Below are positions 1-64,000 of a stretch of 64,000 nucleotides of DNA, in pieces. Source of the DNA: Urbifossiella limnaea (GTDB lineage: Bacteria; Planctomycetota; Planctomycetia; Gemmatales; Gemmataceae); assembly GCF_007747215.1 (NCBI RefSeq), contig NZ_CP036273.1, forward strand, positions 2,278,322 to 2,342,321, read 5' to 3'. The position numbers and the translations under genes were made by a program. The number at the start of each line of letters is the position of its first letter. Within the stretch, counting starts at the first letter, position 1. The notes beneath the pieces were generated by a model. It was not told where the DNA came from and made no database searches. It was given only the letters and a program-made list of their open reading frames with translations.

Positions 1-1
1 G

Positions 2-562
2 CTCACCGTCTACGAGGCTGACGGCACGACGCCGAAGACGAGCTTCGACTTCCCCCGGCAGGACCACGGCGACTACCTGTGCCTGTCGGACTACGTCGAG
101 CCGGCGCGCGACGGCCGGGCCGTGGACTACGTCGGCTTCATGGCGGTGACGATGGGGCACGAGGTGACGCGTATCGCCCAGGAGTGGTACAACGCCGGCC
201 GCTACCAGGACTACATGTTCCTGCACGGCCTCGGGGTGGAGGCGGCGGAGGCTCTGGCCGAGTTGTTCCACCGCGACCTGCGCCGCGAGTGGGGCATCGG
301 CGGCGGCGACGCGGCCGACGTGCGGAAGCTGTTCAAGAAGCACTACCGCGGCTGCCGCTACGCCTTCGGCTACCCCGCCTGCCCGCGGCTCGAAGACCAG
401 CAGCAGTTGTTCGAGCTGATCGAACCGGGGCGGGTGGGATTGGCGCTGAGCGAGCAATTTCAGCTGGAGCCGGAGCAGAGCACGACGGCGATCGTGCTGC
501 ACCACCCGTCGGCGAAGTACTTCAACGTCAGCCGGTACACCGACGAGGCGGTTGCCGAGTAA
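2..562 (+). CDS. metH: Methionine synthase (cobalamin-dependent), C-terminal activation domain, 5'-truncated by window edge
   Basis: Only the last about 186 residues are present; the reading frame is open from the left edge to the TAA at 560-562. The segment reads FPRQDHGDYLCLSDYVEP, then a helical stretch, then FGYPACPRLEDQQQLFEL and ALSEQFQLEPEQSTTAIV. These are the hallmarks of the S-adenosylmethionine-binding reactivation domain that reductively remethylates the cob(II)alamin of MetH. The RYAFGYPACP stretch is the part known to contact AdoMet in the family. The enzyme is cytosolic and makes methionine from homocysteine and methyl-tetrahydrofolate. The substrate and B12 domains lie outside the window, so I cannot exclude a split MetH in which the activation domain is separate. 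Confidence 0.93.
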   Translation, partial: LTVYEADGTTPKTSFDFPRQDHGDYLCLSDYVEPARDGRAVDYVGFMAVTMGHEVTRIAQEWYNAGRYQDYMFLHGLGVEAAEALAELFHRDLRREWGIGGGDAADVRKLFKKHYRGCRYAFGYPACPRLEDQQQLFELIEPGRVGLALSEQFQLEPEQSTTAIVLHHPSAKYFNVSRYTDEAVAE

Positions 563-571
563 CCCGGCGAC

Positions 572-639
572 CCGGGGGCGTCAGCCCGCGGATTCGCTTC
601 TCTGACGCGCCCCGAGAATCCGGGGGCCGACACCCCCCG
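572..639. repeat. Degenerate GC-rich palindrome at metH / acyltransferase 3' junction
   Basis: Two 24-base arms (572-595 and 616-639) match as inverted repeats at 20 of 24 positions. Each arm carries the core GGGGGCTGACGCCCCC-like motif followed by GGATTC. The palindrome lies inside the last codons of the leftward acyltransferase gene, whose TGA stop (581-583) is the TGA of the core. It sits tail-to-tail after metH, so it may act as a bidirectional terminator or be a REP-like element. Confidence 0.6.
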
Positions 640-1708
640 CTCGCCCGGCGGTAGCGGCCCGCAGCCGCCCGCAGGACGCGACCAGCCGATCGGCGCCGCG
701 CTTCAGCCGGCCGTGCATCCACAACTCGAACCGGCCGAACGCCAGGCCGGCCGTGATCGCCACGACGCCCGCGAGCGCCGCGCCGGCCGACGTACCCACG
801 AGCACGTTCGCCTGCTGCATTAGCCGGAACGACAGCAGGAGGAGCGGTACGTGCACCAGGTACAGGCCGTAGCTGTAACCCCCGCCGACGGCCAGGCGGT
901 TCGTCGCGCTCACGTCCGGCACCTGCACCAGGAACCACACCGTCAGCCCGGCCGCGACGCCGCGGAGCCACTGGTGCGGGTCGATGTCGGCGAACGGCAC
1001 CCACAGCGCGGCGACCAGTTGCAGCGCGCACGCGACGGCGAACACCGGCCACCGCCAGCGGCGGCCGTACCCCGCGAGCGAGTACGCCAGCACCCCCATC
1101 AGGAACGGGGCCACGTACACCGACACCCAAGCCGTCTTCCACGACGGCAGCGACGCACTCCCCATCCCCGGCGCCACCACCGACTTCACGGCCAGCACCG
1201 CCAGCCACGCGGCCGCGGCGTACGGAAGGCCGCGAACGCCGACCGCGAGCCGGCACGCGACCAGCCCGATCACCAGCACCATCTCGTAGATCAGCGTCCA
1301 CTCCACGACCAGCGGGTACTGGCCGAGCCGGAAGGCGGTCGGCGGCGTGAGGAGTACGGTCTCGGCGGTCGGGTTCGGCTCCGCGAACGACAGGTACGGC
1401 CCCGGCCACAGGCCGACCGCGCACGCAGCGGTGACGGCGCCCATCGTCAGCCAGTACCCCGGGTAGAGGCGCACCGCCCGGTGCAGCAGGAAACGCCCCG
1501 GCGACGACGATTGCAGGGCGTGCGTGAGGACGAAGCCCGACACGGCGAAGAACAGCGGCACAAAGGCGGGGGCGATGCCCGGGAGGTGCAGCAGATCCCA
1601 CCCGGGGCCGGACACGCCGAACTCGCGCTCGGCGTACGGGCTCAGGTGGGTGACGACGACGCCGACCGCCGCGACGAGGCGGAGCACCTGGATGTTGTTG
1701 AAGCGCAT
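581..1708 (-). CDS. Acyltransferase 3 family membrane protein (OafA/YrhL-like)
   Basis: A 375-residue polytopic membrane protein. The N-terminus reads IQVLRLVAAVGVVVTHLSPY, the usual R...A...H motif of acyltransferase-3 proteins, which move acyl groups onto sugars of surface polysaccharides or lipids at the inner membrane. FAVSGFVLTHAL and RAVRLYPGYW follow, matching the conserved second and third segments of the family, then about eight more hydrophobic stretches. Length is normal for a stand-alone family member. The last about 20 residues (GVGPRILGARQRSESAG) are encoded by a palindromic repeat and are probably not original to the protein. The substrate cannot be told from sequence. The gene is convergent with metH. 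Confidence 0.85.
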   Translation of the reverse strand: MRFNNIQVLRLVAAVGVVVTHLSPYAEREFGVSGPGWDLLHLPGIAPAFVPLFFAVSGFVLTHALQSSSPGRFLLHRAVRLYPGYWLTMGAVTAACAVGLWPGPYLSFAEPNPTAETVLLTPPTAFRLGQYPLVVEWTLIYEMVLVIGLVACRLAVGVRGLPYAAAAWLAVLAVKSVVAPGMGSASLPSWKTAWVSVYVAPFLMGVLAYSLAGYGRRWRWPVFAVACALQLVAALWVPFADIDPHQWLRGVAAGLTVWFLVQVPDVSATNRLAVGGGYSYGLYLVHVPLLLLSFRLMQQANVLVGTSAGAALAGVVAITAGLAFGRFELWMHGRLKRGADRLVASCGRLRAATAGRAGGVGPRILGARQRSESAG

Positions 1709-1759
1709 ACCGCCCCCTCGACGGGCGGCTCATACCGAGTCCCCGCGGGCGCGGGAAGG

Positions 1760-2509
1760 TCAGTGCGCGTGGTGGTGGAGGAACTGCTGCATGTCGGTGC
1801 CGAACGTCTGGGCCAGCACGCCGGGCGTCAGGATCTCGTGCGGCGTCCCCTGGCACTGGATGGCGCCGTCGCGCAGGCAGAGCACGTGGTGCGCGTACCG
1901 GCTCACCATGCTCAACTCGTGCGACACCAGCAACACCGTCACGCCGGTGCTCCGGTTCAGCTCGGCAATCAGGTCGTAGAACTTCTGCTGGTCCTTGAAG
2001 TCGATCCCCGCCGCCGGCTCGTCCAGCAGCAGCAACTCCGGCTGCGGCTCGAGCGCGAGCGCCAGCAGCACCCGCTGCAACTGCCCGCCCGAAAGGCCTT
2101 CCACGGGCGTGTCGACGTGGTCGGTCATGCCGACGCGGGTGAGTTGTTTGCGAATCTTGTCCGTCACCGCCTTCGGGATGCCGAAGAACAGCGGCCGCCG
2201 GCTCAGCGCCAGGGCCAGGAAGTCGCGGACGGTCAGCGGCAGCCGGGCGTCCAGCGCCAGCTTCTGCGGGACGTAGCCGATGTGCTCGGGCGTCGGGTGG
2301 GTGTGGTCGTGACCGCAGTGGAAGCGGATGTCGCCGCGGCTCGGGTACTCGCGTACCAGTGCCCGCAGCAGCGTCGTCTTGCCGGACCCGTTCAGGCCGA
2401 TGAGCGCGGTGATCTTGCCGCGGGCAAGGTCGGCATCAACACCGACCAGCACCGGCCGGCCGCCGAGCGTCACCCGCAGGTCGCGGACGCTGACCAGCGG
2501 GCGCGTCAC
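1760..2509 (-). CDS. znuC: Metal (zinc/manganese-type) ABC transporter ATP-binding protein
   Basis: A 249-residue ABC ATPase with Walker A GLNGSGKTT (residues 38-46), signature LSGGQ (138-142), Walker B LLLLDEP (158-164) and H-loop His196. It groups with the Zn/Mn importer ATPases by its short length and its partner gene. A His-rich insert (HCGHDHTHPTPEH, about residues 63-75) lies before the Q-loop and the C-terminus ends HHHAH, both unusual and suggestive of metal binding. The GTG start at 2507-2509 overlaps the stop of the upstream binding protein, so the two are translationally coupled. No permease follows: downstream is the acyltransferase gene. Confidence 0.88.
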   Translation of the reverse strand: MTRPLVSVRDLRVTLGGRPVLVGVDADLARGKITALIGLNGSGKTTLLRALVREYPSRGDIRFHCGHDHTHPTPEHIGYVPQKLALDARLPLTVRDFLALALSRRPLFFGIPKAVTDKIRKQLTRVGMTDHVDTPVEGLSGGQLQRVLLALALEPQPELLLLDEPAAGIDFKDQQKFYDLIAELNRSTGVTVLLVSHELSMVSRYAHHVLCLRDGAIQCQGTPHEILTPGVLAQTFGTDMQQFLHHHAH

Positions 2510-3465
2510 TTCAGCACCTCGGCGAGGGCGGTCAGGTTCGCCCGCATCCGCTCCTCGTACCAGGCCGGCGTCAGCGCCTGCGGCGTTACCGTCTCCAGCG
2601 GGTCGATCTCCACCAGCGCCGGGTCGGCGACGCCGCCGTTCCGCTTCAGCTCGTCGAGGATCGCCTTCGCCGACGTGTTCGCGGTGTATTGCGGCTCCAC
2701 GGCCAGCACGCGGACCTGTTTCTCCCGGCACATCTTCACCAGATCGCGCAACTCCTCGGTGTTCGGCTCCTGGCCCGGCTTCTTCTGCACCACGCCGCTG
2801 ACGGTCAGGTCGAACGACCGGGCGAAGTACGACAGCGACTCGTGGAAGCTGACGAGCTTGCGGTCTTTCTTGCCGGCCAACTTGGCGACGCCCTCGGCCT
2901 TCAGCGCCCGCAGCTTGCCGACGTACTCGGCGGCCCGGCGGTCGTAGTTCGCGGCGTGCTCGGGGTCGGCGGCCTTCAACTCGTCGCGGATGGCTTCGGT
3001 CATCAGGACGGCGAAGTCGGGGCTGAGCCAGACGTGCGGGTCGGTGCCGTGCTCGTGCGGGTGGTCGTGGCCGTGGTGCTGGTGGTGGCACTGGCCCTCC
3101 ATCAGCTGGTCGATGGGGAGTTTCGTGCTCAGGTCGATGACCTTGAGCTTGGCGTTGCCGCTCCCCTTCTTCACGGCCGAGGCGACGTCGTTGTCGAGGT
3201 TGAGGCCGTTGATGAAGAACAGGTCGGCCTTGCGGGCCAGCCGGGCGTCGGTGTCGGTGGGGTTGAAGTCGTGCGGGCCGGTGGTGGACATCATGTTCTT
3301 GACGACGGCGTCTTCGCCCGCCACGTTCACCGCCCAGCAGTACACCGGCGCGAACGACACCACCACCTTCGGCCCCGGTCGCTCGGGCCACACGCTGTCG
3401 ACGCCGCCGCCGCAGCCGATCGGCAGCAGAGCAGCGAGGAGAATACCGCACCGGACTGCGTTCAT
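2506..3465 (-). CDS. znuA: Zinc ABC transporter substrate-binding lipoprotein (ZnuA-like)
   Basis: A 319-residue cluster A-I metal-binding protein. It begins with a signal peptide ending in a lipobox (LLPIGC, Cys18), so it is probably anchored outside the inner membrane. Metal ligands expected for the family are visible: His66 in GPHDFNP, His145 in DPHVWLSP and a later His in SFHESLSYF. The loop before the second ligand (residues 127-140) holds eight histidines with interspersed acidic residues, the charged His-rich loop typical of zinc rather than manganese binders. The TGA stop overlaps the GTG start of the ATPase. The 84 bp upstream hold the promoter; I could not recognise a Zur site. Confidence 0.9.
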   Translation of the reverse strand: MNAVRCGILLAALLPIGCGGGVDSVWPERPGPKVVVSFAPVYCWAVNVAGEDAVVKNMMSTTGPHDFNPTDTDARLARKADLFFINGLNLDNDVASAVKKGSGNAKLKVIDLSTKLPIDQLMEGQCHHQHHGHDHPHEHGTDPHVWLSPDFAVLMTEAIRDELKAADPEHAANYDRRAAEYVGKLRALKAEGVAKLAGKKDRKLVSFHESLSYFARSFDLTVSGVVQKKPGQEPNTEELRDLVKMCREKQVRVLAVEPQYTANTSAKAILDELKRNGGVADPALVEIDPLETVTPQALTPAWYEERMRANLTALAEVLK

Positions 3466-3516
3466 GACCGCCCCCAGGACTGGGGATAACTTCGTAAAAC
3501 CGACACCGCCATGCTA

Positions 3517-3532
3517 CCCCGCGGGGGCGGGG
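3517..3532 (-). terminator. Possible terminator hairpin after the dehydrogenase gene
   Basis: CCCCGC (3517-3522) and GCGGGG (3527-3532) form a short GC stem 18 bases past the leftward stop codon at 3550. There is no clear T-run, so this is weak. Confidence 0.25.
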
Positions 3533-3549
3533 AAAGCAAGCTGCCCGTT

Positions 3550-4602
3550 TTACGCCGTGAGTGTCACGCCGAGTTCGGTCGCCGTCTTCACGATCAGTTC
3601 CCAGGTGCCGTCGGGAATCGAAATGCCCGCAGCGGTGCGCTCGGCCTTCGCGGTGCGCTCGGGGTCGCCGGGCAGCGTGATTGCCGCCACACCGTCCGCA
3701 CGCGGGCAGCTGCGAACGTACTCGGTCAGGCCATCGGTCTGTGTCACGAAGTGCTCGGTGCCGCCGAAGTGCCTGGGGTCGAAGACGACGAACACGGCCG
3801 TGTTCCCCTGCCCGGCGATGGGGAACGCGGGGCTGCTGCACGGCCCGCCGGACAGGCCGCCGCAGAGCAAGTCCAGCAGCAAGCCGAGGCCGAAGCCCTT
3901 GTACATCTGGGCGCCGCCGAACGGCAGGATGCACCCGCGCGGGTCGGCGTACAGGACGCCGGGGTCGGTGGTGGGTTCGCCGGTGCTGTCCACGAGCCAG
4001 CCGGGTGGTGCGGGCTCCTTCTTCTGGAACTGAGCCCGCACCTTCCCCTCGGCGACGGCGCTGGTGCCGAAGTCGAGCACCACGGGGTCGCCGGAGGTCG
4101 GCGCCCCGAGGCAGATCGGGTTAGTGCTGATGCGACCCTCCTTGCCGCCGGGCGGGGCGACGCGCCGGCCGGCGCCGTGCGAGTTGACCGCGCCGAAGAA
4201 CGCCAGCTTGTCGCGCGCCGCCGTCTCCGCGTACTCGCCGAGCCGACCGGTGTGGCCGCAGTTGCGCAGGGTGCCCGCCGCGACGCCGAGCGCCTGCGCC
4301 TTCGGGATCAGCCTGCCGAGCAGCCGGTGGGCCTGCACCTGCCCCAGCCCCCAGTTGCCGTCCGCCACGACGACCGCGGGCGTCTCGTCGACGACGGTCA
4401 GCGGCGCGCCCGCGCGGTAGGTGCCCTTCTTCAGGAACTCGACGTACTGCGGCACCCGCATGACGCCGTGCGAGTCGTGCCCGCACAGGTTCGCGTCGAT
4501 GAGGCTATGCGCGACGACGGCCGCGTCCTCGGCAGGCACGCCGGCGGCCTCGAACATCGACTGCACGATCGGCGCGAGCGTCGCGGCGGAAAGCGTGGGC
4601 AT
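3550..4602 (-). CDS. Malate/L-lactate/ureidoglycolate-type dehydrogenase (Ldh2 family)
   Basis: 350 residues, the normal length for the Ldh2/YlbC family of NAD(P)-dependent 2-hydroxyacid oxidoreductases, which are unrelated to Rossmann-fold lactate dehydrogenase. Diagnostic segments: CGHDSHGVMRVPQY near residue 45 (family substrate-binding His), NCGHTGRLGEYAE near 120, and STNPICLGAP followed by VVLDFGTSAVAEGKV in the middle. Start chosen at ATG 4600-4602, the beginning of the conserved N-terminal helix; the longer open frame upstream is antisense to the next gene. It is divergent from the epimerase gene with 73 bp between. The substrate (malate, lactate, sulfolactate or other) is not decidable from sequence. 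Confidence 0.85.
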   Translation of the reverse strand: MPTLSAATLAPIVQSMFEAAGVPAEDAAVVAHSLIDANLCGHDSHGVMRVPQYVEFLKKGTYRAGAPLTVVDETPAVVVADGNWGLGQVQAHRLLGRLIPKAQALGVAAGTLRNCGHTGRLGEYAETAARDKLAFFGAVNSHGAGRRVAPPGGKEGRISTNPICLGAPTSGDPVVLDFGTSAVAEGKVRAQFQKKEPAPPGWLVDSTGEPTTDPGVLYADPRGCILPFGGAQMYKGFGLGLLLDLLCGGLSGGPCSSPAFPIAGQGNTAVFVVFDPRHFGGTEHFVTQTDGLTEYVRSCPRADGVAAITLPGDPERTAKAERTAAGISIPDGTWELIVKTATELGVTLTA

Positions 4603-4675
4603 GGTGCGGCTCCAGAGATGGGGGAAGGGTACAATCACCCCCGCCGTTCGGCAGCGCGACCAACCGGGAGACGCC

Positions 4676-5686
4676 ATGGGCTTCGTGGTGAACACGTTCG
4701 AGGGCCGCGCCGGCGACCGCGCCGGCACCGTGTACGAGCTGACGGACGGCACCGTACGCGCCGAGGTTTGGCCGCAGTGGGGCTTCAACTGCGTCCGCTG
4801 GCAGGTACGGCAGCCGGACGGGTCGTGGGCTGGCGTCTTCTTCACCGCCCCCGACTGGGAGACGAACCCGGTGCCGACGCGGAGCGGCCACCCGGTGCTG
4901 TTCCCGTTCCCGGGTCGGCTCCGCGACGGCCGCCTCCCCGGCAGCTCGGTGCAACTGCCGCTCAACGATTCGACGAAACAGCACGCCATCCACGGCTTCA
5001 CGCCCCGGACGCCGTGGCGCGTCCTGTGCCAGGGCGCGACCGCCGATTTCGCCACCGTGTCGGGCGGATTCCGCCTCGCCGACGACCTTCCGGCCGCCGT
5101 CGGTCAGTGGCCCGGCGACTTCGACCTGACGCTGACGTACGCACTCTACCGCGACTGCCTGCGCGTCGACGCGGTGGTGGAGAACCGCGGCACCGAGGTA
5201 CTCCCGTTCGGCATCGGCTATCACCCGTACTTCCGCCTCCCCGGCGTGGCCGACGCCGACGTCGGCGGGCACGTCCTGACGGCGCACGTCTCGCAGGTGT
5301 GGGCTGCGGACGCGGCGAACCTGCCGACCGGCGAGCGGACGCCCGTGCCGCCGGAACTCGACTTCCACGTGCCGCGGCCCGTCGGGGCGACGGCACTCGA
5401 TCACGTGCTCACCGGGGTTACGGCCGAGCCGTCGAATGGGCTCATCGAACTGGCCACGCTGACGCACCCCTCCGCGTCGGGCCGGCTGCGGGTGTTGGCC
5501 GATCCGGCGTTCCGCGAGTTGGTGCTGTTCACGCCCGCACACCGACAGGCTGTCGCGATCGAGCCGTACACGTGTTCCGCCGACGCCTCAAACCTTCAGG
5601 CCCGCGGGATCGACTCCGGGTGGCTGACGCTGGAGCCCGGCGCGAGGTGGGATGCGGCCGTGGAGTACCGCTGGGAGGTGAACTGA
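4676..5686 (+). CDS. Aldose 1-epimerase family protein (galactose mutarotase-like)
   Basis: 336 residues with the galactose-mutarotase beta-sandwich pattern. HPVLFPFPGRL carries the sugar-binding Asn/Arg-type loop, HAIHGF has the first catalytic-type His, and GIGYHPYFRLP has the second conserved His. AVAIEPYTCSADA carries the conserved catalytic Glu. Start ATG 4676 is preceded by GGGAG, and a TACAAT -10-like box lies at 4630-4635. Family members equilibrate alpha and beta anomers of hexoses or hexose-6-phosphates in the cytosol. The adjacent genes give no pathway context, so the exact sugar is unknown. Confidence 0.85.
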   Translation: MGFVVNTFEGRAGDRAGTVYELTDGTVRAEVWPQWGFNCVRWQVRQPDGSWAGVFFTAPDWETNPVPTRSGHPVLFPFPGRLRDGRLPGSSVQLPLNDSTKQHAIHGFTPRTPWRVLCQGATADFATVSGGFRLADDLPAAVGQWPGDFDLTLTYALYRDCLRVDAVVENRGTEVLPFGIGYHPYFRLPGVADADVGGHVLTAHVSQVWAADAANLPTGERTPVPPELDFHVPRPVGATALDHVLTGVTAEPSNGLIELATLTHPSASGRLRVLADPAFRELVLFTPAHRQAVAIEPYTCSADASNLQARGIDSGWLTLEPGARWDAAVEYRWEVN

Positions 5687-5700
5687 CGCGCCGCCGGCGC

Positions 5701-5729
5701 TTGCTTCCGGGGCGAAATCGACCTACGGT
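5701..5729 (+). promoter_or_regulatory. Candidate sigma-70 promoter for the kinase gene
   Basis: TTGCTT (5701-5706), 17-base spacer, TACGGT (5724-5729), about 50 bases before the kinase ATG. The match is moderate; the spacer contains the only A/T-rich patch in this gap. Confidence 0.35.
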
Positions 5730-5778
5730 TGCACAGCGATTGGGCACCCCCGCGGGGGCCACCGGACGAGGGGCGGGG

Positions 5779-7137
5779 ATGGTCGGCCGCACGGCGCTCG
5801 GGAAGTACACGCTCGTCCGACCCCTCGGGGCCGGCAGTAACGCCGAGGTGTTCCTCGCGCAGCAGCCGCGCGGCGGGCCGCCCGTCGTCGTCAAGGTCAT
5901 CCACCCTCACGTCACCGAGCACCCCAAGTTCCGCCAGCTGTTCGACGCCGAAGTCCGCTCGATGGCGAACTTCCAGCACCCCTACGCCGTCCGCCTCATC
6001 GACGCCGCCTACACCGACCCGCTCGGCCCGTGCCTGGTCATGGAGTACGTGCCCGGCGTCACCCTCGAGGCCGTCGTCAACCTCGAGCGCGTGCTGGAGC
6101 CGGAACGCGCCGGCCGGCTGCTCGGCTTCCTCGGCCATGCCCTCCAGGCCGCCCACGAGGTCGGGATCATCCACCGCGACCTGAAGCCGGCGAATCTCAT
6201 GGTGCTCGACGCCGGCACGCCGCACGAGTCGCTGAAGGTGATGGACTTCGGCTTCGCCGGGTTCTCCACGAAGCCGCACATCCAGCTCGCCGAGCTCACC
6301 GGCCACGGCCCGATCCACGCCATCGGCACGCCGGCCTACGTCAGTCCCGAGATGATCCGCGGCGACCCCGTGGACACGCGCTCCGACCTGTACTCGGTCG
6401 GCGTCATCCTGTACGAGTTGCTGACCGGCCGGCTGCCGTTCACGCACCGCACGCAGGAGAAGTTGCTGGCCGCGCACGTGAAGGACAGCCCGCCGCGGTT
6501 CCACAAGATCGGCTGCGGCCACGTCCCGCCGGCGACCGAGATGGCCGTGCACCTGGCGCTGTCGAAGTACGCCAACGAGCGGCAACAGTGCGCCCGCGAA
6601 CTCGTCGCCGACTTCGGCCGCGGGCTCGGCATCGACTTCTGGGAGGCGACCGCGCCCGCCGGGTGGGAGCCGCCCGCGGAGCCGGAGGTGATCGTGCCGC
6701 CGGCGCCGTCCGCGGAGCCCCGCAGGGCCGCGCGGCCGGACCCGTTCCGCGTCGCCTCGGTGTTCGAGATCGCGCTCCCGGAGCGGATGGCGGCGGCGAA
6801 GATCCGCGGGTTCGTCGAGGACTTCGCCGGCCAGGTGGTGAGCAGCGAGCCGGGCCTGATCCTGCTGCAACTCGGGCTCCCGCACGGGTACAAGCAGCCC
6901 GGCACGTCGAGCGGCATCTTCGGCTGGCTGGGCACGGCCCGGCGGCCGGCCGTGCAGAAGGGGAACGAACCGATCGAGGTGCAACTGCACATGGACAAGC
7001 CGGACCCGCAGCTAACCCGGCTGCGCGTCGAGGTGGCGTGCCGGCCGGTGGCGGGGTACACGCCGGGCAACCTGGCCGGCTGGCGCGACCGGTGCGACAA
7101 GGTGAGCAGCATCCTGCGGCAGTACCTCGGGGCGTAG
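5779..7137 (+). CDS. Eukaryote-like serine/threonine protein kinase, soluble
   Basis: 452 residues. The kinase domain fills about residues 9-290. It has a glycine loop (GAGSNAEVF, 17-25), the ATP-anchoring Lys39 (VVVKV), the catalytic loop HRDLKPANL (132-140, catalytic Asp134), DFG at 156-158, GTPAYVSPEM as activation-segment end, and SDLYSVGVILYELLTG. All catalytic residues are intact, so it should be active. No transmembrane segment follows. The C-terminal about 160 residues begin with a Pro/Glu-rich linker and then a folded-looking region I do not recognise, perhaps a sensor or substrate-docking domain. Planctomycetes carry many such kinases. Partner proteins are not identifiable here. Confidence 0.92.
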   Translation: MVGRTALGKYTLVRPLGAGSNAEVFLAQQPRGGPPVVVKVIHPHVTEHPKFRQLFDAEVRSMANFQHPYAVRLIDAAYTDPLGPCLVMEYVPGVTLEAVVNLERVLEPERAGRLLGFLGHALQAAHEVGIIHRDLKPANLMVLDAGTPHESLKVMDFGFAGFSTKPHIQLAELTGHGPIHAIGTPAYVSPEMIRGDPVDTRSDLYSVGVILYELLTGRLPFTHRTQEKLLAAHVKDSPPRFHKIGCGHVPPATEMAVHLALSKYANERQQCARELVADFGRGLGIDFWEATAPAGWEPPAEPEVIVPPAPSAEPRRAARPDPFRVASVFEIALPERMAAAKIRGFVEDFAGQVVSSEPGLILLQLGLPHGYKQPGTSSGIFGWLGTARRPAVQKGNEPIEVQLHMDKPDPQLTRLRVEVACRPVAGYTPGNLAGWRDRCDKVSSILRQYLGA

Positions 7138-7155
7138 CGGTCCTATCATTCCTGC

Positions 7156-8328
7156 ATGGACGCAGCCCCCCTACCAACCGTGACGCTCAAGATCGAGCGG
7201 CGGTCGCAGCACCCGTGGGTCTTTCAGAAGATGCTCGAGCGGCCCGCGGCGCGCATCCCGCCGGGGAGCGTCGTCGAGGTGCGCGACCGGGCCGGCCAGT
7301 GGGTCGGCCGGGCGTTCTACAACGGGCACTCGCGCATCACCCTGCGGATGCTCACGACCGACGCCGACGAACACGTTGATGCCGCGTTCTTCGCCAAGAA
7401 GATCGCCGCCGCCGTCGCCTTCCGCCGCGACGTGCTCAAGCTCGACGCCGACACCGACGCCTACCGGCTGATCCACTCCGAGGCCGACGGCCTGAGTGGC
7501 CTCGTCGTCGACCGCTTCGCCGACACCATCGTCGTCGAGTTCTTCTCGGCCGGGATGTTCAAGCAGCGCGACACCATCCGCGCGGCGCTGGCCGAGCTGT
7601 TCCCCGGGGCGAAGTTCTACTGGTTCGCCGAGGAGCACGTCGGCAAGCAGGAGTCGTTCGACTGCCGGCCGCCGGAGCCGCCGCCGCCGGGCGTGATTAC
7701 CGAGCACGGGCTGAAATTCCGCGTCGCCCCCGGGAGCAAGCACAAGACCGGCTTCTTCGTCGACCAGCGCGACAACCGCCGCACGCTGGCGTCGTTCTGC
7801 TCGGGGAAGCGGGTGTTGGACCTGTGCTGCAACACCGGCGGCTTCTCGGTGTACGCCAAGGCGCTTGGCGGCGCGGCCGACGTGACCGGCGTGGACCTGG
7901 ACGAGACCGCGATCGAGTTGGCGAAGCAGAACGCGAAGCTGAACGGGGTGCAGGCGCGGTTCGTGCAAGCCGACCTGTTCAGCTGGATCCGCGACGTGCT
8001 GCCGAACGGCGAGAAGTTTGACGTGGTCGTGCTCGACCCGGCGAAACTCACCCGCGACCGAGAGACGGTGGACCTGGCACTGAAGAAGTACTGCGACATG
8101 AACCGCCTGGCCCTACACACGGTCGCGCCCGGCGGCGTGTTCCTGACGTGCTCGTGCACCGGCCTCGTGAGCGAGAACGACTTCCTCGAGTCGGTCCGCC
8201 GGGCGGCGTGGCAGGCGGGGCGGCAGTTGCAGGTGTTCAAGGTGAGTGGCGCGGGGCCGGACCACCCGTTCCTGCTCAGCGTGCCCGAGGGGCGCTACCT
8301 GAAGGCGGTGTTCGCCCGGGTGGAGTAG
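7156..8328 (+). CDS. RlmI-like class I SAM-dependent rRNA (cytosine-C5) methyltransferase
   Basis: 390 residues in the RlmI/YccW arrangement. An N-terminal PUA-like RNA-binding domain (about 1-80) contains RSQHPWVFQKML and GRAFYNGHSRITLRML, followed by the EEHI-like linker and a Rossmann methyltransferase domain. That domain has VLDLCCNTGGFSVYA (AdoMet motif I) and TGVDLDETAIELAKQNA. The target-base loop reads VVLDPAKLTR, with Ala where most relatives have a second Pro. LTCSCTGLV supplies the catalytic-type cysteine. It probably modifies a cytosine in 23S rRNA. A TATCAT box lies 6 bases before the start, 19 bases after the kinase stop. The 3' end overlaps the convergent DUF5522 gene by 53 bases. 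Confidence 0.87.
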   Translation: MDAAPLPTVTLKIERRSQHPWVFQKMLERPAARIPPGSVVEVRDRAGQWVGRAFYNGHSRITLRMLTTDADEHVDAAFFAKKIAAAVAFRRDVLKLDADTDAYRLIHSEADGLSGLVVDRFADTIVVEFFSAGMFKQRDTIRAALAELFPGAKFYWFAEEHVGKQESFDCRPPEPPPPGVITEHGLKFRVAPGSKHKTGFFVDQRDNRRTLASFCSGKRVLDLCCNTGGFSVYAKALGGAADVTGVDLDETAIELAKQNAKLNGVQARFVQADLFSWIRDVLPNGEKFDVVVLDPAKLTRDRETVDLALKKYCDMNRLALHTVAPGGVFLTCSCTGLVSENDFLESVRRAAWQAGRQLQVFKVSGAGPDHPFLLSVPEGRYLKAVFARVE

Positions 8329-8494
8329 CGTCGCCCGCCGCCCGCGGCGAGGACGGGTACGGGCAGTTCCGGCACCCGTTTCCGCAGCAGTACCCGCGGC
8401 GCAGCAGAAACGCCGCGGTGAACACCCACCGGCCGTGCTCGACGGTATAATCCTCGCCTTCGACGAGGGGCGGCGGTGGGTCGGCGGGCGGCAC
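8276..8494 (-). CDS. DUF5522 mini-protein (Cys-rich, CCGNGC motif)
   Basis: 72 residues. EDYTVEHGRWVFTAAFLL precedes RRGYCCGNGCRNCPYP. The closely spaced cysteines (CC..GC..C) are the signature of the small DUF5522 family, often found as an independent short protein or fused to other proteins in Bacteroidetes and planctomycetes. The Cys cluster suggests metal or Fe-S binding, but no function is established. It lies tail-to-tail with the rRNA methyltransferase and overlaps its last 53 bases. It is divergent from malQ. Confidence 0.72.
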   Translation of the reverse strand: MPPADPPPPLVEGEDYTVEHGRWVFTAAFLLRRGYCCGNGCRNCPYPSSPRAAGDATPPGRTPPSGSAPRAR

Positions 8495-8574
8495 GGCGGC
8501 GCTTCCCGGGGGTGTGGTCCGTCACTATCCGTAGCCCGACCGGTCGCCGCCCGACCACCCCGAGCTCCCGCACG

Positions 8575-10092
8575 ATGAAGCCGACTCTGCCGCCCCGGTC
8601 GTCCGGCGTCCTCCTCCACCCGACCAGCCTTCCCGGCCCGTTCGGCGTCGGCGACCTCGGCCCCACCGCCTTCCGCTGGGTCGAAACGCTCGCCGCCATG
8701 CGCCAGAGTTGGTGGCAAATCCTCCCCCTCGGGCCCACCGGCGCCGGCGACTCGCCGTACCAGTCGTACTCCGCCTTCGCCGGCAACATCAACCTGCTGT
8801 CGCCCGAGCTGCTGGCGCAGGACGGGCTCGTGAAGCCGGCGCTGTGGGACGGGCGCTTCTTCCGTAACGACCGCGTCGAATACGAGACCGTGACGCCGTT
8901 CAAGAAGGCGCTGCTGAGGGCCGCGTGGGACACGTTCCGCGCCGGCGGCGCTCCCACGGGGATGCGCGGCGAATTCGATCGTTACGCCACCAGGGAGGTC
9001 GGCTGGCTCGACGGCTACGCCCTGTTCATGGCGGTCCACGACGCGCTGGACGGCCGCAGCCTGCCGGACTGGCCGGCGGACCTGCTGCGGCGCGTGCCGT
9101 CGGCCGTGGCCGCGGTCGAGAAGGAACTCGCCGGCGACGTGCAGATGCACCGGTTCGGGCAGTTCCTGTTCGACCGCCAGTGGAACGCCCTGCGCGAGTT
9201 CGCGGCCGAGCGCGGCGTCCGGGTCATCGGCGACGCCCCGATCTTCGTGTCGCTCGACTCGGCCGACGTGTGGTGCAACCCGGACCAGTTCCTCCTCGAC
9301 CCGGACCGCCGGCCGACGGTCGTGGCCGGGGTGCCGCCCGACTACTTCGCCGCCGACGGGCAGCACTGGGGGAACCCGATCTACGACTGGGAGCGGATGG
9401 CCCAGACGGGGTACACCTGGTGGGCCAACCGCGTCCGGCGCGACCTGGCGCGCGTGGACCTGGTGCGGCTCGACCACTTCCGCGGCTTCGCCCAGGCGTG
9501 GCACATCCCAGCGAGCGAGACGACGGCGACCCGCGGGAAGTGGGTGGACGGCCCCGGCACCCCCTTCTTCGAGCGCCTCCGCGCCGACCTCGGCAGCCTC
9601 CCGTTCATCGCAGAAGACCTCGGGGTCATCACCCCCGACGTGGACCAGCTGCGCGACGGCGCGGGGCTCCCGGGGATGAAGGTGATCCAGTTCGCGCTCG
9701 ACACGCCGGACAACCCGTATTGGCCGCACAACTTCGCGGACCGCCGGTGCGCCTGCTACACCGGTACGCACGACAACGACACCGCCGTCGGCTGGTGGGC
9801 GACGCTCGACGCCAACAGCAAGGGCTACCTGTCGGCCTACGTCGGCCACGAGGTGAAAGACCCGGCGTGGGAGCTGATCCGCCTCGCGTGGGGCTCGGTG
9901 GCCGAGATCGCGGTGGCGCCGCTCCAGGACGTGCTCGGCCTCGGCGGCGAGGCGCGGATGAACAAGCCGGGCGTGGCGGCTGGGAACTGGCAGTGGCGGT
10001 TCCGGACCGAGCAGTTCTGGCCCGGCGCCATCGACCGCCTGCGGGGGGTGACCGAACTCTACCGCCGAGTGCCGGCCGAGCCCGAGGCGTGA
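8575..10092 (+). CDS. malQ: 4-alpha-glucanotransferase (amylomaltase, GH77)
   Basis: 505 residues, normal for bacterial amylomaltase. It transfers alpha-1,4-glucan segments between maltodextrins in the cytosol. Visible motifs: SGVLLHPTSLPGPFGVGDLG at the N-terminus, WWQILPLGPTG, SPYQSYSAFAGN, and GDAPIFVSLDSADVWCNP. VRLDHFRGF carries the catalytic nucleophile Asp, FIAEDLGVI the acid/base Glu, and YTGTHDNDT the third acidic residue. The ATG at 8575 starts the conserved region. The next gene (helicase) starts 37 bases later but is functionally unrelated. Fits glycogen/maltodextrin metabolism. Confidence 0.95.
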   Translation: MKPTLPPRSSGVLLHPTSLPGPFGVGDLGPTAFRWVETLAAMRQSWWQILPLGPTGAGDSPYQSYSAFAGNINLLSPELLAQDGLVKPALWDGRFFRNDRVEYETVTPFKKALLRAAWDTFRAGGAPTGMRGEFDRYATREVGWLDGYALFMAVHDALDGRSLPDWPADLLRRVPSAVAAVEKELAGDVQMHRFGQFLFDRQWNALREFAAERGVRVIGDAPIFVSLDSADVWCNPDQFLLDPDRRPTVVAGVPPDYFAADGQHWGNPIYDWERMAQTGYTWWANRVRRDLARVDLVRLDHFRGFAQAWHIPASETTATRGKWVDGPGTPFFERLRADLGSLPFIAEDLGVITPDVDQLRDGAGLPGMKVIQFALDTPDNPYWPHNFADRRCACYTGTHDNDTAVGWWATLDANSKGYLSAYVGHEVKDPAWELIRLAWGSVAEIAVAPLQDVLGLGGEARMNKPGVAAGNWQWRFRTEQFWPGAIDRLRGVTELYRRVPAEPEA

Positions 10093-10129
10093 ACTACGAT
10101 CCGGCCTCTGGTTCCGCGAGGGTCATTTC

Positions 10130-11518
10130 ATGGCCGACGACGCGCCGATCACCCTCGCCTACGACCGCGGCACCGTCGTCCTCGCAGGCGGCCCGCGCGG
10201 GTTCGACTTCCAATCCCTCCCCGGCGTGCTGTTCGACCCGCGCACCAGCACCCACCGGGCGCAGGGCCGCTGGTACCGCGCGATCGTCGAGCAGCTGGTC
10301 CGTACGAAGCAGCCCTACGCCGACGCCGCCCGCGGCTGGGAGAACAAGCCGACCGGCTGGAAGCTGAACCGCGAGCGCACCCCGCGCCAGTACCAGCTCG
10401 ACGCCCTGAAGCGGTGGACGGAGGGCGGCCGCCGCGGCGTCGTGGTCATGCCAACGGGCACCGGTAAGACCTTCACCGCGTTCCTGTGCGTCGAGCAACT
10501 CGGCCGGCCGACGCTCGTCGTCACCCCGAAGATCGACCTGATGACGCAGTGGGCGCGCGAGCTGGAGCAGTCGTTCGGCGAGCCGGTCGGCATGGTCGGC
10601 GGCGGCGAGTTCGAGTACCGCCCGCTCACCGTCACCACCTACGACTCGGCGTACATCCACCTGGAAAAGTGGGCGAACCGTTACGGCCTCGTCATCTTCG
10701 ACGAGTGCCACCACCTCCCCGGCCCGAGCTACATGGAGGCCGCGAACGCGGCGCTGGCCCCGTTCCGCCTCGGCCTCACGGCGACACTCGAACGCGCCGA
10801 CGGGGCCGAAGACATCATCCCGGCGCTGATCGGCCCGACGCTCTACCGGCTGGACATCACCGACGTGGCCGGCGAATTCCTGGCGCCCTACGAGGCCCGC
10901 CGGGTGTTCGTGGACCTGACACCCGAGGAGGGGGAACGCTACCAGGAGTGTCGCGACCAGTACCGCCAGTTCGTCGCCGACCGCGGCATCAACATGAGCG
11001 GCCCGGACGGGTTTCGCCGCTTCCTGTTCGAGGCGAGCAAGAGCCCCGAGGGCGTGGCCGCGGCCCGCGCCTTCCGCGAGCAGAAGCGGATTATGCAGGC
11101 GCCGACCGGCAAGTTTCGCCTGCTCGAAGAGCTGCTGGCGAAGCACGCCAACGACCGCGTGCTGATCTTCACCGCGGACAACGCCACGGTGTACCACATC
11201 GCCCGGACGTACCTCGTGCCGGCGATGACGAACCAGACGAAGCCGAAGGAGCGGAAGACCATCCTCGGCCACTTCCACTCCGGCGTGTACTCCGTGGTGG
11301 TGACGTGCCAGGTGCTGAACGAAGGCGTGGACGTGCCGGCCGCGAACGTCGGCATTGTGCTCTCGGGCACGGGCAGCACGACGGAAAACGTGCAGCGCCT
11401 CGGTCGCATCCTGCGAAAATACGGCGACAAGCAGGCGGTGCTGTACGAGGTCATCACCCGCGGCACGGTCGAGGAGTACGTCTCCGAGCGCCGCCGCCAG
11501 CACCGGGCGTTCCAGTAG
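10130..11518 (+). CDS. XPB-like superfamily 2 DNA helicase
   Basis: 462 residues. Helicase motifs: Q-motif region RTPRQYQLDAL, Walker A PTGTGKT (about 108-114), DECHH (Asp191), motif III LGLTATLERADG, and motif VI QRLGRILRK (about 421-429). The TLERADG segment sits where XPB/RAD25 proteins carry the RED motif. The N-terminal about 80 residues resemble the damage-recognition-like domain of archaeal XPB in position and size. XPB proteins unwind DNA in nucleotide excision repair and transcription. The next gene encodes a DUF790/Bax1-like nuclease, the known partner of archaeal XPB, which strongly supports the assignment. Confidence 0.9.
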   Translation: MADDAPITLAYDRGTVVLAGGPRGFDFQSLPGVLFDPRTSTHRAQGRWYRAIVEQLVRTKQPYADAARGWENKPTGWKLNRERTPRQYQLDALKRWTEGGRRGVVVMPTGTGKTFTAFLCVEQLGRPTLVVTPKIDLMTQWARELEQSFGEPVGMVGGGEFEYRPLTVTTYDSAYIHLEKWANRYGLVIFDECHHLPGPSYMEAANAALAPFRLGLTATLERADGAEDIIPALIGPTLYRLDITDVAGEFLAPYEARRVFVDLTPEEGERYQECRDQYRQFVADRGINMSGPDGFRRFLFEASKSPEGVAAARAFREQKRIMQAPTGKFRLLEELLAKHANDRVLIFTADNATVYHIARTYLVPAMTNQTKPKERKTILGHFHSGVYSVVVTCQVLNEGVDVPAANVGIVLSGTGSTTENVQRLGRILRKYGDKQAVLYEVITRGTVEEYVSERRRQHRAFQ

Positions 11519-11528
11519 GACAGGAGGA

Positions 11529-11620
11529 GATTGGCCGCAAAAAGGCACAAAAGACACAAAAATTAGAAGAATCTAAATCTGTATTATTATGTGTTTTTTG
11601 TGCCTTTTTTGCGGCCAATC
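11529..11620. repeat. Long AT-rich palindrome between the XPB-like and Bax1-like genes
   Basis: A nearly perfect inverted repeat with arms of about 30 bases (11529-11558 and 11590-11620). The outer end reads GATTGGCCGCAAAAA and the inner part GGCACAAAA. The AT-rich loop of about 31 bases contains a second small hairpin. It is markedly lower in GC than everything around it. It starts 11 bases after the helicase stop and ends 9 bases before the next ATG, and could fold into a strong RNA hairpin in the operon. The arms resemble repeats of the GCAAAAAGGCACAAAA type dispersed in several bacterial phyla (from memory). Confidence 0.85.
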
Positions 11621-11629
11621 GGTCTTTCG

Positions 11630-12838
11630 ATGCTCACCGGCAAGCTCGTCCGCGTCCGGCACGCCCGGAGCAAGCTCATTCCGCAGTATCTCGACCCGGC
11701 CGACCGCGGCTGGCTGGGCGTCGCGGAGCAGTTGCTGTTCGCCTACCGCGACTCGCCCGGCCGCACCCGCGGCGAGATCGCAGCCGAGCTCGAAGATGTG
11801 GTCGGCCAGGGGCCGCGGTCGCTCGTGCATCAGGGCTTGGCCGAGCTGCTGGAGGACCGCTGCGAGTTCGAAGTGACCGCCGACCACCCGCCGGAAGAAC
11901 TGCGCGACGCCGCGTTCCGTGCGGCCGTGGCGCACCGGCAGAAGGTGGGCGCCGCGTTCGACCGCGCCGCCGTCCTGGCCGAAGTCGCGGGGCCGCTGAG
12001 CCTTACGCCGGAGCAGATCGAGCAGAGCCTATTCGCCGACCTCAAAGACGAACGGCGCGTCCTCTCGTTCGACGACTGCACGCCCGAGTTCCTGCTGAAC
12101 CGCTACAACGTGGCGCTGGCGCAGGCGGTGCTGGTCCGCAGCACGGCGATGGAGTGCCGCGTGTGGGGGGAGACGCCGGCGCGGTTCCGGCAGCTGTTCC
12201 GCGCGGTCAAGTTCCACCGGTTGATCTGCACCATCCGCGAGTCGTCGGGCAACTCGTACACCCTCACGCTGGACGGCCCGCTGTCGCTGTTCTCGGCGAC
12301 GAACAAGTACGGCTCGCAGCTCGCGCAGTTCCTGCCCACGCTCCTCCACTGCAAGGCCTACGACCTGCGTGCCGAGGTGCGCTGGGGCACCGACCGCAAG
12401 GAGAAGCAGTTCGCGCTGTCGAGCACGGACGGGCTGCGGTCGCACGTCGCGGACTTCGGCACATACACGCCGCCGGAGGTGCGGATGTTCGCCGACAGCT
12501 TCGGCGCGAAGGACCGCGGCTGGGTACTTCACGAGGAGCCGCACCCGGTGGTGCTGCCGGACGGCGTGTGGGTGCCGGACTTCCGGCTCGTCCACACGGC
12601 GAGCGGCAAGGAGGTGTACGTCGAACTGTACGGGTACTGGCGCCGCGGCGACGTGGAAACACTGCACAAGCGGCTGGCGAAGCACCTGCCGGGGAAGTTT
12701 GTGCTGTGCGTCGGCGAGCAGATGCGGACCGACGAGGCCGACACCGCGGCGTTCGGGGCGGGGGTGTACCGCTACAAGCGAACGCCCCTGCCGGACGAGG
12801 TCGCGAAACTGGCGACGACGGTGTCGGGGCTCGGCTAA
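11630..12838 (+). CDS. Bax1-like nuclease, DUF790 family (XPB partner)
   Basis: 402 residues. It has the DUF790 signatures LLNRYNVALAQAVL and RQLFRAVKFHRLI in the middle. The C-terminal nuclease core is VWVPDFRL (Asp317) and YVELYGYW (Glu332), the D...E arrangement of the Bax1 nuclease domain. In archaea Bax1 binds XPB and incises DNA bubbles next to it; the pairing here with an XPB-like helicase gene implies the same helicase-nuclease machine. The start at ATG 11630 excludes 13 codons that fall in the upstream palindrome. The TAA stop (12836-12838) is created by insertion of the downstream IS; the ancestral stop was probably TAG. Confidence 0.87.
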   Translation: MLTGKLVRVRHARSKLIPQYLDPADRGWLGVAEQLLFAYRDSPGRTRGEIAAELEDVVGQGPRSLVHQGLAELLEDRCEFEVTADHPPEELRDAAFRAAVAHRQKVGAAFDRAAVLAEVAGPLSLTPEQIEQSLFADLKDERRVLSFDDCTPEFLLNRYNVALAQAVLVRSTAMECRVWGETPARFRQLFRAVKFHRLICTIRESSGNSYTLTLDGPLSLFSATNKYGSQLAQFLPTLLHCKAYDLRAEVRWGTDRKEKQFALSSTDGLRSHVADFGTYTPPEVRMFADSFGAKDRGWVLHEEPHPVVLPDGVWVPDFRLVHTASGKEVYVELYGYWRRGDVETLHKRLAKHLPGKFVLCVGEQMRTDEADTAAFGAGVYRYKRTPLPDEVAKLATTVSGLG

Positions 12839-12865
12839 GCAGGTCCGCAGAAGTTCTTTCGCAAG
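12838..12865 (+). repeat. IS630 left terminal inverted repeat
   Basis: Pairs with the right repeat at 13951-13978; first 20 bases perfect, about 2 mismatches in the rest. Confidence 0.9.
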
Positions 12866-12900
12866 CGGCCCTATCGTGGTAGCCTCCCGGGTAGGGGAGG

Positions 12901-13428
12901 ATGGCCGTGGACGCCTTGACGCTGACGTACTGGCAACGACGGCACCTGGAACAGCAACTCCGCTCCACCCGCGATGCCCGCGTGTACCGCCGCACCCTCG
13001 CGGTCCTGGGGGTCGCCGATGGGGAACCGGTCGCCTCCGTCGCCGGCCGGCTCCGGGTCACACTCCGGGCGGTCTACCACTGGGTCGCGACCTACGGCCG
13101 TGACCACGCCCCGGCGGCCCTCGCCGACCGCGACCGGTCCGGGCGGCCCCGCCTGCTGACCCCGTCGGACCGGGAGCTGCTCCGCGAACTCCTGGGCCGC
13201 TCTCCCCAGGAGGTGGGCTACTTCGCCGCCCAGTGGACCGTCCCGTTGCTCCGCGAGCACCTGACCCGCCGCACCGGCCGGCCGTTCTCCGACGACGCCC
13301 TCCGGCGGGAGTTGCAGCGGATGAGGTACAGCTGGAAGCGGTCCCGCTACACCCTCGACCCGGACCCCGAGTTCGGGGGGAAAAAAGAGGCGCATCCTGC
13401 GGCACATCCGGCGACTGCCGGCACGTAG
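12901..13428 (+). CDS. IS630 transposase, frame A (DNA-binding part)
   Basis: 175 residues. It contains the helix-turn-helix arm (ASVAGRLRVTLRAVYHWV), ALADRDRSGRPRLL, the typical linker between the two HTH halves in IS630 transposases, and LRRELQRMRYSWKRSRY, the winged-helix lead into the catalytic domain. The GGAGG at 12896-12900 abuts ATG 12901, so GTG 12907 may be the actual start. The frame stops at 13428 without catalytic residues. The run GGGGGGAAAAAAG at about 13375-13387 lies where the second frame begins to be conserved, implying programmed frameshifting or transcriptional slippage to give the full transposase. Confidence 0.88.
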   Translation: MAVDALTLTYWQRRHLEQQLRSTRDARVYRRTLAVLGVADGEPVASVAGRLRVTLRAVYHWVATYGRDHAPAALADRDRSGRPRLLTPSDRELLRELLGRSPQEVGYFAAQWTVPLLREHLTRRTGRPFSDDALRRELQRMRYSWKRSRYTLDPDPEFGGKKEAHPAAHPATAGT

Positions 13429-13957
13429 CGTCGTCCTGGCGGAGGACGAGACCGACCTGCTGCTGTTCCCGCCGCTGCGGTCCGCCTGGTCGCCCCGGGG
13501 CCAGCCCAAGGAGGTTCTCCTCTGCGGGCGGAACGGCCGGCGGGTGGTCTTCGGGGCGATGAACCTGCGGACCGGCCACCGGCTGTTGGTGCCCCGGGAG
13601 CACCAGCGGGCGGCCGACTTCCAGGCGTTCCTGCGGGTGGTGCGCAGCTCCTACCGGGGCTGGCACGTGGCGATGCTGCTGGACGAGGACCCGAGCCATA
13701 CGGCCAAGGGGTCGGTCCGGCTGGCCGACGAGTTCGGGTTCGAGTTGCTGTGGCTGCCCAAGCGGGCACCCCAGCTCAACCCGATGGACACGTTGTGGGG
13801 CCAGGCCAAGGACGTGGTGAGTGCCGACAAGCAGTACGCCACCCTGGAGGAGCAGGTCGAGCGGTTCATCGCTTACCTGGAGAGCCAGTCACCCGCGTGG
13901 GCATTGAAGACCGCCGGCGTCTTCTCTGACGACTTCTGGTTGGGGAACGTCTTGTGA
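13379..13957 (+). CDS. IS630 transposase, frame B (catalytic DDE/D domain), expressed by frameshift
   Basis: About 192 residues in the +1 frame relative to frame A, without its own good start. Conserved catalytic blocks: VVLAEDETDLLLFPPL (first Asp), HVAMLLDEDPSHTA (second Asp) and LPKRAPQLNPMDTLWGQAK (third acidic position). Most IS630 proteins read LNPIE at the third site; here it is LNPMD, so the triad would be DDD, as in mariner. Translation most likely comes from slippage on the G6A6 run. The first in-frame ATG (13559) would miss the first catalytic Asp. The frame ends 21 bases before the IS end. Confidence 0.85.
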   Translation, partial: GKKRRILRHIRRLPARSVVLAEDETDLLLFPPLRSAWSPRGQPKEVLLCGRNGRRVVFGAMNLRTGHRLLVPREHQRAADFQAFLRVVRSSYRGWHVAMLLDEDPSHTAKGSVRLADEFGFELLWLPKRAPQLNPMDTLWGQAKDVVSADKQYATLEEQVERFIAYLESQSPAWALKTAGVFSDDFWLGNVL

Positions 13958-13978
13958 TAGAACTTCTGCGGACCTGCT
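13951..13978 (-). repeat. IS630 right terminal inverted repeat
   Basis: Inverted copy of 12838-12865, followed by the TA duplication at 13979-13980. Confidence 0.9.
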
Positions 13979-15462
13979 TAGACGCTCAGTTCCGCCTTCA
14001 TCCCCAGCGCCGCGGCGTAGCGCGCCCGCACCGGCGCGACGTGCTCCGCGACGAACTCCGCCACCTGCTCCGGCGCCCGGCCGACGAACGCCCGCGGGTC
14101 GGTGACGGCGGCGAAGTCGACCCGCGCGAACGCCGGCTCGGCCCGCAGCCGGTCGAACAACTCGGCCGCGCTGCCGGTGCCGCTCTTGAGCTTCGCGGTG
14201 ACGGCGTGGCTGTGCGTTCGCACAACTTCGTGAACCTCCTGCCGGTCGCCGCCGGCCTGCACCGCGGCCATCATCAGGTTCTCGGTCGCCATATACGGCA
14301 GGTACTCGCGCACGCCCCGCGCCACCACCGGCACGTTCACCACGAGCCCGAGCGTTTCCGGCCCCGTGCGCTGGGTCAGAAGGTTGAGAGCGATCCGCAG
14401 CACGGCGTCGGCGCAGAGGAAGGCCTGCGGGATGTACAGCCGGCGCGGGGCACTGTCGTCCAGGGTGCGCTCGAACCACTGTGTGGCGGCCGTGTCGGCG
14501 GCCATCGCGGGGAGGCCCATCAGGTAGCGGGCCAGGCCGCACATGCGTTCGGCGCGCATCGGGTTCCGCTTGTACGCCATCGCGCTGGAGCCGATCTGCT
14601 CGGGCTCGAACGGCTCGTCGATCTCCTGCCGGTTCGCCAGCAGGCGCAGGTCGCTGCCCCACTTGTGGAGCGACTGGCCGAGACCGCTCAGCGCGTCGAG
14701 GACGAAGCTGTCGTGCTTCCGCGAGTACGTCTGCCCGGTGACGGGGACGAGCGCGTCGAAGCCCATCTTTCCGGCGACGCGGCGGTCGAGTTGCTTCACC
14801 TTGTCGTGGTCGCCGCGGAATAGCGCCAGGAAGCTGGCCTGGGTGCCGGTCGTCCCCTTCGCCCCGCGGAACGGCAGCCCGTCGCGGCGGCGCTCCAGTT
14901 CTTCCAGGTCGAGGACGAGGTCGTACAGCCACAGCGTGGCACGCTTGCCGACCGTCGTGAGCTGCGCCGGCTGGAAGTGCGTGAACCCGAGCGTCGGCTC
15001 GTCCTTCCACCGCTCGGCGAAGGTGCCCATCGCGTCGATCACGGCCGCGAGCGTGCGGCACACCTGATCCAAACTCTCGCGCATCAGGATTAGGTCGGCG
15101 TTGTCGGTGACGTAGCACGACGTGGCCCCCAGGTGCACGATGTCATTGCAGCCGGGGGCCACGTCGCGGAGGGCGTGGACGTGCGCCATCACGTCGTGCC
15201 GCAGGCGCTTTTCGTGGGCCGCGGCGCGGGCCAGGTCCACGTCGTCGAGGTGGTCGCGCAGTTCGGCCAGTTGCTCGGCGCGGATACGCGGCGAGACGCC
15301 GTCGTCGGCCAGCAGCCCGAGTTCGGCTTCGGCTTCGGCGAGGGCGAGCCACAGACGGCGCCAGGTGCGGAACTTCCGCAGCGGCCCCCACCGCTCGGCC
15401 ATCTCGCGGCTCGCGTAGCGGCCGATCAGCGGGTTGTCGTACACGTCGGTCGGCGTCGTCAC
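13978..15462 (-). CDS. purB: Adenylosuccinate lyase, eukaryotic-type subgroup
   Basis: 494 residues. It catalyses two fumarate-releasing steps of purine synthesis (SAICAR to AICAR, adenylosuccinate to AMP). The superfamily signature reads IGSSAMAYKRNPMRAE, the form found in animal ADSL rather than the shorter E. coli or Bacillus PurB. GATSCYVTDNADLI and TLGFTHFQPAQLTTVGKR are also ADSL-like, and the length matches human ADSL (484). The GTG start at 15460-15462 begins the conserved N-terminus VTTPTDVYDNPLIGRY; the longer open frame lacks homology-like sequence. The TAA stop is formed by the IS630 boundary (13978-13980). Confidence 0.93.
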   Translation of the reverse strand: MTTPTDVYDNPLIGRYASREMAERWGPLRKFRTWRRLWLALAEAEAELGLLADDGVSPRIRAEQLAELRDHLDDVDLARAAAHEKRLRHDVMAHVHALRDVAPGCNDIVHLGATSCYVTDNADLILMRESLDQVCRTLAAVIDAMGTFAERWKDEPTLGFTHFQPAQLTTVGKRATLWLYDLVLDLEELERRRDGLPFRGAKGTTGTQASFLALFRGDHDKVKQLDRRVAGKMGFDALVPVTGQTYSRKHDSFVLDALSGLGQSLHKWGSDLRLLANRQEIDEPFEPEQIGSSAMAYKRNPMRAERMCGLARYLMGLPAMAADTAATQWFERTLDDSAPRRLYIPQAFLCADAVLRIALNLLTQRTGPETLGLVVNVPVVARGVREYLPYMATENLMMAAVQAGGDRQEVHEVVRTHSHAVTAKLKSGTGSAAELFDRLRAEPAFARVDFAAVTDPRAFVGRAPEQVAEFVAEHVAPVRARYAAALGMKAELSV

Positions 15463-15678
15463 TTGAGGGAAACTCGGGAAGGGAAGGGCGGGAGAACTCT
15501 CGGCTCGTAGCGCGACCCGGGGAATCGACGGGTCGCGCGGCGGCGGCAAAGGTACCACAGTTTTCTACGATTTCCGGCGTGTTTCGACCCACGTCGGCGG
15601 CGCGGCCGGGAGGGGCGGGTTAGGATTGGCTCGACAGGAAGTCCGCCGGGCGGAGCCCGGACGTAACGGAGGACGACG

Positions 15679-15981
15679 ATGACCCGCACGTTTCTCGCGG
15701 TCGCCGCGGGCGTGGCGCTGTGGACGGCGACGGCCGCCCCGGCCGCGGCCCAGTCGAGCAGCCCGCCGCTGACGCAGTACAGCTACTACCCGTACTACTA
15801 CTTCCCGCACAGCTACTGGCCGGCGAACAGCCCGCAGTGGCCGGAGCCGCGGAACCACCCGTACGTGCGGCCGCCGGCGTACCAGGCGTACCCGTCGTTC
15901 CTGGAGCCGGGCTGGCGGTACGAGCTGTGGAACCCGATGAAGTACTACCGCGGCAACCACTTCTGGCTGGACCAGTTCTAA
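15679..15981 (+). CDS. Small secreted Tyr/Pro-rich protein of unknown function
   Basis: 100 residues. A clean Sec signal peptide (cleavage after AAPAAAQ, about residue 25) precedes a low-complexity mature part with many Tyr, Pro and Trp residues: TQYSYYPYYYFPHSYWPANS near residue 31, then PYVRPPAYQAYPSF. The C-terminus reads WNPMKYYRGNHFWLDQF. Similar small Tyr-rich exported proteins are common in planctomycetes and carry uninformative names in databases. No catalytic motif is visible. It may be an envelope or matrix component. GGAGG at 15669-15673 lies just upstream of the ATG. Confidence 0.75.
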   Translation: MTRTFLAVAAGVALWTATAAPAAAQSSSPPLTQYSYYPYYYFPHSYWPANSPQWPEPRNHPYVRPPAYQAYPSFLEPGWRYELWNPMKYYRGNHFWLDQF

Positions 15982-15991
15982 GCTTCGGTAC

Positions 15992-16015
15992 GCCCGGGGA
16001 CGGCTGTTCCCGGGC
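15992..16015 (+). terminator. Terminator-like hairpin after the Tyr-rich protein gene
   Basis: GCCCGGG / CCCGGGC stem with a loop of about 10 bases, 11 bases past the stop, followed by TTCCT. Stem strong, T-run weak. Confidence 0.5.
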
Positions 16016-16022
16016 TTCCTGA

Positions 16023-17150
16023 GTGCCTGAAGCCATGCTGCCGCGCACGGCCGTCACATTCGCCGCGTTGTGGGTCACGTCCTCGTTCGCCCTGCGCGAG
16101 TCGCGTGCCCACGGCGACGACCTCGTACAAGACTACGTCTCGGCCCGCGCCCTCCGCGACGGGCTTTCGCCGTACCTCCCGCTCGACGACCTCCGCGACC
16201 GCGCCGGCCTACCGCCGCGGCCGGGGCACGTCCTCGTTACGCACAACCCGCACCCGCCCGGGGCCGTCCTTCTGACCGTCCCGTTCGCGGCGGCCGATTT
16301 CGGAATGGCGCTCGACCGGGTGAGACTCCTGCAACTCGCGGCGTTGGCGGTCGCGTGGGCGCTGTGCTTCCGGCTGGCCGCGCCGCCGCTGTCGGGGTGG
16401 GCGTGGGCGCTGGTCGGCGGCGCGTTCGGGCTGTGGGCGCCGGTGTGGCAGGGGCTCGACTGGGGGCAACCGGTCGGCGTGCTCGCGCTGGCCGCGGCGG
16501 GAATTTGGCAACTCGGGCGAAGTGGGCGGCCGCTCGCGTTCGGCTTCGTCCTCGGGTTCGCCTGCACCGTGCGGCCGTTCTTCGCACTCAGCTGCGTCGT
16601 GGCCATGAAGTGGACGCGGCGCGAACAACTCGCCGCCTTCGCCGGCGCGCTCGTCGGCGGGCTGGTGCCCTTTGCGCTGGCCGGCACGCCGCCGTGGGAG
16701 TGGTATCGCCTGGCGTCGGCGGCGGGGGCGTATGCCGCCGAGTGCGGGTCGCTGCCAGGCGTCCTCGGGCTTGGCACCACGGCCGGCGTGGGACTGTACG
16801 CCGCGGCCGCAGTCGTTCTCGCATACCTGCGGTGGAAGGGACTCGCAGCCGATTCCACGCTCGCGCTGGCGGCAGTCGCGGCGATGCTGACGTACCCGCT
16901 GGCGTGGTTCCAGTACGACGTGAGCCTCATCCCGGTCGTGGCGTGGGTCGCCGTCACGGCCCACCGTGCGAACAGCCGCTTCGCCCTCGTGGCGCTGACG
17001 CTGTTCGTCGCGGCGCGGGCGGTGCCGGACGTCATCCCCGACACCGGCGGCTGGGCCGACGCCGTCGGTCACGTCAAAGGGTGGGTGCAGGTGGCGGCGC
17101 GGGCGGTGCTGTTGGCCGCGGTCATCCGCTGTGCGAATGCACCTTCTTGA
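16023..17150 (+). CDS. Polytopic membrane protein, GT87/DUF2029-like mannosyltransferase fold
   Basis: 375 residues from GTG 16023 (ATG 16035 is an alternative). About nine hydrophobic segments. DDLVQDYVSARALRDGLSPY near the N-terminus carries the acidic first-loop motif of GT-C glycosyltransferases of the DUF2029/GT87 type. NPHPPGAVLLTVPF and WGQPVGVLALAAAGIWQL are the next conserved pieces, also seen in polyprenyl-phosphomannose-dependent enzymes. It probably adds a sugar to an extracytoplasmic glycan or lipid. The 3' end overlaps the convergent RHH/zinc-ribbon gene by 29 bases. Confidence 0.75.
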   Translation: MPEAMLPRTAVTFAALWVTSSFALRESRAHGDDLVQDYVSARALRDGLSPYLPLDDLRDRAGLPPRPGHVLVTHNPHPPGAVLLTVPFAAADFGMALDRVRLLQLAALAVAWALCFRLAAPPLSGWAWALVGGAFGLWAPVWQGLDWGQPVGVLALAAAGIWQLGRSGRPLAFGFVLGFACTVRPFFALSCVVAMKWTRREQLAAFAGALVGGLVPFALAGTPPWEWYRLASAAGAYAAECGSLPGVLGLGTTAGVGLYAAAAVVLAYLRWKGLAADSTLALAAVAAMLTYPLAWFQYDVSLIPVVAWVAVTAHRANSRFALVALTLFVAARAVPDVIPDTGGWADAVGHVKGWVQVAARAVLLAAVIRCANAPS

Positions 17151-17562
17151 AGTGCTCGACCATCTTCTCGTGGGGGACGTGCCAGCCGCAGTCGTCGCAC
17201 GGGCCGACGGTAGGGTAGCATTTCGCGCAGTACAGCGGGCCGCCGTCGAGGAACTGCTCGAACCGCCGGCGGTCGGCCGGGGGCGCGGCGTCGGCCGACA
17301 TCGGGATGGTGACGGCCGCCTTGCACTTCTCGCACGGCCGCGTGTCGTGCTCGACCAGCACGTGCTTGTAGTGGTCGTGGATGCCGCGCGGCACGACCCC
17401 GCTGCCGGTGCAGAGCGGGCACGTCATGCGGAACTGCGCGAGGATCGCCTTGCGGATGAACTCGCTCTTGTTCGGGAGGTTGTCGAGGAACTTCGCCAGT
17501 TCCTCCTCGACCTTGAACGCGACGATCTGCGACTTCTGGGCCTTCGCGTCTTTCCGGGCCAT
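17122..17562 (-). CDS. Ribbon-helix-helix plus zinc-ribbon protein, possible transcription factor
   Basis: 146 residues. Residues about 13-45 (IVAFKVEEELAKFLDNL, then KSEFIRKAILAQF) fit a ribbon-helix-helix DNA-binding motif. Four CxxC pairs follow: CPLC, CEKC, CAKC and CDDC, the last leading into GWHVPHEKMVEHFKKVH, a C2H2-like ending. Together these suggest a zinc-stabilised DNA-binding regulator. I do not recognise a named family. Start chosen at ATG 17560-17562 before a Lys-rich N-terminus. A TATTAT -10-like box lies about 21-26 bases upstream. The gene is divergent from the ThDP enzyme. Confidence 0.7.
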   Translation of the reverse strand: MARKDAKAQKSQIVAFKVEEELAKFLDNLPNKSEFIRKAILAQFRMTCPLCTGSGVVPRGIHDHYKHVLVEHDTRPCEKCKAAVTIPMSADAAPPADRRRFEQFLDGGPLYCAKCYPTVGPCDDCGWHVPHEKMVEHFKKVHSHSG

Positions 17563-17643
17563 GGTGCGTCCGTTGGGGTGCGATAATAAGTCATCGTAGG
17601 CTCGCGGCCGGACCGCCGCAAGCCGCCGCACGGACCACCCCGC

Positions 17644-19302
17644 ATGACCGGCGTCGATGCCTTTCTCGAACTGCTGCACGGGGCCGGCGTCACGCACCTG
17701 TTCGGCAACCCGGGCACGACCGAACTGCCGCTGAACGCCGCCCTGGCACGCGACCGCCGCGTCCGCTACGTCCTCGGCCTGCACGAGTGCCCGGTAGTGG
17801 CCGCGGCCGACGGCTACGCGACCGCCGGCGGCCGCCTCGCGGTCGTGAACCTGCATACCAGCTGTGGCCTCGGCAACGCGATGGGGATGCTCGTCAACGC
17901 GAAGGCCGCCGGCTCGCCACTGCTGGTCACGGCCGGGCAGCAGGACACGCGCCACCTCTTCGAAGAACCCGTGCTCGCCGGTCCACTCGTGGACATGGCC
18001 CGGCCGCTGGTGAAGTACGCCGCCGAGGTCGGCCGCGTCGCAGACCTGCCGAACGCGACGCGCCGCGCGATCCAGGCCGCACTCACGCCGCCGACCGGGC
18101 CGGTGTTCCTGTCGCTACCGCTCGACGTGCAGACCGCCCTCGCCGACGGCCTCGACCTGTCGCCGCCGTGGTCCGTCGATCGGCACATCCGCCCGGCCCG
18201 CACGCCGCTGCAACAAGCGGCCACGCTGCTGGCGAATGCCGCGAACCCGGTCATCCTCGCCGGCAGCCGGGTGACCGAGTCCGGCGGCTGCCGCGAACTC
18301 GTATCGCTGGCCGAGACGCTCGGCGTCCCGGTGTTCAACGAGCAGAACACGTCGCGCGGCCGCTTCCCGATCCCGACCGACCACCCGCTGTACGCCGGCC
18401 CGGTGCCGTTGTGGAACCCGGACATCCCGACGGCACTGGCCGGGTTCGACGTGGCGTTCGTGGTCGGCATGAACCTGCTGCGGCTGTACATCCGCCAGGA
18501 GCCGCTCCGCCCGCTGCCGCCGGGGTTGAAGCTGATTCACCTCGACAACGACCCTGCCGAGATCGGCAAGAACTACCCCGTGGAAGTGGGCCTGCTCGGC
18601 GACCCGAAGGCCGGGCTGGCCGAACTCGTGTACGAGATCGACCGCCGGCTGACGCCCGACGCCGCGGCCGCTGCCGGAGAACGCGGCCGCGCCCACGCCG
18701 CGCGGCTGGCCGCGGCGCGGGATGACTTCCGGGCCGCGGTCGATGCGCAACTGGCCGGCCGCCCGCTGGCGGGCTCCGCGGTGATGGGTGCCGTCGCCCG
18801 CGTGCTGCCGGCGGACGCGGCCGTGGTCGAGGAGTGCCCGACGACGCACGGCAACGTTCTCGAACGCCTCGGCGCCGTGCGCGACCCGGCCGGCTACTTC
18901 GGCCACCGCGGGTGGGCCTTAGGCTGGGGCATCGGATGCGCGATCGGCGTGAAGCTGGCGTGGCCCGACCGCCCGGTGTTGGCTGTACTCGGCGACGGTT
19001 CGACGGCGTTCGGGATGCAGGGACTGTGGACCGCAGCGCGAGAGGGATTGCCGGTCGTGTTCGTGGTGGCGAACAACCGCCGCTATCACATCCTGGAAGT
19101 GTGTGGCGACCGCCTTGGCCTCTCCGCTCTGGCGCACGGCCCCGGCTTCACACTCGGCGACCCACCGATCGACTTCGTCGGCCTGTCGCGGGCGCTGGGA
19201 GTAGAGGCGCACTCGGTGGAGCGCGCGGACGAACTGAGCGACCGGGTGCGGGCGGGATTGACGGGTGATCGGCCGGTGTTGCTGGAGGTGCCGGTGGGGT
19301 GA
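17644..19302 (+). CDS. Thiamine-diphosphate enzyme, benzoylformate decarboxylase / acetolactate synthase superfamily
   Basis: 552 residues with the three-domain ThDP fold. The N-terminal PYR domain has FGNPGTTELPLNAAL, the cofactor-activating Glu in GLHECPVVAAADGYA, and a conserved His in NLHTSCGLGNAMG. A central domain follows. The C-terminal PP domain has the metal-binding GDGSTAFGMQGLWTAAREG through VVFVVANNRRYHIL. FGNPGTTELP and the His are closest to benzoylformate decarboxylase and related 2-oxoacid decarboxylases, but the active-site Ser of that enzyme is Thr-like here. The substrate is uncertain. No acetolactate synthase small subunit lies nearby. Confidence 0.85.
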   Translation: MTGVDAFLELLHGAGVTHLFGNPGTTELPLNAALARDRRVRYVLGLHECPVVAAADGYATAGGRLAVVNLHTSCGLGNAMGMLVNAKAAGSPLLVTAGQQDTRHLFEEPVLAGPLVDMARPLVKYAAEVGRVADLPNATRRAIQAALTPPTGPVFLSLPLDVQTALADGLDLSPPWSVDRHIRPARTPLQQAATLLANAANPVILAGSRVTESGGCRELVSLAETLGVPVFNEQNTSRGRFPIPTDHPLYAGPVPLWNPDIPTALAGFDVAFVVGMNLLRLYIRQEPLRPLPPGLKLIHLDNDPAEIGKNYPVEVGLLGDPKAGLAELVYEIDRRLTPDAAAAAGERGRAHAARLAAARDDFRAAVDAQLAGRPLAGSAVMGAVARVLPADAAVVEECPTTHGNVLERLGAVRDPAGYFGHRGWALGWGIGCAIGVKLAWPDRPVLAVLGDGSTAFGMQGLWTAAREGLPVVFVVANNRRYHILEVCGDRLGLSALAHGPGFTLGDPPIDFVGLSRALGVEAHSVERADELSDRVRAGLTGDRPVLLEVPVG

Positions 19303-19308
19303 GGTGCT

Positions 19309-19366
19309 CGTGTTGCCGCTTGCGGCTTAGCCGCGTTCGCGCCGCTAAGCCGCAAGCGGCAACACG
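19309..19366. repeat. Perfect 23-base palindrome / bidirectional terminator between convergent genes
   Basis: Arms 19309-19331 and 19344-19366 are perfect inverted repeats (core TTGCCGCTTGCGGCTTAGC) around a 12-base loop. It lies between the ThDP-enzyme stop (19302) and the stop of the Gly-rich gene (19374), the ideal place for a shared terminator. Confidence 0.8.
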
Positions 19367-19373
19367 ACTTGCC

Positions 19374-19880
19374 TTACGCCGGCGGCCGTTCGCCCCTGCC
19401 GCCCTTGTCGCCGCCGGGGAAGCCGCCCTTGCCGCCGGGGCCGCCCTTGTCGCCGCCGGGGAAGCCGCCCTTGCCGCCCGGGAAGCCACCCTTGCCGCCG
19501 GCCCCGCCGCCCGGGAAGCCGCCGAACCCGCCCCGCATCGTCTCCAGTGACTTCAGCTGGTCGTCGGTCAGCATCTTTTCCAGCTTCCCCTTCACGTCGG
19601 CCTCCAGCGCCGTCAACTGGGACTTCTGGTCGTCGGTCAGCTTCAGCTGCTCCTGGGCGAAGGGCGGCAGCACGGTCCCGAGCTTGAACCCGCCGCCCTT
19701 GCCGCCCTTGTCGCCGCCGGGGAAGCCGCCCTTGCCGCCCGGCCCGCCGGGGAAGCCGCCCTTGCCGCCCGGCCCGCCCTTGTCGTCCTTCCCGCCCGGC
19801 GGCTGCGACATCGCCGGCGACCCCATCAGGACCGCCCCCGCGACGAACGCCGCCGCCCCGCACATCAGCTTCTTCATCAC
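19374..19880 (-). CDS. Secreted collagen-like Gly-rich repeat protein with Spy/CpxP-like helical core
   Basis: 168 residues. Signal peptide to about residue 26 (ending SPAMSQ). The mature protein has two repeat blocks built from GGKGGFPGG and GGDKGGPGG units. They flank a charged helical middle (LTDDQKSQLTALEADVKGKL, then KMLTDDQLKSLE) that resembles the LTxxQ repeats of periplasmic Spy/CpxP-type proteins. The DNA of the repeat blocks is itself repetitive and prone to copy-number change. Planctomycetes often encode such small exported proteins, sometimes annotated as Spy-like or collagen-like. Function unknown; perhaps envelope chaperone or matrix. Convergent with the ThDP enzyme. Confidence 0.78.
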   Translation of the reverse strand: MMKKLMCGAAAFVAGAVLMGSPAMSQPPGGKDDKGGPGGKGGFPGGPGGKGGFPGGDKGGKGGGFKLGTVLPPFAQEQLKLTDDQKSQLTALEADVKGKLEKMLTDDQLKSLETMRGGFGGFPGGGAGGKGGFPGGKGGFPGGDKGGPGGKGGFPGGDKGGRGERPPA

Positions 19881-20057
19881 ACGACCCCGGTTGGTGGTTG
19901 AGTCTGCTCCGACACCACCTCAAACGCCGCCCCCGCCAGGCAGCGACACCCCGGGGTGATTCCCATCCTGTTCTCATCGTCGCCGCGCGGCGACGGGGCG
20001 CGCCTAAAATACCCCAGTGGGGCCGACCGCCCCCGAGGCAGAAAGCGAGCGTGGCCC

Positions 20058-21035
20058 GTGCCGGAGAACCTGAAACTCACCCGTCCGTGGCTCGTGGCCG
20101 TGTGGCCCGGTATGGGGCACGTCGGCATCAACGCCGGCGTTTACCTCCTCTCCAAACTCGGCATGTCGGAGGTCGCCGAGCTCGAAACCGGCGAGACGTT
20201 CGACGTCGACTCGGTGACCGTGGAGAACGGCCTGATCGGGGCCGTCCGCAGGCCGCGGAGCCGGCTGTTTCTGTGGAACGACCCGGCGGGGAAGCACGAC
20301 CTGGTCGTCCTCGTCGGTGAGGCCCAGCCGCCGGCCGGGAAGTACGCCTTCTGCCGTCGCGTGATCGACGCCGCTCGACAGGCCGGCGTGGAGCGGGTGT
20401 TCACGTTCGCCGCGATGGCGACTCAGATGCACCCGTCGCACGACTCGCGCGTCTTCGCCGCGGCCACCGACCAGGCCAACCTCGACGAGCTGAAGCGGCT
20501 CGAACTCGACGTCGTGCAGGAGGGCCAAATATCCGGCCTGAACGGCGTGCTGCTGGGCGTCGCGGCCGAGGCCGGGCTGCCGGGGGCGTGTCTGCTCGGG
20601 GAGATGCCACACATCTTCGCGCAGGTGCCGTTCCCGAAGGCGTCGCACGCCGTGCTCGAAGCGTTCACCACGCTCGCCGGCATCGAGCTCGACCTGTCCG
20701 AATTGGCGTCGCTGGCCCGCAACGTGGAGGAGCAGCTGGGCGAGGTGCTGGCCCGCGTCGAGGAGCGGTTCGGCGACCAGGAGGATGAGGACGACGAAGA
20801 CGACGACAGTGAGGCGGTGGCGGAAGCCGAGGAGCCGGAGGCGGGCGACGAGCCAAGCCCGGCGGCGCGTCGGCCGTCGGCGCGTGCGCGGGTGGAAGAG
20901 CTGTTCGTGGCGGCGGCCGCGGACCGCTCGAAGGCGTTCGAGCTGAAGCAGGCGCTGGACCGCTTCGGCCTGTTCCGCGAGTACGAGGACCGCTTCCTCG
21001 ACCTGTTCAAGAAGGCCGGCGAGGCGGGGGCGTGA
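20058..21035 (+). CDS. PAC2 family protein (proteasome-assembly-chaperone-like, ATP-grasp-associated superfamily)
   Basis: 325 residues from GTG 20058. WLVAVWPGMGHVGINAGVYL at the N-terminus and VFTFAAMATQMHPSHDSRVF in the middle match the PAC2 family, whose eukaryotic members assist proteasome assembly and whose bacterial members have unknown roles. GQISGLNGVLLGVAAEAGLP and CLLGEMPHIFAQVPFPKA complete the fold at about residues 155-210. An acidic Glu/Asp linker (about 237-262) joins a C-terminal helical tail. No proteasome genes are in the window. A TAAAAT box lies at 20005-20010. Confidence 0.8.
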   Translation: MPENLKLTRPWLVAVWPGMGHVGINAGVYLLSKLGMSEVAELETGETFDVDSVTVENGLIGAVRRPRSRLFLWNDPAGKHDLVVLVGEAQPPAGKYAFCRRVIDAARQAGVERVFTFAAMATQMHPSHDSRVFAAATDQANLDELKRLELDVVQEGQISGLNGVLLGVAAEAGLPGACLLGEMPHIFAQVPFPKASHAVLEAFTTLAGIELDLSELASLARNVEEQLGEVLARVEERFGDQEDEDDEDDDSEAVAEAEEPEAGDEPSPAARRPSARARVEELFVAAAADRSKAFELKQALDRFGLFREYEDRFLDLFKKAGEAGA

Positions 21036-21041
21036 AAGCGA

Positions 21042-21071
21042 AAGGGGTCGCGGCTTTCGCCGCAACCCCTT
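21042..21071 (-). terminator. Terminator for tRNA-Leu (also downstream of PAC2 gene)
   Basis: Stem AAGGGGTTGCGG / CCGCGACCCCTT with one mismatch; on the minus strand it is followed by TTTCGCTTTC. It lies 15 bases past the tRNA 3' end and 6 bases past the PAC2 stop, so it can serve both. Confidence 0.65.
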
Positions 21072-21085
21072 GTCTGAAATCACAG

Positions 21086-21169
21086 TGCCGAGGAGAGGAC
21101 TTGAACCTCCACGACCTTACGGCCACTAGAACCTGAATCTAGCGCGTCTGCCAATTCCGCCACCTCGGC
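21086..21169 (-). tRNA. tRNA-Leu (anticodon CAG)
   Basis: 84 nt. Acceptor stem GCCGAGG pairs with CCTCGGC, discriminator A; CCA is not encoded. D arm has GGCAGACGC; the anticodon loop TTCAGGT gives CAG, reading CUG, the main Leu codon in GC-rich genes. A long class II variable arm (TGGCCGTAAGGTCGT) and T arm GGTTCAAGTCC confirm leucine. A promoter and terminator flank it. Confidence 0.97.
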
Positions 21170-21200
21170 GTTCGCCCGGCGGCCGGGCGAGCGTGGAGGT

Positions 21201-21228
21201 ATCTTAAGCACGACTCCCGCGGCGTCAA
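21201..21228 (-). promoter_or_regulatory. Promoter of tRNA-Leu
   Basis: On the minus strand: TTGACG (21228-21223), 16-base spacer, TAAGAT (21206-21201), 31 bases before the tRNA 5' end. Good match to the sigma-70 consensus. Confidence 0.7.
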
Positions 21229-21251
21229 GCGTGACGGGCGAAACCTTCCCG

Positions 21252-21992
21252 TTACCGCTTCATCAGGTCCGCCACCGGCCCCTTGATCGCGTCCGCCCAG
21301 ATGGCGTAACCCTTGCCCGACAGGTGCAGGTAGTCCGGCATCACCTCGCGGCTCAGGCTGCCGTCCTTCTCCAGGAACTTGGCGCCGATGTCCAGGTACT
21401 TCACCGCCTTGCCGTCGTCCAGCTTGGCGATGCGGTCGTTGATCTGCTTGATCTTCGGCTGCAGGTCCATCGCCGGCACCGACTTGGATTCCTTCGTCGA
21501 CTTGCCGGCGCGGGGGAAGACGCCGAGCAGCAGCACCTTCGTCTCCGGCCGCTGCTTACGGAGTTCCTTGACGATCGCGGTCACGCCCTCGGCGATCTGG
21601 TCGGGCGAGTTCGACCCGCTGTTGTTGGTGCCGATCATCAGCACGGCCACCTTCGGGTTGATCCCCTCCAACTCCTTCCCCTCGGTGATCCGCCAGAGGA
21701 CGTGCTCGGTGCGGTCGCCGCCGATGCCGAAGTTGGCCGCCTTCATCGGCTCGAACGTCTCCTTCCACGCCGCCTTGCCGCCGCCCTCCCAGCCCTGCGT
21801 GATGGAGTCGCCAAGGAAGAGCACGTCCACGTCGCCCTTGGCGGCGCGCTTGACGAACGACTCGTGCCGCCCCTGCCAGCCCTTGTCGGGCTTCGACACG
21901 GCCTTGGTGGCGGGGTTGGGGGCGTCCTGGCCGAACGCGGCGAAGGACGCCACCGTCAGGACGAACAGCGGGGCGCAGAACCGTCGGGTCAT
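21252..21992 (-). CDS. Secreted SGNH/GDSL hydrolase (PAF-acetylhydrolase / rhamnogalacturonan acetylesterase-like)
   Basis: 246 residues with a Sec signal peptide (to about residue 22, ending AAFGQ). SGNH blocks: LFLGDSITQGW (block I, nucleophile Ser), NFGIGGDRTEHVLWRI (block II Gly), LMIGTNNSG (block III Asn), and PDYLHLSGKGY (block V Asp and His). All catalytic residues are present. Members with GGDRTEHVLWRL are common in planctomycetes and remove acetyl or other acyl groups from carbohydrates or lipids. Exported, so it probably acts on polymers outside the cytoplasm. It lies downstream of the cytochrome operon, separated by a strong hairpin. Confidence 0.88.
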   Translation of the reverse strand: MTRRFCAPLFVLTVASFAAFGQDAPNPATKAVSKPDKGWQGRHESFVKRAAKGDVDVLFLGDSITQGWEGGGKAAWKETFEPMKAANFGIGGDRTEHVLWRITEGKELEGINPKVAVLMIGTNNSGSNSPDQIAEGVTAIVKELRKQRPETKVLLLGVFPRAGKSTKESKSVPAMDLQPKIKQINDRIAKLDDGKAVKYLDIGAKFLEKDGSLSREVMPDYLHLSGKGYAIWADAIKGPVADLMKR

Positions 21993-22022
21993 TGGGCGGG
22001 CTCCGGGGAGGGGAGAACGGGC

Positions 22023-22052
22023 AGAGCCCGGGGGCGGGCGCCCCCGGGCTCT
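22023..22052 (-). terminator. Strong GC hairpin between cytochrome operon and SGNH gene
   Basis: Perfect 14-base arms (AGAGCCCGGGGGCG and its inverse) with a 2-base loop, 31 bases past the third cytochrome stop. No T-run. It may terminate the leftward cytochrome operon or be another palindromic repeat. Confidence 0.6.
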
Positions 22053-22083
22053 CGGTGGTGTAGTGATGCGCGCCGCGGGCGGC

Positions 22084-23844
22084 TCACTTCTTCGGCCGTA
22101 GGTCCGCGAACGCGGCCCCGAAGCGGCCGGCCTCGAAGGCGTTGAACGTCTTCATCCGCTCCTGCAACCGGATGTCGACGGATTGCAGGGTCGGGCTCGG
22201 GTGCGTCGTCGTCGGCGTCACCTCGTAGGTGAACTTCGCACCTGGCCGGAGCCGCGTCACCACGATGCCGGCGAGCTTGGCGTGCAGGGCGGCCACCGCC
22301 GGGGGGGGCGACTGTGGGGCGTCCTTCGGCGACGGTGGCGGGCCGGCCCCGTCCAGTGCCAGCGTCTCGTAGGCCCAGGCGTACAGCTGCGCCACCTCGG
22401 GGTCGGCCACGGGCCGGCCCGCGGCGGCGACCACGGCGTCGAGCAGCTTGTCGCGCGCCGCCGCGTCGTAGGTCAGCTTCCGCACCGCGGCGAGTGTTTC
22501 GTCCGACAGCTTCGTGCCGTTGGCGACGGCCTTCTGGATCAGCGCCGGGTCGCCGAACGTCTTCGCACCGAACGCCTTCGCCAGCTCCTTCTCGACCTCC
22601 AGCAGCGCGGCGCCGCGGCCGGCCAGAGCTTCACCCCCCTGGACGCCGGCAGCGTGGTCGGCGATCACCCGGGCCAGTGCGAAGGGCGCCGGGCGGAACA
22701 GCGGCCGACCCGGCGGGCCGACGTAGCCGCGGGCCTGGCGGTCGCTCGGGTACTTGAGGTCGTGGTGGCAGGCGTAGCAGTCGAACGCCGAGAAGTCGAG
22801 GCCGCCGCCGGTCTTCTCGGCGTCGGCGGCGAGCTGCGCCGTCAGGTCGAGGTTTGCCCGCAGGGTGGCGACCGTGGACTCGGCGAACCGCCGGGCCACG
22901 GCCGACTCGCCGGCCTTGTAGTGGAACGTGTTCCAGACCTTGGCCGCGTCGCGCTTCGCCAGTGCCGTGATGAACGGCATCTCGGACGCGAGCCCCCAGT
23001 GACGCGGCTGCTCTCGGGTGTACGCGAGCAGGTCGAGCGGCGGCAGCGGCGGGTGACCGGCGGCGTAGAACTCGTGGGCGACGAACCGGCCCTCCGCGAG
23101 GTTGCCGACGTGGCACGACGCGCACCGGGCCGCGGCGACGGCCGGGTCGCGGAGGTTCGCCAGCCCCCAGGCCGCTTTGCGGGCCGGGTCGGCGTCGCGC
23201 CAGGGGACGTACTTCGTGGACTCGTCCGGGTCCGGGTTGCCGTCGATCAGCACCGGGTCGCGGTGCGGGGAGCGGTACGCGCTGCCGTGGCCGTGGCACA
23301 TCTCGCATCCGACGCCCTCGGTCGTGACGAACGACGAGGGCGCCCACTTCGCTACCCGCGCCGGGGTGACCGGGAACTTCGAGGTCGCGTGGCACGCCAG
23401 GCAGCGAGTGTCGCCGGTGACCGTGTAGTCGTCCTTGCCGTAGGCCCGGCGGAGGTTGTCTTCCATGATGGTGGCGGTGCGGTTGGCCTCGGCCTTCGAC
23501 TTCCCCTTGTTGCGGTCCGTGAGGAGGTTCTTGTACGCTTCGGCGTGCAGGTCGTGGGCCTGCCACACCTTGTTTTCCCAGAGGCGGACGAAGGTGAAGC
23601 CCTTCGTCTCCTGGTACAACTCGACCTTCTCCGGGGTCTCCTCGCTGTGGCACGTCTTGCACTCGGACGCGCCGATCCAAGCGACTTCGCTCTCCGCCGG
23701 CGGAGCGGGCGGGATCGTCTTTCGCGCGCCGGCCGGCTGTGCGGCGCCCGCGGAGAAGCCGCCGGCCGCGAGGCCGACGACCACCCCGAACACCAGGGCC
23801 AGAACCCCGACCGCCCGCCCCATCCGTTCCGCCTGCGTGGTCAT
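22084..23844 (-). CDS. Exported pentahaem c-type cytochrome (third gene of operon)
   Basis: 586 residues. An N-terminal signal/anchor (VLALVFGVVVGLAAGGF) is followed by five CxxCH haem sites: CKTCH, CLACH, CEMCH, CASCH and CYACHH. The first four lie in the N-terminal half with cytochrome c554-like spacing, and extra histidines nearby can be distal ligands. A helical C-terminal half of about 250 residues carries no haem. It is a paralogue of the two upstream cytochromes but has a normal CX2CH first site and a longer C-terminal domain. The ATG overlaps the preceding gene's stop (ATGA, 23841-23844), so the genes are co-translated. Probable periplasmic electron carrier or enzyme; substrate unknown. 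Confidence 0.88.
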   Translation of the reverse strand: MTTQAERMGRAVGVLALVFGVVVGLAAGGFSAGAAQPAGARKTIPPAPPAESEVAWIGASECKTCHSEETPEKVELYQETKGFTFVRLWENKVWQAHDLHAEAYKNLLTDRNKGKSKAEANRTATIMEDNLRRAYGKDDYTVTGDTRCLACHATSKFPVTPARVAKWAPSSFVTTEGVGCEMCHGHGSAYRSPHRDPVLIDGNPDPDESTKYVPWRDADPARKAAWGLANLRDPAVAAARCASCHVGNLAEGRFVAHEFYAAGHPPLPPLDLLAYTREQPRHWGLASEMPFITALAKRDAAKVWNTFHYKAGESAVARRFAESTVATLRANLDLTAQLAADAEKTGGGLDFSAFDCYACHHDLKYPSDRQARGYVGPPGRPLFRPAPFALARVIADHAAGVQGGEALAGRGAALLEVEKELAKAFGAKTFGDPALIQKAVANGTKLSDETLAAVRKLTYDAAARDKLLDAVVAAAGRPVADPEVAQLYAWAYETLALDGAGPPPSPKDAPQSPPPAVAALHAKLAGIVVTRLRPGAKFTYEVTPTTTHPSPTLQSVDIRLQERMKTFNAFEAGRFGAAFADLRPKK

Positions 23845-25241
23845 CGGTCCCCCCCGAGCAGCCGGCCGAAATTCGCCTGCACCTGCGTCAGTCTAGTGGC
23901 GTCGAACCCGCGCGGGCTGTCCCACCGCCCACTTGTTGCCGGCGGGAACCGCAGCCCGTCTCGAATCTGCACCAGCGGCGCCTCCCAGGCCGGGTTCGCG
24001 GCGCGGCCGCCGGCGGAGTGGTAGACGGCGGCACACCCCAGGTATTGCTGCGCCAGCGAATCCCAGTCCGCGGCCGACGCCGACGCCTGTGCCAGCTCCG
24101 CGGCGACTCGCCGTGCGGTGCCGGTGGGAACTACTAGCCGGCCGGCGTCGTCGGCGTCCCGCGTGGCGGCGAGCCAGCGGTCGAGGGCGGCGACCAGCGC
24201 GGCGGCCTTCTCCTTCGCCGCGGCGCGCGGCGGGTTCGGGCGGTTCATCACGGCTTGCAGCGCCGTCAGTTCCTTCTCGATGCCGGCGCGGTAGCCGGGG
24301 GTGAGATCAAAGGCGGGGCCGGCGGCGGCGGTGTACCACGCCTCCCACGCCGGCCAGCCGAGGGCGCGGGTCGGCGACGCGCCGCCCTTCGGGTCGCGGT
24401 CGGCGACCGACTGGTGGCAGGCGTAGCAGCTCTGCCCCGCGAACTCGGGCCAGGGGCCGGCGCGGTCGGCGCGTGCCCGCAGCAGGTCGGCCGCAGCGCG
24501 GAGGCTGGCGACCTGCCCGACGGCCCACGCCTTGACCTCGAAGCCGGTGTCCGCGGCGGGGTCGGTCCAGTGCTTCCGGTACATCGGGCTGCTCTGGAAG
24601 CGTGCCATCTCGAAGTTCAGCCGCGGGTGGCCGGCGGCGATCAGGTCGTGGTCCACGTCGCGGGTGGCGTCGCCGACGTGACAGCCGACGCAGGCCGAGG
24701 CGCGGGCGACGACGTTCTTGGTCGGCACGAACCCGGTGGCGGCCTTTTCGCGGTTGCTCAGCGCCTTCCACTCCGGGAGGTAGTGAACGGTCAACCACTT
24801 CTCCTCAGGGCCGTGGCACCCCGCGCAACCGACACCCTCCGCGACGGCGCCCGCTTCCGCGCCGGGGACGGCGTGGCACTTCAAGCAGGTGGGGTTGGTG
24901 TGGGCGGGGCCGCAGCCGAGGAGCCTGGCGATGCGAACGGAGTCGGCGTTGAACAGGACGCGGTAGGCGTTGGCGTGCGGGTCGTGGGGGACCGGCGGCA
25001 CGCGGGTGAGGTCGGCGGCCCAAGTGGAGTGCTCGCTGAACCGCTCGCCGGCCCGGCCGCCGCCGTGGCACGACGCCGCGGCGCAACCAAGCCCGCCCGC
25101 GGTGGGAGCAGGTGCGGGGGCCGCTTGTTCCGCCGCCGGGGCTGGCGGTGTGGGGCCGAACAACGCGCCGGCGGCGAGGCCGGCGCCGGCGAGGAGGCAA
25201 ACCGCGGTTCGCACGGCTGGTCTCGCGGTCGTGGGTCGCAT
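23841..25241 (-). CDS. Exported pentahaem c-type cytochrome (second gene of operon), CX4CH first haem
   Basis: 466 residues with a signal peptide (VCLLAGAGLAAGALF). Haem sites: CAAASCH (a CX4CH spacing), CLKCH, CAGCH, CVGCH and CYACH. LIAAGHPRLNFEMARFQ, which supplies a conserved His between haems, is shared with the next cytochrome upstream, showing the two are paralogues. The CX4CH first site is shared too, so it is not a sequencing slip. Between the cytochromes the stop and start overlap by 4 bases. Likely a periplasmic multihaem protein of the cytochrome c554/multihaem family; the electron donor is unknown, but the divergent diaphorase operon is the obvious candidate. Confidence 0.87.
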   Translation of the reverse strand: MRPTTARPAVRTAVCLLAGAGLAAGALFGPTPPAPAAEQAAPAPAPTAGGLGCAAASCHGGGRAGERFSEHSTWAADLTRVPPVPHDPHANAYRVLFNADSVRIARLLGCGPAHTNPTCLKCHAVPGAEAGAVAEGVGCAGCHGPEEKWLTVHYLPEWKALSNREKAATGFVPTKNVVARASACVGCHVGDATRDVDHDLIAAGHPRLNFEMARFQSSPMYRKHWTDPAADTGFEVKAWAVGQVASLRAAADLLRARADRAGPWPEFAGQSCYACHQSVADRDPKGGASPTRALGWPAWEAWYTAAAGPAFDLTPGYRAGIEKELTALQAVMNRPNPPRAAAKEKAAALVAALDRWLAATRDADDAGRLVVPTGTARRVAAELAQASASAADWDSLAQQYLGCAAVYHSAGGRAANPAWEAPLVQIRDGLRFPPATSGRWDSPRGFDATRLTQVQANFGRLLGGDR

Positions 25242-25267
25242 CCGTGCGGGGAATCCTGTGGCGGCCG

Positions 25268-26620
25268 CTACCTTACCAGCGCCCGAACCGCGTCCGCGGC
25301 GCCGGGCGGCAGGTCGAACCGCACTGTGCCGCGCGGCAGCGTCAGCAGCTTCGCGGCCGCGGCGAACGCGGCCGGGTCACGCGTCGCCTTCGAGCGCTCG
25401 AAGGCGGCGGCTCCGTGGTAGACCTGCTCCGTCAGGTCTCGGTCCCACTCGCCAGCCGGGAGTGCCTTCGTGAACCACTCGCGGGCGAATGCCGTCCCGG
25501 AAGCACGCAGCGCCGCCAGTTCTGCCGCCGCCCTCGTCGCAGCCGCTTCCGCGCCGGCATTCGGTCGCGGGCCGCGCATTGCTGTGCGAACGCTCGACAG
25601 TGACGGCACCATCCGATCGACCGGCCAGATCGGCTGCCACGGCACCGAGCCGAGCGGCCGACCATTCGGCGCTGGGTACGCGGCGCCAGAGTCGCCGATG
25701 CGGTGGTGGCACGCGACGCAACTGTACTCGGCGAACTCCGGCCACGGGTCCGCACGCTTCGCCCGGTCGGCGGTCAGTTTGCACGCCGCCTCCGCGTGCG
25801 CAACCCGCCCGATCAGCCAGGCCCGCGTCTCAAAATCGGGGTCGGGGCGACTCTCCGGCTTACTCCGGTCGCGCTCGTACCAGTGCTTCGGCAGGATGAA
25901 CTGGTACGTGGCGAAGTCGAAGTTCAATCGCGGGTGACCGGCCGCGATCATGTCGTGGTTCATGTCACGCAGCGGCAGCCCGTTCCCCGCCGGGGCGCCG
26001 ACGTGACACCCGACGCACGCCAGGGCACGCTCGCCGAGCTCGTACAGCTTCGACATCCCGCCCGCGTCGTACCCGGCGGGGCGAGTCGGTGCCGTGAAGC
26101 CGGTGTGCGACTGGAGCCAGCCGCTGGCGTTGCCGTGGCAGGCCTCGCAGCTCACCCCCTCGGCGCGGAGCGAAACGGCGTGGGGGTCGTTGTTCGTTGC
26201 GAGGGTCGGGTTGGTGTGGCAGGCCAGGCAGCGGGCCTCGGCCGTCGCCTTCACCTTCGGCACGCCGGGCGACGCCTCGCCGGTCAGGGCGATCATCATC
26301 TTCGTCGCCAGTTCGCCGTCCAGCACCACGTAGGCCCGGCGGTGCGGGTCGGCGGCGGCCCACACGAGCGCCGACGAGGCCCAACTCGTCGGCGTGGGGC
26401 CGGTGCGGAACACGTCGCTACCGGGGGCACCGTGACAGCCGACGGACGAGCACCCACCCTGACCGACGGCGCGGCCGACGACCGCGGGAACCGCCTTGTC
26501 TTCGGGGCGTGTGGTCGCAGTTCCTTGGACGCCGGCTGCGGGGCGGACGGTCGCCCAGCACGCGGCCGTGACCAGCACGGCCGGTGCGAACACGGCGAGA
26601 ACGGAGCCGGTACGCGTCAT
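25268..26620 (-). CDS. Exported pentahaem c-type cytochrome (first gene of operon), CX4CH first haem
   Basis: 450 residues from ATG 26618-26620 (a start 22 codons upstream is in frame but would precede the signal peptide VLAVFAPAVLVTAACWATV). Haem sites: CSSVGCH (CX4CH), CLACH, CEACH, CVGCH and CVACHH. MIAAGHPRLNFDFATYQFIL matches its downstream paralogue. The mature protein is about 420 residues and probably periplasmic. It heads the three-cytochrome operon, 26 bases before the next gene, and is divergent from the membrane/decahaem/diaphorase operon across about 190 bp, so both arms may be co-regulated. Confidence 0.87.
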   Translation of the reverse strand: MTRTGSVLAVFAPAVLVTAACWATVRPAAGVQGTATTRPEDKAVPAVVGRAVGQGGCSSVGCHGAPGSDVFRTGPTPTSWASSALVWAAADPHRRAYVVLDGELATKMMIALTGEASPGVPKVKATAEARCLACHTNPTLATNNDPHAVSLRAEGVSCEACHGNASGWLQSHTGFTAPTRPAGYDAGGMSKLYELGERALACVGCHVGAPAGNGLPLRDMNHDMIAAGHPRLNFDFATYQFILPKHWYERDRSKPESRPDPDFETRAWLIGRVAHAEAACKLTADRAKRADPWPEFAEYSCVACHHRIGDSGAAYPAPNGRPLGSVPWQPIWPVDRMVPSLSSVRTAMRGPRPNAGAEAAATRAAAELAALRASGTAFAREWFTKALPAGEWDRDLTEQVYHGAAAFERSKATRDPAAFAAAAKLLTLPRGTVRFDLPPGAADAVRALVR

Positions 26621-26808
26621 GCGGTGCGGGCCGGTCGGGGGGTGGAAAAGACGACGGTAGTTTCCCATTTTTCCCGGTCGGTACAAGCCCGCGGACGCAT
26701 TTTCCGCTATCCTCCCCGCACGCCGCCCCGCACGGACCGACCTTCACCGTTCTGCGACAGGCCGTTGACACCGGGGCGGGGCGTGGTAGCATCCGGCTGT
26801 TTCACCCG
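26621..26808. promoter_or_regulatory. Divergent promoter region of the two redox operons
   Basis: 188 bp between the first pentahaem cytochrome and the membrane protein gene. It holds the rightward consensus promoter at 26765-26792 and, leftward, a weak TTGTAC with 17-base spacing to AAACTA inside the run TTTCCCATTTTTCCC (about 26661-26675). I see no obvious operator palindrome, but the AT-rich patch around 26660-26680 is the natural site for a regulator. Confidence 0.5.
26765..26792 (+). promoter_or_regulatory. Consensus sigma-70 promoter of the redox/export operon
   Basis: TTGACA (26765-26770), 16-base spacer, TAGCAT (26787-26792). Transcription would start near 26799, about 20 bases before GTG 26821. 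A perfect -35 is rare in this GC-rich window. Confidence 0.7.
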
Positions 26809-26820
26809 GTGGGGTTCCGC

Positions 26821-27789
26821 GTGCTCCTCAGCAAGAACTGGCCCGTCGGCCGCCGGGTGGCCGTGGTCCTCGCCGCCACCGCCGCCGCCGCGCTCGTGCC
26901 CTACGCGGTCATGCGGCTGACCGGCCGGTGGGTGGCGCCGAGCAGCCCCGCCGGCGTGCTCCTCGGGCTCGTCGGCGCCGCCATCATCTTCTTCGAGATG
27001 GCCCTGTACGTGCGGAAGAAACTCCGCCGCTTCAAGGGCTGGCCGCCGATCCTGTGGAACGTCCGCCTGTGGCTGTGGGTCCACGTCGTCCTCGGCATCG
27101 CCGTGCTGCCGATCATCCTGGTTCACGGCGGGTACGGCCTCGGCGGGTTCGTACCGGCCGCGACGATGCTCCTGTTCATCGCCACCATCGCCAGCGGCGT
27201 CTGGGGGCTCGTCGTCCAGCAGTGGCTGCCCCAAACGCTCATCGACGAGGTGCCCGACGAGACGGTCGCGTCGCAGGTGGACCGCGTGGCCGCGGGGTAC
27301 ATCGGCAAGAAGCCGGTGGTGTGGTCGGCGGACAACGACCGCGACCGCACCGGCGAGGTGTTCCGGCTGCTGGAGTCGCTGACGCTCGAAGGTGCCGAAC
27401 CCGGCGAGGTGCTGCCGGTGCCGGGCGGCGGGGCGGTGGTGGCGGCGCGGTCGGAGGCGCTGGTCCGCGGCAAGCCGGCCGAGGAGCTGTGGCTGTTCTG
27501 CGAAGGGATTCTCGTACCGTACCTGGAGCGCGGCCGGGCGTCGGTGTCGCCGCTGAAGTCGGAGTACGACGCCCGCCGCCGCTTCGCCCAGCTCCGCGAG
27601 ACGCTACCCGCCGAGGCGTTCCCCGCGATCGACCGGCTGGAGCAGCTGGCCCAGTACCGCCGCGAGTGGGACACGCAGCGGCGGGTGAACGGCTGGCTGC
27701 ACGCCTGGGTGCCGGTCCACCTCGGCCTGTCCGCGGCAATGACCGGGCTGATGATCGTCCACGCGGTCCGCGCCCTGAAGTACTGGTAA
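26821..27789 (+). CDS. Integral membrane protein, candidate b-type cytochrome subunit
   Basis: 322 residues from GTG 26821 (GTG 26809 is an alternative). Five hydrophobic segments: two at the N-terminus, two central (LWVHVVLGIAVLPIILVHGG, then AATMLLFIATIASGVWGLVV), and one at the C-terminus (HLGLSAAMTGLMIVHAVRAL). His residues sit inside or at the ends of helices in pairs about 10-14 residues apart, the pattern expected of bis-His haem b ligands. A soluble domain of about 140 residues lies between helices 4 and 5. No exact family recognised. It directly precedes the decahaem cytochrome (3-base gap), so it probably forms its membrane electron gate. Confidence 0.65.
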   Translation: MLLSKNWPVGRRVAVVLAATAAAALVPYAVMRLTGRWVAPSSPAGVLLGLVGAAIIFFEMALYVRKKLRRFKGWPPILWNVRLWLWVHVVLGIAVLPIILVHGGYGLGGFVPAATMLLFIATIASGVWGLVVQQWLPQTLIDEVPDETVASQVDRVAAGYIGKKPVVWSADNDRDRTGEVFRLLESLTLEGAEPGEVLPVPGGGAVVAARSEALVRGKPAEELWLFCEGILVPYLERGRASVSPLKSEYDARRRFAQLRETLPAEAFPAIDRLEQLAQYRREWDTQRRVNGWLHAWVPVHLGLSAAMTGLMIVHAVRALKYW

Positions 27790-27792
27790 CCC

Positions 27793-29316
27793 ATGCCACG
27801 CTCGCCGAGCCGCGATCGGTCCGACCGCTTCACCGGGTTCCGCGGCTACGTCCGCGTGCCGGACGCCTACGCCCGCGCCAAGTCGGTGGCGCTGCTGTCG
27901 GCCGGCGTGCTGCTCGGGCTGTGGCTGGTGGTCGAGGCGGCCCACCCGCGGGCCGGGGCGTTCCACACGCACGGCGAGCTGGCCAACCCGCACGCCGCGT
28001 GGGACCAGGACTGCGCCGCGTGCCACCGCTCGCAGGGGATCGGCGACTTCAGCCTGTCGAACGTGCTGAACGCCCGCGACCGCTGGCACGACCTGACGTG
28101 TACGAAGTGCCACGCCGGCCCGCCGCACCACGCCACCGTGGCCGACACCGCGTTCCACGACCGCTGCTCGAACTGCCACCACGACCACGCCGGCCGCACG
28201 ACTTCGCTCACGGACATCTCGGACGAGCACTGCGTGCGCTGCCACCAAAACCTACCGGCGGCGCACGTCGCGGGGCAGAGCGGCTACGAGGCCGTCGTCA
28301 CCGCCTTCGCGGGGAACCACCCCGAGTTCCGCGTGCTCCGGGACTACCCGCCCGGCCAGAACTACACGCCGCGGAAGTTGAAGTTCAGCCACGCCGTTCA
28401 CATGACGCCGGGCCTGACGAACCGCATGACCACAGAGCGCGTCGCGCAGCTGGGCGGCCCCGACGCCGCGAAGCGCTACGAGGGGTACAACACGGCCGAG
28501 GGCATCGCCCTGAACTGCGCCGCCTGCCACCAGCTCGACGCCCAGGCGCCCGATCATCCCGGCGTGCCGCGGGCCGAGGGGGCGTATTACCTGCCGATCA
28601 AGTTCGAGAACCACTGCCAGTCGTGCCACCCGCTCGCGGCTCCGCCGGGAAAGGCGGGCACCGCCGTGGTGGACGGATTCCCCGTCCCGCACCAGTCGGA
28701 GGGCGGCAGCCTCGCGGCGCTCCTCCGCGGCGGGTACGCCGCGAACCTGCTCAGGGCGAGCCCGGCCGCCGCGAAAGCGCCACTGCCCGGCGGCCGTCTC
28801 GACCCCGCCCCCGCGCCGAAGGAACTGACCGAGTTCGGGGCCGCCGTGGATTCGCTCACCAGCACCGCGCAGAACCAACTGCACGGCGGCGGTGCGACGT
28901 GCGGTAAGTGCCACTACCCGACACCCGGCGGCGCCTCCTTGCCGGGGGTCTCGAAGTTGCCGCAGCACACCGTGTGGTTCCAGCACGCGAAGTTTAACCA
29001 CGTCAGCCACCGCGGGCTGACGTGCGCCGAGTGCCACCCCGGCACCGGTCGCCCCGCCGCGCCGATCGGCAGCGTCAACGAGGTGGAGCCGATCGCCATC
29101 CGCGGGGTGAAGTCGTGCCAGGCGTGCCACGCCCCCGCCGGCACGCCGGTGGTGCAGGACGACGGCACGACGACGTTCGCGGCCGGGGTGCGGCACCGGT
29201 GCACCGACTGCCACCGCTACCACAACGGCGACCGCCCGCTGCACGGCCTCGGCAGCCCCCGCCGCGACCCGCAGACGCCCCAGACGCTTGCCGACTTCCT
29301 CAAGGGCGGGAAGTAG
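27793..29316 (+). CDS. Membrane-anchored decahaem c-type cytochrome
   Basis: 507 residues. A single N-terminal transmembrane anchor (VALLSAGVLLGLWLVVEA, about residues 35-52) is followed by ten CxxCH sites: CAACH, CTKCH, CSNCHHDH, CVRCH, CAACH, CQSCH, CGKCH, CAECH, CQACH and CTDCH. Several spare His residues can act as distal ligands. The architecture suggests a periplasmic electron wire of the cytochrome c3/paired-CXXCH type. The gene begins 3 bases after the b-type-like membrane gene and precedes the diaphorase genes, placing it between a cytosolic NAD(P)H oxidiser and extracytoplasmic acceptors. Acceptors are unknown. Confidence 0.9.
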   Translation: MPRSPSRDRSDRFTGFRGYVRVPDAYARAKSVALLSAGVLLGLWLVVEAAHPRAGAFHTHGELANPHAAWDQDCAACHRSQGIGDFSLSNVLNARDRWHDLTCTKCHAGPPHHATVADTAFHDRCSNCHHDHAGRTTSLTDISDEHCVRCHQNLPAAHVAGQSGYEAVVTAFAGNHPEFRVLRDYPPGQNYTPRKLKFSHAVHMTPGLTNRMTTERVAQLGGPDAAKRYEGYNTAEGIALNCAACHQLDAQAPDHPGVPRAEGAYYLPIKFENHCQSCHPLAAPPGKAGTAVVDGFPVPHQSEGGSLAALLRGGYAANLLRASPAAAKAPLPGGRLDPAPAPKELTEFGAAVDSLTSTAQNQLHGGGATCGKCHYPTPGGASLPGVSKLPQHTVWFQHAKFNHVSHRGLTCAECHPGTGRPAAPIGSVNEVEPIAIRGVKSCQACHAPAGTPVVQDDGTTTFAAGVRHRCTDCHRYHNGDRPLHGLGSPRRDPQTPQTLADFLKGGK

Positions 29317-29344
29317 CCCCCTGCTTTCTTCGCCGCTCGCGGCG

Positions 29345-31591
29345 ATGCACCGGACCGCCGCCATGATGATCGTGAAGCGACTCCGCGAGATCCAGAACCG
29401 GTACGGCTTCCTGCCGGACCGCGAACTGGCCCAGCTCGCGCGCCTCGTCGGCGTGCCGATGTACCGCATCGAGGAGGTCGCCAGCTTCTTCCCCGCGTTC
29501 CGCCAGGAGCGCGACAAGCCGGCCGTCCTCGAAGTCCGCGTCTGCCGCGACGTGACCTGCGCCCACAAGGGCGCCGGCAACCTCCTCAACAGTAAGACCG
29601 GCCTCCTGACGCTGTGCAACGACGACGCCATCGCGGCGGACCTGGCAAAGAACGCCCCCGGCTGGGCGGAGGAAGCCCGTAAGGCACCCGGCGGCAAGCG
29701 CATCGAGCTGCCGACGCCGTCGCCCGACCGCTGCAAACTGGTCGTCGAAGGGGTGTCGTGCCTCGGCCGCTGCGACCGCGCTCCGGCCGTGTGGGTCGAG
29801 CGCAACCCGATGCCGGCCGACGAGCACCACCACGCGTGGGTGTTCGCCCGCAAGGCCGGCGAGAAGGCCGACGCCTTCCGCCAGCGGATGGAAGCCACCA
29901 TCCGCGCCATCGCCGCCGGCGGGCACGTCGAGCCGGACACCGATTCGACATACGAGCCCGGCACGAACGTCGAGTACGGGATGCCGGCGCTGCCGCCCGA
30001 CCCGCGGGCGCGGTCGCTGGCCGAGTTCGAACTTCCGGACGAGCTGCCGAGCGCGAAGTGGGAGATCGACTGTTACGCCACCCAGAACCACCCGCGCGAC
30101 TACCGCGGGGTCAAGGAAGTGGCGAACTGGCTGGCCGAGCGCCCGGAGACGGCCCGCCAGTTGAAGGACGGCGAGCAGCCGGTGCCGCTCCCGCCCGACG
30201 GCCTCGGCGGCGACAAGCTCAAAGACTGGGTGAAGGCCAACCACCCGTTCCTGGCCGAGCTCGCGGCGTCGAACCTGCTCGGCATGGGTGGCGCCGGCGA
30301 GCCGGCCTACGACAAGTGGTCGCAGCTGCTCCTCGCTCGCGGCAAGGGGCCGGACAAGTACATCGTTTGTAACGGGGACGAAAGCGAGCCCGGCACCTTC
30401 AAGGACCGCGAACTGCTTCTGCGGACGCCGCACCTCATCGTCGAAGGGCTGATCCTCGCCGGGCTGCTGACGGGGGCGACGGCCGGGTACATCTACATTC
30501 GCCACGAGTACCACGAACAGATTCACGCGATCGACACCGAGATCAAGCGCGCGGAGCGGCTCGGCGCGTGCGGGCCGGACGTGTTCGGCAGCGGCATCAG
30601 CTTCCGCGCCGAGGTGTTCGAGAGCCCCGGCGGCTACATCTGTGGCGAGCAGAGCGCCCTGATCGAGGCGATGGAAGACAAGCGCGGCCAGCCGCGCCAG
30701 CGGCCGCCCGAACTGCAAACCAATGGTCTGTGGGACCAGCCGACGGTCGTGAACAACGTCGAGACGCTGGGGTGGGTCCCGTACATCATTACCCGCAAGG
30801 GCAAGTCCTACGCCGGCGCCGGGTACAAGGTGCCGGGCACGGAGGCGGCGTTCGGCGGCCGGCGGCTGTTCTCGATCAGCGGTGACGTGAAGCGGCCGGG
30901 CGTGTACGAGGTGCCGGTCGGCATCCCGCTCGGCGAGGTGTTCGACGACCCGAAGTACTGCGGCGGCGTGCCGAACGGCCTGTTCGCGGTCGCCCCGTCG
31001 GGGCCGTCGAGCGGTATCGTGCCTGCTGCGATTCCCATCGCCCCCGTACCCGACGCGGCCGGTTATGACGCGTGGCTGGCGAAGGTGCTCGGCAGCTTCC
31101 GGAGCCCGGCCGAGAAGGCGGCGATGGAGCGGATCGCCAAGAATCACCTGCCGCCCGGCGCGACGACTCTCGACATCCGCCAGCTGCCGATGGATTTGAA
31201 CTTCTTCCGCGGCGTGAACGGGGCGTTGCGCTTGAAGGTGGGCATCGCGCTGGGGGCGGCCATCGTCGTGTACGCCACCGGCACGGACGCGCTGTCGCAG
31301 GCGGTGAACTACACGCGGTTCTTCCGCAACGAGTCGTGCGGGAAGTGCGTGCCGTGTCGGCTCGGGTCGCAGAAGCTGTACCAGATCGGCCTCGACCTGA
31401 TCCGCCAGCGCGCCGCCGGTCAGGCGTTCAGCACGTCGGACCTGAAGGGCGTCGGCGAGGACGTGAAGACGCTGACCGAGGCGATGGCGCAGACCAGCAT
31501 CTGCGGGCTGGGCCAGATCGCCCCGGTACCGATGGCGTCGGCGCTGGAGTACTTCCTGCTGCCGGCGGCGCAGGCCGCGAAGGGGTCGTGA
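29345..31591 (+). CDS. NuoE-NuoF (HoxF-like) fusion: NAD(P)H diaphorase flavoprotein
   Basis: 748 residues from ATG 29345 (ATG 29363 also possible). The N-terminal thioredoxin-like NuoE part has [2Fe-2S] ligands Cys67, Cys72, Cys139 and Cys143; the gap between pairs is longer than usual, so it carries an insert. The NuoF part follows: NLLGMGGAGEPAYDKW (FMN site), IVCNGDESEPGTFKDRELL (NADH/FMN), FESPGGYICGEQSALIEAM, and the N3-type cluster motif SCGKCVPCR (Cys665, 668, 671) with a fourth Cys in TSICGLGQ. This is the same fusion as HoxF of bidirectional hydrogenases, but no hydrogenase genes are present. It would oxidise NAD(P)H, or reduce NAD, and pass electrons to the next gene's Fe-S chain. 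Confidence 0.92.
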   Translation: MHRTAAMMIVKRLREIQNRYGFLPDRELAQLARLVGVPMYRIEEVASFFPAFRQERDKPAVLEVRVCRDVTCAHKGAGNLLNSKTGLLTLCNDDAIAADLAKNAPGWAEEARKAPGGKRIELPTPSPDRCKLVVEGVSCLGRCDRAPAVWVERNPMPADEHHHAWVFARKAGEKADAFRQRMEATIRAIAAGGHVEPDTDSTYEPGTNVEYGMPALPPDPRARSLAEFELPDELPSAKWEIDCYATQNHPRDYRGVKEVANWLAERPETARQLKDGEQPVPLPPDGLGGDKLKDWVKANHPFLAELAASNLLGMGGAGEPAYDKWSQLLLARGKGPDKYIVCNGDESEPGTFKDRELLLRTPHLIVEGLILAGLLTGATAGYIYIRHEYHEQIHAIDTEIKRAERLGACGPDVFGSGISFRAEVFESPGGYICGEQSALIEAMEDKRGQPRQRPPELQTNGLWDQPTVVNNVETLGWVPYIITRKGKSYAGAGYKVPGTEAAFGGRRLFSISGDVKRPGVYEVPVGIPLGEVFDDPKYCGGVPNGLFAVAPSGPSSGIVPAAIPIAPVPDAAGYDAWLAKVLGSFRSPAEKAAMERIAKNHLPPGATTLDIRQLPMDLNFFRGVNGALRLKVGIALGAAIVVYATGTDALSQAVNYTRFFRNESCGKCVPCRLGSQKLYQIGLDLIRQRAAGQAFSTSDLKGVGEDVKTLTEAMAQTSICGLGQIAPVPMASALEYFLLPAAQAAKGS

Positions 31592-31596
31592 CGCAG

Positions 31597-31675
31597 GCGA
31601 GCGGCCCGCGCGAGCGGGCTGCTGGTAATCGCACCAGTGGCGCTCAGGAACAGCCCGCTCACGCGGGCCGCTCGC
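31597..31675. repeat. Palindromic repeat between the diaphorase and the Fe-S/cNMP gene
   Basis: Arms 31597-31623 and 31649-31675 are inverted repeats (GCGAGCGGCCCGCG core) with two or three mismatches and a 25-base loop. It starts 6 bases after the NuoEF stop, inside the operon, so it could attenuate or protect the transcript. The sequence looks like an element dispersed in Gemmata-type genomes (from memory, unverified). Confidence 0.75.
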
Positions 31676-31706
31676 CCGGCGAGCGTTCGACGACAAGGAC
31701 AGACCG

Positions 31707-34619
31707 ATGCCCGACCCCGCCACCCCCGCGCCCGACGACGACGGCTACGAACTCGTCGGCCCGGACACCACCTCGAACCTGTCGTCCGACGAGGACGACG
31801 TGCTCGTCCGCAAGGAGCGGGCCACCGCCGAGCAGTTCAAGGAACTGATCGAGGTCGTCCTCGACGGCTACGCCGTCACCGTGCCCAAGGCCGTCCCCAA
31901 GACCGACTCCGCGGGGGCCGAGCTGCGCGACGCCACCGGCAACCTGATCCCGCGCGCCACCACCGTTTACGACGCCGGCCGCGAACTCGTCCGCCTGGGC
32001 CGCTGGACCGAGACGGAACTCCGCGAGCGGCTGCCGGTGTTGTGCCACATGTCGCACCTCAACCCCGTCGCCGTGTGCCGCGTCTGCTCCGTCCACGTCG
32101 TGAAGGTGAAGAAGGGGACGAAGCGCGCCGAGCGGAAGCTGTTCCCCGCGTGCCACCTCGAAGTCAGCACCGGCCTCGAAGTCACCACCCGCCTCGGGGC
32201 CGAGCGGCACGAGCCGGAGCGGCTCAAGGCGATGCCCGAGAAGGAGCAGTCGAGCCTCGGCGACACCGCGAAGAAGGTGCAGAAGTCGGTCAGCCTCGTC
32301 GTCGAGATGCTGTACGCCGACCACAAGCCGGAGACCGTCCGCTGGCAGGACGACGGGCGGGAGTACAAGGAAAGCAAGCGCTACGAGAACGAGTTGCAGG
32401 CGGTCGCCGCCCGCATCGGCGTGACGAAGGTGCGCGACCGGTTGAAGCGGCCCGAGGGGGCGTTCAGCCGCAACCGGATGGCCCAGGACATCCCGAGCGA
32501 CACCGACCCGAACCGCCCCCACACCAAGCCGCTCCGCCGCATCCCGCTCGACCTGCTTGCCCCGACGGTGCCCGGCCACGAGACCCTCAGCCGCGAGGCC
32601 GACGCCGCCTGGGCCGCGTGGAACCGTGTCGTCGACGAGCGCTTCCCGTACTCGTCGCGCACCGTGGTCGTGGACCACGACAAGTGCATCCTGTGCGACC
32701 GCTGCGTCCGCTCGTGCTCGGAGGTCAAACCGTTCCAGGTCATCGGCCACACCGGCAAGGGGTACGCCACCCGGGTCAGCTTCGACCTCGACTTCCTGAT
32801 GGGGCCGCGCGCCCGCGCCGACGGCCAGGCCGACGCCAACCTGGCGCAATCCACCTGCGTGCAGTGCGGCGAGTGCATGACCAGCTGCCCCACCGGGGCG
32901 CTGTCGCTCCGCCGCCGGGTGCAGCCGCGGGCGTGGGACGACTCGCCGGAGCTGATCCCGCAGAACCCCAACATCCCGTTCCCCGAGGGCGGCGACTTCC
33001 TCACCGCGGAGGAGGTGCGGAACATCCGCGTGTACTACGTCCCGCCGGGGAAGCCGGCCGACCAGGGCCGGGTGATCGCGCCGTTCGCCTCGGTGCCGTT
33101 CGCGTACCTGAAATGGAACGAGGGGGCCGTCCGCCGGTGGGTCATCAAGCCGGGCCAGCGGAAAGTGCTGGCGTGGGGCGGCGAGTACGACACGACGGCG
33201 TTCCTCCTCACCGGCACCGGCAAGTTTAACGCCTACGAAACGGTCCGCGAGACGGTCACGCCCGGCTGGATCGGCCGGCTGCTGGGGAAGGAAGAAGAGA
33301 CGGTCGTGAAGCGCGAGCTGGGGCAGAAGATCAACGCCAACCCGATCCCCGGTACCGTGCTGCTGCTGGGCGAGATGGCCCCGCTGACGCAGAAGGCCCG
33401 CAACGCCACGATCGAGGTGTTCGCCGACCCCGACGAGCCGGGCCGGACGCTGCTCGAAGTCAGCCCCGGCGAGTACGTCGCGCCGCAGCACCCGGATGCC
33501 GCGCGGGACGTCGTGGTGTACGAGGTGACGCGGAACATGCTCGACATGTTCCTCCGCGCCCGCGACACCCGGCAGGCCGTGCGCGAGGTGTACCAGCCGC
33601 GGGCCATCGAGCGCGGCGTCGCAGAGTCCAAGCTGCTGATGGGGTCGGCGCTCCTGGCGGGTCTGCCGGAAAACGAGCGGCGGGCGGTGACCGACTTCCT
33701 GGTGCGCTCGGGGAAGCTCACGTACATTTCGGCCGCCCCCGGCGAGGTGCTGCTCGCGGAGGGGGAGCGCGCCCAGGACTTCTACTTCATCCGCATCGGC
33801 AACGTCGAGCTGTACAAGACGGTGAGCGGCCGCAAGCAGGTGCTCGGCCGGCTCGGCGACGGCGACTGCATCGGCGAGATCGCGCTGCTCGGCGACGAGT
33901 TGAAGGAGGCCGGCATCCTGCCGCAGAACGCCAGCACGACGCGCCGCCAGGCGACGGTCGCGGCCATCGACCCGATCGAGTTGGTGCGCGTCCCGGGTGG
34001 CGTTTTCGACGGCATGTGCGACCGCTTCCCGCAGGTGAAGGAGTTGCTGTTCAATCTGGTCCGGCTGCGGCTCAACCCGCCGAAGACGGTTCCCGCCGAG
34101 CTGACGCCGGCGTACGTGTCGCAGGGGCTGTTCCAGGGCCAGAAGATGCTGGTGTTGGACCTCAAGAGTTGCACCCGCTGCGACGAATGCACGCGCGCCT
34201 GCGCCGACACCCACGGCGGCAACCCCCGGCTCCTCCGCGACGGGATGCGGTTCGGCGACTTCCTCGTGGCCACGTCCTGCCGGTCGTGCCACAAGCCGTA
34301 CTGCATGGACGGCTGCCCCGTGGACGCGATCCACCGGAAGGGCACTCGGCTGGAGGTGCTCATCGAGAGCCACTGCATCGGCTGCGGGCTGTGCGAGCGG
34401 AACTGCCCCTACGGCTCGATCCACATGGTACCGCTCGGCAAGCCCGGCGGTGCCGGCACGGCGGTGGTGGCTCGACAGGCGGCGAACTGTGACCTGTGTG
34501 CGTCCGTCGGCGGGAAGCCGTTTTGTGTGAACGCCTGCCCGCACCACGCGGCCTTCCGCTGGGACGGCGACACCCTCCGCAACGCCGTGGCCGGGCGGAT
34601 GTCGGCGGCGAAGTCGTGA
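31707..34619 (+). CDS. HoxU/NuoG-like iron-sulfur protein fused to cyclic-nucleotide-binding-like domains and a C-terminal polyferredoxin
   Basis: 970 residues. About 55-170: NuoG/HoxU-type [2Fe-2S] domain (LCHMSHLNPVAVCRVCSVHV from about Cys113). About 320-400: two [4Fe-4S] motifs, CILCDRCVRSC (327-337) and CVQCGECMTSC (384-394). About 550-575: a cNMP phosphate-cassette-like stretch, LLLGEMAPLTQKARNATIEV. About 640-770: a second CRP-like domain, GEVLLAEGERAQDFYFIRIG then IGEIALLGD...RRQATVAAI, with a 12-residue insert in the cassette. About 815-960: DmsB/HybA-like ferredoxin with CTRCDECTRAC, CRSCHKPYC, CIGCGLCERNC and CDLC...C sites. No molybdopterin domain. It probably receives electrons from NuoEF and hands them on under cyclic-nucleotide control. 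The stop overlaps the permease start. Confidence 0.9.
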   Translation: MPDPATPAPDDDGYELVGPDTTSNLSSDEDDVLVRKERATAEQFKELIEVVLDGYAVTVPKAVPKTDSAGAELRDATGNLIPRATTVYDAGRELVRLGRWTETELRERLPVLCHMSHLNPVAVCRVCSVHVVKVKKGTKRAERKLFPACHLEVSTGLEVTTRLGAERHEPERLKAMPEKEQSSLGDTAKKVQKSVSLVVEMLYADHKPETVRWQDDGREYKESKRYENELQAVAARIGVTKVRDRLKRPEGAFSRNRMAQDIPSDTDPNRPHTKPLRRIPLDLLAPTVPGHETLSREADAAWAAWNRVVDERFPYSSRTVVVDHDKCILCDRCVRSCSEVKPFQVIGHTGKGYATRVSFDLDFLMGPRARADGQADANLAQSTCVQCGECMTSCPTGALSLRRRVQPRAWDDSPELIPQNPNIPFPEGGDFLTAEEVRNIRVYYVPPGKPADQGRVIAPFASVPFAYLKWNEGAVRRWVIKPGQRKVLAWGGEYDTTAFLLTGTGKFNAYETVRETVTPGWIGRLLGKEEETVVKRELGQKINANPIPGTVLLLGEMAPLTQKARNATIEVFADPDEPGRTLLEVSPGEYVAPQHPDAARDVVVYEVTRNMLDMFLRARDTRQAVREVYQPRAIERGVAESKLLMGSALLAGLPENERRAVTDFLVRSGKLTYISAAPGEVLLAEGERAQDFYFIRIGNVELYKTVSGRKQVLGRLGDGDCIGEIALLGDELKEAGILPQNASTTRRQATVAAIDPIELVRVPGGVFDGMCDRFPQVKELLFNLVRLRLNPPKTVPAELTPAYVSQGLFQGQKMLVLDLKSCTRCDECTRACADTHGGNPRLLRDGMRFGDFLVATSCRSCHKPYCMDGCPVDAIHRKGTRLEVLIESHCIGCGLCERNCPYGSIHMVPLGKPGGAGTAVVARQAANCDLCASVGGKPFCVNACPHHAAFRWDGDTLRNAVAGRMSAAKS

Positions 34620-35848
34620 GCCCCGCGGCGCTGGCGTGGCACAACCTCGCCCACAAGCGCGGCCGTACCGCCATCGCGGTCGCGGGCGTGGCCTTCGCCG
34701 TGGTGCTGGTGTTCATGGAACTCGGCCTGTACGACGGCGTCGGCCGAACCGCCGCGATGCTGTACGACGCCCTCCGCTTCGAGTTGCTCCTCGTCTCGTC
34801 CGAGTACGTGGACGTGAGCCGCACCGGCGACTTCCCCCGAGCCCGCCTCGCCCAGGCCCGCGCCGCGCCCGACGTGACCGACGCCGTCCCTGTCAGCATG
34901 GGTATCGGCACGTGGCGGATGCCGGCCCGCCGCGACCTCCTCGGCCGCGCCGTGCCCGCCGGCGGCACCCGCAGCATCAGCATCCTCGGCGTCCCGCCCG
35001 ACCGCCTCGCCGACGTGTTCGCCGTGGACCGCGGCCGCGTGTTCCGCTCCCCCGCGGAAGCGGCCCGCGCCGGCAAGCTCCTCACCGGGCCCGACGCCAT
35101 TCTGTTCGACACCCGCTCCAAACCCGAGTTCGGCCGCCTCGCCGACCTGATCGACGTACCCCCGGCCGGCGACCCCGCGACCGGGAACGTCCTGCGCTAC
35201 AACGGCCGCCATGTCGACGTGGTGGGCGGATTCGCGCTCGGCACCGGGTTCAGCTGGAACGCCATGATCCTGACCGCCGAGCCGACGTTCGCCGCGATCA
35301 CGTACCGCCCCGCGGACCGCGTCGCGTTCGGCCTCGTGTCGCTGGAGCCGGGCACCGACCCCGACGCCGCCGCGAGGACGCTGCGGGCCGCGCTGCCGGC
35401 GGACGTGCGGGTGATGACGCGCCCCGAGATCGAGGCGCACGAGAACCGCCACTGGATGCGGCTCACCTCGATCGGGCAGTTCTTACTGGTGGCGGTGGTG
35501 CTGGCCGTCGCCGTTGGGGTGATCTTCGTCTACCAGATGATGGCCGCCGACATCCGCGCCATGCTGCCGGAATACGCCACGGTGAAGGCGCTCGGCTACC
35601 GCCCGCCGTTCCTGGGCGGCGTGGTACTCGCGCAGGCCGCGTTCTTGGCCGTGCTCGGCTTCGTGCCCGGGTTCGTCGCCGCAGTCGGGCTGTACGCGGT
35701 GGCCCGCACCGTCGGCGGCATCCCGACCGAGATGACCGCTTCCCGCGCCGCCGTGGTGCTGGGTCTGACCTGCGGCATGTGCCTCGGCTCGGGCCTCCTG
35801 GCGGTGCGGAAGGTCCACGCCGCCGACCCCGCGGACTTGTTCGCATGA
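34616..35848 (+). CDS. FtsX/DevC-type ABC exporter permease 1
   Basis: 410 residues from GTG 34616, which overlaps the preceding TGA by 3 bases. Topology of MacB/DevC-type permeases: one N-terminal helix (AIAVAGVAFAVVLVFMELGL), a large extracytoplasmic domain of about 200 residues, then three C-terminal helices (QFLLVAVVLAVAVGVIFVYQ, FLGGVVLAQAAFLAVLGF, AVVLGLTCGMCLGSGLLAVR). The motif YATVKALGYRP is the coupling loop typical of DevC, and the C-terminus reads VHAADPADLF. It probably pairs with the next permease and the ATPase to export or mechanotransmit across the envelope. No DevB/MacA membrane-fusion protein is present. Confidence 0.88.
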   Translation: MSPAALAWHNLAHKRGRTAIAVAGVAFAVVLVFMELGLYDGVGRTAAMLYDALRFELLLVSSEYVDVSRTGDFPRARLAQARAAPDVTDAVPVSMGIGTWRMPARRDLLGRAVPAGGTRSISILGVPPDRLADVFAVDRGRVFRSPAEAARAGKLLTGPDAILFDTRSKPEFGRLADLIDVPPAGDPATGNVLRYNGRHVDVVGGFALGTGFSWNAMILTAEPTFAAITYRPADRVAFGLVSLEPGTDPDAAARTLRAALPADVRVMTRPEIEAHENRHWMRLTSIGQFLLVAVVLAVAVGVIFVYQMMAADIRAMLPEYATVKALGYRPPFLGGVVLAQAAFLAVLGFVPGFVAAVGLYAVARTVGGIPTEMTASRAAVVLGLTCGMCLGSGLLAVRKVHAADPADLFA

Positions 35849-37059
35849 GCCGCATCCCGCCCGTGCCGCTGGCGTGGCGGAACCTGGTCCACGACCCGGT
35901 CCGGTTCGCCCTGTTCGCCTCCGGCATCGGCTTCGCCGTAGTGCTGATGGGCGTGCAACTCGGCATCATGAACGCGATGCTCGACGGCAACACCCGCCTG
36001 TTCCGCAGCATCGACGCCGAGTTGGTGCTACTGAACCCGGCCCGGCCGGCGCTGGTGTTCGCCGACACGTTCAGCCGCCGCCGGCTCGAGCAGGCGGCCG
36101 GCGTCCCGGGCGTGGCGTCGGTCCACGCGATCTACGTCGAGCACAACGCCAGTACTCTCCGCCACACGTCCGCCGACCCCGCCGGTCGCACGCAGACGCG
36201 CAAGCTCCGCGTCGTCGGCGTGGACCCGGCGGCGCGCGTGTTCGACCTGCCGAACCTCGACCCCGGCGGGTGGGAGGCGCTGAATCGCCCCGGCACCACG
36301 CTGTTCGACCGCCTCAGCCGCCGGAACGCCGACGCGCCCGTGGAGACGGTTTTCGGCCCGTTCGCCGTCGGCACACACACCGAGCTTGCGGGTCAAAACC
36401 TCGAACTGGCGGCGGGGTTCGACCTGGGTTTCGACTTCGCCACCGACGGCACGCTGATCCTGAACGACCGGACGTTCACCCGCACCCTGCGGGAGCCCTA
36501 CTTCCCGCAGAGCCCGCAGGCCGGCGTCGACTACGCCGCGGTGCGCGTCGGGCCTGGCGCCGACCCGCTGGCCGTGCAGGACCGAATCCGCGCCGCGTTC
36601 GCCGCCGCCGCCGACGTGACGGTGCTGACGAAGGACGAACTCGTGGCGCGGGAGCGCGGCTTCTGGTGGGTGAGTACGCCGGTCGGGTTTGCGTTCGGGG
36701 CCGGTGTCGCTCTCGGGTTCGTCGTGGGCGTGGTGATCGTCTATCAAATCCTGTCGGGCGACGTGGCCGACCACCTGCCGCAGTACGCGACGCTGAAGGC
36801 GATCGGGTACCGCAACGGCTACCTGAACGGCATCGTGCTGCAAGAAGCGGGCATCCTGGCGATCACCGGCTACCTGCCCGGCCTGTTGGTGACGTGGCTG
36901 GCGTACCGGCTGCTGACGCACCTGACCGGGATGCCGCTGGAGCTGACCCCCGGCCGCGCCGGTCTGGTGTTCGCGCTGACCGCCGGGATGTGCGCCGCGT
37001 CCGGGCTACTGGCGGTGCGGCGCGTGAAGTCCGCAGACCCCGCGGACGTGTTCGGCTGA
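35845..37059 (+). CDS. FtsX/DevC-type ABC exporter permease 2
   Basis: 404 residues; ATG 35845 overlaps the previous stop (ATGA). Same topology as permease 1: N-terminal helix FALFASGIGFAVVLMGVQL, a long extracytoplasmic domain, three C-terminal helices, coupling loop YATLKAIGYRN, and ending KSADPADVFG. The shared C-terminal ADPAD motif and coupling loop show the two permeases are paralogues and probably form a heterodimer. The context with the cNMP-linked ATPase and Fe-S protein is unusual for DevC-type permeases. Cargo unknown. Confidence 0.88.
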   Translation: MSRIPPVPLAWRNLVHDPVRFALFASGIGFAVVLMGVQLGIMNAMLDGNTRLFRSIDAELVLLNPARPALVFADTFSRRRLEQAAGVPGVASVHAIYVEHNASTLRHTSADPAGRTQTRKLRVVGVDPAARVFDLPNLDPGGWEALNRPGTTLFDRLSRRNADAPVETVFGPFAVGTHTELAGQNLELAAGFDLGFDFATDGTLILNDRTFTRTLREPYFPQSPQAGVDYAAVRVGPGADPLAVQDRIRAAFAAAADVTVLTKDELVARERGFWWVSTPVGFAFGAGVALGFVVGVVIVYQILSGDVADHLPQYATLKAIGYRNGYLNGIVLQEAGILAITGYLPGLLVTWLAYRLLTHLTGMPLELTPGRAGLVFALTAGMCAASGLLAVRRVKSADPADVFG

Positions 37060-37071
37060 CAAGGCGGTTCG

Positions 37072-38454
37072 ATGTCGTCAACCCTCCCGCCGCCCGGCCT
37101 GCCCGTCCTCCGCATTCGCGGGGTGAACCACCACTTCGGCACCGGCGAGACGCGCACGCAGGTTCTGTTCGAGAACACACTGGAGGTGATGCCCGGCGAG
37201 CTGGTCATCATGAGCGGCCCGTCCGGCTCCGGGAAGACGACCCTGCTGACGCTCATCGGCGGCCTCCGCACGCTGCAATCCGGCGAGATCGAGGTGTGGG
37301 ACGCCGGCCGCGGCGACTACGCCCGCCTCGCCGGCATGGCCGAGGAGCAGCTGGTCGGCGTCCGCAGGCTGATCGGGTTCATCTTCCAGCGGCACAACCT
37401 GTTCGACTCGCTCACCGCGATCCAGAACGTGCGGATGGCCCAGCGCCTGAAGGGCGCCGCCGACCCGGACGCCGACGCCCGCGCGCTGCTGAGCTACCTC
37501 CTTCTCGGCGACCGCGACATCGACGACAAGCCGCAGGCGGCGAAGTTCCGCAACAAACCCGCGGCGCTGTCCGGCGGGCAGCGGCAGCGCGTCGCCGTCG
37601 CGCGGGCGCTCGTCAACCGCCCGAAGCTCGTCCTCGCCGACGAGCCGACCGCGGCCCTCGACGCCAACAGCGGCTTGGCCGTCGTCACGCTGCTGAAGTG
37701 CCTCGCGCGCCGCCGGGCGCCCGAGGAGCTGATGAAGTTCGTCCGCAGCGCCGTGGACTCGGCCGACGGTGGTCGCCTGGCCGACTGGCAGGTGCCGCTG
37801 CTGGACCGCGTCGCGGCCGAGACCGGCACCACGAGCCTGATCGTGACGCACGACGCCCGCATCATGAACATGGCCGACCGGATCGTCCACATGGAGCGCG
37901 GGCGGATCGAGTCGAACGTGGTGGTGGCGGAGCGGCTGTTCGTGCGCGAGGGCCTGCGGCGGTCGCCGGTGTTCGCGGCCATCCTGCCGGACGAGCAGCA
38001 GAAGATCGCCGACCAACTGCTCGTCGGCGTTCACCCCGACCAACCGGTGCGGCCGGACCACGCCGCGACCGGGCGGGTGGAGGTGTTCGGGCCGGGGCAG
38101 GCGATCGTGCGCGAGGGCGACGCGGTGGACGAGCGGAGCAAGTTCTACCTGGTTCGCCGCGGGTCCGTGGACGTGGTGACGACCGCCGCCGACGGCACCG
38201 AACACACCCTGGACCGTATGGGGCCGGGCGGCTACTTCGGCGAGGTGGCGCTCTTGATGAACCAGCCGCGGAACGCGACGGTGCGGGCGGCGACGCGGGT
38301 GGAGGTGTACGCGGTGGACCGGACGACGTTCGACCGCTTCCGGGCCGAGAGCCGGCCGTTCATCGACCGCATCCTGACGAACTTCCTTCGCCGTGCCCCC
38401 GACGCCGGCCCCGCCGAGCGGCCGGGCGGGCCGCTACACGAAGCCGGGGGCTGA
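37072..38454 (+). CDS. ABC exporter ATPase (DevA/LolD-like) with C-terminal cyclic-nucleotide-binding domain
   Basis: 460 residues. ABC domain at about 1-290: GPSGSGKTT (Walker A), LSGGQRQRVAVARAL (signature), LVLADEPTAALD (Walker B), LIVTHDARIM (H-loop). A helical insert of about 35 residues lies between Walker B and the H-loop (EELMKFVRSAVDSADGGR). C-terminal CRP-like domain at about 335-445: GQAIVREGDAVDERSKFYLV and the phosphate-binding cassette GEVALLMNQPRNATV with its cAMP/cGMP-contacting Arg. The fusion implies direct control of transport by a cyclic nucleotide or similar ligand. The TGA stop (38452-38454) lies inside a palindrome. Starts 12 bases after permease 2. Confidence 0.92.
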   Translation: MSSTLPPPGLPVLRIRGVNHHFGTGETRTQVLFENTLEVMPGELVIMSGPSGSGKTTLLTLIGGLRTLQSGEIEVWDAGRGDYARLAGMAEEQLVGVRRLIGFIFQRHNLFDSLTAIQNVRMAQRLKGAADPDADARALLSYLLLGDRDIDDKPQAAKFRNKPAALSGGQRQRVAVARALVNRPKLVLADEPTAALDANSGLAVVTLLKCLARRRAPEELMKFVRSAVDSADGGRLADWQVPLLDRVAAETGTTSLIVTHDARIMNMADRIVHMERGRIESNVVVAERLFVREGLRRSPVFAAILPDEQQKIADQLLVGVHPDQPVRPDHAATGRVEVFGPGQAIVREGDAVDERSKFYLVRRGSVDVVTTAADGTEHTLDRMGPGGYFGEVALLMNQPRNATVRAATRVEVYAVDRTTFDRFRAESRPFIDRILTNFLRRAPDAGPAERPGGPLHEAGG

Positions 38455-38465
38455 CGCCCCCGGCT
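38442..38465. repeat. Short perfect palindrome containing the ATPase stop codon
   Basis: AGCCGGGGGC, loop TGAC, GCCCCCGGCT. The TGA of the ABC ATPase is in the loop. It lies between two convergent genes (stops at 38454 and 38477) and could terminate both. It has the same core as the palindrome at 572-639. Confidence 0.75.
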
Positions 38466-38476
38466 CGACGGTCGCA

Positions 38477-41400
38477 TTACTTCAGCGTGCTGAGGTACTC
38501 TACCAGGTCGCGCACCTCGCGCGGCGTCAGCGCCCGGTCCACCGCCGGCATCGCGGAGGTCGGCTGCGTCCGCCGCTCGATGTCCTCCGTGGCGATCGTC
38601 TCGCGGCGGCCGTCGGGGTGGACCAGCACCACCGCCTTCGCGTTCTCCTCGGCCAGCACGCCGCTCACGCTGCGGCCGTCGAGCAGGGTCATCGTCACGG
38701 CGCCGAAGCCGGGGGCGATTTTGGCGCTCGGGTTCAGCAGCGACTCCATCAGGTACGCCCGGTCCTTCCCGGGCTGACCCGCCACCTTCGACAGGTCCGG
38801 GCCGGCGTTGCCGCCGCTGCCGCCGACGACATGGCAGCGCAAGCACTGCGCCGCGGCGTGGCCGACGAACACCTCGCGGCCGCGGGTCGCATCGCCGCCG
38901 ACGAGGCTGACCGCGAACTTCGAGTACGCCGGCCCGCCGGGCAGCGCTCCCTCGAAGCCGGTGCGGGCCTTGTCGCGGGCCGGGCTCGGCGCCGCCTTCA
39001 GCGCCTCGATCACGTCTAGCTGCAGCTCGGCCGGCACCGCCTTCGCCGTCAGCTTCTCGGCCCACTGGTCGAGCGCGGCGCCCGCGGCCGGCGCCTTTAC
39101 CTTCGTCAGCGTCGCGAGTGCCCGCTGCTTCTCGGCGGTCGCGGCCTTTGCCTCGGTCAGCACCGCCATCAGGCTCTGCACGCCCTTCGTCGGGTCGGTC
39201 GCGGCCAGCACGTCGCGGGCTTCCGCGCGAAGCAGCGGGGCCGAATCTTTCAGCGCCACGGCGACGGATTCCGGCAGCGCCTTCGCGCGGCGGTCGGCAA
39301 GCACCCGCAGGGCGGCGACGCGGACCGGCACGCCCTTGCCGGCCTCGGCCACCCAGCCGGTGAGCGTCGATTCGCTGACCTCCAGCCCGAGCGGGCCGAT
39401 GAGGCCGACCACGTCCGTCAGCAGCGGCCCGGACGCGGAGCCGAGGAGTTTCTCGAACCGCGGCCCGACGACGCCGCGGACGACGGCCGCGTCGCGCTTC
39501 GGGAGCGGGTTCCAGAAGCCGGTAACGCGGTCGCGCGGCGGCGGGTTCGACCAGTCGCGGAGGGCCAGCACCGCCTCCTGCCGCACCGCCGGCGACAGCG
39601 ACGGGCTCGCCGCCGCGGCCAGCACTCGGGTCGCGTGCTCGGCTCCGCCGAGGCGGTAGTTCGCGCTGATCGCGCGGCGGGCGATCGACTCGTCGTCGGT
39701 GGCCGCGGTGAGGTTCGGCAGCACGGCGGCGAGGGCGGCGAACTCGCTCTCGATCGGCAGGTCGTGGACCGCCCGCGCCGCCTCGGTGCGGACGAGCGGA
39801 TCGGCGTCGGTCAGGAGCTTCGCCACCCGCTTGTCGCCGAGTTTCCGCTGCACCAGCACGACGCCGAGCCGCACGGAGGCGTTCGGGTCGGTGGCCTTCG
39901 CGGCGACGGCGTCGGCGTCGCCGATGCGGGCGAGCGCCGCGACGCAGGCGTGCCGCAGCCACGGGTCGGCGTCCTTGTTCTCGGCCAGCACGCGGAACAG
40001 CGGCTCGACCGCCGGCCGGTGCTTCAGCTTCCCGAGCGACTGCGCCGCGAAGAACTTGCCCCGTTGGTCGCCACCGCGGGTGAGCGGGTCCACCAGAATT
40101 CGTACCAGTTGCTCCGCCGCGGGGGCGTGGCCGATGTCGCCGCACAGCTTGGCGGCTTGGGCCATGACCTCGCCGTCCGGGCCCGACAGCCGACCCGCGA
40201 TCAGCTGCCCGGCCTCCGGTTGCTTGCGGGCGAGTTGGCCGAGCCCCCAGAGCGCGTGGATGCGGGCGAGTTGGTCCTGCGACGTGGCGAGGACGTCAGC
40301 GAGTACCGGGATAACTTTACCCCCGCGTCTCGCCAGCTCCCATTGAGCCCTTAGCCGTACCGGCTGCTCCGGGTGAGCCAGCAGCTTTGCTAGTTGGCCG
40401 TCCGATTGCTTCCCGAACCCCTCGGCGAACAGCTTCTTCGTCTCCAGCGCCTCGGGCGTGTTCACCTTCTGCTTGTCGAAGACGGTGTAGATGCGGCCGC
40501 CGAGGCTTTTGCCGCCCCAGTCGAGGTTCACGAAGTCGCTCACGTACAGCTTGCCGTCCGGCCCCTGGTCCACGTCCGTCGCCATGATCGGCGTCAGGAA
40601 GTCGTGGTAGTCGGCGATCTCGAACCCCGCCCCCTTCGGCGTCACCTTGAACGCCTCCAGCCCCCGGCTGCCGGCGTAGTTGCACATGATGAACGCGTTC
40701 TTGTACCGGTCCGGCAGCGTCGTCCCGCTCGTGAACAGGAAGCCGCTCGGGCCGGTGCCGATCTTCCCCACCGGCGGCACCAGGTACGCCGGCTGACCCG
40801 CGTGCGGCAGGTGCCACAGCCGCTCCGCGAACCAGGGTCCGCCCATGTACGGCGGGTTGATCGTCTGGTACTCCATGTGCCAGCCGCTGTCGCCGTCCTC
40901 GCACACGTACACCAGTCGCGCGTGGTCGCCCTTGTCGCAGTTGTTGTCGTCGGCGAACAGGTTGCCGTACTGGTCGAACGCCAGCTCCTGCGGGTTGCGC
41001 AGGCCGCGCATCACCACCTCGAAGTTCGTGCCGTCCGGGTCGCAGCGGAACACGGCGCCCGTTCGCAGGCCGCTGAACTGCTTCCCCTCCTTCGACGTGA
41101 CGTGGAAGCCGCGGTCGCCGACGCTGAAGTACAGCTTGCCGTCCGGCCCGAAAATGAGGCCGTGCAGGTCGTGGCCGTAGAAGGCGCAGTTCACGCCGAA
41201 CCCGCTGAGCAGCGCCTCCTTCGTCGCGGCGACGCCCTTGCCGCCGTCCTTCATCTTCCAAAGGCTCGGGATGTTGGTGAGGTACACGTCGCCGTCCTTC
41301 GCCAGCACCCCGGCCGCGAGGCCGTCCAGCGGGCCGTTGAAGCCGCCGGCGAACACGCTCGCCTTGTCCGCCTTGCCGTCACCGTTCGTGTCCTCGACGA

Positions 41401-41830
41401 GGCGGACCTGGTCGCTCCACTTCGTGAACCACTCCATACCGCCGGGGAACTTTTTCTCCCACCGCCTGTACATGCTCAGGCGGTCGTCGAGCTTCTGGAG
41501 TTGGAGCTCGTCGTCGAGCCAGAACGAGAAGTTGTCTTTCGGGTTGCCGCGGTTCTCGGCGGCTCCCTTGCCGAGCCGGTATTCTTCGGCGACGAACACG
41601 CGGCCCTTTTCGTCCACGCTGATGGCGACGGGGCTGGCGAGCTTCGGCTCGGCGGCGAACAACTCGACCGTCAGCCCGGCCGGGACGCGGAACGACTTCA
41701 TGTGCTGGAGTGCCGCCGCGGTGCCGTCCGCGAGGTCGGGGATCGGCGATGCAGGGGGCGGCTCGGGCGGCGTGGCGAACAGCGGCGCGGCGGTGGCGAG
41801 CGCGAGGGCGGCGAGGAGGCGCCGGTGCAT
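38477..41830 (-). CDS. PVC-type haem-binding membrane-bound dehydrogenase with HEAT repeats and C-terminal cytochrome c
   Basis: 1117 residues. Signal peptide MHRRLLAALALATAAPLFA. About 45-470: six-bladed propeller typical of PVC membrane-bound dehydrogenases (FRVPAGLTVELFAAEPKLAS, VRLVEDTNGDGKADKASVF, FGPDGKLYFSVGDRGFHVT, LRNPQELAFDQYGNLFADDN). About 500-930: HEAT-like helical repeats. About 965-1110: cytochrome c domain with CLRCHVVGGSGGNAGPDL (CxxCH near residue 993) and the closing ALTPREVRDLVEYLSTLK. Such proteins are a planctomycete/Verrucomicrobia hallmark and are thought to oxidise sugars or sugar alcohols in the periplasm; the substrate is unknown. Start at ATG 41828-41830; an in-frame upstream ATG falls in a palindrome. 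Confidence 0.93.
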   Translation of the reverse strand: MHRRLLAALALATAAPLFATPPEPPPASPIPDLADGTAAALQHMKSFRVPAGLTVELFAAEPKLASPVAISVDEKGRVFVAEEYRLGKGAAENRGNPKDNFSFWLDDELQLQKLDDRLSMYRRWEKKFPGGMEWFTKWSDQVRLVEDTNGDGKADKASVFAGGFNGPLDGLAAGVLAKDGDVYLTNIPSLWKMKDGGKGVAATKEALLSGFGVNCAFYGHDLHGLIFGPDGKLYFSVGDRGFHVTSKEGKQFSGLRTGAVFRCDPDGTNFEVVMRGLRNPQELAFDQYGNLFADDNNCDKGDHARLVYVCEDGDSGWHMEYQTINPPYMGGPWFAERLWHLPHAGQPAYLVPPVGKIGTGPSGFLFTSGTTLPDRYKNAFIMCNYAGSRGLEAFKVTPKGAGFEIADYHDFLTPIMATDVDQGPDGKLYVSDFVNLDWGGKSLGGRIYTVFDKQKVNTPEALETKKLFAEGFGKQSDGQLAKLLAHPEQPVRLRAQWELARRGGKVIPVLADVLATSQDQLARIHALWGLGQLARKQPEAGQLIAGRLSGPDGEVMAQAAKLCGDIGHAPAAEQLVRILVDPLTRGGDQRGKFFAAQSLGKLKHRPAVEPLFRVLAENKDADPWLRHACVAALARIGDADAVAAKATDPNASVRLGVVLVQRKLGDKRVAKLLTDADPLVRTEAARAVHDLPIESEFAALAAVLPNLTAATDDESIARRAISANYRLGGAEHATRVLAAAASPSLSPAVRQEAVLALRDWSNPPPRDRVTGFWNPLPKRDAAVVRGVVGPRFEKLLGSASGPLLTDVVGLIGPLGLEVSESTLTGWVAEAGKGVPVRVAALRVLADRRAKALPESVAVALKDSAPLLRAEARDVLAATDPTKGVQSLMAVLTEAKAATAEKQRALATLTKVKAPAAGAALDQWAEKLTAKAVPAELQLDVIEALKAAPSPARDKARTGFEGALPGGPAYSKFAVSLVGGDATRGREVFVGHAAAQCLRCHVVGGSGGNAGPDLSKVAGQPGKDRAYLMESLLNPSAKIAPGFGAVTMTLLDGRSVSGVLAEENAKAVVLVHPDGRRETIATEDIERRTQPTSAMPAVDRALTPREVRDLVEYLSTLK

Positions 41831-41870
41831 GGGGAGGTGGTCCAGGTGGGAAAACGGGAGGATGAAGAAG

Positions 41871-42001
41871 ATTAAACCACAGAGCCACAGAGGGCACAGC
41901 GGAAAGACAAAAGGCAGAGGGAGGACAGATCTTGATTTCAAACTCTGCTCTGCCTCGGCTTTCTGTCTTCCCCCGTGCCCTCTGTGACTCTGTGGTTAAG
42001 C
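41871..42001. repeat. Long imperfect palindrome of the CCACAGAG type
   Basis: Arms begin TTAAACCACAGAGCCACAGA on the left and end TCTGTGACTCTGTGGTTAAG on the right, with further matches inward (GGGCAC, AAGACA, GGCAGAG). Repeats of this CCACAGAG...CACAGAG type are found between genes in many bacterial phyla (general knowledge). It ends 12 bases before the stop of the leftward isochorismatase gene and starts 41 bases upstream of the PVC dehydrogenase ATG. Confidence 0.85.
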
Positions 42002-42012
42002 CTGCTTCTCGA

Positions 42013-42906
42013 TTACTTCCGCGGGTCGTCCTTGAACCGGAACGCCGGGCGCCCGGTGATGTCGCTGCTGAGGAACGTCGGGCACCAGTACCGTTCGACG
42101 TGCTCGACCACGCGGTCGGTGCCGTCGAAGTGCGTGCCGCCGGGCGGCCGCTCGGGGTTGTACATCGTGTCCGTCAGGTCTCGGATCAGGGCGACGGTCT
42201 TCCCCTGCTTCACCATCGCCCGGATGGCGAACGGCCGGCCCAGAACACACATGTTCAGATGCACGCCGCACAGGATCACGTTGTCGATCTTCCGCTCGGC
42301 CAGCAGGTTCCACGTCTCCTGGCCGTGGTCGGTGATCGCGTCCTGCGGGGCGATCGTGAGCGCCGCAGTCTGCCGCGTCCACGCCTCGCGGATGGTGCAC
42401 TTCACCTTGCAGTCGCAGCCCATGTCCGAGTCGTCGATCGGTAGCGGGCCCTCGCGCTTGGCGTCCGGCCAGTTCCAGCACGTGCCCCACCGCTCGGTCG
42501 AGGCCAGCGGCTGCGGCGTGGCCGCGAACGGGGCGTCCGTCGCACGCTTCCGCTGCGGCGTGTCCTTGTAGAAGTCGGTACAGGTGCTCGGGGCGTGGAT
42601 GACGAAGACGCCTTTGTCGCGGGCCGCCTTCAGCAGCGCCTCCGTCGGTCCCGCGAGCTCGCCGACGCGGGCCTCGGCCGACTTGCACCAGTGATGGTCC
42701 CACATGTCGCAGACGATGATGGCGGTCTTCTTCGCGTCCCACTCGGCCGTGCGCTCGGCCGCCGGACCTGCGGAGGAGGTTAACGGGTTCGGCCGACTGC
42801 GGAGGGTGAGCCGGAGTGAACTCGCGGGCTCGGCCGCGGGTGCGAACACGGTCACGCCGAGGGCGACTAGCACGGCCGGGATGAGCGAGGCGTGGTGATA
42901 AGACAT
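42013..42906 (-). CDS. Secreted isochorismatase-fold cysteine hydrolase
   Basis: 297 residues with a signal peptide (LIPAVLVALGVTVFAPAAEP, cleavage near residue 26). The hydrolase fold shows KTAIIVCDMWDHHWC (catalytic-type Asp in VCDM), a middle Lys/Arg region (CKVKCTIREAWTRQ), and IDNVILCGVHLNMCVLGRPF with the nucleophile-position Cys after NM. This last block is the CGxxxxxCV motif of isochorismatase/nicotinamidase relatives. Extra Cys residues (WGTCWNW, DMGCDCKVKC) suit an exported, disulfide-containing protein. It would cleave an amide or ester; the substrate is not predictable. Start ATG 42904-42906. Confidence 0.82.
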   Translation of the reverse strand: MSYHHASLIPAVLVALGVTVFAPAAEPASSLRLTLRSRPNPLTSSAGPAAERTAEWDAKKTAIIVCDMWDHHWCKSAEARVGELAGPTEALLKAARDKGVFVIHAPSTCTDFYKDTPQRKRATDAPFAATPQPLASTERWGTCWNWPDAKREGPLPIDDSDMGCDCKVKCTIREAWTRQTAALTIAPQDAITDHGQETWNLLAERKIDNVILCGVHLNMCVLGRPFAIRAMVKQGKTVALIRDLTDTMYNPERPPGGTHFDGTDRVVEHVERYWCPTFLSSDITGRPAFRFKDDPRK

Positions 42907-43088
42907 GACGACTCCGCGGGCCGGCGGGGTGGGAACCGCTAGTTTACGGCCGCTGCAGCGGGGGTGCCAGCCGGTTCGCGGCACGGGCATTGCTTCATCT
43001 CGGCGTGGCCATTTCCTGTCAGTGCGATCGGATGTCCCCGGACAGGTTTCGTACACCACGAGTCGCCCGAACCCGGGTGGGAGGCGTT

Positions 43089-43487
43089 ATGAATGCGTCG
43101 ATCATGGGGATGAGTACGGCCGGTGCCGGCTCGTTGCTGGGTGGGGTGCTTCTGACGGCGGTCGGGCTGAAGCGGCGGTCGCTGACGGGGCTGCTGATGA
43201 CGGCCGCGGGCGGCTACCTCCTGTACCGCGGGTCGAGGGCGGCCCGCTGCGCCCTCGACCCGGCGGCGTGCGAGCCGGATAAGGCGAAGTGCGATGCGTT
43301 GCGCGAGCGCCTCGGGGCCGGCGTCACCGCCGGCATCTATGACCAAACCGCTCAGAACCGCAAGGAGGAGCGAGCCCCGTCCGGCGACCTGATCGACGAC
43401 CCGGTCGACGACACGGTGGACGACTCGTTCCCGTGCAGCGACCCGCCGTCGTACTCGCCGCGGAACGAGGCCGGCGCGCTCGTTTGA
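43089..43487 (+). CDS. Small membrane protein with glycine-rich helices, DUF2892-like
   Basis: 132 residues. The N-terminal half has two Gly/Ala-rich hydrophobic segments (AGAGSLLGGVLLTAVGL and LTGLLMTAAGGYLLYRGS), a hairpin topology seen in small DUF2892-type inner-membrane proteins. The C-terminal half is acidic and disordered-looking, with repeated DDPVDD / DDTVDD. Function unknown. It is preceded by 182 bp without another gene and is convergent with the FHA gene, the two stops lying only 5 bases apart. Codon use agrees with neighbours. Confidence 0.62.
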   Translation: MNASIMGMSTAGAGSLLGGVLLTAVGLKRRSLTGLLMTAAGGYLLYRGSRAARCALDPAACEPDKAKCDALRERLGAGVTAGIYDQTAQNRKEERAPSGDLIDDPVDDTVDDSFPCSDPPSYSPRNEAGALV

Positions 43488-43492
43488 ACGCG

Positions 43493-43918
43493 TTACGGGG
43501 TCTCGCCCGCGATGTAGAGGAAGATCACGTTGCCGAACTGAACCCGGTCGCCGTTGTGGACCGGGCTCGACTCCAGGCGGACGCCGTTGACGTAGGTGCC
43601 GTTCGAACTCCCGAGGTCGATCAGCCGGTAAGTGCCGTCCGGCCGGGGCTCCAGCCGGGCGTGGGCCCGCGAGACCGACGGCTCATCGAGTACCACGTCC
43701 GCGTCCTGCTCGCGGCCGAACACGACCGGCGTTCCACGGAGGGTGATGAGTTTCCCGAGGAGCTCACCCGGCGGTTGGACACACACCAGGACGCCGGGGG
43801 GCGGCGGGCGGAGATGCGCGGCCGGGGCAGGAATGACGGCGGTGACGGGGGCGGGTCGGGCTGGCGGCGCGCCGGCCAACTCGCGGGCGTACTCCTTGTA
43901 GTTGAGCGTTCGCGACAC
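43493..43918 (-). CDS. FHA domain protein
   Basis: 141 residues. After a Pro/Ala-rich N-terminus (about 40 residues) comes a forkhead-associated domain: VVFGREQDADVVLDEPSVSR, then AHARL, IDLGSSNGTYVNG and GDRVQFGNVIF. The phosphothreonine-binding residues of FHA domains (Arg in GRE, Ser in SVSRAH, Asn in SSNGT) are present. It probably docks onto proteins phosphorylated by Ser/Thr kinases such as the one at 5779-7137. No second domain. It ends 5 bases from the convergent small membrane protein. Confidence 0.9.
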   Translation of the reverse strand: MSRTLNYKEYARELAGAPPARPAPVTAVIPAPAAHLRPPPPGVLVCVQPPGELLGKLITLRGTPVVFGREQDADVVLDEPSVSRAHARLEPRPDGTYRLIDLGSSNGTYVNGVRLESSPVHNGDRVQFGNVIFLYIAGETP

Positions 43919-44079
43919 GGCTGGCTCCCGGGGTCGGGTGCCCGACGCACGACCGCCGACCGACTCCCGATCGGGACCGCCGTCAGACCGACATTGGTGG
44001 TAGAGAAGCTGGTAAGTTCTAGCACACGCCCACCGCCGATGTCGGCGTCGGGCGCGGCCGAGATCATTTTTGTGCCGCT

Positions 44080-44916
44080 CTAGCGACGCACCACCGCGGT
44101 CACGGGGAAGTGGTCGGACGGGACTCGACCGCCCTTCGCCGTGCGGTCGATTCCGGCGTCGATGACGTGCCAGTTGCGGCCGGCGGCGATCCAGTCGATG
44201 CGCGGCCCCGTCGTCGCGGCCGGCTCGAAGCCGCTGAACGTGCCCTCCGCCTTGCCGCGCGTCGGGTGCTTGACGCGGAACGTGTCCACGAGCCCGCCGG
44301 CCGGGTCGAACAGCGCCTTGTACGGGTCGCTGTCTTCGCCGGCGTTGAAGTCGCCGGTGACGACGACGCGGCAGCCGGCGCCGAGCTCCACAACCTTCGC
44401 CCGGAGTAGCTTCGCCGACTCGTGCCGGGCCTTTTTGCCCATGTGGTCGAAGTGCGTGTTCAGGAACAGCACCGGCGTCGCGTCCGTGCGGTCCTTCAGC
44501 TTAACCCAGGTGGCGACGCGCGGCAGCGCGGCGTCCCAGCCCTTACTAACGCGGTCGGGGGTCTCGCTGAGCCAGAATGTCCCGCCGGCTAGCTTCTCGA
44601 ACCGGGCGGTGCGGTAGAACAGCGCCGCCATCTCGCCGCGCTCCTTGCCGTCGTCGCGGCCGACGCCGACGGCGGCATGCGTCTTCAGCTTCTCGGCGAG
44701 GAAGTCGCGCTGGAAGGCGAGCGTTTCCTGCGTCCCGAGCAGGTCGGGGTCGAACGCCGCGATCGTGGCGGCGAGGAAGTCTTTGCGCCTGTCCCAGTGG
44801 TCGTCGCCGTCGCGGGCGGTGCCGTAGCGGACGTTGAAGCTCATGACCCGCACCGGGGTGGGGGCGTCCGCGGCGACGCCGAACGCGGCCGCGGTGGCGA
44901 GTAGCAGGCAGCGCAT
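44080..44916 (-). CDS. Secreted endonuclease/exonuclease/phosphatase (EEP) family protein
   Basis: 278 residues with a short signal peptide (MRCLLLATAAAFGVAADA). EEP blocks: VRVMSFNVRYGTARDGDDHW, LLGTQETLAFQRDFL (metal-binding Glu), LFLNTHFDHMGKKARHESAK (active-site His and Asp), VVVTGDFNAGEDSDPYKAL (catalytic Asp/Asn) and PSDHFPVTAVV (catalytic His). These are exported sphingomyelinase/exonuclease-III-like phosphodiesterases, possibly acting on extracellular DNA, lipids or glycan phosphates. It is the last gene of a four-gene leftward cluster, 9 bases after the DUF1501 stop. Confidence 0.9.
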   Translation of the reverse strand: MRCLLLATAAAFGVAADAPTPVRVMSFNVRYGTARDGDDHWDRRKDFLAATIAAFDPDLLGTQETLAFQRDFLAEKLKTHAAVGVGRDDGKERGEMAALFYRTARFEKLAGGTFWLSETPDRVSKGWDAALPRVATWVKLKDRTDATPVLFLNTHFDHMGKKARHESAKLLRAKVVELGAGCRVVVTGDFNAGEDSDPYKALFDPAGGLVDTFRVKHPTRGKAEGTFSGFEPAATTGPRIDWIAAGRNWHVIDAGIDRTAKGGRVPSDHFPVTAVVRR

Positions 44917-44925
44917 GCGGAGTCC

Positions 44926-46344
44926 TCAAGCCAGGATGCCGCGGACGACGGTGCCGTACACGTCGGTCAGCCGCTCGGCCCGGCCCTGGTGGAAGTACGT
45001 GAGCTTCTCGTGATCCAGCCCCATCAGGTGCAGGATAGTGGCGTGCAGGTCGTGGACGTGAACCTTGTTCTCGACCGCTTCAAACCCCAACTCGTCGGTC
45101 GCGCCGTAGGCGGTGCCGCCCTTCACGCCGCCGCCGGCGAGCCACATCGAGAAGCCGTACGGGTTGTGGTTGCGGCCGGGCTCGTTTCGGCCCTCGCTGA
45201 ACGGCATCCGCCCGAACTCGCCGCCCCAGATCACGAGCGTGCTGTCGAGCAGGCCACGGGCTTCCAGGTCGGTGAGCAGCGCCGCGATCGGCTGATCGAC
45301 CTCGGCGCCGTGCTGGCCGTGGTTCCGCTCGACGCTGGCGTGGGCGTCCCACGTGTCTTCGAGGTGGCCGCCGCCGCTGTAAAGCTGCACGAACCGCACG
45401 CCGCGCTCGACGAGCCGCCGGGCTATCACGCAGTTGCGGCCGAACTCGTCCGTCGGCTGCCGGCCGACGCCGTAGGCGTCGAGGGTGCGGGTCGCTTCGC
45501 GCGTCAGATCGACGGCTTCGGGCGCGGCGGCCTGCATGCGGAAGGCCAATTCGTAGCTGGCTGCGCGGGCGGCGAGTTCGCGGCCGCCGGGGCGGGCGTC
45601 CAGGTGCTGCTGGTTCAGCTCGGCGAGGAGGTCGAGTTGGTTCCGCTGCGCGGCGGGGCCGTGCGGGCCGCGGAGGTCGAGGATTGGGTCGCCCGCGGGG
45701 CGGAACAGCGTGCCGGAGTACGCGGCGGACATGAACCCACTGGCCCAGTTCGGCTGGCCGCTGATCGGGCCGCCGCGTTTGTCCATGAGGACGACGTACC
45801 CGGGGAGGTTCTGGTTAACGGTGCCGAGGCCGTAGACCGCCCAGCTGCCGAGCGACGGCCGGCCGATGAACGTCTTGCCGGTGTTCATCATCACCAGCGC
45901 CGACCCGTGGGCGTGGCTGTCGGTGTGGCACGAGCGCACGACGGCGAGCTTGTCGGCGTGTCGGCGGACGTTCGGGAAGTAGTCGGAGACGGGGAGGCCG
46001 CTGGTGCCGCCGGGGCGGAACGGGCGGAACGCCGGCGTGAGGTGCCCGACGCGGCGGCCGCCGGAGTTGATGTACTTCTTGTCGGCCGGCAGTTCGGTGC
46101 CGGCGAAGCGGGCGAGGGCCGGCTTGGGGTCGAACGTGTCCACCTGCGACGGGCCGCCGTTCATCATCAGGAAGATGCAGCTTTTCACCTTCGAGGGGAA
46201 GTGCGCTGGCTTCGCTGCGAGTGGCCCGTCGGCGGCACGGGCGTCCTCGGCAAGGAGCCCCGCGAGGGCGACGCCGGCGAAGCCGCCGCCCATGTCCCAG
46301 ATCGCTTCGCGTCTGGTCAGGCCGCAGGGGAACGGGGATGGCAT
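44926..46344 (-). CDS. DUF1501 protein, Tat-exported
   Basis: 472 residues. The N-terminus LTRREAIWDMGGGFAGVALA is a Tat-type twin-arginine signal. The family core follows: [60 protein letters not shown] and LVIWGGEFGRMPFSEGRN, then GRNHNPYGFSMWLAGGGVKG. This alkaline-phosphatase/sulfatase-like fold is encoded beside DUF1549/DUF1553 proteins throughout planctomycetes; the pair's function is unknown. It sits 3 bases after the DUF1549/1553 gene, so co-expression is near certain. Confidence 0.92.
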   Translation of the reverse strand: MPSPFPCGLTRREAIWDMGGGFAGVALAGLLAEDARAADGPLAAKPAHFPSKVKSCIFLMMNGGPSQVDTFDPKPALARFAGTELPADKKYINSGGRRVGHLTPAFRPFRPGGTSGLPVSDYFPNVRRHADKLAVVRSCHTDSHAHGSALVMMNTGKTFIGRPSLGSWAVYGLGTVNQNLPGYVVLMDKRGGPISGQPNWASGFMSAAYSGTLFRPAGDPILDLRGPHGPAAQRNQLDLLAELNQQHLDARPGGRELAARAASYELAFRMQAAAPEAVDLTREATRTLDAYGVGRQPTDEFGRNCVIARRLVERGVRFVQLYSGGGHLEDTWDAHASVERNHGQHGAEVDQPIAALLTDLEARGLLDSTLVIWGGEFGRMPFSEGRNEPGRNHNPYGFSMWLAGGGVKGGTAYGATDELGFEAVENKVHVHDLHATILHLMGLDHEKLTYFHQGRAERLTDVYGTVVRGILA

Positions 46345-46347
46345 GTT

Positions 46348-48507
46348 TCAGTCCACGTAGGCGAATTCGTTCGTGTTCAGCAGCACGTGGCACAGCGACG
46401 CCAGCGCCGCTGTCGGGTCGCCGAGCAGCGACGCTTGTCGCTCCAAGTGCGTCAGCGCCGCTGCCCGCTCGCCGGGGCGCGGGTCGCGGCCGAACGCCAG
46501 CCGCCACGCCCGCGTCACTTGCTCGTCCTTCGACCCGCCGCCGACCCGCCGCGCCAGGGCGGCGCTCTGCGAGTGCACGAACGGGTTGTTCAGCAGCGCC
46601 AGCGCCTGCGTCGGCACGATGGTCACGTCGCGGCGGCAGCTCGGGAGCGTTGTGTCGGGCAAGTCGAACGTCGTGAGCAGTGGCGGTAGCAGGCCGCGCT
46701 TGGCGAACACGTACACGGTGCGCCGCCCCTGCTCGGCGGGCGGCGACGCCTTCCACGCCGCCCCCTTCATCGACAAACCTTCGAGTGCGTCCGGCGGGAT
46801 GTCCGGGGCGAAGCTCGGGCCGCCGACGCGGTCCAGCTTGAGATTGCCGCCGGCGCTCTGCAACGAGTCGCGGAGCCCCTCGGCGTCGAGCCGGCGGCGC
46901 TCGGCCCGCCACCACAGGCGGTTGCCGGCATCGGTCTTCTCGTACTCGGCGGCCACCGGGTGAATTGATGCCTGCCGGTACGTGGCGCTGTGGAGGATCA
47001 GCCGGTGGAGCGGCTTCGTGCGGCCGCCGAGGGCGCGGAAGTCGGCGGCGAGCCAGTCCAGCAATTCGGGGTGCGTCGGCTTGTCGCCGGTGAAGCCCAA
47101 ATTGTCCGGGGTGCGGGCGAGGGCGTGGCCGAAGTGGTGCTGCCAGACGCGGTTCACCCACACCCGAGCCGCCAGCGGGTTCACCGGGTCTGCGATCCAG
47201 CGTGCCAGTTGCAGCCGGCGCGTCGTCGTCTTGGCCCCTTCCGGCGGCGGGGTGAACGGTCGGTCCAGCGCCGGGATCGCGGACTGGTGTCCGGGTTCGA
47301 CCACGGCCCCGGGCCGCGCCGGGTCGCCCTTCTTCAGCAGCTTCAGCGGTGGCACCGTTCGACCGCGGTCGGTCCAGCCGAACACGGCGGGGAAGCCGAG
47401 CGCCTTCGCGTCCGGCCCGCCGAGGAGTTCGCGCGGCCCCGGCTCGACGAACCCGGCCCAGAACGCCGCGCCCATGCGGTAGTAGTCGGTCTGGCGGATC
47501 GGGTCGAACTTGTGGTCGTGGCAGCGGGCGCAGCGGACCGTGAGCCCCAGGAACGCCGTGCTCGTGGCGCCGACCATGTCTTCGAGCCGGTCGTACTTGT
47601 ACTCCGTGGGGTCGTTCGGCTCGTCGTTCCAGGTGCCGAGGCGGATGAAGCCGGTGGCCGCGACCGTGTCCGCGGTCGCGTCCGGCAGTTCGTCGCCGGC
47701 GAGTTGTTCGAGCACGAACCGCTCGAACGGCAGGTCGGTGTTGAAGGCGCGGATCACCCAGTCGCGGTACTTCCACACGTCGGGCTTCACCTGGTCGCGC
47801 TCGTACCCGCACGTCTCGGCGTAGCGGGCCACGTCGAGCCAGTGGCGGCCCCAGCGCTCGCCGTAGTGCGGCGACGCCAGCAGTTTCTCGACCAGCTTCT
47901 CGTACGCGTGCGGGTCCGCGTCGGCGGCGAACGCCTCCACCTCCTCGTAGCTCGGCGGCAGCCCGATCAGGTCGTAGGCGACGCGACGGATGAGGGTACG
48001 CTTGTCGGCCGGCGGGGCGGGCTCCCAGCCGGGCGGCAGTTTCGCCAGGATGAAGCGGTCGAGGTCGTTGCGGGCGAGGTGCTCGCGGCCGAGGATGGGG
48101 GGAATGGCCGGGCGGCGGATCGGTTGCAGGCTCCACCAGTCGCGGCCGGCGCGGGTGCTGGTGGTGACGGCGTACGGGTCGATGGGGTCGGTGCCCCACC
48201 CGGCGCCGCCGGCGATCCACTCCTTGAGCAGCGCCTTCTCCGCGGCGGGGAGCCCGCCCTTCGGCGGCATCTCGCCGGCATCGACGCGCTGCCACAGCGG
48301 GCTGTCGGCGAGCTTGCCGGGCACCACCGCCTTGCCGACGACGGCGCCCTTGCGGGTGAGGTCGAGGTCGCCCTTGGCGTCGTCGCCGCTGTGGCAGGCG
48401 GCACAGCGGGCGGCGAGAATGGGGGCGACTTGACGGTCGAAGTCCGGCGGGGCCGCGCGGGCGGCCGTCGCCAGGAAGAGCACCGCCGGGAGGGTTGCGG
48501 TTCGCAT
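46348..48507 (-). CDS. PSCyt1-DUF1549-DUF1553 protein
   Basis: 719 residues. Signal peptide (LPAVLFLATAARAAP). About 20-110: planctomycete cytochrome PSCyt1 domain with CAACHSGDDAKGDLDL and WQRVDAGEMPPKGGL. About 130-330: DUF1549 (RRVAYDLIGLPPSYEEVEAF, then TVRCARCHDHKFDPI). About 400-690: DUF1553 (ARVWVNRVWQHHFGHALART, LDWLAADFRALGGRTKPLHR). The PSCyt1 CxxCH can bind haem; the second CARCH may too. An exported protein, presumably working with DUF1501 on an extracytoplasmic substrate. Its ATG overlaps the upstream acyltransferase stop by 1 base (TGATG). Confidence 0.92.
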   Translation of the reverse strand: MRTATLPAVLFLATAARAAPPDFDRQVAPILAARCAACHSGDDAKGDLDLTRKGAVVGKAVVPGKLADSPLWQRVDAGEMPPKGGLPAAEKALLKEWIAGGAGWGTDPIDPYAVTTSTRAGRDWWSLQPIRRPAIPPILGREHLARNDLDRFILAKLPPGWEPAPPADKRTLIRRVAYDLIGLPPSYEEVEAFAADADPHAYEKLVEKLLASPHYGERWGRHWLDVARYAETCGYERDQVKPDVWKYRDWVIRAFNTDLPFERFVLEQLAGDELPDATADTVAATGFIRLGTWNDEPNDPTEYKYDRLEDMVGATSTAFLGLTVRCARCHDHKFDPIRQTDYYRMGAAFWAGFVEPGPRELLGGPDAKALGFPAVFGWTDRGRTVPPLKLLKKGDPARPGAVVEPGHQSAIPALDRPFTPPPEGAKTTTRRLQLARWIADPVNPLAARVWVNRVWQHHFGHALARTPDNLGFTGDKPTHPELLDWLAADFRALGGRTKPLHRLILHSATYRQASIHPVAAEYEKTDAGNRLWWRAERRRLDAEGLRDSLQSAGGNLKLDRVGGPSFAPDIPPDALEGLSMKGAAWKASPPAEQGRRTVYVFAKRGLLPPLLTTFDLPDTTLPSCRRDVTIVPTQALALLNNPFVHSQSAALARRVGGGSKDEQVTRAWRLAFGRDPRPGERAAALTHLERQASLLGDPTAALASLCHVLLNTNEFAYVD

Positions 48508-49784
48508 CAGGTGGGCACCGGGGAGACAGGTCTATCGTACTCGACCCTTCTTCCCGGTGCGACCACGTTCCGGCCCGCGGGCACCCGCATCTCAACCACG
48601 ACGCCCGGCCGCACGGTGTCGCGTCGCTTCCCGCCCAGCAGGGTGCCGAGCCACGTCCGCCGGACGACCAACTCGTAGCCGGCGAGGAGGGCCGTGAAGG
48701 TCAGCGCGTTCACGACCACGAACTCGGCCCACATCGGGTACCCGAGCGGCGCGAAGTAGACCTGGAGCGCGACTTGCACCGGGAACCCGGCAAGGTAACA
48801 CCAGTACGACGCCCCCGCGAGGTACTGCCACGGGCTGGTTGACACGGCGAAGTACTGGCGGAAGAGGCCGATGAGCCCGCCGATCATCAGCCAGGTGTAC
48901 GCGCCACCGAGCACGATCGCGGACACCTTCCAGGCGACGAACCCCGCCGGGGGGGCGGCGGCGGCCCGGACCCCGGACACCGTGAGCCCGAGCATCGCCG
49001 GCAGCACGAGGGCGTTCGCTACGGCCAACTGGGTTGGCCAGTTTCTCCCCACGGCCGGGAGGAGGTCACGGTGACGGCTGAGGGTCGCCCCGGCCGCGAA
49101 GAACCCGAGGTAGTACGCGAACACGTCCGGGTCCGGCACCCACCCGACGGGAGACTCGACCCACCACGCCGGCATCCACCACAGCGCCGGCACGACCGCA
49201 GCCGCCAGCAACGGCACACGCCACCGCGACCCGACGAGCGCGCGGACCGCCCGGTCGGCGACCCGGGTCGCGCCGCGGGGAATGCGGTGGCCGAAGGCCA
49301 GCGGGAGTGCGAGCGGGACGGTGCAGAGGAGGAGGTAGTACAGGAACCACAGGTGGAAGTTCGGCCCGACCCACCCGCCGGCGTCGGCCGGGTGCCACTC
49401 CACGCCGCGGGCGGCCGTGTGCCGGGCGACGAGCAGGTGCATCAGCGGGCACAACGTCACCGCCGCGAGCGCGAGGGGGATTGCGATCCGGGTCAGCCGG
49501 TTGCGGACGACGGCCCCGACGCCGCGGGCCGCACCGAGGGATGCGGCCGCGAAACCGGCGAGCAAAAAGAACAGCTGCATCCGGAAGTCGTGGACCGCGA
49601 AGTACACGGCGTCGGCGGCGGGGTGGCGGGTGGCGTCGCGGACGGGGAAGGGGATGAGGCCGGTGGCCGTGAACGGCAGCGCGCCGTGGGTCACCAGGCC
49701 GAGCAGCATCGCACAGACGCGGAGGTTGTCGAGGGCGGCGTCCCGACCCGGGGACGGGGTGGTAGCGCGTGGCGTTTGGGGCAT
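48507..49784 (-). CDS. Acyltransferase 3 family membrane protein (OpgC/MdoC-like)
   Basis: 425 residues. N-terminus RDAALDNLRVCAMLLGLVTH gives the conserved R...H motif; FRMQLFFLLAGFAAASLGA follows. About ten membrane helices. The order of motifs (DNLR at the start, HLWFLYYLLLC in the middle) is closest to MdoC/OpgC-type succinyl- or acetyl-transferases acting on periplasmic glucans. In this operon it precedes the PSCyt1-DUF1549 gene with a 1-base overlap, hinting that the DUF1549/1501 pair acts on a modified surface glycan (inference). The substrate is unproven. Confidence 0.85.
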   Translation of the reverse strand: MPQTPRATTPSPGRDAALDNLRVCAMLLGLVTHGALPFTATGLIPFPVRDATRHPAADAVYFAVHDFRMQLFFLLAGFAAASLGAARGVGAVVRNRLTRIAIPLALAAVTLCPLMHLLVARHTAARGVEWHPADAGGWVGPNFHLWFLYYLLLCTVPLALPLAFGHRIPRGATRVADRAVRALVGSRWRVPLLAAAVVPALWWMPAWWVESPVGWVPDPDVFAYYLGFFAAGATLSRHRDLLPAVGRNWPTQLAVANALVLPAMLGLTVSGVRAAAAPPAGFVAWKVSAIVLGGAYTWLMIGGLIGLFRQYFAVSTSPWQYLAGASYWCYLAGFPVQVALQVYFAPLGYPMWAEFVVVNALTFTALLAGYELVVRRTWLGTLLGGKRRDTVRPGVVVEMRVPAGRNVVAPGRRVEYDRPVSPVPT

Positions 49785-49931
49785 CTCCGTGCCGTTTCCG
49801 GGCGAGATCCTTCTCGTGGGGCGAACGGCGAAGGGAAGATGCTAGGGTAGACCGACGCCGCCGGGCAACCCCGACTTCCCGCCGAAAGACGAGAGGGCGT
49901 CCTTGCCCTTGACAGTACGTCCCGGGTGGCG

Positions 49932-50348
49932 TCAGTCCTTCGACCGCTTGGCCTCGAACTCGCGCTTCGTGTCCTTGCCGCCGAACGTCGCCTCGATCGT
50001 CCCCTTCATCACGTCGCCGGTCACCTTGGCGGCGTACTTCGACGTGTTCTTCTGGTCCTTGAACATGCGGGTGACGCTGAACTTCACCTCGCCGTCTTTG
50101 ACGCTGCCGTCCTCGATCTCGATGTCCTTCGCGTCCTTGCCGCCGCCACTGACGGTGCCGGTCAGCTTGGTGCCGTCGGCCTTGAGCTTTAGCACCGTCT
50201 CCCGCTCCTTCCCGTCCTTCGCCTTGGTCGTCCACTTCCACGTCCCGGTGGGGCTGTTCGCCTTGTCCTGGGCCAGCCCGCTACCGCCGAGCCCGAGCAC
50301 GCCGACGAGCCCGGCCAGGAGCCCGACCATCATGATCCGCACGCGCAT
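49932..50348 (-). CDS. Exported small beta-rich protein of unknown function
   Basis: 138 residues from ATG 50346-50348 (a start 14 codons upstream is possible). Signal peptide MMVGLLAGLVGVLGLGGSGLAQ. The mature part repeats short beta-strand-like segments: TGTWKWTTKAKDGKE, TVLKLKADGTKLTGTVSGG and DGEVKFSVTRMFKD, then KYAAKVTGDVMKGTIEAT. The alternation resembles the lipocalin-like small exported proteins common in planctomycetes. Very Lys/Asp-rich. No family name recognised. Divergent from the beta-CASP gene across 107 bp. Confidence 0.7.
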   Translation of the reverse strand: MRVRIMMVGLLAGLVGVLGLGGSGLAQDKANSPTGTWKWTTKAKDGKERETVLKLKADGTKLTGTVSGGGKDAKDIEIEDGSVKDGEVKFSVTRMFKDQKNTSKYAAKVTGDVMKGTIEATFGGKDTKREFEAKRSKD

Positions 50349-50455
50349 CGCGAGACCCTCCGGAGAGGCGGCCGGGGGAGCCGGCCGCACACCGCGGTTA
50401 TACGCAAGGGGCGACTGATGCGTACCCTGTTAATGACGAACTCATCAGGTGCGCC

Positions 50456-51865
50456 ATGCCCCGACCCGCCCGCAACGCCGCGCCCTCCGTCACGTTCTGG
50501 GGCGCCACCCACACCGTCACCGGGTCGATGCACCAGTTGACCGCCGGCGGCAAGACGGTGCTGCTGGATTGCGGCCTGTTCCAGGGACATCGCTCGGAAG
50601 CCGTGCAGCGCAACCGCGACTTCCCTTTCCGGGCCAAGGACATCGACGCCGTCATCCTCAGCCACGCCCACGTCGATCACTGCGGGAACCTGCCGAACCT
50701 CGTGAGACGAGGCTTCGCCGGGCCGATCTACTGCACGCCGGCTACTCGCGCGCTCGCCGCGGTGATGCTCGGCGACGCGGCGAAGATTCAGGAGGAGGAC
50801 GCCAACTACCTCAACCGCAAGCGCGGCCGCGACGAGCCGAAGGTGGAGCCGCTGTACGACGCCAAGGACGTGTACCGCACGCTCCTCCGCCTGCAAGCGG
50901 TGCGGTACGGGGCGCACGTCTCGGTCGGGAAGGGGATCGAGGCCACATTCTCCGACGCCGGCCACCTCCTCGGCTCGGCCGTGACCGCGGTCCGCATCGA
51001 CGGTCCGGGCGGCGAACGGCGGCTGACTTTTACCGGGGACCTGGGCCGGCCGGGGCTCCCCATCCTCCGCGACCCGGAGCCGGTGCCGGCGTGCGACCTG
51101 CTCATCTCCGAGAGCACCTACGGCGGCCACACCCACGAGCCCGTGGACGAGACCGCCGAGAAGCTCGGCGAGGTCGTGCGCCGCACCGTCGAGCGCGGCG
51201 GCAAGGTGATCGTGCCGGCGTTCGCCGTCGGCCGGACGCAGACGCTCATCTACTTCCTCCACCAGCTGATGCAGGCCGGCAAGCTGCCCGCCGTCCCGAT
51301 CTTCGTGGACAGCCCGATGGCGACCCGCGCGACGGAAGTGTTCCGCGCCCACCCCGAGTGCTTCGACGACGAGACGCTCGCGCTGCTGGCCGCGCACCCG
51401 GAGCTGTTCGGCGGCCGCAGCGTGCGCTACGTCGAGTCGCCGTTGGAGAGCATGAAGCTGAACCGGATGCCGGAACCGGCCGTCATCATCGCCGCGAGCG
51501 GGATGTGCGAGGCGGGGCGCGTCCTGCACCACCTGAAGCACCACCTGCCGGACCCGCGGAACACAGTGCTCATTGCCGGGTTCCAGGCGGAACACACACT
51601 CGGCCGGCGGCTCGTGGAACGCCGCCCGGAGGTGCGCGTGCTCGGCCGCGTGGTGCCGCTCAAGGCCGAGGTGGTGGTCTTGAACGGCCTGTCGAGCCAC
51701 GCCGACCACGGCGACCTGTTGCGGATGCTCGGGCCGCTGGCCGGGGCGCGGGTGCGGCTCGTCCACGGCGAACCCGACCGCGCCGCGGCGCTGGCCGAAG
51801 GGCTCCGCGGCATCGGCTTCACAGACGTGGCAGCACCCGACCGCGGCGAGACGACAGAGGTGTGA
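50456..51865 (+). CDS. Metallo-beta-lactamase / beta-CASP ribonuclease-like hydrolase
   Basis: 469 residues. MBL motif SHAHVDHCGN (HxHxDH, about residues 68-73), motif 3 DAGHLLGSAV, motif 4 TGDLGR; the beta-CASP part has ESTYGGHTHE and VIVPAFAVGRTQTLIYFL. The C-terminal RMMBL segment VLNGLSSHADHGDLL carries the last metal-binding His. The same domain order is found in YSH1/CPSF73-like RNA nucleases, so an RNA-cleaving or exonuclease role is likely. All zinc ligands appear intact. No close operon partner. Confidence 0.92.
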   Translation: MPRPARNAAPSVTFWGATHTVTGSMHQLTAGGKTVLLDCGLFQGHRSEAVQRNRDFPFRAKDIDAVILSHAHVDHCGNLPNLVRRGFAGPIYCTPATRALAAVMLGDAAKIQEEDANYLNRKRGRDEPKVEPLYDAKDVYRTLLRLQAVRYGAHVSVGKGIEATFSDAGHLLGSAVTAVRIDGPGGERRLTFTGDLGRPGLPILRDPEPVPACDLLISESTYGGHTHEPVDETAEKLGEVVRRTVERGGKVIVPAFAVGRTQTLIYFLHQLMQAGKLPAVPIFVDSPMATRATEVFRAHPECFDDETLALLAAHPELFGGRSVRYVESPLESMKLNRMPEPAVIIAASGMCEAGRVLHHLKHHLPDPRNTVLIAGFQAEHTLGRRLVERRPEVRVLGRVVPLKAEVVVLNGLSSHADHGDLLRMLGPLAGARVRLVHGEPDRAAALAEGLRGIGFTDVAAPDRGETTEV

Positions 51866-52036
51866 CACATTCTGACCCGGCGCATTGTGTGTACGCTACC
51901 CCCCCCGGGGGGTCGAGGCACGCATTGAGTCAGTGACACAAATAAATGTTGGAGCGATATCCGAGGTCCGGGCCGGCCGAAGCGTACGCCTAGACGCGAC
52001 TTGCGGCACGGCGGGCGAGTTCGGTAAGCTATTCGG

Positions 52037-54448
52037 ATGCCCTCCCGCACGCTCCTCTCCTGCGTCGCTCTCTTCGCCCTCGTACCGGTCGCCCACGCGG
52101 ACGACCATTGGGCTTTCGCCCCCGTCAAGCGGCCCCCGGTGCCGGTCGCTGCGGGGCGCACCGCGATCGACAGGTTCGTCGTCGCCAAACTCGCGGACAA
52201 GGGGCTATCACTCTCCCCCGCCGCCGACCGCCGTACGCTCTTCCGCCGCCTGTCGTTCGACCTGATCGGCCTGCCCCCCACGCCGGACGACGTGGACGCC
52301 TTCGTCCGCGACCCAGACCCGGCCGCCTACGAGAAGCTGGTCGAGAAGCTCCTCGCGTCGCCGCACTACGGCGAGCGGTGGGCGCGGCACTGGCTCGACG
52401 TGGTCCGCTACGCCGACAGCCACGGCTTCGAGATGAACAACCCGCGGCCGACGGCGTACCACTACCGCGACTACGTCATCCGGGCGCTGAACGCCGACGT
52501 GCCGTTCGACCGCTTCGTCCGCGAGCAGCTGGCCGGCGACGCCCTCGGGGCCGACGCCGCCACGGGGTTCCTCGTCGCCGGCCCGTGGGACCAGGTGAAG
52601 AGCCCCGACCCGGTGCTGACCGCGAACCAGCGGGCCGACGAACTACACGACCTGATCGGGACCGCGGGCTCCGCATTCCTGGGGCTGACGGTGGCGTGCG
52701 CCCGCTGCCACGACCACAAGTTCGACCCGATCCCGGCCGAGGATTATTACCGCGTGAAGGCCGTGTTCGCCGGCGTGCAGCACGGCGAGCGCGCGGTGAA
52801 GCTGCCGGGCGCCGCCGACCCGAAGGCCGACACCGACCGCCTGACGGCGCAGGTCGCCGAACTCGACGCCAAGCTCGCGGCGCTGGAGCCCCTCGCCGAC
52901 CCCGCCGCGGTGAAACCGCGCCGCATGCCGGTGAGCCCGCTGCTGAACACGGAGCGGTTCGCGCCGGTCGCCGCGAGGTACGTGCGGTTCGTGGCCTTCG
53001 AGACGAACCAGGGCGAGCCGTGCCTCGACGAACTGGAGGCGTTCACGGCCGGGCCGACGCCGGTGAACGTGGCCCGCGGCGGCAAGCTGCGGTCGAGCGG
53101 CGACTACCCCGGCGGCACGCTCCACAAGCTCGAACACCTCACCGACGGCCGCTACGGCAACGGCCGCAGCTGGATTTCCAGCACGCCCCGCGGCTGGGTC
53201 GAGGTCGAGTTCGCGGACGTGGCGAAGATCGATCGCGTGGTGTGGGCGCGCGACCGCGAGGGGAAGTTCGCCGACCGCCTGCCGACGCGCTACCGCATCG
53301 ACGTGTCGGCGGACCGTGCCGCGTGGGTCGTGGTGGCGTCGTCCGACGACCGCCTCCCCGTCGGCGACAAGAGCACCGCCCCGCCGGCGCTCGCGGCCGC
53401 GCAGCTACTCGAATGGGCGAACCTGAGCCGCCAGCGCGACGACGTGCGGAAGCGGCTGGCGGACGCGGCCCGCGGGATGGTCGCCTACGCGGGCCGGTTC
53501 ACGACGCCGGAGGCTGTTCACCTCCTCGGCCGCGGCGACGTGACGCAGAAGCGCGACGCCGTCGGCCCCGGGGCGCTCACCGAGATCGGCGCACCGCTGG
53601 ACATTCCCGACGCCGCGACCGACGTGGAGCGCCGCAAGGCGTTCGCCGCCTGGGTGACCGACCCGAAGCACCCGCTGACGGCCCGCGTGGTCGTGAACCG
53701 GCTGTGGCACTGGCACTTCGGCACCGGCCTCGTGGACACGCCGAGCGACTTCGGCAAGAACGGCGGCCGGCCGAGCCACCCCGAGCTGCTCGACTGGCTC
53801 GCCGCGGAACTGGTCGAGCACGGCTGGTCGCTCAAGCACGTCCACCGGCTCATCGTCACCAGCGACACGTACCGTCAGGCGTCGGCGAACCGCCCCGACG
53901 CCGCCGCGAAGGATGCTCAAAGTCGATTGCTGTGGCGCTACCCGCCGCGGCGCCTCGAAGCGGAGGTGTTGCGCGACGCGGTGCTGGCAGTGAGCGGCAA
54001 GCTCGACCGGACGATGTACGGCCCCGGCTTCGACCTGTTCGAGCCGAACACGAACTACGTCCGCGTGTACACGCCGAAGACGACGTTTGGCCCGGCCGAG
54101 TTCCGCCGCATGGTTTATCAGCACCGCCCGCGGATGCAGCCGGACGACACGTTCGGCGCGTTCGACTGCCCCGACGGCGGCCAGGTCGCACCACGTCGAA
54201 ACGTGTCGATCACGCCCTTGCAGGCGCTCAACCTGCTGAACAGCCCGTTCGTGGTGCAGCAGGCCGGGTTCTTCGCCGCGCGCGTCGAGAAGGACGCGGA
54301 CCCCGTGGCGAGCGCGTTCCGGCTGGCCTTCCAGCGGGCGCCGCGGGCGGACGAGCTGGCCGCGGCTCGGGAGCTGGTTGCGAAGCACGGGCTGCCGGCG
54401 CTGTGCCGGGCGCTGCTGAACGCGAACGAGTTCGTGTTCGTGGACTGA
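52037..54448 (+). CDS. DUF1549-DUF1553 protein with discoidin-like insert, lacking PSCyt1
   Basis: 803 residues. Signal peptide ending VPVAHA (about residue 21). About 35-240: DUF1549 (RRLSFDLIGLPPTPDDVDAF, TVACARCHDHKFDPI). About 313-440: an inserted F5/8-C/discoidin-like jelly roll (VNVARGGKLRSSGDYPGG, HLTDGRYGNGRSWISST, GWVEVEFADVAKIDRVVWAR), normally a carbohydrate- or surface-binding module. About 500-790: DUF1553. Unlike 46348-48507 it has no PSCyt1 haem domain. The next gene is DUF1501, separated by a long palindrome. Presumably exported and glycan-associated. Confidence 0.9.
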   Translation: MPSRTLLSCVALFALVPVAHADDHWAFAPVKRPPVPVAAGRTAIDRFVVAKLADKGLSLSPAADRRTLFRRLSFDLIGLPPTPDDVDAFVRDPDPAAYEKLVEKLLASPHYGERWARHWLDVVRYADSHGFEMNNPRPTAYHYRDYVIRALNADVPFDRFVREQLAGDALGADAATGFLVAGPWDQVKSPDPVLTANQRADELHDLIGTAGSAFLGLTVACARCHDHKFDPIPAEDYYRVKAVFAGVQHGERAVKLPGAADPKADTDRLTAQVAELDAKLAALEPLADPAAVKPRRMPVSPLLNTERFAPVAARYVRFVAFETNQGEPCLDELEAFTAGPTPVNVARGGKLRSSGDYPGGTLHKLEHLTDGRYGNGRSWISSTPRGWVEVEFADVAKIDRVVWARDREGKFADRLPTRYRIDVSADRAAWVVVASSDDRLPVGDKSTAPPALAAAQLLEWANLSRQRDDVRKRLADAARGMVAYAGRFTTPEAVHLLGRGDVTQKRDAVGPGALTEIGAPLDIPDAATDVERRKAFAAWVTDPKHPLTARVVVNRLWHWHFGTGLVDTPSDFGKNGGRPSHPELLDWLAAELVEHGWSLKHVHRLIVTSDTYRQASANRPDAAAKDAQSRLLWRYPPRRLEAEVLRDAVLAVSGKLDRTMYGPGFDLFEPNTNYVRVYTPKTTFGPAEFRRMVYQHRPRMQPDDTFGAFDCPDGGQVAPRRNVSITPLQALNLLNSPFVVQQAGFFAARVEKDADPVASAFRLAFQRAPRADELAAARELVAKHGLPALCRALLNANEFVFVD

Positions 54449-54457
54449 ATTCAAACC

Positions 54458-54572
54458 AAGAGTTTTGACGGGATAACAGGATGAAGCAGGATGGAAGACA
54501 AAGACAAAACTTAAATTGATTTCTGTCTTTGTATTCCATCCTGCTTCATCCTGTTATCCCGTCAAAACTCTT
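54458..54572. repeat. Long palindrome between the DUF1549 and DUF1501 genes
   Basis: Arms of about 50 bases (54458-54509 and 54521-54572); the outer 38 bases match perfectly (core AACAGGATGAAGCAGGATGG) around an AT-rich 11-base loop. It lies 9 bases after the DUF1549 stop and 16 bases before the DUF1501 ATG. The GGATAACAGGAT-type arm resembles repeats widely dispersed in bacteria (general knowledge). Much lower in GC than its neighbours. Confidence 0.9.
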
Positions 54573-54588
54573 CTCCCCGAGCCCATCA

Positions 54589-56019
54589 ATGTTCACCGAC
54601 CGCCGCGCCTTCCTCCGCGATGCCGCCACCGGCGCCGGCGGCGTCGCGCTCGCCGCGCTGCTCGCCGAGGCCGCCGACCCGATCCGCCCCGCGGTCCGGC
54701 CCGACGACCCGCTCGCGCCGCGGGCGCCGCACTTCGCCCCGAAGGCGAAGCGCGTCCTCACCATCTTCTGCTCCGGCGCCGTCAGCCACCTCGACACGTT
54801 CGACTACAAGCCGGAGCTCGTCCGCCGCGACGGCCAGCCGCTGCCGGGGGCCGACCGGCTCGTCACATTCCAGGGCGAGAACGGCAACCTGGTCAAGCCG
54901 CTGTGGACGTTCCGGCCGCGCGGGCAGAGCGGCAAGATGGTGTCGGACCTGCTGCCGAACCTGGCGGGCCTCGCGGACGAGATGTGCTTCGTCCACTCGA
55001 TGACGGCCCGGAGCAACACCCACGGGCCGGCCGAGAACCAGATGAGCACCGGGTTCACGCTCGACGGCTTCCCCAGCGCCGGGGCGTGGGTCAGCTACGC
55101 GCTCGGCAGCGAGTGCCGCGACCTGCCGGCGTTCGTCGCCATCCCCGACCCGCGCGGCGTGCCGCAGGTCGGGCCGAACAACTGGGGCAGCGGCTTCCTC
55201 CCCGCCGTGTTCCAGGGCACGCCGTTCGGCGCCGACCGGCCCATCCCGCACCTCGCCCGGCCGGGGACGATCGCGCCGCAGGCCGACGCCGACACGCGGG
55301 CGTTCCTGGAGCGGCTGAACGCCGGCCACGCCGCCGCCCGCCCCGGCGACGAGGCGCTGGCGGCGCGGATCGCCAGCTACGAGATGGCCGGGCGGATGCA
55401 GCTGCGCGCCGCGGAGGTGGCGGATTTGGCGAAGGAGCCGCAGCGCGTCCACGACGAGTACGGCACCGGCGACGCGAACCGCTACAAGGCCGGCTTCGCC
55501 CGCAACTGCCTGCTGGCCCGCCGGCTGCTCGAGCGCGGCGTGCGCTTCGTGCAGCTGTTCAACGGCTCCTACGCGATGGGCGAGGGCGTCGGCAACTGGG
55601 ACGGGCACAAGACGCTGAAGCCGCAGTACGAGACGCACGCGGCGATTCTCGACAGGCCGTGCGCGGCGCTGCTGGCGGACCTGAAGCGCACGGGGTTACT
55701 CGCCGACACGCTGGTCGTGTGGGTGACGGAGTTCGGGCGGATGCCGACGTTCCAGCGCGGGGCGAGCGGCCGCGACCACAACCCGCGCGGGTTCACGGTG
55801 TGGCTGGCGGGGGCGGGCGTGAAGCGCGGGTTCAGCCACGGCGCGACCGACGAGTTCGGCTACACCGCGGCCGAGAACCTGACGACCATCTACGACCTGC
55901 ACGCGACCGTGCTGCACCTGCTCGGGCTCGATCACGAGCGGCTGTCGTTCTACCACAACGGCGTCGAGCGGCGGCTGACCGACGTCCACGGGCACGTCAT
56001 CCGCGCGATCCTGGCCTAG
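54589..56019 (+). CDS. DUF1501 protein, Tat-exported (second copy)
   Basis: 476 residues from ATG 54589, just after the palindrome. Tat signal [20 protein letters not shown] (RRxFLR). Core motifs as in 44926-46344: [78 protein letters not shown] and [19 protein letters not shown]. The opening His-containing segment differs ([10 protein letters not shown] here versus NGGPSQVDTF in the first copy), so the two belong to separate subgroups. The TAG stop overlaps the convergent esterase stop at a shared CTAG (56016-56019). Confidence 0.92.
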
Positions 56020-57026
56020 TTCTTCCGCGCCACCGGTTGCCGGAAGCCGCGCTCCACCATGTCCGTCGGGTCGGTCGAAACCGGTCCGTCGCGCCACAGC
56101 CAGCGCATCATCTCGGGCAGGATCGCGCCGCCGAACTTCTGCCCGTGGTTGTTCATGCCCCACGAGTAGTTCACGTCGTACCCCTTCGCCGTCAGCGCCT
56201 TCATCAGCCGGACGTTCTGGAGGAACCAGTCCATCTTCTCGTCGTACTGGCCGCCCTTGCGGATGCCGCGGTTGTCGTTGCGGCCGTCGCACAGGTACAC
56301 CCGCAGCGGCTTCTTTTCGCTCGCCAGCACCTTGTCGGCGTAGACGTGGCCGCCGCGGAGGTTCACGAAGCTGCCGACGTTCGACAGCACCTTGCGGAAC
56401 TGGTTCGGCCGTTCCCACGCCACCGTGAACGCCGCGATCGCCCCGGAACTGCTGCCGCCGATGCCGCGCATCTCGGGGTCGTCGGAGATGTTGAAGTCCT
56501 TCTTCAGCGCCGGCAGCAGTTCCTCGGTGACGACACGGGCGTACTTGTCGTCGAGCGAGTTGTACTCGGTCGGCCGGTTGGTATCCCTGTCGCCCCAGTT
56601 CGACGGCGTCGGCTCAGGCTGGTCGGGGCGGCGGCCGGGGTTGATGAACACGCCGAGCATCACCGGGATTTCGCGGCGGTAGATGAGGTTGTCCATCACG
56701 TTCTGCGCCCGCACGTCGCCCTTCTCGTTCTTGAACGCCTGGCCGTCCTGAAAGACCATGAGCGCGGCCGGCACCTTGGGGTTGTACTGCGCGGGGACGT
56801 AGACCCAGTACGTGTGCTGCGTGCCGGGGTAGACGTTGCACGGCAGCGTGAACGGGCCGCGGATCTCGCCGCGCGGCACGCCGTCCTGCGGGAGCGAATC
56901 GGGGCCGAGGCGGTACTGCGAGTCCGGGTTCGGGGCGGGTGACGGCGGCTGCCCGACGGCGCGGGTGAGGACGGCGCCGGCGGCGATGCCGACGACGAGG
57001 ACGGCGGCGGTGCGGAGCTTCAGCAT
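56016..57026 (-). CDS. Exported esterase, Fes/esterase-D type alpha/beta hydrolase
   Basis: 336 residues with a signal peptide ([17 protein letters not shown]). [20 protein letters not shown], then [29 protein letters not shown] (nucleophile Ser in GSSSG) and [13 protein letters not shown] (catalytic-type His). The order is that of enterochelin-esterase/feruloyl-esterase-like hydrolases common in planctomycete secretomes. It probably hydrolyses ester bonds of plant or algal polymers; the true substrate is unknown. Convergent with DUF1501 with a 4-base stop overlap. Confidence 0.87.
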
Positions 57027-57065
57027 GTCGAACCCCCTGGAGAGACGGCAGGGAGGTTCTATCGG

Positions 57066-58202
57066 TCAGCGCGGCACCCACAACGCGGCGTCGGCGAACG
57101 CGCTGAACCCGCCGGTGGAGCCGCCGTACACCATCATGCCGCGGCCGGTCCACACCGCCGTGTGCAGCCCGCGGCCGGCCAACTCGCCGACTCGCGGCAG
57201 CGGCGTCCACCGGTCGGTGACGGGGTCGTAGACGCCGCCGTCGGCGAAGTGTTGGGCCGGGTTCCCCTCGCCGCCCTGGTCGCCGCCGCCCCACACCACG
57301 AACCGCGAGCCGGTCCAAACGCCTGTCGGGAAGAACCGAGCCGACGGGGCGCCGGTCGTGGAAAGTGCCCGCCAGCGGTCGGTGGCCGGGTTGTACGCCC
57401 AGCCGCGGTTCGTCACCTGGTTCACGTTTTCGTCGCCGTTCTGCAGCGCCCCGCCCCAGACCAGCATCTCGGTGCCGGTCCACACGGCCGCCGCACCCCA
57501 CACCGACGGGGCCGCGTCGTCGGGGCGGATTGCGGCCCAGCGGTCGGTCTTCGGGTTGTACCGGCCGCCGGTGCGGAACGTCTGCTTCAGGTCGGGCGTG
57601 ATGCCGCCCCACACCAGCAGCTCGGTGCCCGTCCACACGTGAAGCGGTTCCACGCGGGCCTCCGGGGCGCCGCGAAGCGGCAGCATCCGCCAGCGGTCGG
57701 CCTTCGGGTCGTAGCGGCCGCCGGTGTCCCAGGCCGTGGCGCCGTCGCCGAACCCGCCCCACACGATCATCTCGTCGCCGGTCCACACCCGCGCCATCTG
57801 CGACCGTGCCGTCGGGGCGTTCACCGCCGACACGCCGCGCCAGCGGTCGGTGGCGGGGTCGTAGCGGCCGCCGTCGTCGCGGTGGCTGTTCGACGCGAAC
57901 TCGGAGCGCCCGCCCCAGACGAGCATCTCGGTGCCGGTCCACACGGCCGCGTGCGCCCAGCGGGCGGACGGGGCGCCGTCGGTGGTCAAGGCGCGGCGGG
58001 TCTTCGCGGTGGGGTCGAGGCGGAAGCCGTGGTCGAAGAACTTCCCCTCGGAGCCGCCGCCCCACACGATCGCCTCCTTGCCGGTCCACACCATCGAGTG
58101 GAAGATGCGGCCGGCGCCGGTGCCGTCGTCGGCGTCCTGGGCGGGGAGGGCGGGGGCAGCGGCGACGGCCGCGGCGAGGAGGAGCGGGAGGCGTGTTGTC
58201 AT
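57066..58202 (-). CDS. Kelch-like beta-propeller secreted protein
   Basis: 378 residues with a signal peptide (LPLLLAAAVAAAPALPAQ). The remainder is built of seven repeats whose conserved core reads xVWTGTEMLVWGG, each followed by a GRYDPxTDRW element. This matches Kelch motifs in a seven-bladed propeller. The DNA repeats are also similar, with CCGGTCCACAC recurring, so the gene may recombine internally. No enzymatic motif; such propellers bind protein or carbohydrate partners outside the cell. It is 39 bases upstream of the esterase on the same strand, so the two may be co-transcribed. Confidence 0.87.
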   Translation of the reverse strand: MTTRLPLLLAAAVAAAPALPAQDADDGTGAGRIFHSMVWTGKEAIVWGGGSEGKFFDHGFRLDPTAKTRRALTTDGAPSARWAHAAVWTGTEMLVWGGRSEFASNSHRDDGGRYDPATDRWRGVSAVNAPTARSQMARVWTGDEMIVWGGFGDGATAWDTGGRYDPKADRWRMLPLRGAPEARVEPLHVWTGTELLVWGGITPDLKQTFRTGGRYNPKTDRWAAIRPDDAAPSVWGAAAVWTGTEMLVWGGALQNGDENVNQVTNRGWAYNPATDRWRALSTTGAPSARFFPTGVWTGSRFVVWGGGDQGGEGNPAQHFADGGVYDPVTDRWTPLPRVGELAGRGLHTAVWTGRGMMVYGGSTGGFSAFADAALWVPR

Positions 58203-58275
58203 GCCCCGATGCTACCCGCCGCGGCGGGCCGGAACCGTACCATCTGTGTAACGCCCCGGACCGGAGGTGCCTTCC

Positions 58276-59337
58276 GTGTTCACACTTGTTGCCGCCGCCG
58301 CCATGAGCCAGCCTTCTCCCGAGCCGCCGGCCACGCTCACCCGTGAGGCCGCGGCGGCGTTCGCCCGGCTGGCGCTCAAGGGCGTCGTCCGCGAGTACCC
58401 GAACAAGCCCGAACACGTCCTCGGCGGCCCCGCCGACGCCCGCACGCCGAAGGCGCTGCACCCGGCCTTCTACGGCTCCTACGACTGGCACTCGGCCGTC
58501 CACGGCCACTGGCTGCTCGTGAAGGTGGTCCGCACGCACCCCGACCTGCCGGAGTCGAAACAGGCACGTGCCGTGCTGGACCAGCACCTCACCGCGGCAA
58601 ACGTGAGGGTGGAACTGGAGTACTTCGCGCGGGCGGAGTCGAAGTCGTTCGAGCGGCCCTACGGCTGGACGTGGCTGCTCAAACTTCAGACCGAGTTGCA
58701 CGGCTGGGACGACCCCGACGCGAAGCGGTGGGCCGCGAACCTGCGGCCGCTCGCGGACCTGATCGCCGGGAAGTACGTGAGCTACTACCCGAAGCAGACG
58801 TACCCCACCCGCGTCGGCACGCACGCGAACACGGCCTTCGGCCTGGCCTTCGCCCACGACTACGCCGTCGCCGTCGGCGACACGAAGCTGAAGTCGCTCG
58901 TCGAGGAGCGGGCGCGGGCGTACTTCCTGGCCGACGCCGACTACCCCGCTTCGTGGGAGCCGAACGGGGCCGACTTCCTTTCCGCGGCGCTGTGCGAGGC
59001 GGACCTGATGCGCCGCGTGCTGCCGCGCGACGAGTTCCGGGCGTGGTTCGCTCGCTTCCTGCCAGCTCTGCCGCCGCGCCTGCTCGCCCCCGCGACGGTG
59101 ACGGACCGCACCGACCCGCAGCTGGTTCACCTCGACGGCCTGAACCTGAGTCGGGCGTGGTGCATGCGGTCGATCGCGGCGGCGCTGCCGGCGGGCGACC
59201 CCGCGCGTGCGGCGCTGGCAGCGTCGGCCCGGCGGCACGCGGCGGCGGCACTTCCGCACGTCGCCAGCGGCGATTTCGCGGGCGAACACTGGCTGGCGTC
59301 GTTCGCGGTGCTGTTGCTGGCCACCCCCACGCCGTGA
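58276..59337 (+). CDS. DUF2891 family protein
   Basis: 353 residues from GTG 58276, chosen because GGAGG (58263-58267) lies 8 bases upstream. DUF2891 hallmarks: ALHPAFYGSYDWHSAVHGHW, YGWTWLLKLQTELHGWDD, YPTRVGTHANTAFGLAFAHD, and EPNGADFLSAALCEADLMRR with HLDGLNLSRAWCMRSIAA. These all sit on an alpha/alpha-toroid-like helical fold, reminiscent of glycan-processing enzymes. The conserved Trp/His/Asp pattern suggests a catalytic or sugar-binding site. No signal peptide is apparent. Function unknown. Confidence 0.88.
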   Translation: MFTLVAAAAMSQPSPEPPATLTREAAAAFARLALKGVVREYPNKPEHVLGGPADARTPKALHPAFYGSYDWHSAVHGHWLLVKVVRTHPDLPESKQARAVLDQHLTAANVRVELEYFARAESKSFERPYGWTWLLKLQTELHGWDDPDAKRWAANLRPLADLIAGKYVSYYPKQTYPTRVGTHANTAFGLAFAHDYAVAVGDTKLKSLVEERARAYFLADADYPASWEPNGADFLSAALCEADLMRRVLPRDEFRAWFARFLPALPPRLLAPATVTDRTDPQLVHLDGLNLSRAWCMRSIAAALPAGDPARAALAASARRHAAAALPHVASGDFAGEHWLASFAVLLLATPTP

Positions 59338-59377
59338 CGATTCCGAAAGAACTTTGCCCGCGGCACCCGGTTCGCAG

Positions 59378-59405
59378 TTGACACCGCCAGCAGGTAGAGT
59401 ACCCT
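59378..59405 (+). promoter_or_regulatory. Candidate sigma-70 promoter
   Basis: TTGACA (59378-59383), 16-base spacer, TACCCT (59400-59405), about 50 bases before the small gene at 59455 and the pterin dehydratase gene. Perfect -35, moderate -10. Confidence 0.5.
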
Positions 59406-59454
59406 GTCCGCGGGCGGCAAGTCGGCCGCCCATTCCACCCAACTCCGATGGTCC

Positions 59455-59670
59455 ATGAACGAGCGCCGATCTCCGTCCGTCTCGCCCCGTGCGAAGAAAC
59501 CCGCCCCCGCCGGCCCGATGTTCGCCTCCTCCACCGCCGGCTGGTTTGCCGAGTGGAAGGCCCGCAAGGCGTCCGCCGAGCCCAGCCCGCCGGCTGACAC
59601 GCCGCCCGCCGCCGCCGCCGCCGACGCTTCCGACGCCGTCGCCCGCTGGCTGACCGGCGACGGGAACTAA
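59455..59670 (+). CDS. Small disordered Ala/Pro-rich protein
   Basis: 71 residues. Basic Pro-rich N-terminus (RSPSVSPRAKKPAP), then FASSTAGWFAEWKARKAS, a Pro/Ala linker and ASDAVARWLTGDGN. No known domain. It lies 15 bases upstream of the pterin dehydratase and downstream of a good promoter, and codon use fits neighbours, so I take it as real but minor. Confidence 0.5.
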   Translation: MNERRSPSVSPRAKKPAPAGPMFASSTAGWFAEWKARKASAEPSPPADTPPAAAAADASDAVARWLTGDGN

Positions 59671-59685
59671 GGCCCGAGATTCGCC

Positions 59686-60042
59686 ATGAGCCAACCCACC
59701 GGCCTCGCGGCGAAAAGATGCACACCCTGTTCGGGAACGGCTCAGTCGTTGCCCGCCGACGACGTGCACCGCCTGCTGCGTGAGGTGCCCGACTGGTCAC
59801 TCACGCCCGGGGGCGACCGCATCCGTCGCGCCTGGCACGCGCGCGACTTCGCCACCGCACTGGCGTTCTTCAACCGGATCGGCGGGATCGCCGATGAGGA
59901 AGACCACCACCCCGACCTGCACCTGACCGACTACCGCTGCGTGGTGGTCGAGCTCTGGACACACGCAGTCGGGGGGCTGACCGAGAACGACTTCATTCTC
60001 GCGGCCAAGATCGACTCGCTGCCACTGGAACTGGCGAAATAG
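59686..60042 (+). CDS. 4a-hydroxytetrahydrobiopterin dehydratase (PCD/DCoH family)
   Basis: 118 residues, the family length. The active-site block EEDHHPDLHLTDYRCVVVEL holds the catalytic His pair and the conserved HP, followed by WTHAVGGLTENDFILAAKID. It dehydrates the pterin 4a-carbinolamine produced by aromatic amino acid hydroxylases. The N-terminal RCTPCSG is typical of bacterial PhhB-like proteins. No hydroxylase gene is adjacent, so the partner lies elsewhere or the enzyme repairs pterins in general. Confidence 0.93.
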   Translation: MSQPTGLAAKRCTPCSGTAQSLPADDVHRLLREVPDWSLTPGGDRIRRAWHARDFATALAFFNRIGGIADEEDHHPDLHLTDYRCVVVELWTHAVGGLTENDFILAAKIDSLPLELAK

Positions 60043-60175
60043 CCTCGCGAATCGGCCCTCGAGTTGCGTCAGGGGATGAAACACCCCCGTCGGCCCGCCC
60101 GGCCGCGGAAGAATGATGCATTCGTGCCGTCGAAATGGGCGTCGCTGCCTGTTGTCGGGGCACCCGGGAGCGTGT

Positions 60176-61693
60176 ATGGCCGTCGCCACCGGCTCGGTCC
60201 GCTCGGCTTTCTCACTCAACGGCCACGAGTCGCCCACCGTGGGACCGCTCCTATTCGACCAGTATCGCCTCCACCCCTCCGCCTGGGACGAGCTGTTTAA
60301 CCGGGGCGGCAACCCGCACGATTACTGCGGCGCCCTCGTCGACCGGCTCGGCCGGTTGCACGTGACCGAGTTCGACAACCGGCGGGCGAGCGCCGACCTG
60401 GCGTTCGTCAACCAGGGGGTCACGTTCAGCGTGTACGCCGACCAGCGCGGCGTGGAGAAGATTTTCCCCTTCGACCTGATCCCGCGGCCCATCCCCGCCA
60501 CCGAGTGGGCCACCCTGGAGAAGGGGCTCGAACAGCGCATCACCGCCCTGAACAAGTTCCTCGACGACATTTATCACGACCAGCGCATCCTGAAAGAGAA
60601 GGTGATCCCGGAAGACCTGGCGCTCGGGTCGAAGGGGTTCCGCAAGGAGATGGTCGGCTTCCGCCCGCCGGGCGGGGTGTACGTCCACATCTGCGGCACC
60701 GACCTGATCCGCGACGCGGCCGGGAACTTCGTGGTGCTGGAGGACAACGGCCGGACGCCGAGCGGCGTCAGCTACGTGCTCGAGAACCGCGCCGTGATGA
60801 AGAAGGTGTTCCCGCACCTGTTCCAGGACATCCGCGTCAAGCGCGTCGAGGACTACCCGCACCGCCTCCGCGACGCGCTGGCGTCCGTCGCGCCGGAGGG
60901 GGCGGGGTCGCCGCCGTGCGTGGTGGTGCTGTCGCCGGGGCAGTACAACTCGGCGTACTTCGAGCACAGCTTCCTGGCCCGGCACATGGGCGTCGAACTG
61001 GTGTTCGGCCCGGACCTGTTCGTCCACGACGACGTGGTCTACCTGAAGACGACCCGCGGCCCGCAGCGCGTGGACGTGATCTACCGCCGCCTCGACGACG
61101 ACTTCCTCGACCCCGAGGCGTTCCGCCCGGACAGCCTGTTGGGCGTGCCGGGCCTGTTCCGCGCGTACAAGGCCGGCAACGTCACGCTGGCGAACGCCGT
61201 CGGCACCGGGGTGTGCGACGACAAGGCGGTGTACCCCTACGTCGAGGACATGATCCGCTTCTACCTGGACGGGGCGGAGCCGATCCTGAAGAACGTGCCG
61301 ACGTACATCTGCGCCCGGCCGGACGACCTGAAGTACACGCTCGACCACCTGGAGGAGCTGGTGGTGAAGGCGGTGAACGAGTCGGGCGGCTACGGCATGC
61401 TGATGGGGCCGAGCAGCACCGCCGCGCAGCGGGCCGAGTTCGCGGCGAAGATACGGGACAACCCACGCAACTACATCGCGCAGCCGGTTGTAACGCTCAG
61501 CACCGTGCCAACTTGGACGGACGAGGGGCCGGCCCCGCGCCACGTGGACCTGCGGCCGTACATCATCACGGGGAAGAGCACGTGGGTGCTGCCCGGCGGG
61601 CTGACGCGCACGGCGCTCGTGAAGGGCTCGTTGGTCGTGAACAGCAGCCAGGGCGGCGGCAGCAAGGATACGTGGGTTCTTGAGGGGCGGTGA
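60176..61693 (+). CDS. Circularly permuted ATP-grasp type 2 protein (peptide-ligase-like)
   Basis: 505 residues. NQGVTFSVYADQRGVEKIFP and LNKFLDDIYHDQRIL, with PPGGVYVHICGTDLIRDAAG, FVVLEDNGRTPSGVSYVLEN, and the C-terminal NESGGYGM and SSQGGGSKDTWVL, form the ATP-grasp type-2 module seen beside alpha-E and transglutaminase proteins. In the described gene set this enzyme is proposed to form amide/peptide bonds. The next two genes on the same strand are exactly these partners, although a 134-bp gap with a palindrome separates them. ATG 60176 is preceded by GGGAG. Confidence 0.9.
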   Translation: MAVATGSVRSAFSLNGHESPTVGPLLFDQYRLHPSAWDELFNRGGNPHDYCGALVDRLGRLHVTEFDNRRASADLAFVNQGVTFSVYADQRGVEKIFPFDLIPRPIPATEWATLEKGLEQRITALNKFLDDIYHDQRILKEKVIPEDLALGSKGFRKEMVGFRPPGGVYVHICGTDLIRDAAGNFVVLEDNGRTPSGVSYVLENRAVMKKVFPHLFQDIRVKRVEDYPHRLRDALASVAPEGAGSPPCVVVLSPGQYNSAYFEHSFLARHMGVELVFGPDLFVHDDVVYLKTTRGPQRVDVIYRRLDDDFLDPEAFRPDSLLGVPGLFRAYKAGNVTLANAVGTGVCDDKAVYPYVEDMIRFYLDGAEPILKNVPTYICARPDDLKYTLDHLEELVVKAVNESGGYGMLMGPSSTAAQRAEFAAKIRDNPRNYIAQPVVTLSTVPTWTDEGPAPRHVDLRPYIITGKSTWVLPGGLTRTALVKGSLVVNSSQGGGSKDTWVLEGR

Positions 61694-61707
61694 CAGCGGA
61701 CCCGGCA

Positions 61708-61780
61708 ACTGGCCGGCGTCAGCCGGCCGGTCGGTGGTGCAGGTGCCTTGACCAACGACCAGCCGGCTGACGCCGGCCGT
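61708..61780. repeat. GC-rich palindrome after the ATP-grasp gene
   Basis: Arms about 28 bases (core GGCCGGCGTCAGCCGGC) with two mismatches and a loop of about 12 bases. It starts 15 bases after the stop. It shares the GCTGACGCC / GGCGTCAGC centre with the palindromes at 572 and 38442. Confidence 0.75.
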
Positions 61781-61827
61781 TCGCCCGGCTGGCGACGATC
61801 CCGGGTCATCAGACGAGTTTGGCGCCC

Positions 61828-62814
61828 ATGATTTCACGGGTCGCGGAACACTGCTTCTGGCTCGCCCGCTACCTCGAGCGGGCCGAGAACGTCGCGCGCG
61901 TGCTGGACGTCAACCACACCCTGCTGCTGGACTTCCACGTCCCCGCCGAACAGCAGTGGAAGCCCATCCTCATCATCACCGGCCTCCACGACTACCCGCA
62001 CGAGCCGACCGCCGAGAACGTCCAGGAGTACATGACCTGGGACGAGAAGAACCCGTTCAGCATCACCAGCTCGATGTACTGGGCCCGTGAGAACGCCCGC
62101 ATCATCCGCGAGGTGATTTCGGGCGAGATGTGGGAGCGGATCAACTACTACCACCTGTGGCTGAAGGCCGACGCCCGCGAGGTGTACGACACCAACCGGC
62201 ACGAGTTCTACGCGCAGGTGAAGCGGATCAACCACCTCGTCCACGGCATCGCCGACGCCACCATGAGCCACGGCGAGGCGTGGGAGTTCTTCAAGCTCGG
62301 CACGTACCTGGAGCGGGCCAGCCAGACGGCCCGCATCATGGACGTGAAGTACCACACGCTCCTGCCGAAGGTCGAGGACGTGGGCACGCCGGTGGACAAC
62401 GCCCACTGGCTCGCCATCCTGATGAGCTGCTCCGGGTACGAGCCGTTCCACAAGAAGCCGAAGTCGGTGCCGATGGAGCCGGGGGCGGCGGTCGCCGAAT
62501 TCTTGCTGTACGACGCGGAGTTCCCGCGCTCCATCCGTCGGTGCGTGTGGGAGTGCGAGGGCGCCGCCGAGGCCGCCGCCGGCAACCCGGTCGGCCGCGA
62601 GCCGACCGCCGCCGAGCGGCAGATCCGCGAACTACTGGACTGGTTCGACAGCCGCACCAGCGCCGACATCATGCGCGACGGCCTCCACGAGGCGCTGACG
62701 CACATCGTGGATTCCGTGATCAAGATCGGCAACGCGGTCCACGCCAGCTTCTTCGCCGCCGAGGTGAAGCCGCCGCCGCGGCCGCGGGCCGCCATGAGCC
62801 AGAGCCAGTCGTAA
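61828..62814 (+). CDS. Alpha-E domain protein (DUF403)
   Basis: 328 residues from ATG 61828. Helical throughout. ISRVAEHCFWLARYLERAEN at the N-terminus is the family signature, with MTWDEKNPFSITSSMYWARE, HGEAWEFFKLGTYLERASQT and SCSGYEPFHKK following. In the known cluster it is thought to scaffold or activate the ATP-grasp ligase. It ends 21 bases before the transglutaminase start, strongly suggesting co-translation. No membrane segment. Confidence 0.93.
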   Translation: MISRVAEHCFWLARYLERAENVARVLDVNHTLLLDFHVPAEQQWKPILIITGLHDYPHEPTAENVQEYMTWDEKNPFSITSSMYWARENARIIREVISGEMWERINYYHLWLKADAREVYDTNRHEFYAQVKRINHLVHGIADATMSHGEAWEFFKLGTYLERASQTARIMDVKYHTLLPKVEDVGTPVDNAHWLAILMSCSGYEPFHKKPKSVPMEPGAAVAEFLLYDAEFPRSIRRCVWECEGAAEAAAGNPVGREPTAAERQIRELLDWFDSRTSADIMRDGLHEALTHIVDSVIKIGNAVHASFFAAEVKPPPRPRAAMSQSQS

Positions 62815-62835
62815 CCGCACAACGAGACACCCCGC

Positions 62836-64000
62836 ATGGGCATCCGCGTCGCGCTGTCCCACGTCACCACGTACCGGTACGACCGGCCGGTGACCCTCGG
62901 CCCGCACACCGTCCGGCTGCGCCCCGCCCCGCACGCCCGCACCCCGATCCACTCGTACTCGCTCCGCGTCGAGCCCGCCGACCAGTACCTGAACTGGCAG
63001 CAAGACCCGTACAGCAACCACCTCGCGCGGCTCGTTTTCCTGAAGCCGACGACCGAACTCAAGGTCACGGTCGAAGTCGTCGCCGAGATGGTGCCGATCA
63101 ACCCGTTCGACTTCTTCGTCGACGAGTCGGCGCAGGAGTACCCGTTCACCTACGAGGCCGGGCTGGCCCGCGAGCTGGCGCCGTACCTGGAAACGCTCCC
63201 GGCCGGCCCCCGGCTGCGCGAGCTCGTCGCCTCGTGCCGGCGGAGCGGGGTTACCACGAACGACTACCTCGTGAGCCTGAACCACGCGGTGCAGCGGCAC
63301 GTCGGCTACGTCATCCGGCTGGAGCCGGGCGTGCAGACGCCGGAGGAAACGCTCGACCTGCGCCGCGGGTCGTGCCGCGACTCGGCGTGGCTGCTGGTGC
63401 AGTTGGCCCGCCACCTCGGCCTGGCGGCGCGGTTCGTGTCCGGCTACCTCATCCAGCTCGTCGCCGACGAGAAGCCGGTGGAGGGCCCGGAAGGCCCGCC
63501 CGCCGACTTCACCGACCTGCACGCCTGGGCCGAGATTTACGTCCCCGGCGCCGGCTGGGTCGGCCTCGACGCCACCTCCGGGCTGCTGGCAGCGGAGGGG
63601 CACATCCCGCTAGCCTGCACCGCCGATCCTTCGTCCGCCGCACCCATCGCCGGCTCGTACAGCTGGGTCGGCGACGAGAAGATCGTCGAGGAGTTCGACC
63701 ACGAGATGACGGTGACGCGGCTCGACGAGAAGCCGCGGGTGACGAAGCCGTACACGGACGAGCAGTGGGCCGCGATCGACGCCCTCGGTCGCCGCGTGGA
63801 CGCCGACCTGCGCGAGTGGGACGTGCGGCTGACGATGGGCGGCGAGCCCACCTTCGTGAGCATCGACGACCGCGACGCCGAGGAGTGGAACACGGGTGCC
63901 GTCGGCCCGAACAAGCGCCGCCAGGGCCTGACGCTGCTGAAGCGGCTGCGCGACAAGTGGGCGCCCGGCGGGCTGCTGCACCACGGCATGGGGAAGTGGT
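62836..64000 (+). CDS. Transglutaminase-family protein with DUF2126 extension, 3'-truncated by window edge
   Basis: At least 388 residues, still open at the right edge. N-terminal transglutaminase-N beta domain (VALSHVTTYRYDRPVTLGPH), then the thiol-protease core: Cys180 in RRGSCRDSAWLL, His229 in TDLHAWAEIY and Asp245 in GLDATSG, a complete triad. From about residue 325, REWDVRLTMGGEPTFVSIDD begins the DUF2126 domain, making this the long form. It completes the ATP-grasp / alpha-E / transglutaminase set. It may cleave or crosslink the peptide made by the ligase. Confidence 0.92.
   Translation, partial: MGIRVALSHVTTYRYDRPVTLGPHTVRLRPAPHARTPIHSYSLRVEPADQYLNWQQDPYSNHLARLVFLKPTTELKVTVEVVAEMVPINPFDFFVDESAQEYPFTYEAGLARELAPYLETLPAGPRLRELVASCRRSGVTTNDYLVSLNHAVQRHVGYVIRLEPGVQTPEETLDLRRGSCRDSAWLLVQLARHLGLAARFVSGYLIQLVADEKPVEGPEGPPADFTDLHAWAEIYVPGAGWVGLDATSGLLAAEGHIPLACTADPSSAAPIAGSYSWVGDEKIVEEFDHEMTVTRLDEKPRVTKPYTDEQWAAIDALGRRVDADLREWDVRLTMGGEPTFVSIDDRDAEEWNTGAVGPNKRRQGLTLLKRLRDKWAPGGLLHHGMGKW

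Follow-up and report, generated by a model that had tools for sequence, protein, structure and literature searches.

Tandem cyclic-nucleotide-binding domains between the iron-sulfur halves of a protein encoded with multihaem cytochromes: a putative ligand-gated electron-transfer link in Urbifossiella limnaea

The regulatory regions of PKA and PKG likewise contain two tandem cyclic-nucleotide-binding domains (CNBDs) with Glu/Arg cassettes, and their tandem CNB domains are the best Foldseek matches (E 3.8e-15) of the tandem model of the CNBD-FeS protein described here. They are kinase-linked systems, whereas the U. limnaea protein carries Fe-S domains and no kinase, and the placement of the two domains also differs (rmsd ~10-18 Å over both domains). 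In the mycobacterial acetyltransferase Pat (Rv0998, 4avc), a bacterial enzyme is joined to a CNBD that binds cAMP (VIA-align Z 16.0), but it has one CNBD and an acetyltransferase output; the Pat NCBIfam match to the CNBD-FeS protein (1.6e-10) is below cut-off. As described in the main text of Kannan et al. 2007 (PMC2246266), the bacterial Bact_Pyrredox family also joins tandem CNB domains to a redox enzyme; this is a pyridine nucleotide-disulphide oxidoreductase, unlike the CNBD-FeS protein, and that main text makes no mention of ferredoxin, iron-sulfur or Fer4. On the iron-sulfur side, HydA (group A6), HoxU and NuoG have in common with our protein a [2Fe-2S] cluster, paired [4Fe-4S] clusters and a NuoE/NuoF partner; the CNBD-FeS protein differs in having no match to an H-cluster or Mo domain and no Cys for the His-ligated cluster. 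Its C-terminal half resembles the four-cluster ferredoxins HydN, DmsB and HycB (16 Cys), here fused behind two CNBDs. The Geobacter Cbc and Shewanella Mtr conduits, which lead electrons from the inner membrane to the periplasm and are likened here by gene content, also bring multihaem c-type, membrane b-type and Fe-S proteins together in one gene set, and we know of none with a CNBD. No description of a CNBD-Fe-S fusion was found in the searchable literature, outside which most subscription journals lie.

In the window, that is, the whole 64,000-nucleotide stretch of DNA analysed, the CNBD-FeS gene is a plus-strand open reading frame with an ATG start at 31707..34619, encoding 970 aa, as first read by the preliminary description and borne out by translation, Pfam and alignment. 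Its order is [2Fe-2S] and two [4Fe-4S], CNBD1, CNBD2 and four [4Fe-4S], with Pfam placing a Fer4 pair at residues 326-398, PF00027 at 676-773 and a Fer4 group at ~857-947. The alignment comprises 41 full-length homologues, one of them on a contig that ends before the last four Cys. Of 47 collected homologue loci, 40 were used; L039, L056, L059 and L063 were excluded as truncated and L065-L067 as partial Cloacimonadota matches. Weak Fer4-type matches, being generic, were kept out of the counts. A CRP/FNR-type transcription factor was ruled out, since no HTH family is found among the 15 Pfam matches.

All 28 cluster Cys are identical in 41/41 aligned homologues, except that the last four are counted in 40/41 (the truncated contig). 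The [2Fe-2S] ligands are C113, C124, C127 and C149 (32043..32153, plus strand; 41/41), followed on the same strand by two HydA/HoxU-like [4Fe-4S] sites, C327-C337 and C384-C394 (32685..32888; Fer4_9 326-398), with ligands Cys 327/330/333/337 and 384/387/390/394, again 41/41. The N-terminus had been called HoxU/NuoG-like: this holds for the [2Fe-2S] and the two [4Fe-4S] clusters, but NuoG/HoxU also have a His-ligated [4Fe-4S] cluster, and the Cys for it are absent here (no Cys lies between 149 and 327). NCBIfam FeFe_hydrog_A6 matches the N-half at 8.1e-23 and 80.6 bits, below its cut-off of 765, and the best stretch covers only profile positions 134-211 of 571; the H-cluster domain of [FeFe]-hydrogenase HydA was not found, nor does any hydrogenase family appear in the Pfam matches. 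The NuoG equivalog reaches 37.7 bits vs a cut-off of 470. A NuoG or hydrogenase catalytic subunit was thus ruled out, with no catalytic domain and scores far under the cut-offs. The C-terminal half, described earlier as DmsB/HybA-like, is indeed a HydN/DmsB-like four-cluster domain by Pfam, NCBIfam and Cys conservation (34170..34538, plus strand), with sixteen Cys for four [4Fe-4S] within residues 822-944.

Between these halves lie the CRP-like modules that had been proposed there, supported by Pfam, profile comparison and predicted fold. CNBD2 (residues ~660-789; 33684..34073, plus strand) matches PF00027 with 61.3 bits vs a cut-off of 27.5 (E 8.8e-17) and superposes in VIA-align with Z ~17 and rmsd 2.1-2.9 Å over ~130 residues. 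CNBD1 (residues ~473-625; 33123..33581, plus strand), previously regarded only as likely, proves to be a genuine domain: fragments of its orthologues match PF00027 in 9/9 cases (E up to 0.02; 6 over cut-off; best 1.7e-15), hhalign aligns it to CNBD2 with probability 96.7 and E 3.3e-10, and beta strands appear in the models. CNBD1 is the better conserved of the two, though Pfam gives no PF00027 match on the window protein's own CNBD1. AlphaFold predicts tandem beta-rolls (tandem CNBD model mean pLDDT 89.8), so the absence of a CRP-like beta-roll, which would have spoken against the preliminary description, is not what the model gives; the beta-roll with its cassette is present in the predicted tandem model, for CNBD1 within the tandem only.

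The Gly-Glu...Arg cassette of cNMP binders is found in the 41 homologues and in distant members. In CNBD1 the phosphate-binding cassette GEMAPLTQKARNAT (33369..33410, plus strand) contains E556 and R565; G555, E556 and R565 are kept in 41/41, the Glu-to-Arg spacing is 9 in all 41, and the G-E...R pattern recurs in 16/16 more distant members, 14 of them compact (see below). The CNBD2 cassette, GEIALL...RRQAT (33873..33956, plus strand), has E724 and R747, each in 40/41, so that the cassette Arg, whose conservation had been suggested as a check, is retained in 41/41 (R565) and 40/41 (R747). The insert reported between GEIALL and RRQAT is present, giving 23 residues from Glu to Arg vs 9 in the first cassette. 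The accompanying idea that it may alter ligand preference is not supported in that form: because E724 and R747 are kept while the spacing ranges from 9 to 43 in the family, the insert resembles a loop that these proteins tolerate.

Upstream of the CNBD-FeS gene on the plus strand lies a NuoE-NuoF fusion (29288..31591; PF01257, PF01512 and PF10589 over cut-off) with Trx-like [2Fe-2S], NADH/FMN and [4Fe-4S] parts, whose true start is probably 29345 or 29363; it has the FMN/NADH fold and Fe-S ligands of the NADH module, and Cys 86, 91, 158, 162, 684, 687, 690 and 739 are invariant in 38 sequences. Before it, also on the plus strand, are a decahaem c-type cytochrome with one N-terminal hydrophobic segment (27793..29316; Pfam Cytochrome_C7; 10 CxxCH, as in 31/33 family members) and a dihaem cytochrome b-like membrane protein (26584..27789, with homology from ~26812), which has no Pfam match and was recognised by its hydrophobic segments and His residues (H167, H181, H379 and H393 in 30/30). 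Three c554-type cytochromes (Pfam Cytochrome_C554) occupy the minus strand at 25268..26686, 23841..25241 and 22084..23844, with 4, 4 and 5 CxxCH. Downstream on the plus strand, an FtsX-like permease abuts the CNBD-FeS stop (34619..35848; Pfam FtsX, MacB_PCD), followed by a second one (35845..37059; from its translation, with tblastn matches in L001, L002 and L021) and an ABC ATPase with a C-terminal CNBD at residues 338-425 (37072..38454; PF00005 2.2e-26, PF00027 2.9e-23). Only three proteins encoded by the 7.8-Mb genome have a CNBD that exceeds the cut-off, and two of these belong to this operon.

Across 45 loci, many of them truncated by contig ends, NuoEF is a neighbour in 41, the decahaem cytochrome in 33, cytochrome b in 30 and c554 in 26. 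The operon also occurs in Gemmata sp. IIL30, Zavarzinella formosa DSM 19928 and Limnoglobus roseus PX52, and a conserved set of tandem-CNBD ferredoxin, dihaem cytochrome b, decahaem cytochrome c and c554-type cytochromes was found in Planctomycetota, Verrucomicrobiota and Riflebacteria. In two sets of genomes that match the CNBD-FeS profile, one of 15 and one of 3, every genome also has cytochrome b. The tandem-CNBD-FeS gene adjoins it in 16/18 loci fetched: 16 of these were cytochrome-b matches without a previously known CNBD-FeS neighbour, all 16 of which had one, and the other two (L095, L096) had been picked because their CNBD-FeS gene sits elsewhere in the genome. A compact form keeps both CNBDs, has only one Fe-S domain and lacks NuoEF.

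In several lineages class III cyclases lie beside the operon; they adjoin 8/44 collected loci vs 0.96 expected under a Poisson model that takes no account of phylogeny, uses pooled density for 26 uncounted genomes and rests on a BLAST search with one family; with one clade collapsed, the figure is 4/38 loci vs 0.85 expected (P ~0.009). This test supersedes an earlier count of 7/18, which was biased, the chosen 18 genomes holding 7 of the 8 positives. PF00211 is over cut-off in 7/7 neighbouring cyclases tested. A defence (Pycsar) effector was considered and rejected, as the PADLOC matches show no more than a general likeness to CNBDs and class III cyclases (PycTIR 5.2e-6).

The best reading of the operon, and to us a fairly probable one, is a link, gated by a cyclic nucleotide, that takes electrons from the cytoplasm by way of haem b to haems in the periplasm. 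The analysis directly supports the domain make-up, the cluster ligands, the fold as predicted, the conservation of Glu/Arg and of the gene set, and the cyclase neighbours; from these we infer the complex itself, the electron direction, the ligand and the gating. In this scheme the CNBD-FeS protein would serve a transmembrane electron-transfer complex as its Fe-S subunit on the cytoplasmic side. The NuoE-NuoF fusion would use NADH to reduce the HydA-like N-half, and electrons would pass to the HydN-like C-half. They would then enter the membrane at the dihaem cytochrome b and reach, in the periplasm, the membrane-anchored decahaem cytochrome c and c554-type cytochromes. A 3',5'-cyclic nucleotide, most likely cAMP but possibly cGMP or another cNMP, may bind CNBD1, with CNBD2 as a helper. 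Its binding could shift the C-helices in the manner of PKA regulatory subunits, and this shift may decide whether the distance between the Fe-S halves, or from the protein to cytochrome b, is short enough for electron transfer. Since the CNBDs are CRP-like, their Glu/Arg are constrained and cyclase neighbours exceed the expectation of a simple chance model, gating by a cyclic nucleotide, already raised in the preliminary description, is the leading hypothesis; the c-di-GMP also named there is unsupported, because the retained Glu/Arg cassette is of the 3',5'-cNMP type.

Several observations count against the reading as a gated link. The AF2 model is weak at residues 337-388 (pLDDT under 50) and thus does not fix the relative placement of the Fe-S halves. 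The window CNBD1, besides lacking Pfam detection, carries inserts and has Asp in the beta2-beta3 loop vs Gly in 34/41; the CNBD2 Glu is missing, by reading, in 13/16 distant members and in most compact members. Several neighbouring cyclases have His or Asp at the canonical Lys (by the usual catalytic Lys/Asp positions), so their product is uncertain. The window genome does have five class III cyclases, one with canonical sites (L068), which fits the reading, but all five lie elsewhere and none was found beside the operon.

CNBDs in PKA work by partner docking and release. By this precedent, the CNBDs might bind cyclic nucleotide and control complex assembly or membrane/partner docking rather than the electron path, and the compact form, having both CNBDs with one Fe-S domain, argues that they are not solely a hinge between Fe-S halves. 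However, they sit between two such halves in the extended form and the conserved partners in most loci are redox proteins, which makes this account somewhat unlikely. Electrons could also run the other way, from periplasmic cytochromes to NAD+, as NuoF-type modules are generally reversible and the sequence leaves the direction unfixed; yet from c-type haems this path would run uphill, and none of the conserved neighbours is an ion-pumping subunit, so that we consider it unlikely. That the CNBDs are ligand-free structural spacers is quite improbable: the window CNBD1 escapes Pfam and most compact members have lost the CNBD2 Glu, but a spacer needs neither residue, and Glu/Arg persist throughout CNBD1, distant members included, and almost throughout CNBD2 of the extended family whatever the spacing.

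Control of respiratory electron flow is usually attributed to redox poise, membrane potential and gene expression. If gating is true, a second messenger would act directly on a respiratory wire through a receptor within the electron path. Signalling of the cAMP type, to our knowledge little studied in Planctomycetota and Verrucomicrobiota, would then have a role in these phyla. It is tempting to go further and propose, as something possible rather than probable, a separate class of respiratory complex in at least three phyla, in which the Fe-S entry subunit is a second-messenger receptor and a cyclase product switches electron flow with no transcription, built as a compact core with an NADH-linked extension. 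The compact core would consist of tandem-CNBD ferredoxin, dihaem cytochrome b, decahaem c and tetrahaem c554. Trans-membrane electron flow would then be switched quickly, the cyclase that makes the nucleotide often being a neighbour. For bioelectronics, an electron conduit that a ligand can switch would be a useful component, and cultured strains carry the operon.

The gap 5' of the CNBD-FeS gene contains a strong hairpin (z -6.9). A riboswitch was ruled out there, since the hairpin is a dispersed palindromic repeat, whose 80 matches over both strands correspond to ~40 places (40/207 first-look candidates scored).

The CNBD-FeS protein (31707-34619, forward strand, ATG start, 970 residues) is composed of two Fe-S halves flanking two cyclic-nucleotide-binding domains, CNBD1 and CNBD2. 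Pfam assigns a [4Fe-4S] pair to residues 326-398, a CNBD (CNBD2) to residues 676-773 and a C-terminal Fe-S group to residues ~857-947. By sequence, the closest solved chains to either end are Fe-S subunits, and the middle is closest to PKA regulatory subunits. A homologue search of the genome contig collection gave 47 loci; 40 full-length or nearly full-length homologues, from Gemmataceae, other planctomycetes, Verrucomicrobiota (Spartobacteria, Chthoniobacteraceae) and one Riflebacteria genome, were aligned with the window protein (41 rows). One [2Fe-2S] and six [4Fe-4S] clusters would call for 28 Cys, all of which are kept in 41/41 rows (40/41 for the last four, with one contig end). According to NCBIfam, with scores well under the cut-offs, the N-half most resembles [FeFe]-hydrogenase of group A6 and HoxU, and the C-half most resembles HydN, ArrB and DmsB. 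The DmsB/HybA-like C-terminus of the preliminary description is borne out, and its cluster Cys are conserved. The HoxU/NuoG-like N-terminus stands as regards its conserved [2Fe-2S] and two [4Fe-4S] Cys (41/41); however, NuoG and HoxU have a His-ligated cluster, and inspection of the CNBD-FeS sequence revealed none of its Cys.

CNBD1, previously called only likely, has no Pfam match in the window protein. Nine of nine orthologue fragments match PF00027, six above the cut-off, and the CNBD1 profile matches that of CNBD2, supporting the assignment. The cassette Arg is conserved in both domains. In CNBD1, Gly555, Glu556 and Arg565 are each present in 41/41 rows with a constant E-to-R spacing of 9; in CNBD2, Gly723 and Ala749 are found in 41/41, Glu724 and Arg747 in 40/41. 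The insert in the second cassette is real; Verrucomicrobiota have long versions, most Gemmataceae short ones. As the CNBD2 residues are conserved despite spacings of 9 to 43, it looks like a tolerated loop, and the altered ligand preference proposed for it is not supported.

The CRP-like β-roll expected in the middle region was recovered by structure prediction. AlphaFold2 on the 41-row alignment gave pLDDT 73 and pTM 0.75; local pLDDT was ~80-94 over most of the two CNBDs and poor at residues 337-388. The first Foldseek matches of the whole protein were PKA and PKG tandem CNB domains. The tandem region modelled alone reached pLDDT 89.8, with first matches again of the PKA/PKG tandem kind (E 3.8e-15) and a VIA-align Z of ~17 for CNBD2. 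Since alignments spanning the two domains give rmsd ~10-18 Å, the two rolls are predicted to be placed differently from those of PKA.

The gene set around the CNBD-FeS gene is conserved. Across the window and 44 other loci (45 in all), many ending early at contig ends, its neighbours are NuoEF, a NuoE-NuoF fusion (41), a decahaem cytochrome (33), a membrane protein (30) and c554-type cytochromes (26). In the membrane protein, His 167/181 and 379/393 are invariant in 30/30, a pattern that fits two b haems, and ten CxxCH motifs occur in 31/33 members of the decahaem family. The genome holds three further NuoF-like loci, which makes the NuoEF of the window a dedicated additional copy rather than the sole NADH module. 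A very stable hairpin (31592-31690, z -6.9) between the NuoEF and CNBD-FeS genes belongs to a dispersed palindromic repeat present at ~40 genomic sites. In L062, a Verrucomicrobiota locus, a separate CNBD gene (6698-7801, +) lies directly upstream of NuoEF, and BLAST found neither cytochrome b nor decahaem protein there. Genes of a further family, typed as Ser/Thr protein kinase from its L040 member, adjoin 10-11 of the 45 loci (L027-L054 neighbourhoods), in kinase-rich genomes.

A membrane-protein profile used as bait matched 28/294 Planctomycetota, 6/194 Verrucomicrobiota and 3/39 genomes of the phylum of the Riflebacteria locus. The CNBD-FeS profile matched 15/199 Planctomycetota and 3/194 Verrucomicrobiota genomes, all 15 and all 3 also having the membrane protein. 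A tandem-CNBD Fe-S gene adjoins 16 of the 18 membrane-protein loci fetched; in L095 and L096 the CNBD-FeS genes lie elsewhere in the genome. Seven further regions showed the pairing in five, with a weaker CNBD match beside the membrane-protein gene in L107 and, in L105, an Fe-S gene ~15 kb away with only its end inside the examined stretch. In 14 of these 16 loci the adjacent gene is of a compact type: its product joins the tandem CNBD to a four-cluster ferredoxin, and both NuoEF and the HydA-like half are missing. The CNBD1 G-E...R cassette is present in all 16 adjacent genes, against a complete CNBD2 cassette by pattern in only 2/16 (L079, L080). The receptor part of the gene set thus stays constant while the NADH module varies, and CNBD1, not the seemingly clear CNBD2, is the most likely ligand-binding site. 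In the planctomycete locus L083, two genes (13973-16615 and 16600-17337) encode the CNBD-FeS protein, the break falling after the CNBDs and ahead of the four-cluster ferredoxin. In three Gemmataceae relatives (L014, L015, L017), paralogues carry CNBDs and a four-cluster ferredoxin in which a long insert precedes the final cluster motif.

Electrons would pass from NADH through FMN and the Fe-S clusters of NuoEF to the N-half, the C-half, haem b, decahaem c and c554. With the CNBD pair lying between the Fe-S halves, the leading proposal is that ligand-driven movement of the C-helices would change the cluster distance or the fit to cytochrome b. Alternatively, the CNBDs could bind cyclic nucleotide and control assembly or docking to membrane or partner rather than the electron path. 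We think this unlikely, but the compact form keeps it alive, since without an N-half its CNBDs must act instead on the ferredoxin domain or on how it docks.

CNBD-redox fusions are already known, as Kannan et al. 2007 (PMC2246266) list a pyridine nucleotide-disulphide oxidoreductase that bears tandem CNB domains. That family differs from the Fe-S protein described here, and the main text of the paper mentions neither ferredoxin nor iron-sulfur. In the searchable literature, with most subscription journals outside its scope, we found no published description of a tandem-CNBD Fe-S system. The same paper ties a β2-β3 loop Gly to cAMP-type cassettes. This position is Gly in 34/41 CNBD1 sequences, Asp in the window protein, and Ala in 37/41 CNBD2 sequences, so the marker, read from the alignment, favours CNBD1 family-wide but not in the window's own protein.

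A class III cyclase family lies beside 8/44 collected loci, with 0.96 expected; with one clade collapsed, the figures are 4/38 and 0.85 (P ~0.009, under a Poisson model ignoring phylogeny). All seven neighbouring proteins tested were class III cyclases above the Pfam cut-off: CHASE2-linked in Verrucomicrobiota (L050, L052, L054), one with an FHA domain in a planctomycete (L090, 3957-5723, -), and others in L040, L085 and L105. Catalytic sites look canonical in L050, L052, L085 and L068, a cyclase locus of the window's own genome. His or Asp stands in for the base-recognising Lys in L053/L054/L064, L040, L090, L091 and L105 (the last read as Asp), and therefore cAMP may not be the messenger in all of them. 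Asp takes the place of this Lys beside CNBD-FeS operons in L090, L091 (3997-5760, -) and L040 (5826-7622, +), and the own-genome cyclase L069 shares this motif.

The window's genome contains five PF00211 genes, none of them within the 64-kb window. Only three CNBD genes score above the cut-off, encoding CNBD-FeS, an ABC ATPase and a third protein, presumably patatin-like from reading its sequence; a fourth, under the cut-off, encodes a 271-aa Crp-like protein. The ABC ATPase, with a C-terminal CNBD (37072-38454), is encoded 2.5 kb downstream of CNBD-FeS in the same direction, behind two FtsX-like permease genes. One operon thus holds two of the three CNBD proteins above the cut-off.

Follow-up and report, generated by a model that had tools for sequence, protein, structure and literature searches.

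The window is a 64,000-nucleotide stretch of the Urbifossiella limnaea genome, and its gene at 37072-38454 (plus strand) is an open reading frame of 460 residues that encodes an ABC exporter ATPase with a C-terminal cyclic-nucleotide-binding (CNB) domain. We call it DevA-CNB. It is the last gene of a compact run in the order FeS-CNB, DevC1, DevC2, DevA-CNB. FeS-CNB (31707-34619, plus strand) is an iron-sulphur protein that resembles NuoG/HydN and whose internal CNB domain scores 61.3 bits, so the first-pass annotation was right to place the same domain type three genes upstream of the ATPase. The distal permease gene DevC1 (34616-35848, plus strand) has a GTG start and scores 244.9 bits against TIGR01185, below the cut-off of 290.35. 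The proximal permease gene DevC2 (35845-37059, plus strand) is above it at 303.5 bits. DevC1 and DevC2 overlap by ATGA, and the gap between DevC2 and DevA-CNB is 12 bases. FeS-CNB itself belongs to a redox operon (26584-34619, plus strand) that also holds a membrane protein without a Pfam hit, a multihaem cytochrome and a NuoE-NuoF-like fusion (29288-31591, plus strand, start uncertain). Three divergent cytochrome c554-like genes lie beside this operon on the minus strand (22084-26686; 22084-23844 in the Pfam scan). A small secreted-looking protein of Gly-Gly-Phe-Pro-Gly repeats is encoded at 19374-19880, also on the minus strand.

DevA-CNB is a member of the DevA family, with 316.9 bits against TIGR02982 (cut-off 295.8). 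It misses the equivalog cut-offs of LolD (148 vs 307.75) and MacB (135.9 vs 966). Its PF00005 ABC ATPase domain covers residues 36-194. The PF00027 CNB domain covers residues 338-425 (38083-38346, plus strand) and is far beyond chance at 82.1 bits over a cut-off of 27.5. The phosphate-binding cassette within it, GEVALLMNQPRNATV (38239-38283, plus strand), is intact: it reads FGEVALLMNQPRNATV and has the canonical Glu391 and Arg400, which together with the PF00027 score put the domain in the CNB superfamily. Both the intact domain and the canonical cassette had been claimed in the first-pass annotation and both hold, but its label of the domain as CRP-like does not. The best solved relatives by sequence are the PKG/PKA regulatory domains and the SthK channel, and the CRP transcription factor is absent from the best 60 of 212 solved-structure matches. 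An AlphaFold2 model of DevA-CNB has a mean pLDDT of 81.9, with ten-residue blocks over the CNB domain (331-430) at 81-97. The ATPase part of this model matches MacB and LolD (Z 26-27). Since the structural matches span mainly residues 9-314, the fold of the CNB domain rests on sequence.

An insert between Walker B and the H-loop had also been pointed out, and it is there. DevA-CNB has 72 residues from Walker B (DEPT) to the H-loop (VTHD), whereas this stretch is 35-37 residues long in 14 relatives with the fusion and 36 in 6 without it. This implies an insert of about 36 residues, which the alignment places between the D-loop and the H-loop at about residues 214-249 (37711-37818, plus strand). 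It is present in 26 fused loci and missing from 17, and it is always paired with a longer beta2-beta3 loop that has no glycine. The Gly169-equivalent of this loop is missing in 26/26 insert-bearing loci, that of the window included, and is kept in most of the 17 insert-free loci (it is Cys in L120). Kannan et al. 2007 describe this glycine as tied to the cassette arginine in CNB domains (PMC2246266), so DevA-CNB lacks the glycine of this canonical coupling despite its intact cassette. The 26 insert-bearing rows form a firm clade (100/99) in a tree built from 58 DevA rows. Since insert and longer loop are confined to one clade, a functional contact between them is just a guess. By alignment and tree, the insert is a lineage trait and no general component of the fusion.

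The fusion itself is not restricted to this genome, and its cassette is not degenerate in orthologues; either would have told against the first-pass annotation by its own account. DevA with an in-frame downstream CNB domain occurs in 21 of 59 related genomes, a list assembled by hand that counts G004 as fused, with its gene lying in two parts on separate contigs. A contig scan of GTDB species gives 23 fused loci, planctomycete wherever named. A sample of the phylum (392 genomes) has 10 matches at E <= 1e-85, and 4 of them span the CNB domain. These include the window genome and one genome from outside the class. The search scored 5 candidates per genome at that threshold, so 4/392 is a lower bound. 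A plasmid search for fusions outside the Planctomycetota gave no convincing one among the matches listed; the rows with 89% coverage were rejected, as where named they are sugar-type (UgpC) ATPases at 28-29% identity. In the 58-row tree all 43 fused rows fall on one side of a branch with weak support (49/78), which weakly supports a single origin of the fusion. Of these 43 loci, 41 retain the cassette arginine while the rest of the CNB domain diverges widely. At the acidic position 34 loci have Glu, 7 have Asp (L038, L039 and five from Fimbriiglobus) and 2 have lost the acidic residue. The decayed cassettes (L119 and L120; FGMIS..., with Arg replaced by Val) come from G053 and G057, sister genomes in one genus that still have the CNB domain. 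Rows L104, L131, L132 and L134 were dropped as duplicates, as were L001-L014, which repeat later loci (the sole one used is L011, for the G004 cassette). L031 is partial and was excluded from A2, and L121 has almost no upstream sequence.

DevA, DevB, DevC and CNB were scored with profiles built from the compared loci, and at least 6 kb of upstream sequence was required. Two DevC genes are found in 27 of 34 fused loci vs 1 of 10 unfused loci. The order is DevB-DevC-DevC-DevA in 24 of the 34, and 3, including the window, have two DevC genes and no DevB nearby. One DevC is found in 5 and none in 2. Missing parts can turn up elsewhere: G013 has a DevB and a second DevC at another site, and G033 has a distant DevB. 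Nine unfused loci are DevB-DevC-DevA and the other is DevB-DevC-DevA-DevC (L123, in G046). The 7 fused loci without a nearby second DevC, and the unfused L123 with two, count against a strict link between fusion and doubling. The survey of domain architectures and neighbours that had been proposed supports a DevA that is regulated via an appended CNB domain of the conserved nucleotide type. In the DevC tree a deep split (SH-aLRT 100) separates the distal from the proximal DevC of fused operons, with the lone DevC of unfused operons on the proximal side. We infer from this split that the fused form probably has a DevC heterodimer. The Anabaena devB-devC-devA operon is described with a single devC (PMC8277102), so with two DevC genes the window has a DevBCA-like variant and no standard DevBCA. 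No DevB was found within the 64-kb window. The DevB of this genome (TIGR02971, 251.8 bits, cut-off 129) is 3.11 Mb off at 5.42 Mb, where it adjoins DUF3307 as in relatives.

Class III cyclases (PF00211) are present in 49 of the 59 related genomes. Each of the 19 fused genomes with a kept cassette has at least one, and among all 21 fused genomes the PF00211 search came up empty in G053 and G057 only, the two with the decayed cassette. The association of cassette loss with cyclase absence (p = 0.005) is overstated because these two share a genus, so the losses coincide once, as one event. Cyclases are also found near Dev genes. G016 has a response-regulator cyclase directly upstream of DevB on the same strand. 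The sole cyclase of G013 is about 5 kb from its DevB-DevC pair. In G046 an FHA/GAF-type cyclase (GAF by Pfam, FHA by eye) lies upstream of the unfused two-DevC operon, and L024 has a cyclase 2.1 kb downstream of its Dev genes on the opposite strand. That is 4 observed vs 0.30 expected in 897 kb, but the count is post hoc, as it was made after seeing three and three of the four seeded the model used. This and the unfused state of the G046 operon weaken the link. Of the 5 cyclase matches in the window genome, the top one is a response-regulator cyclase that is 45-46% identical over 420-434 residues to the Dev-adjacent cyclases of G016 and G013; mutual identity among the three is 44-46%. All three carry the Lys of KxKTxGD and the Asp of FDxWG, which we take to mark adenylate rather than guanylate cyclases.

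A CNB domain shared by many relatives, together with a doubled membrane part, suggests cAMP control of export. We argue that the best reading is a cAMP-controlled tripartite DevB-DevC1-DevC2-DevA exporter, with a probability of about 0.6, where ligand and regulation are predicted from sequence. It builds on the DevA and CNB domains, the conserved cassette, the company of two DevC genes and DevB, and the decayed cassette of the two fused genomes where the PF00211 search came up empty. DevA-CNB would be the ATPase of an exporter of the DevBCA type. DevC1 and DevC2 probably pair as its heterodimeric permease, and two ATPase copies would each carry a cyclic-nucleotide-binding switch. Class III cyclases would make cAMP, which would bind the CNB domain. 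This domain, tethered just past the last ATPase strand via helices 285-316, would then move against the ATPase dimer and so set its activity. PKA and SthK suggest, as a first guess, that the ligand would relieve inhibition. DevB and an outer-membrane duct would carry out a lipid-like or other substrate. It must be noted that cyclases are common in these genomes anyway.

One can imagine a genuine ligand switch that answers to another nucleotide such as ppGpp, GTP or cGMP. We consider this unlikely, though it is the alternative that survives best. The CNB domain of the ABC exporter HetC is reported to bind ppGpp (Kd 59 uM) and no cAMP in thermal shift, and HetC lost its function when the domain was deleted (PMC10986499). 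By analogy, an exporter-borne CNB domain may bind ppGpp here too. The insert clade without the beta2-beta3 glycine, which is tied to cAMP-type domains, argues for this alternative, and Asp in place of the cassette Glu in 7 loci argues against cAMP. However, the cassette is canonical in both Arg and Glu, and cassette loss coincides with cyclase absence. It is more doubtful still that the domain is a structural add-on for dimerisation or docking, one that would stabilise the two paired ATPases below a heterodimeric permease and has no regulatory ligand. The domain does accompany the two-permease form, and its presence in two genomes with decayed cassettes means the fold can be retained without a ligand site. 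However, this does not explain why a ligand-contacting Arg is kept almost throughout the fused loci while its surroundings diverge.

The first-pass annotation proposed a shared messenger for redox flow and export. What stands of this is that two of the 3 CNB domains above cut-off in the 7.8-Mb genome are at this locus, and that FeS-CNB and DevC1 share a GTGA stop/start overlap. The overlap is kept in G001 at 81% DNA identity, so the two genes are now probably co-expressed. What does not stand is the adjacency as a general sign of a shared circuit, since among the relatives compared FeS-CNB is next to exporter genes only in the window genome (G000) and G001. The redox operon occurs without the exporter in G003, G021 and G011, and in a different order in G049. 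G003 has no DevA-CNB match. G021 and G002 have a complete DevB-DevC-DevC-DevA on a contig other than that of FeS-CNB. The Dev genes of G004 are also on contigs other than that of FeS-CNB, and its Dev operon is itself split between two. FeS-CNB is a neighbour by rearrangement and no conserved part of the exporter. In its CNB domain (33732-34025) some 14 additional residues separate GEIALL from RRQATV and interrupt the cassette, which makes ligand binding less certain than in DevA-CNB. The third CNB protein over the cut-off in the genome (L178, 7246-9249) carries its CNB domain at the N-terminus of a patatin-like phospholipase. G046 has a second, different redox-CNB-exporter neighbourhood (L123, 1-9746), where an NADH-dehydrogenase-like CNB protein (by eye), the cyclase and DevB-DevC-DevA-DevC are all on one strand.

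A dedicated cAMP circuit that couples respiration and export, with FeS-CNB and DevA-CNB as paired effectors, could draw on the kept junction, the crowding of CNB domains and the G046 arrangement upstream of its Dev operon, but it is improbable as the units are apart elsewhere and DevB was left 3.1 Mb away.

We argue instead that in the lineage of the window DevC1-DevC2-DevA would have moved behind the redox operon and left DevB elsewhere. As a result, the ATPase now probably depends on that operon for its expression. A single large (3.1-Mb) inversion fits the arrangement of the window genome. An NMNAT-like/NAD-kinase gene is behind FeS-CNB in G003 and behind DevB, on the minus strand, in the window genome. 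The gene at L160 7670-9238 is an NAD kinase fused behind a nicotinate-nucleotide-adenylyltransferase-like part. However, G001 has a different gene (kinase-like by eye) behind DevB, and L017 has an NMNAT/NAD-kinase end near its Dev operon, so one inversion is no simple account of the whole history. The idea that the inversion is symmetrical about the replication axis was set aside, as the start of contig 1 of the window genome has a weak DnaA-like match (55-486) and the strong one is at 280 kb (279914-280363). The redox-exporter neighbourhood is young yet kept, and the junction is a caution against inferring function from gene order. The fullest version of our reading has cAMP-gated asymmetric (DevC1/DevC2) tripartite exporters across the Planctomycetia under two-component-driven cyclases, with a rearrangement that put the ATPase of this lineage in a CNB-bearing NADH-multihaem redox unit so that one messenger would govern both. 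We doubt that it is correct in all its parts.

Taken together, the DevA-CNB system is a genuine and conserved form of a known exporter, probably regulated and open to direct testing. We found no paper on the fusion among the listed titles and abstracts of the open-licence literature. A conserved family would provide an ATPase with a built-in ligand site, in which intact cassettes and naturally decayed ones can be compared. It would also give cAMP a role in planctomycetes, where the genomes studied here have few CNB proteins, and add direct second-messenger control to the MacB/Lol-type exporters.

One known system close to it is the DevBCA glycolipid exporter of Anabaena/Nostoc, which is described as exporting heterocyst glycolipids with a TolC partner (PMC8277102). 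DevA, DevC2 and DevB pass the cut-offs of its families (TIGR02982, TIGR01185, TIGR02971), and its gene order DevB-DevC-DevA is also usual in the compared loci. The window system differs from it in the second DevC, the CNB domain on DevA, the insert before the H-loop and the unlinked DevB. MacB and LolCDE have the same ATPase fold and FtsX-type permeases but no CNB domain. CNB family 16 ('AAA_Atpase'), as Kannan et al. 2007 describe it, likewise joins a CNB domain to an ATPase, and several members have an ABC-transporter-like membrane region (PMC2246266). Compared by that description, its cassette Arg is quite variable, in contrast to the one almost always kept in DevA-CNB. The closest precedent is HetC, though it is a different ABC exporter, and it is the one worked example of CNB control of such an exporter among the papers covered (PMC10986499). 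Like DevA-CNB it has a CNB domain fused to an ABC exporter, and that domain is reported as needed in vivo. HetC is a single polypeptide with a C39 peptidase and an N-terminal CNB domain, whereas in the window system the CNB domain is C-terminal, the DevA ATPase that bears it is a separate protein, and a peptidase is missing.
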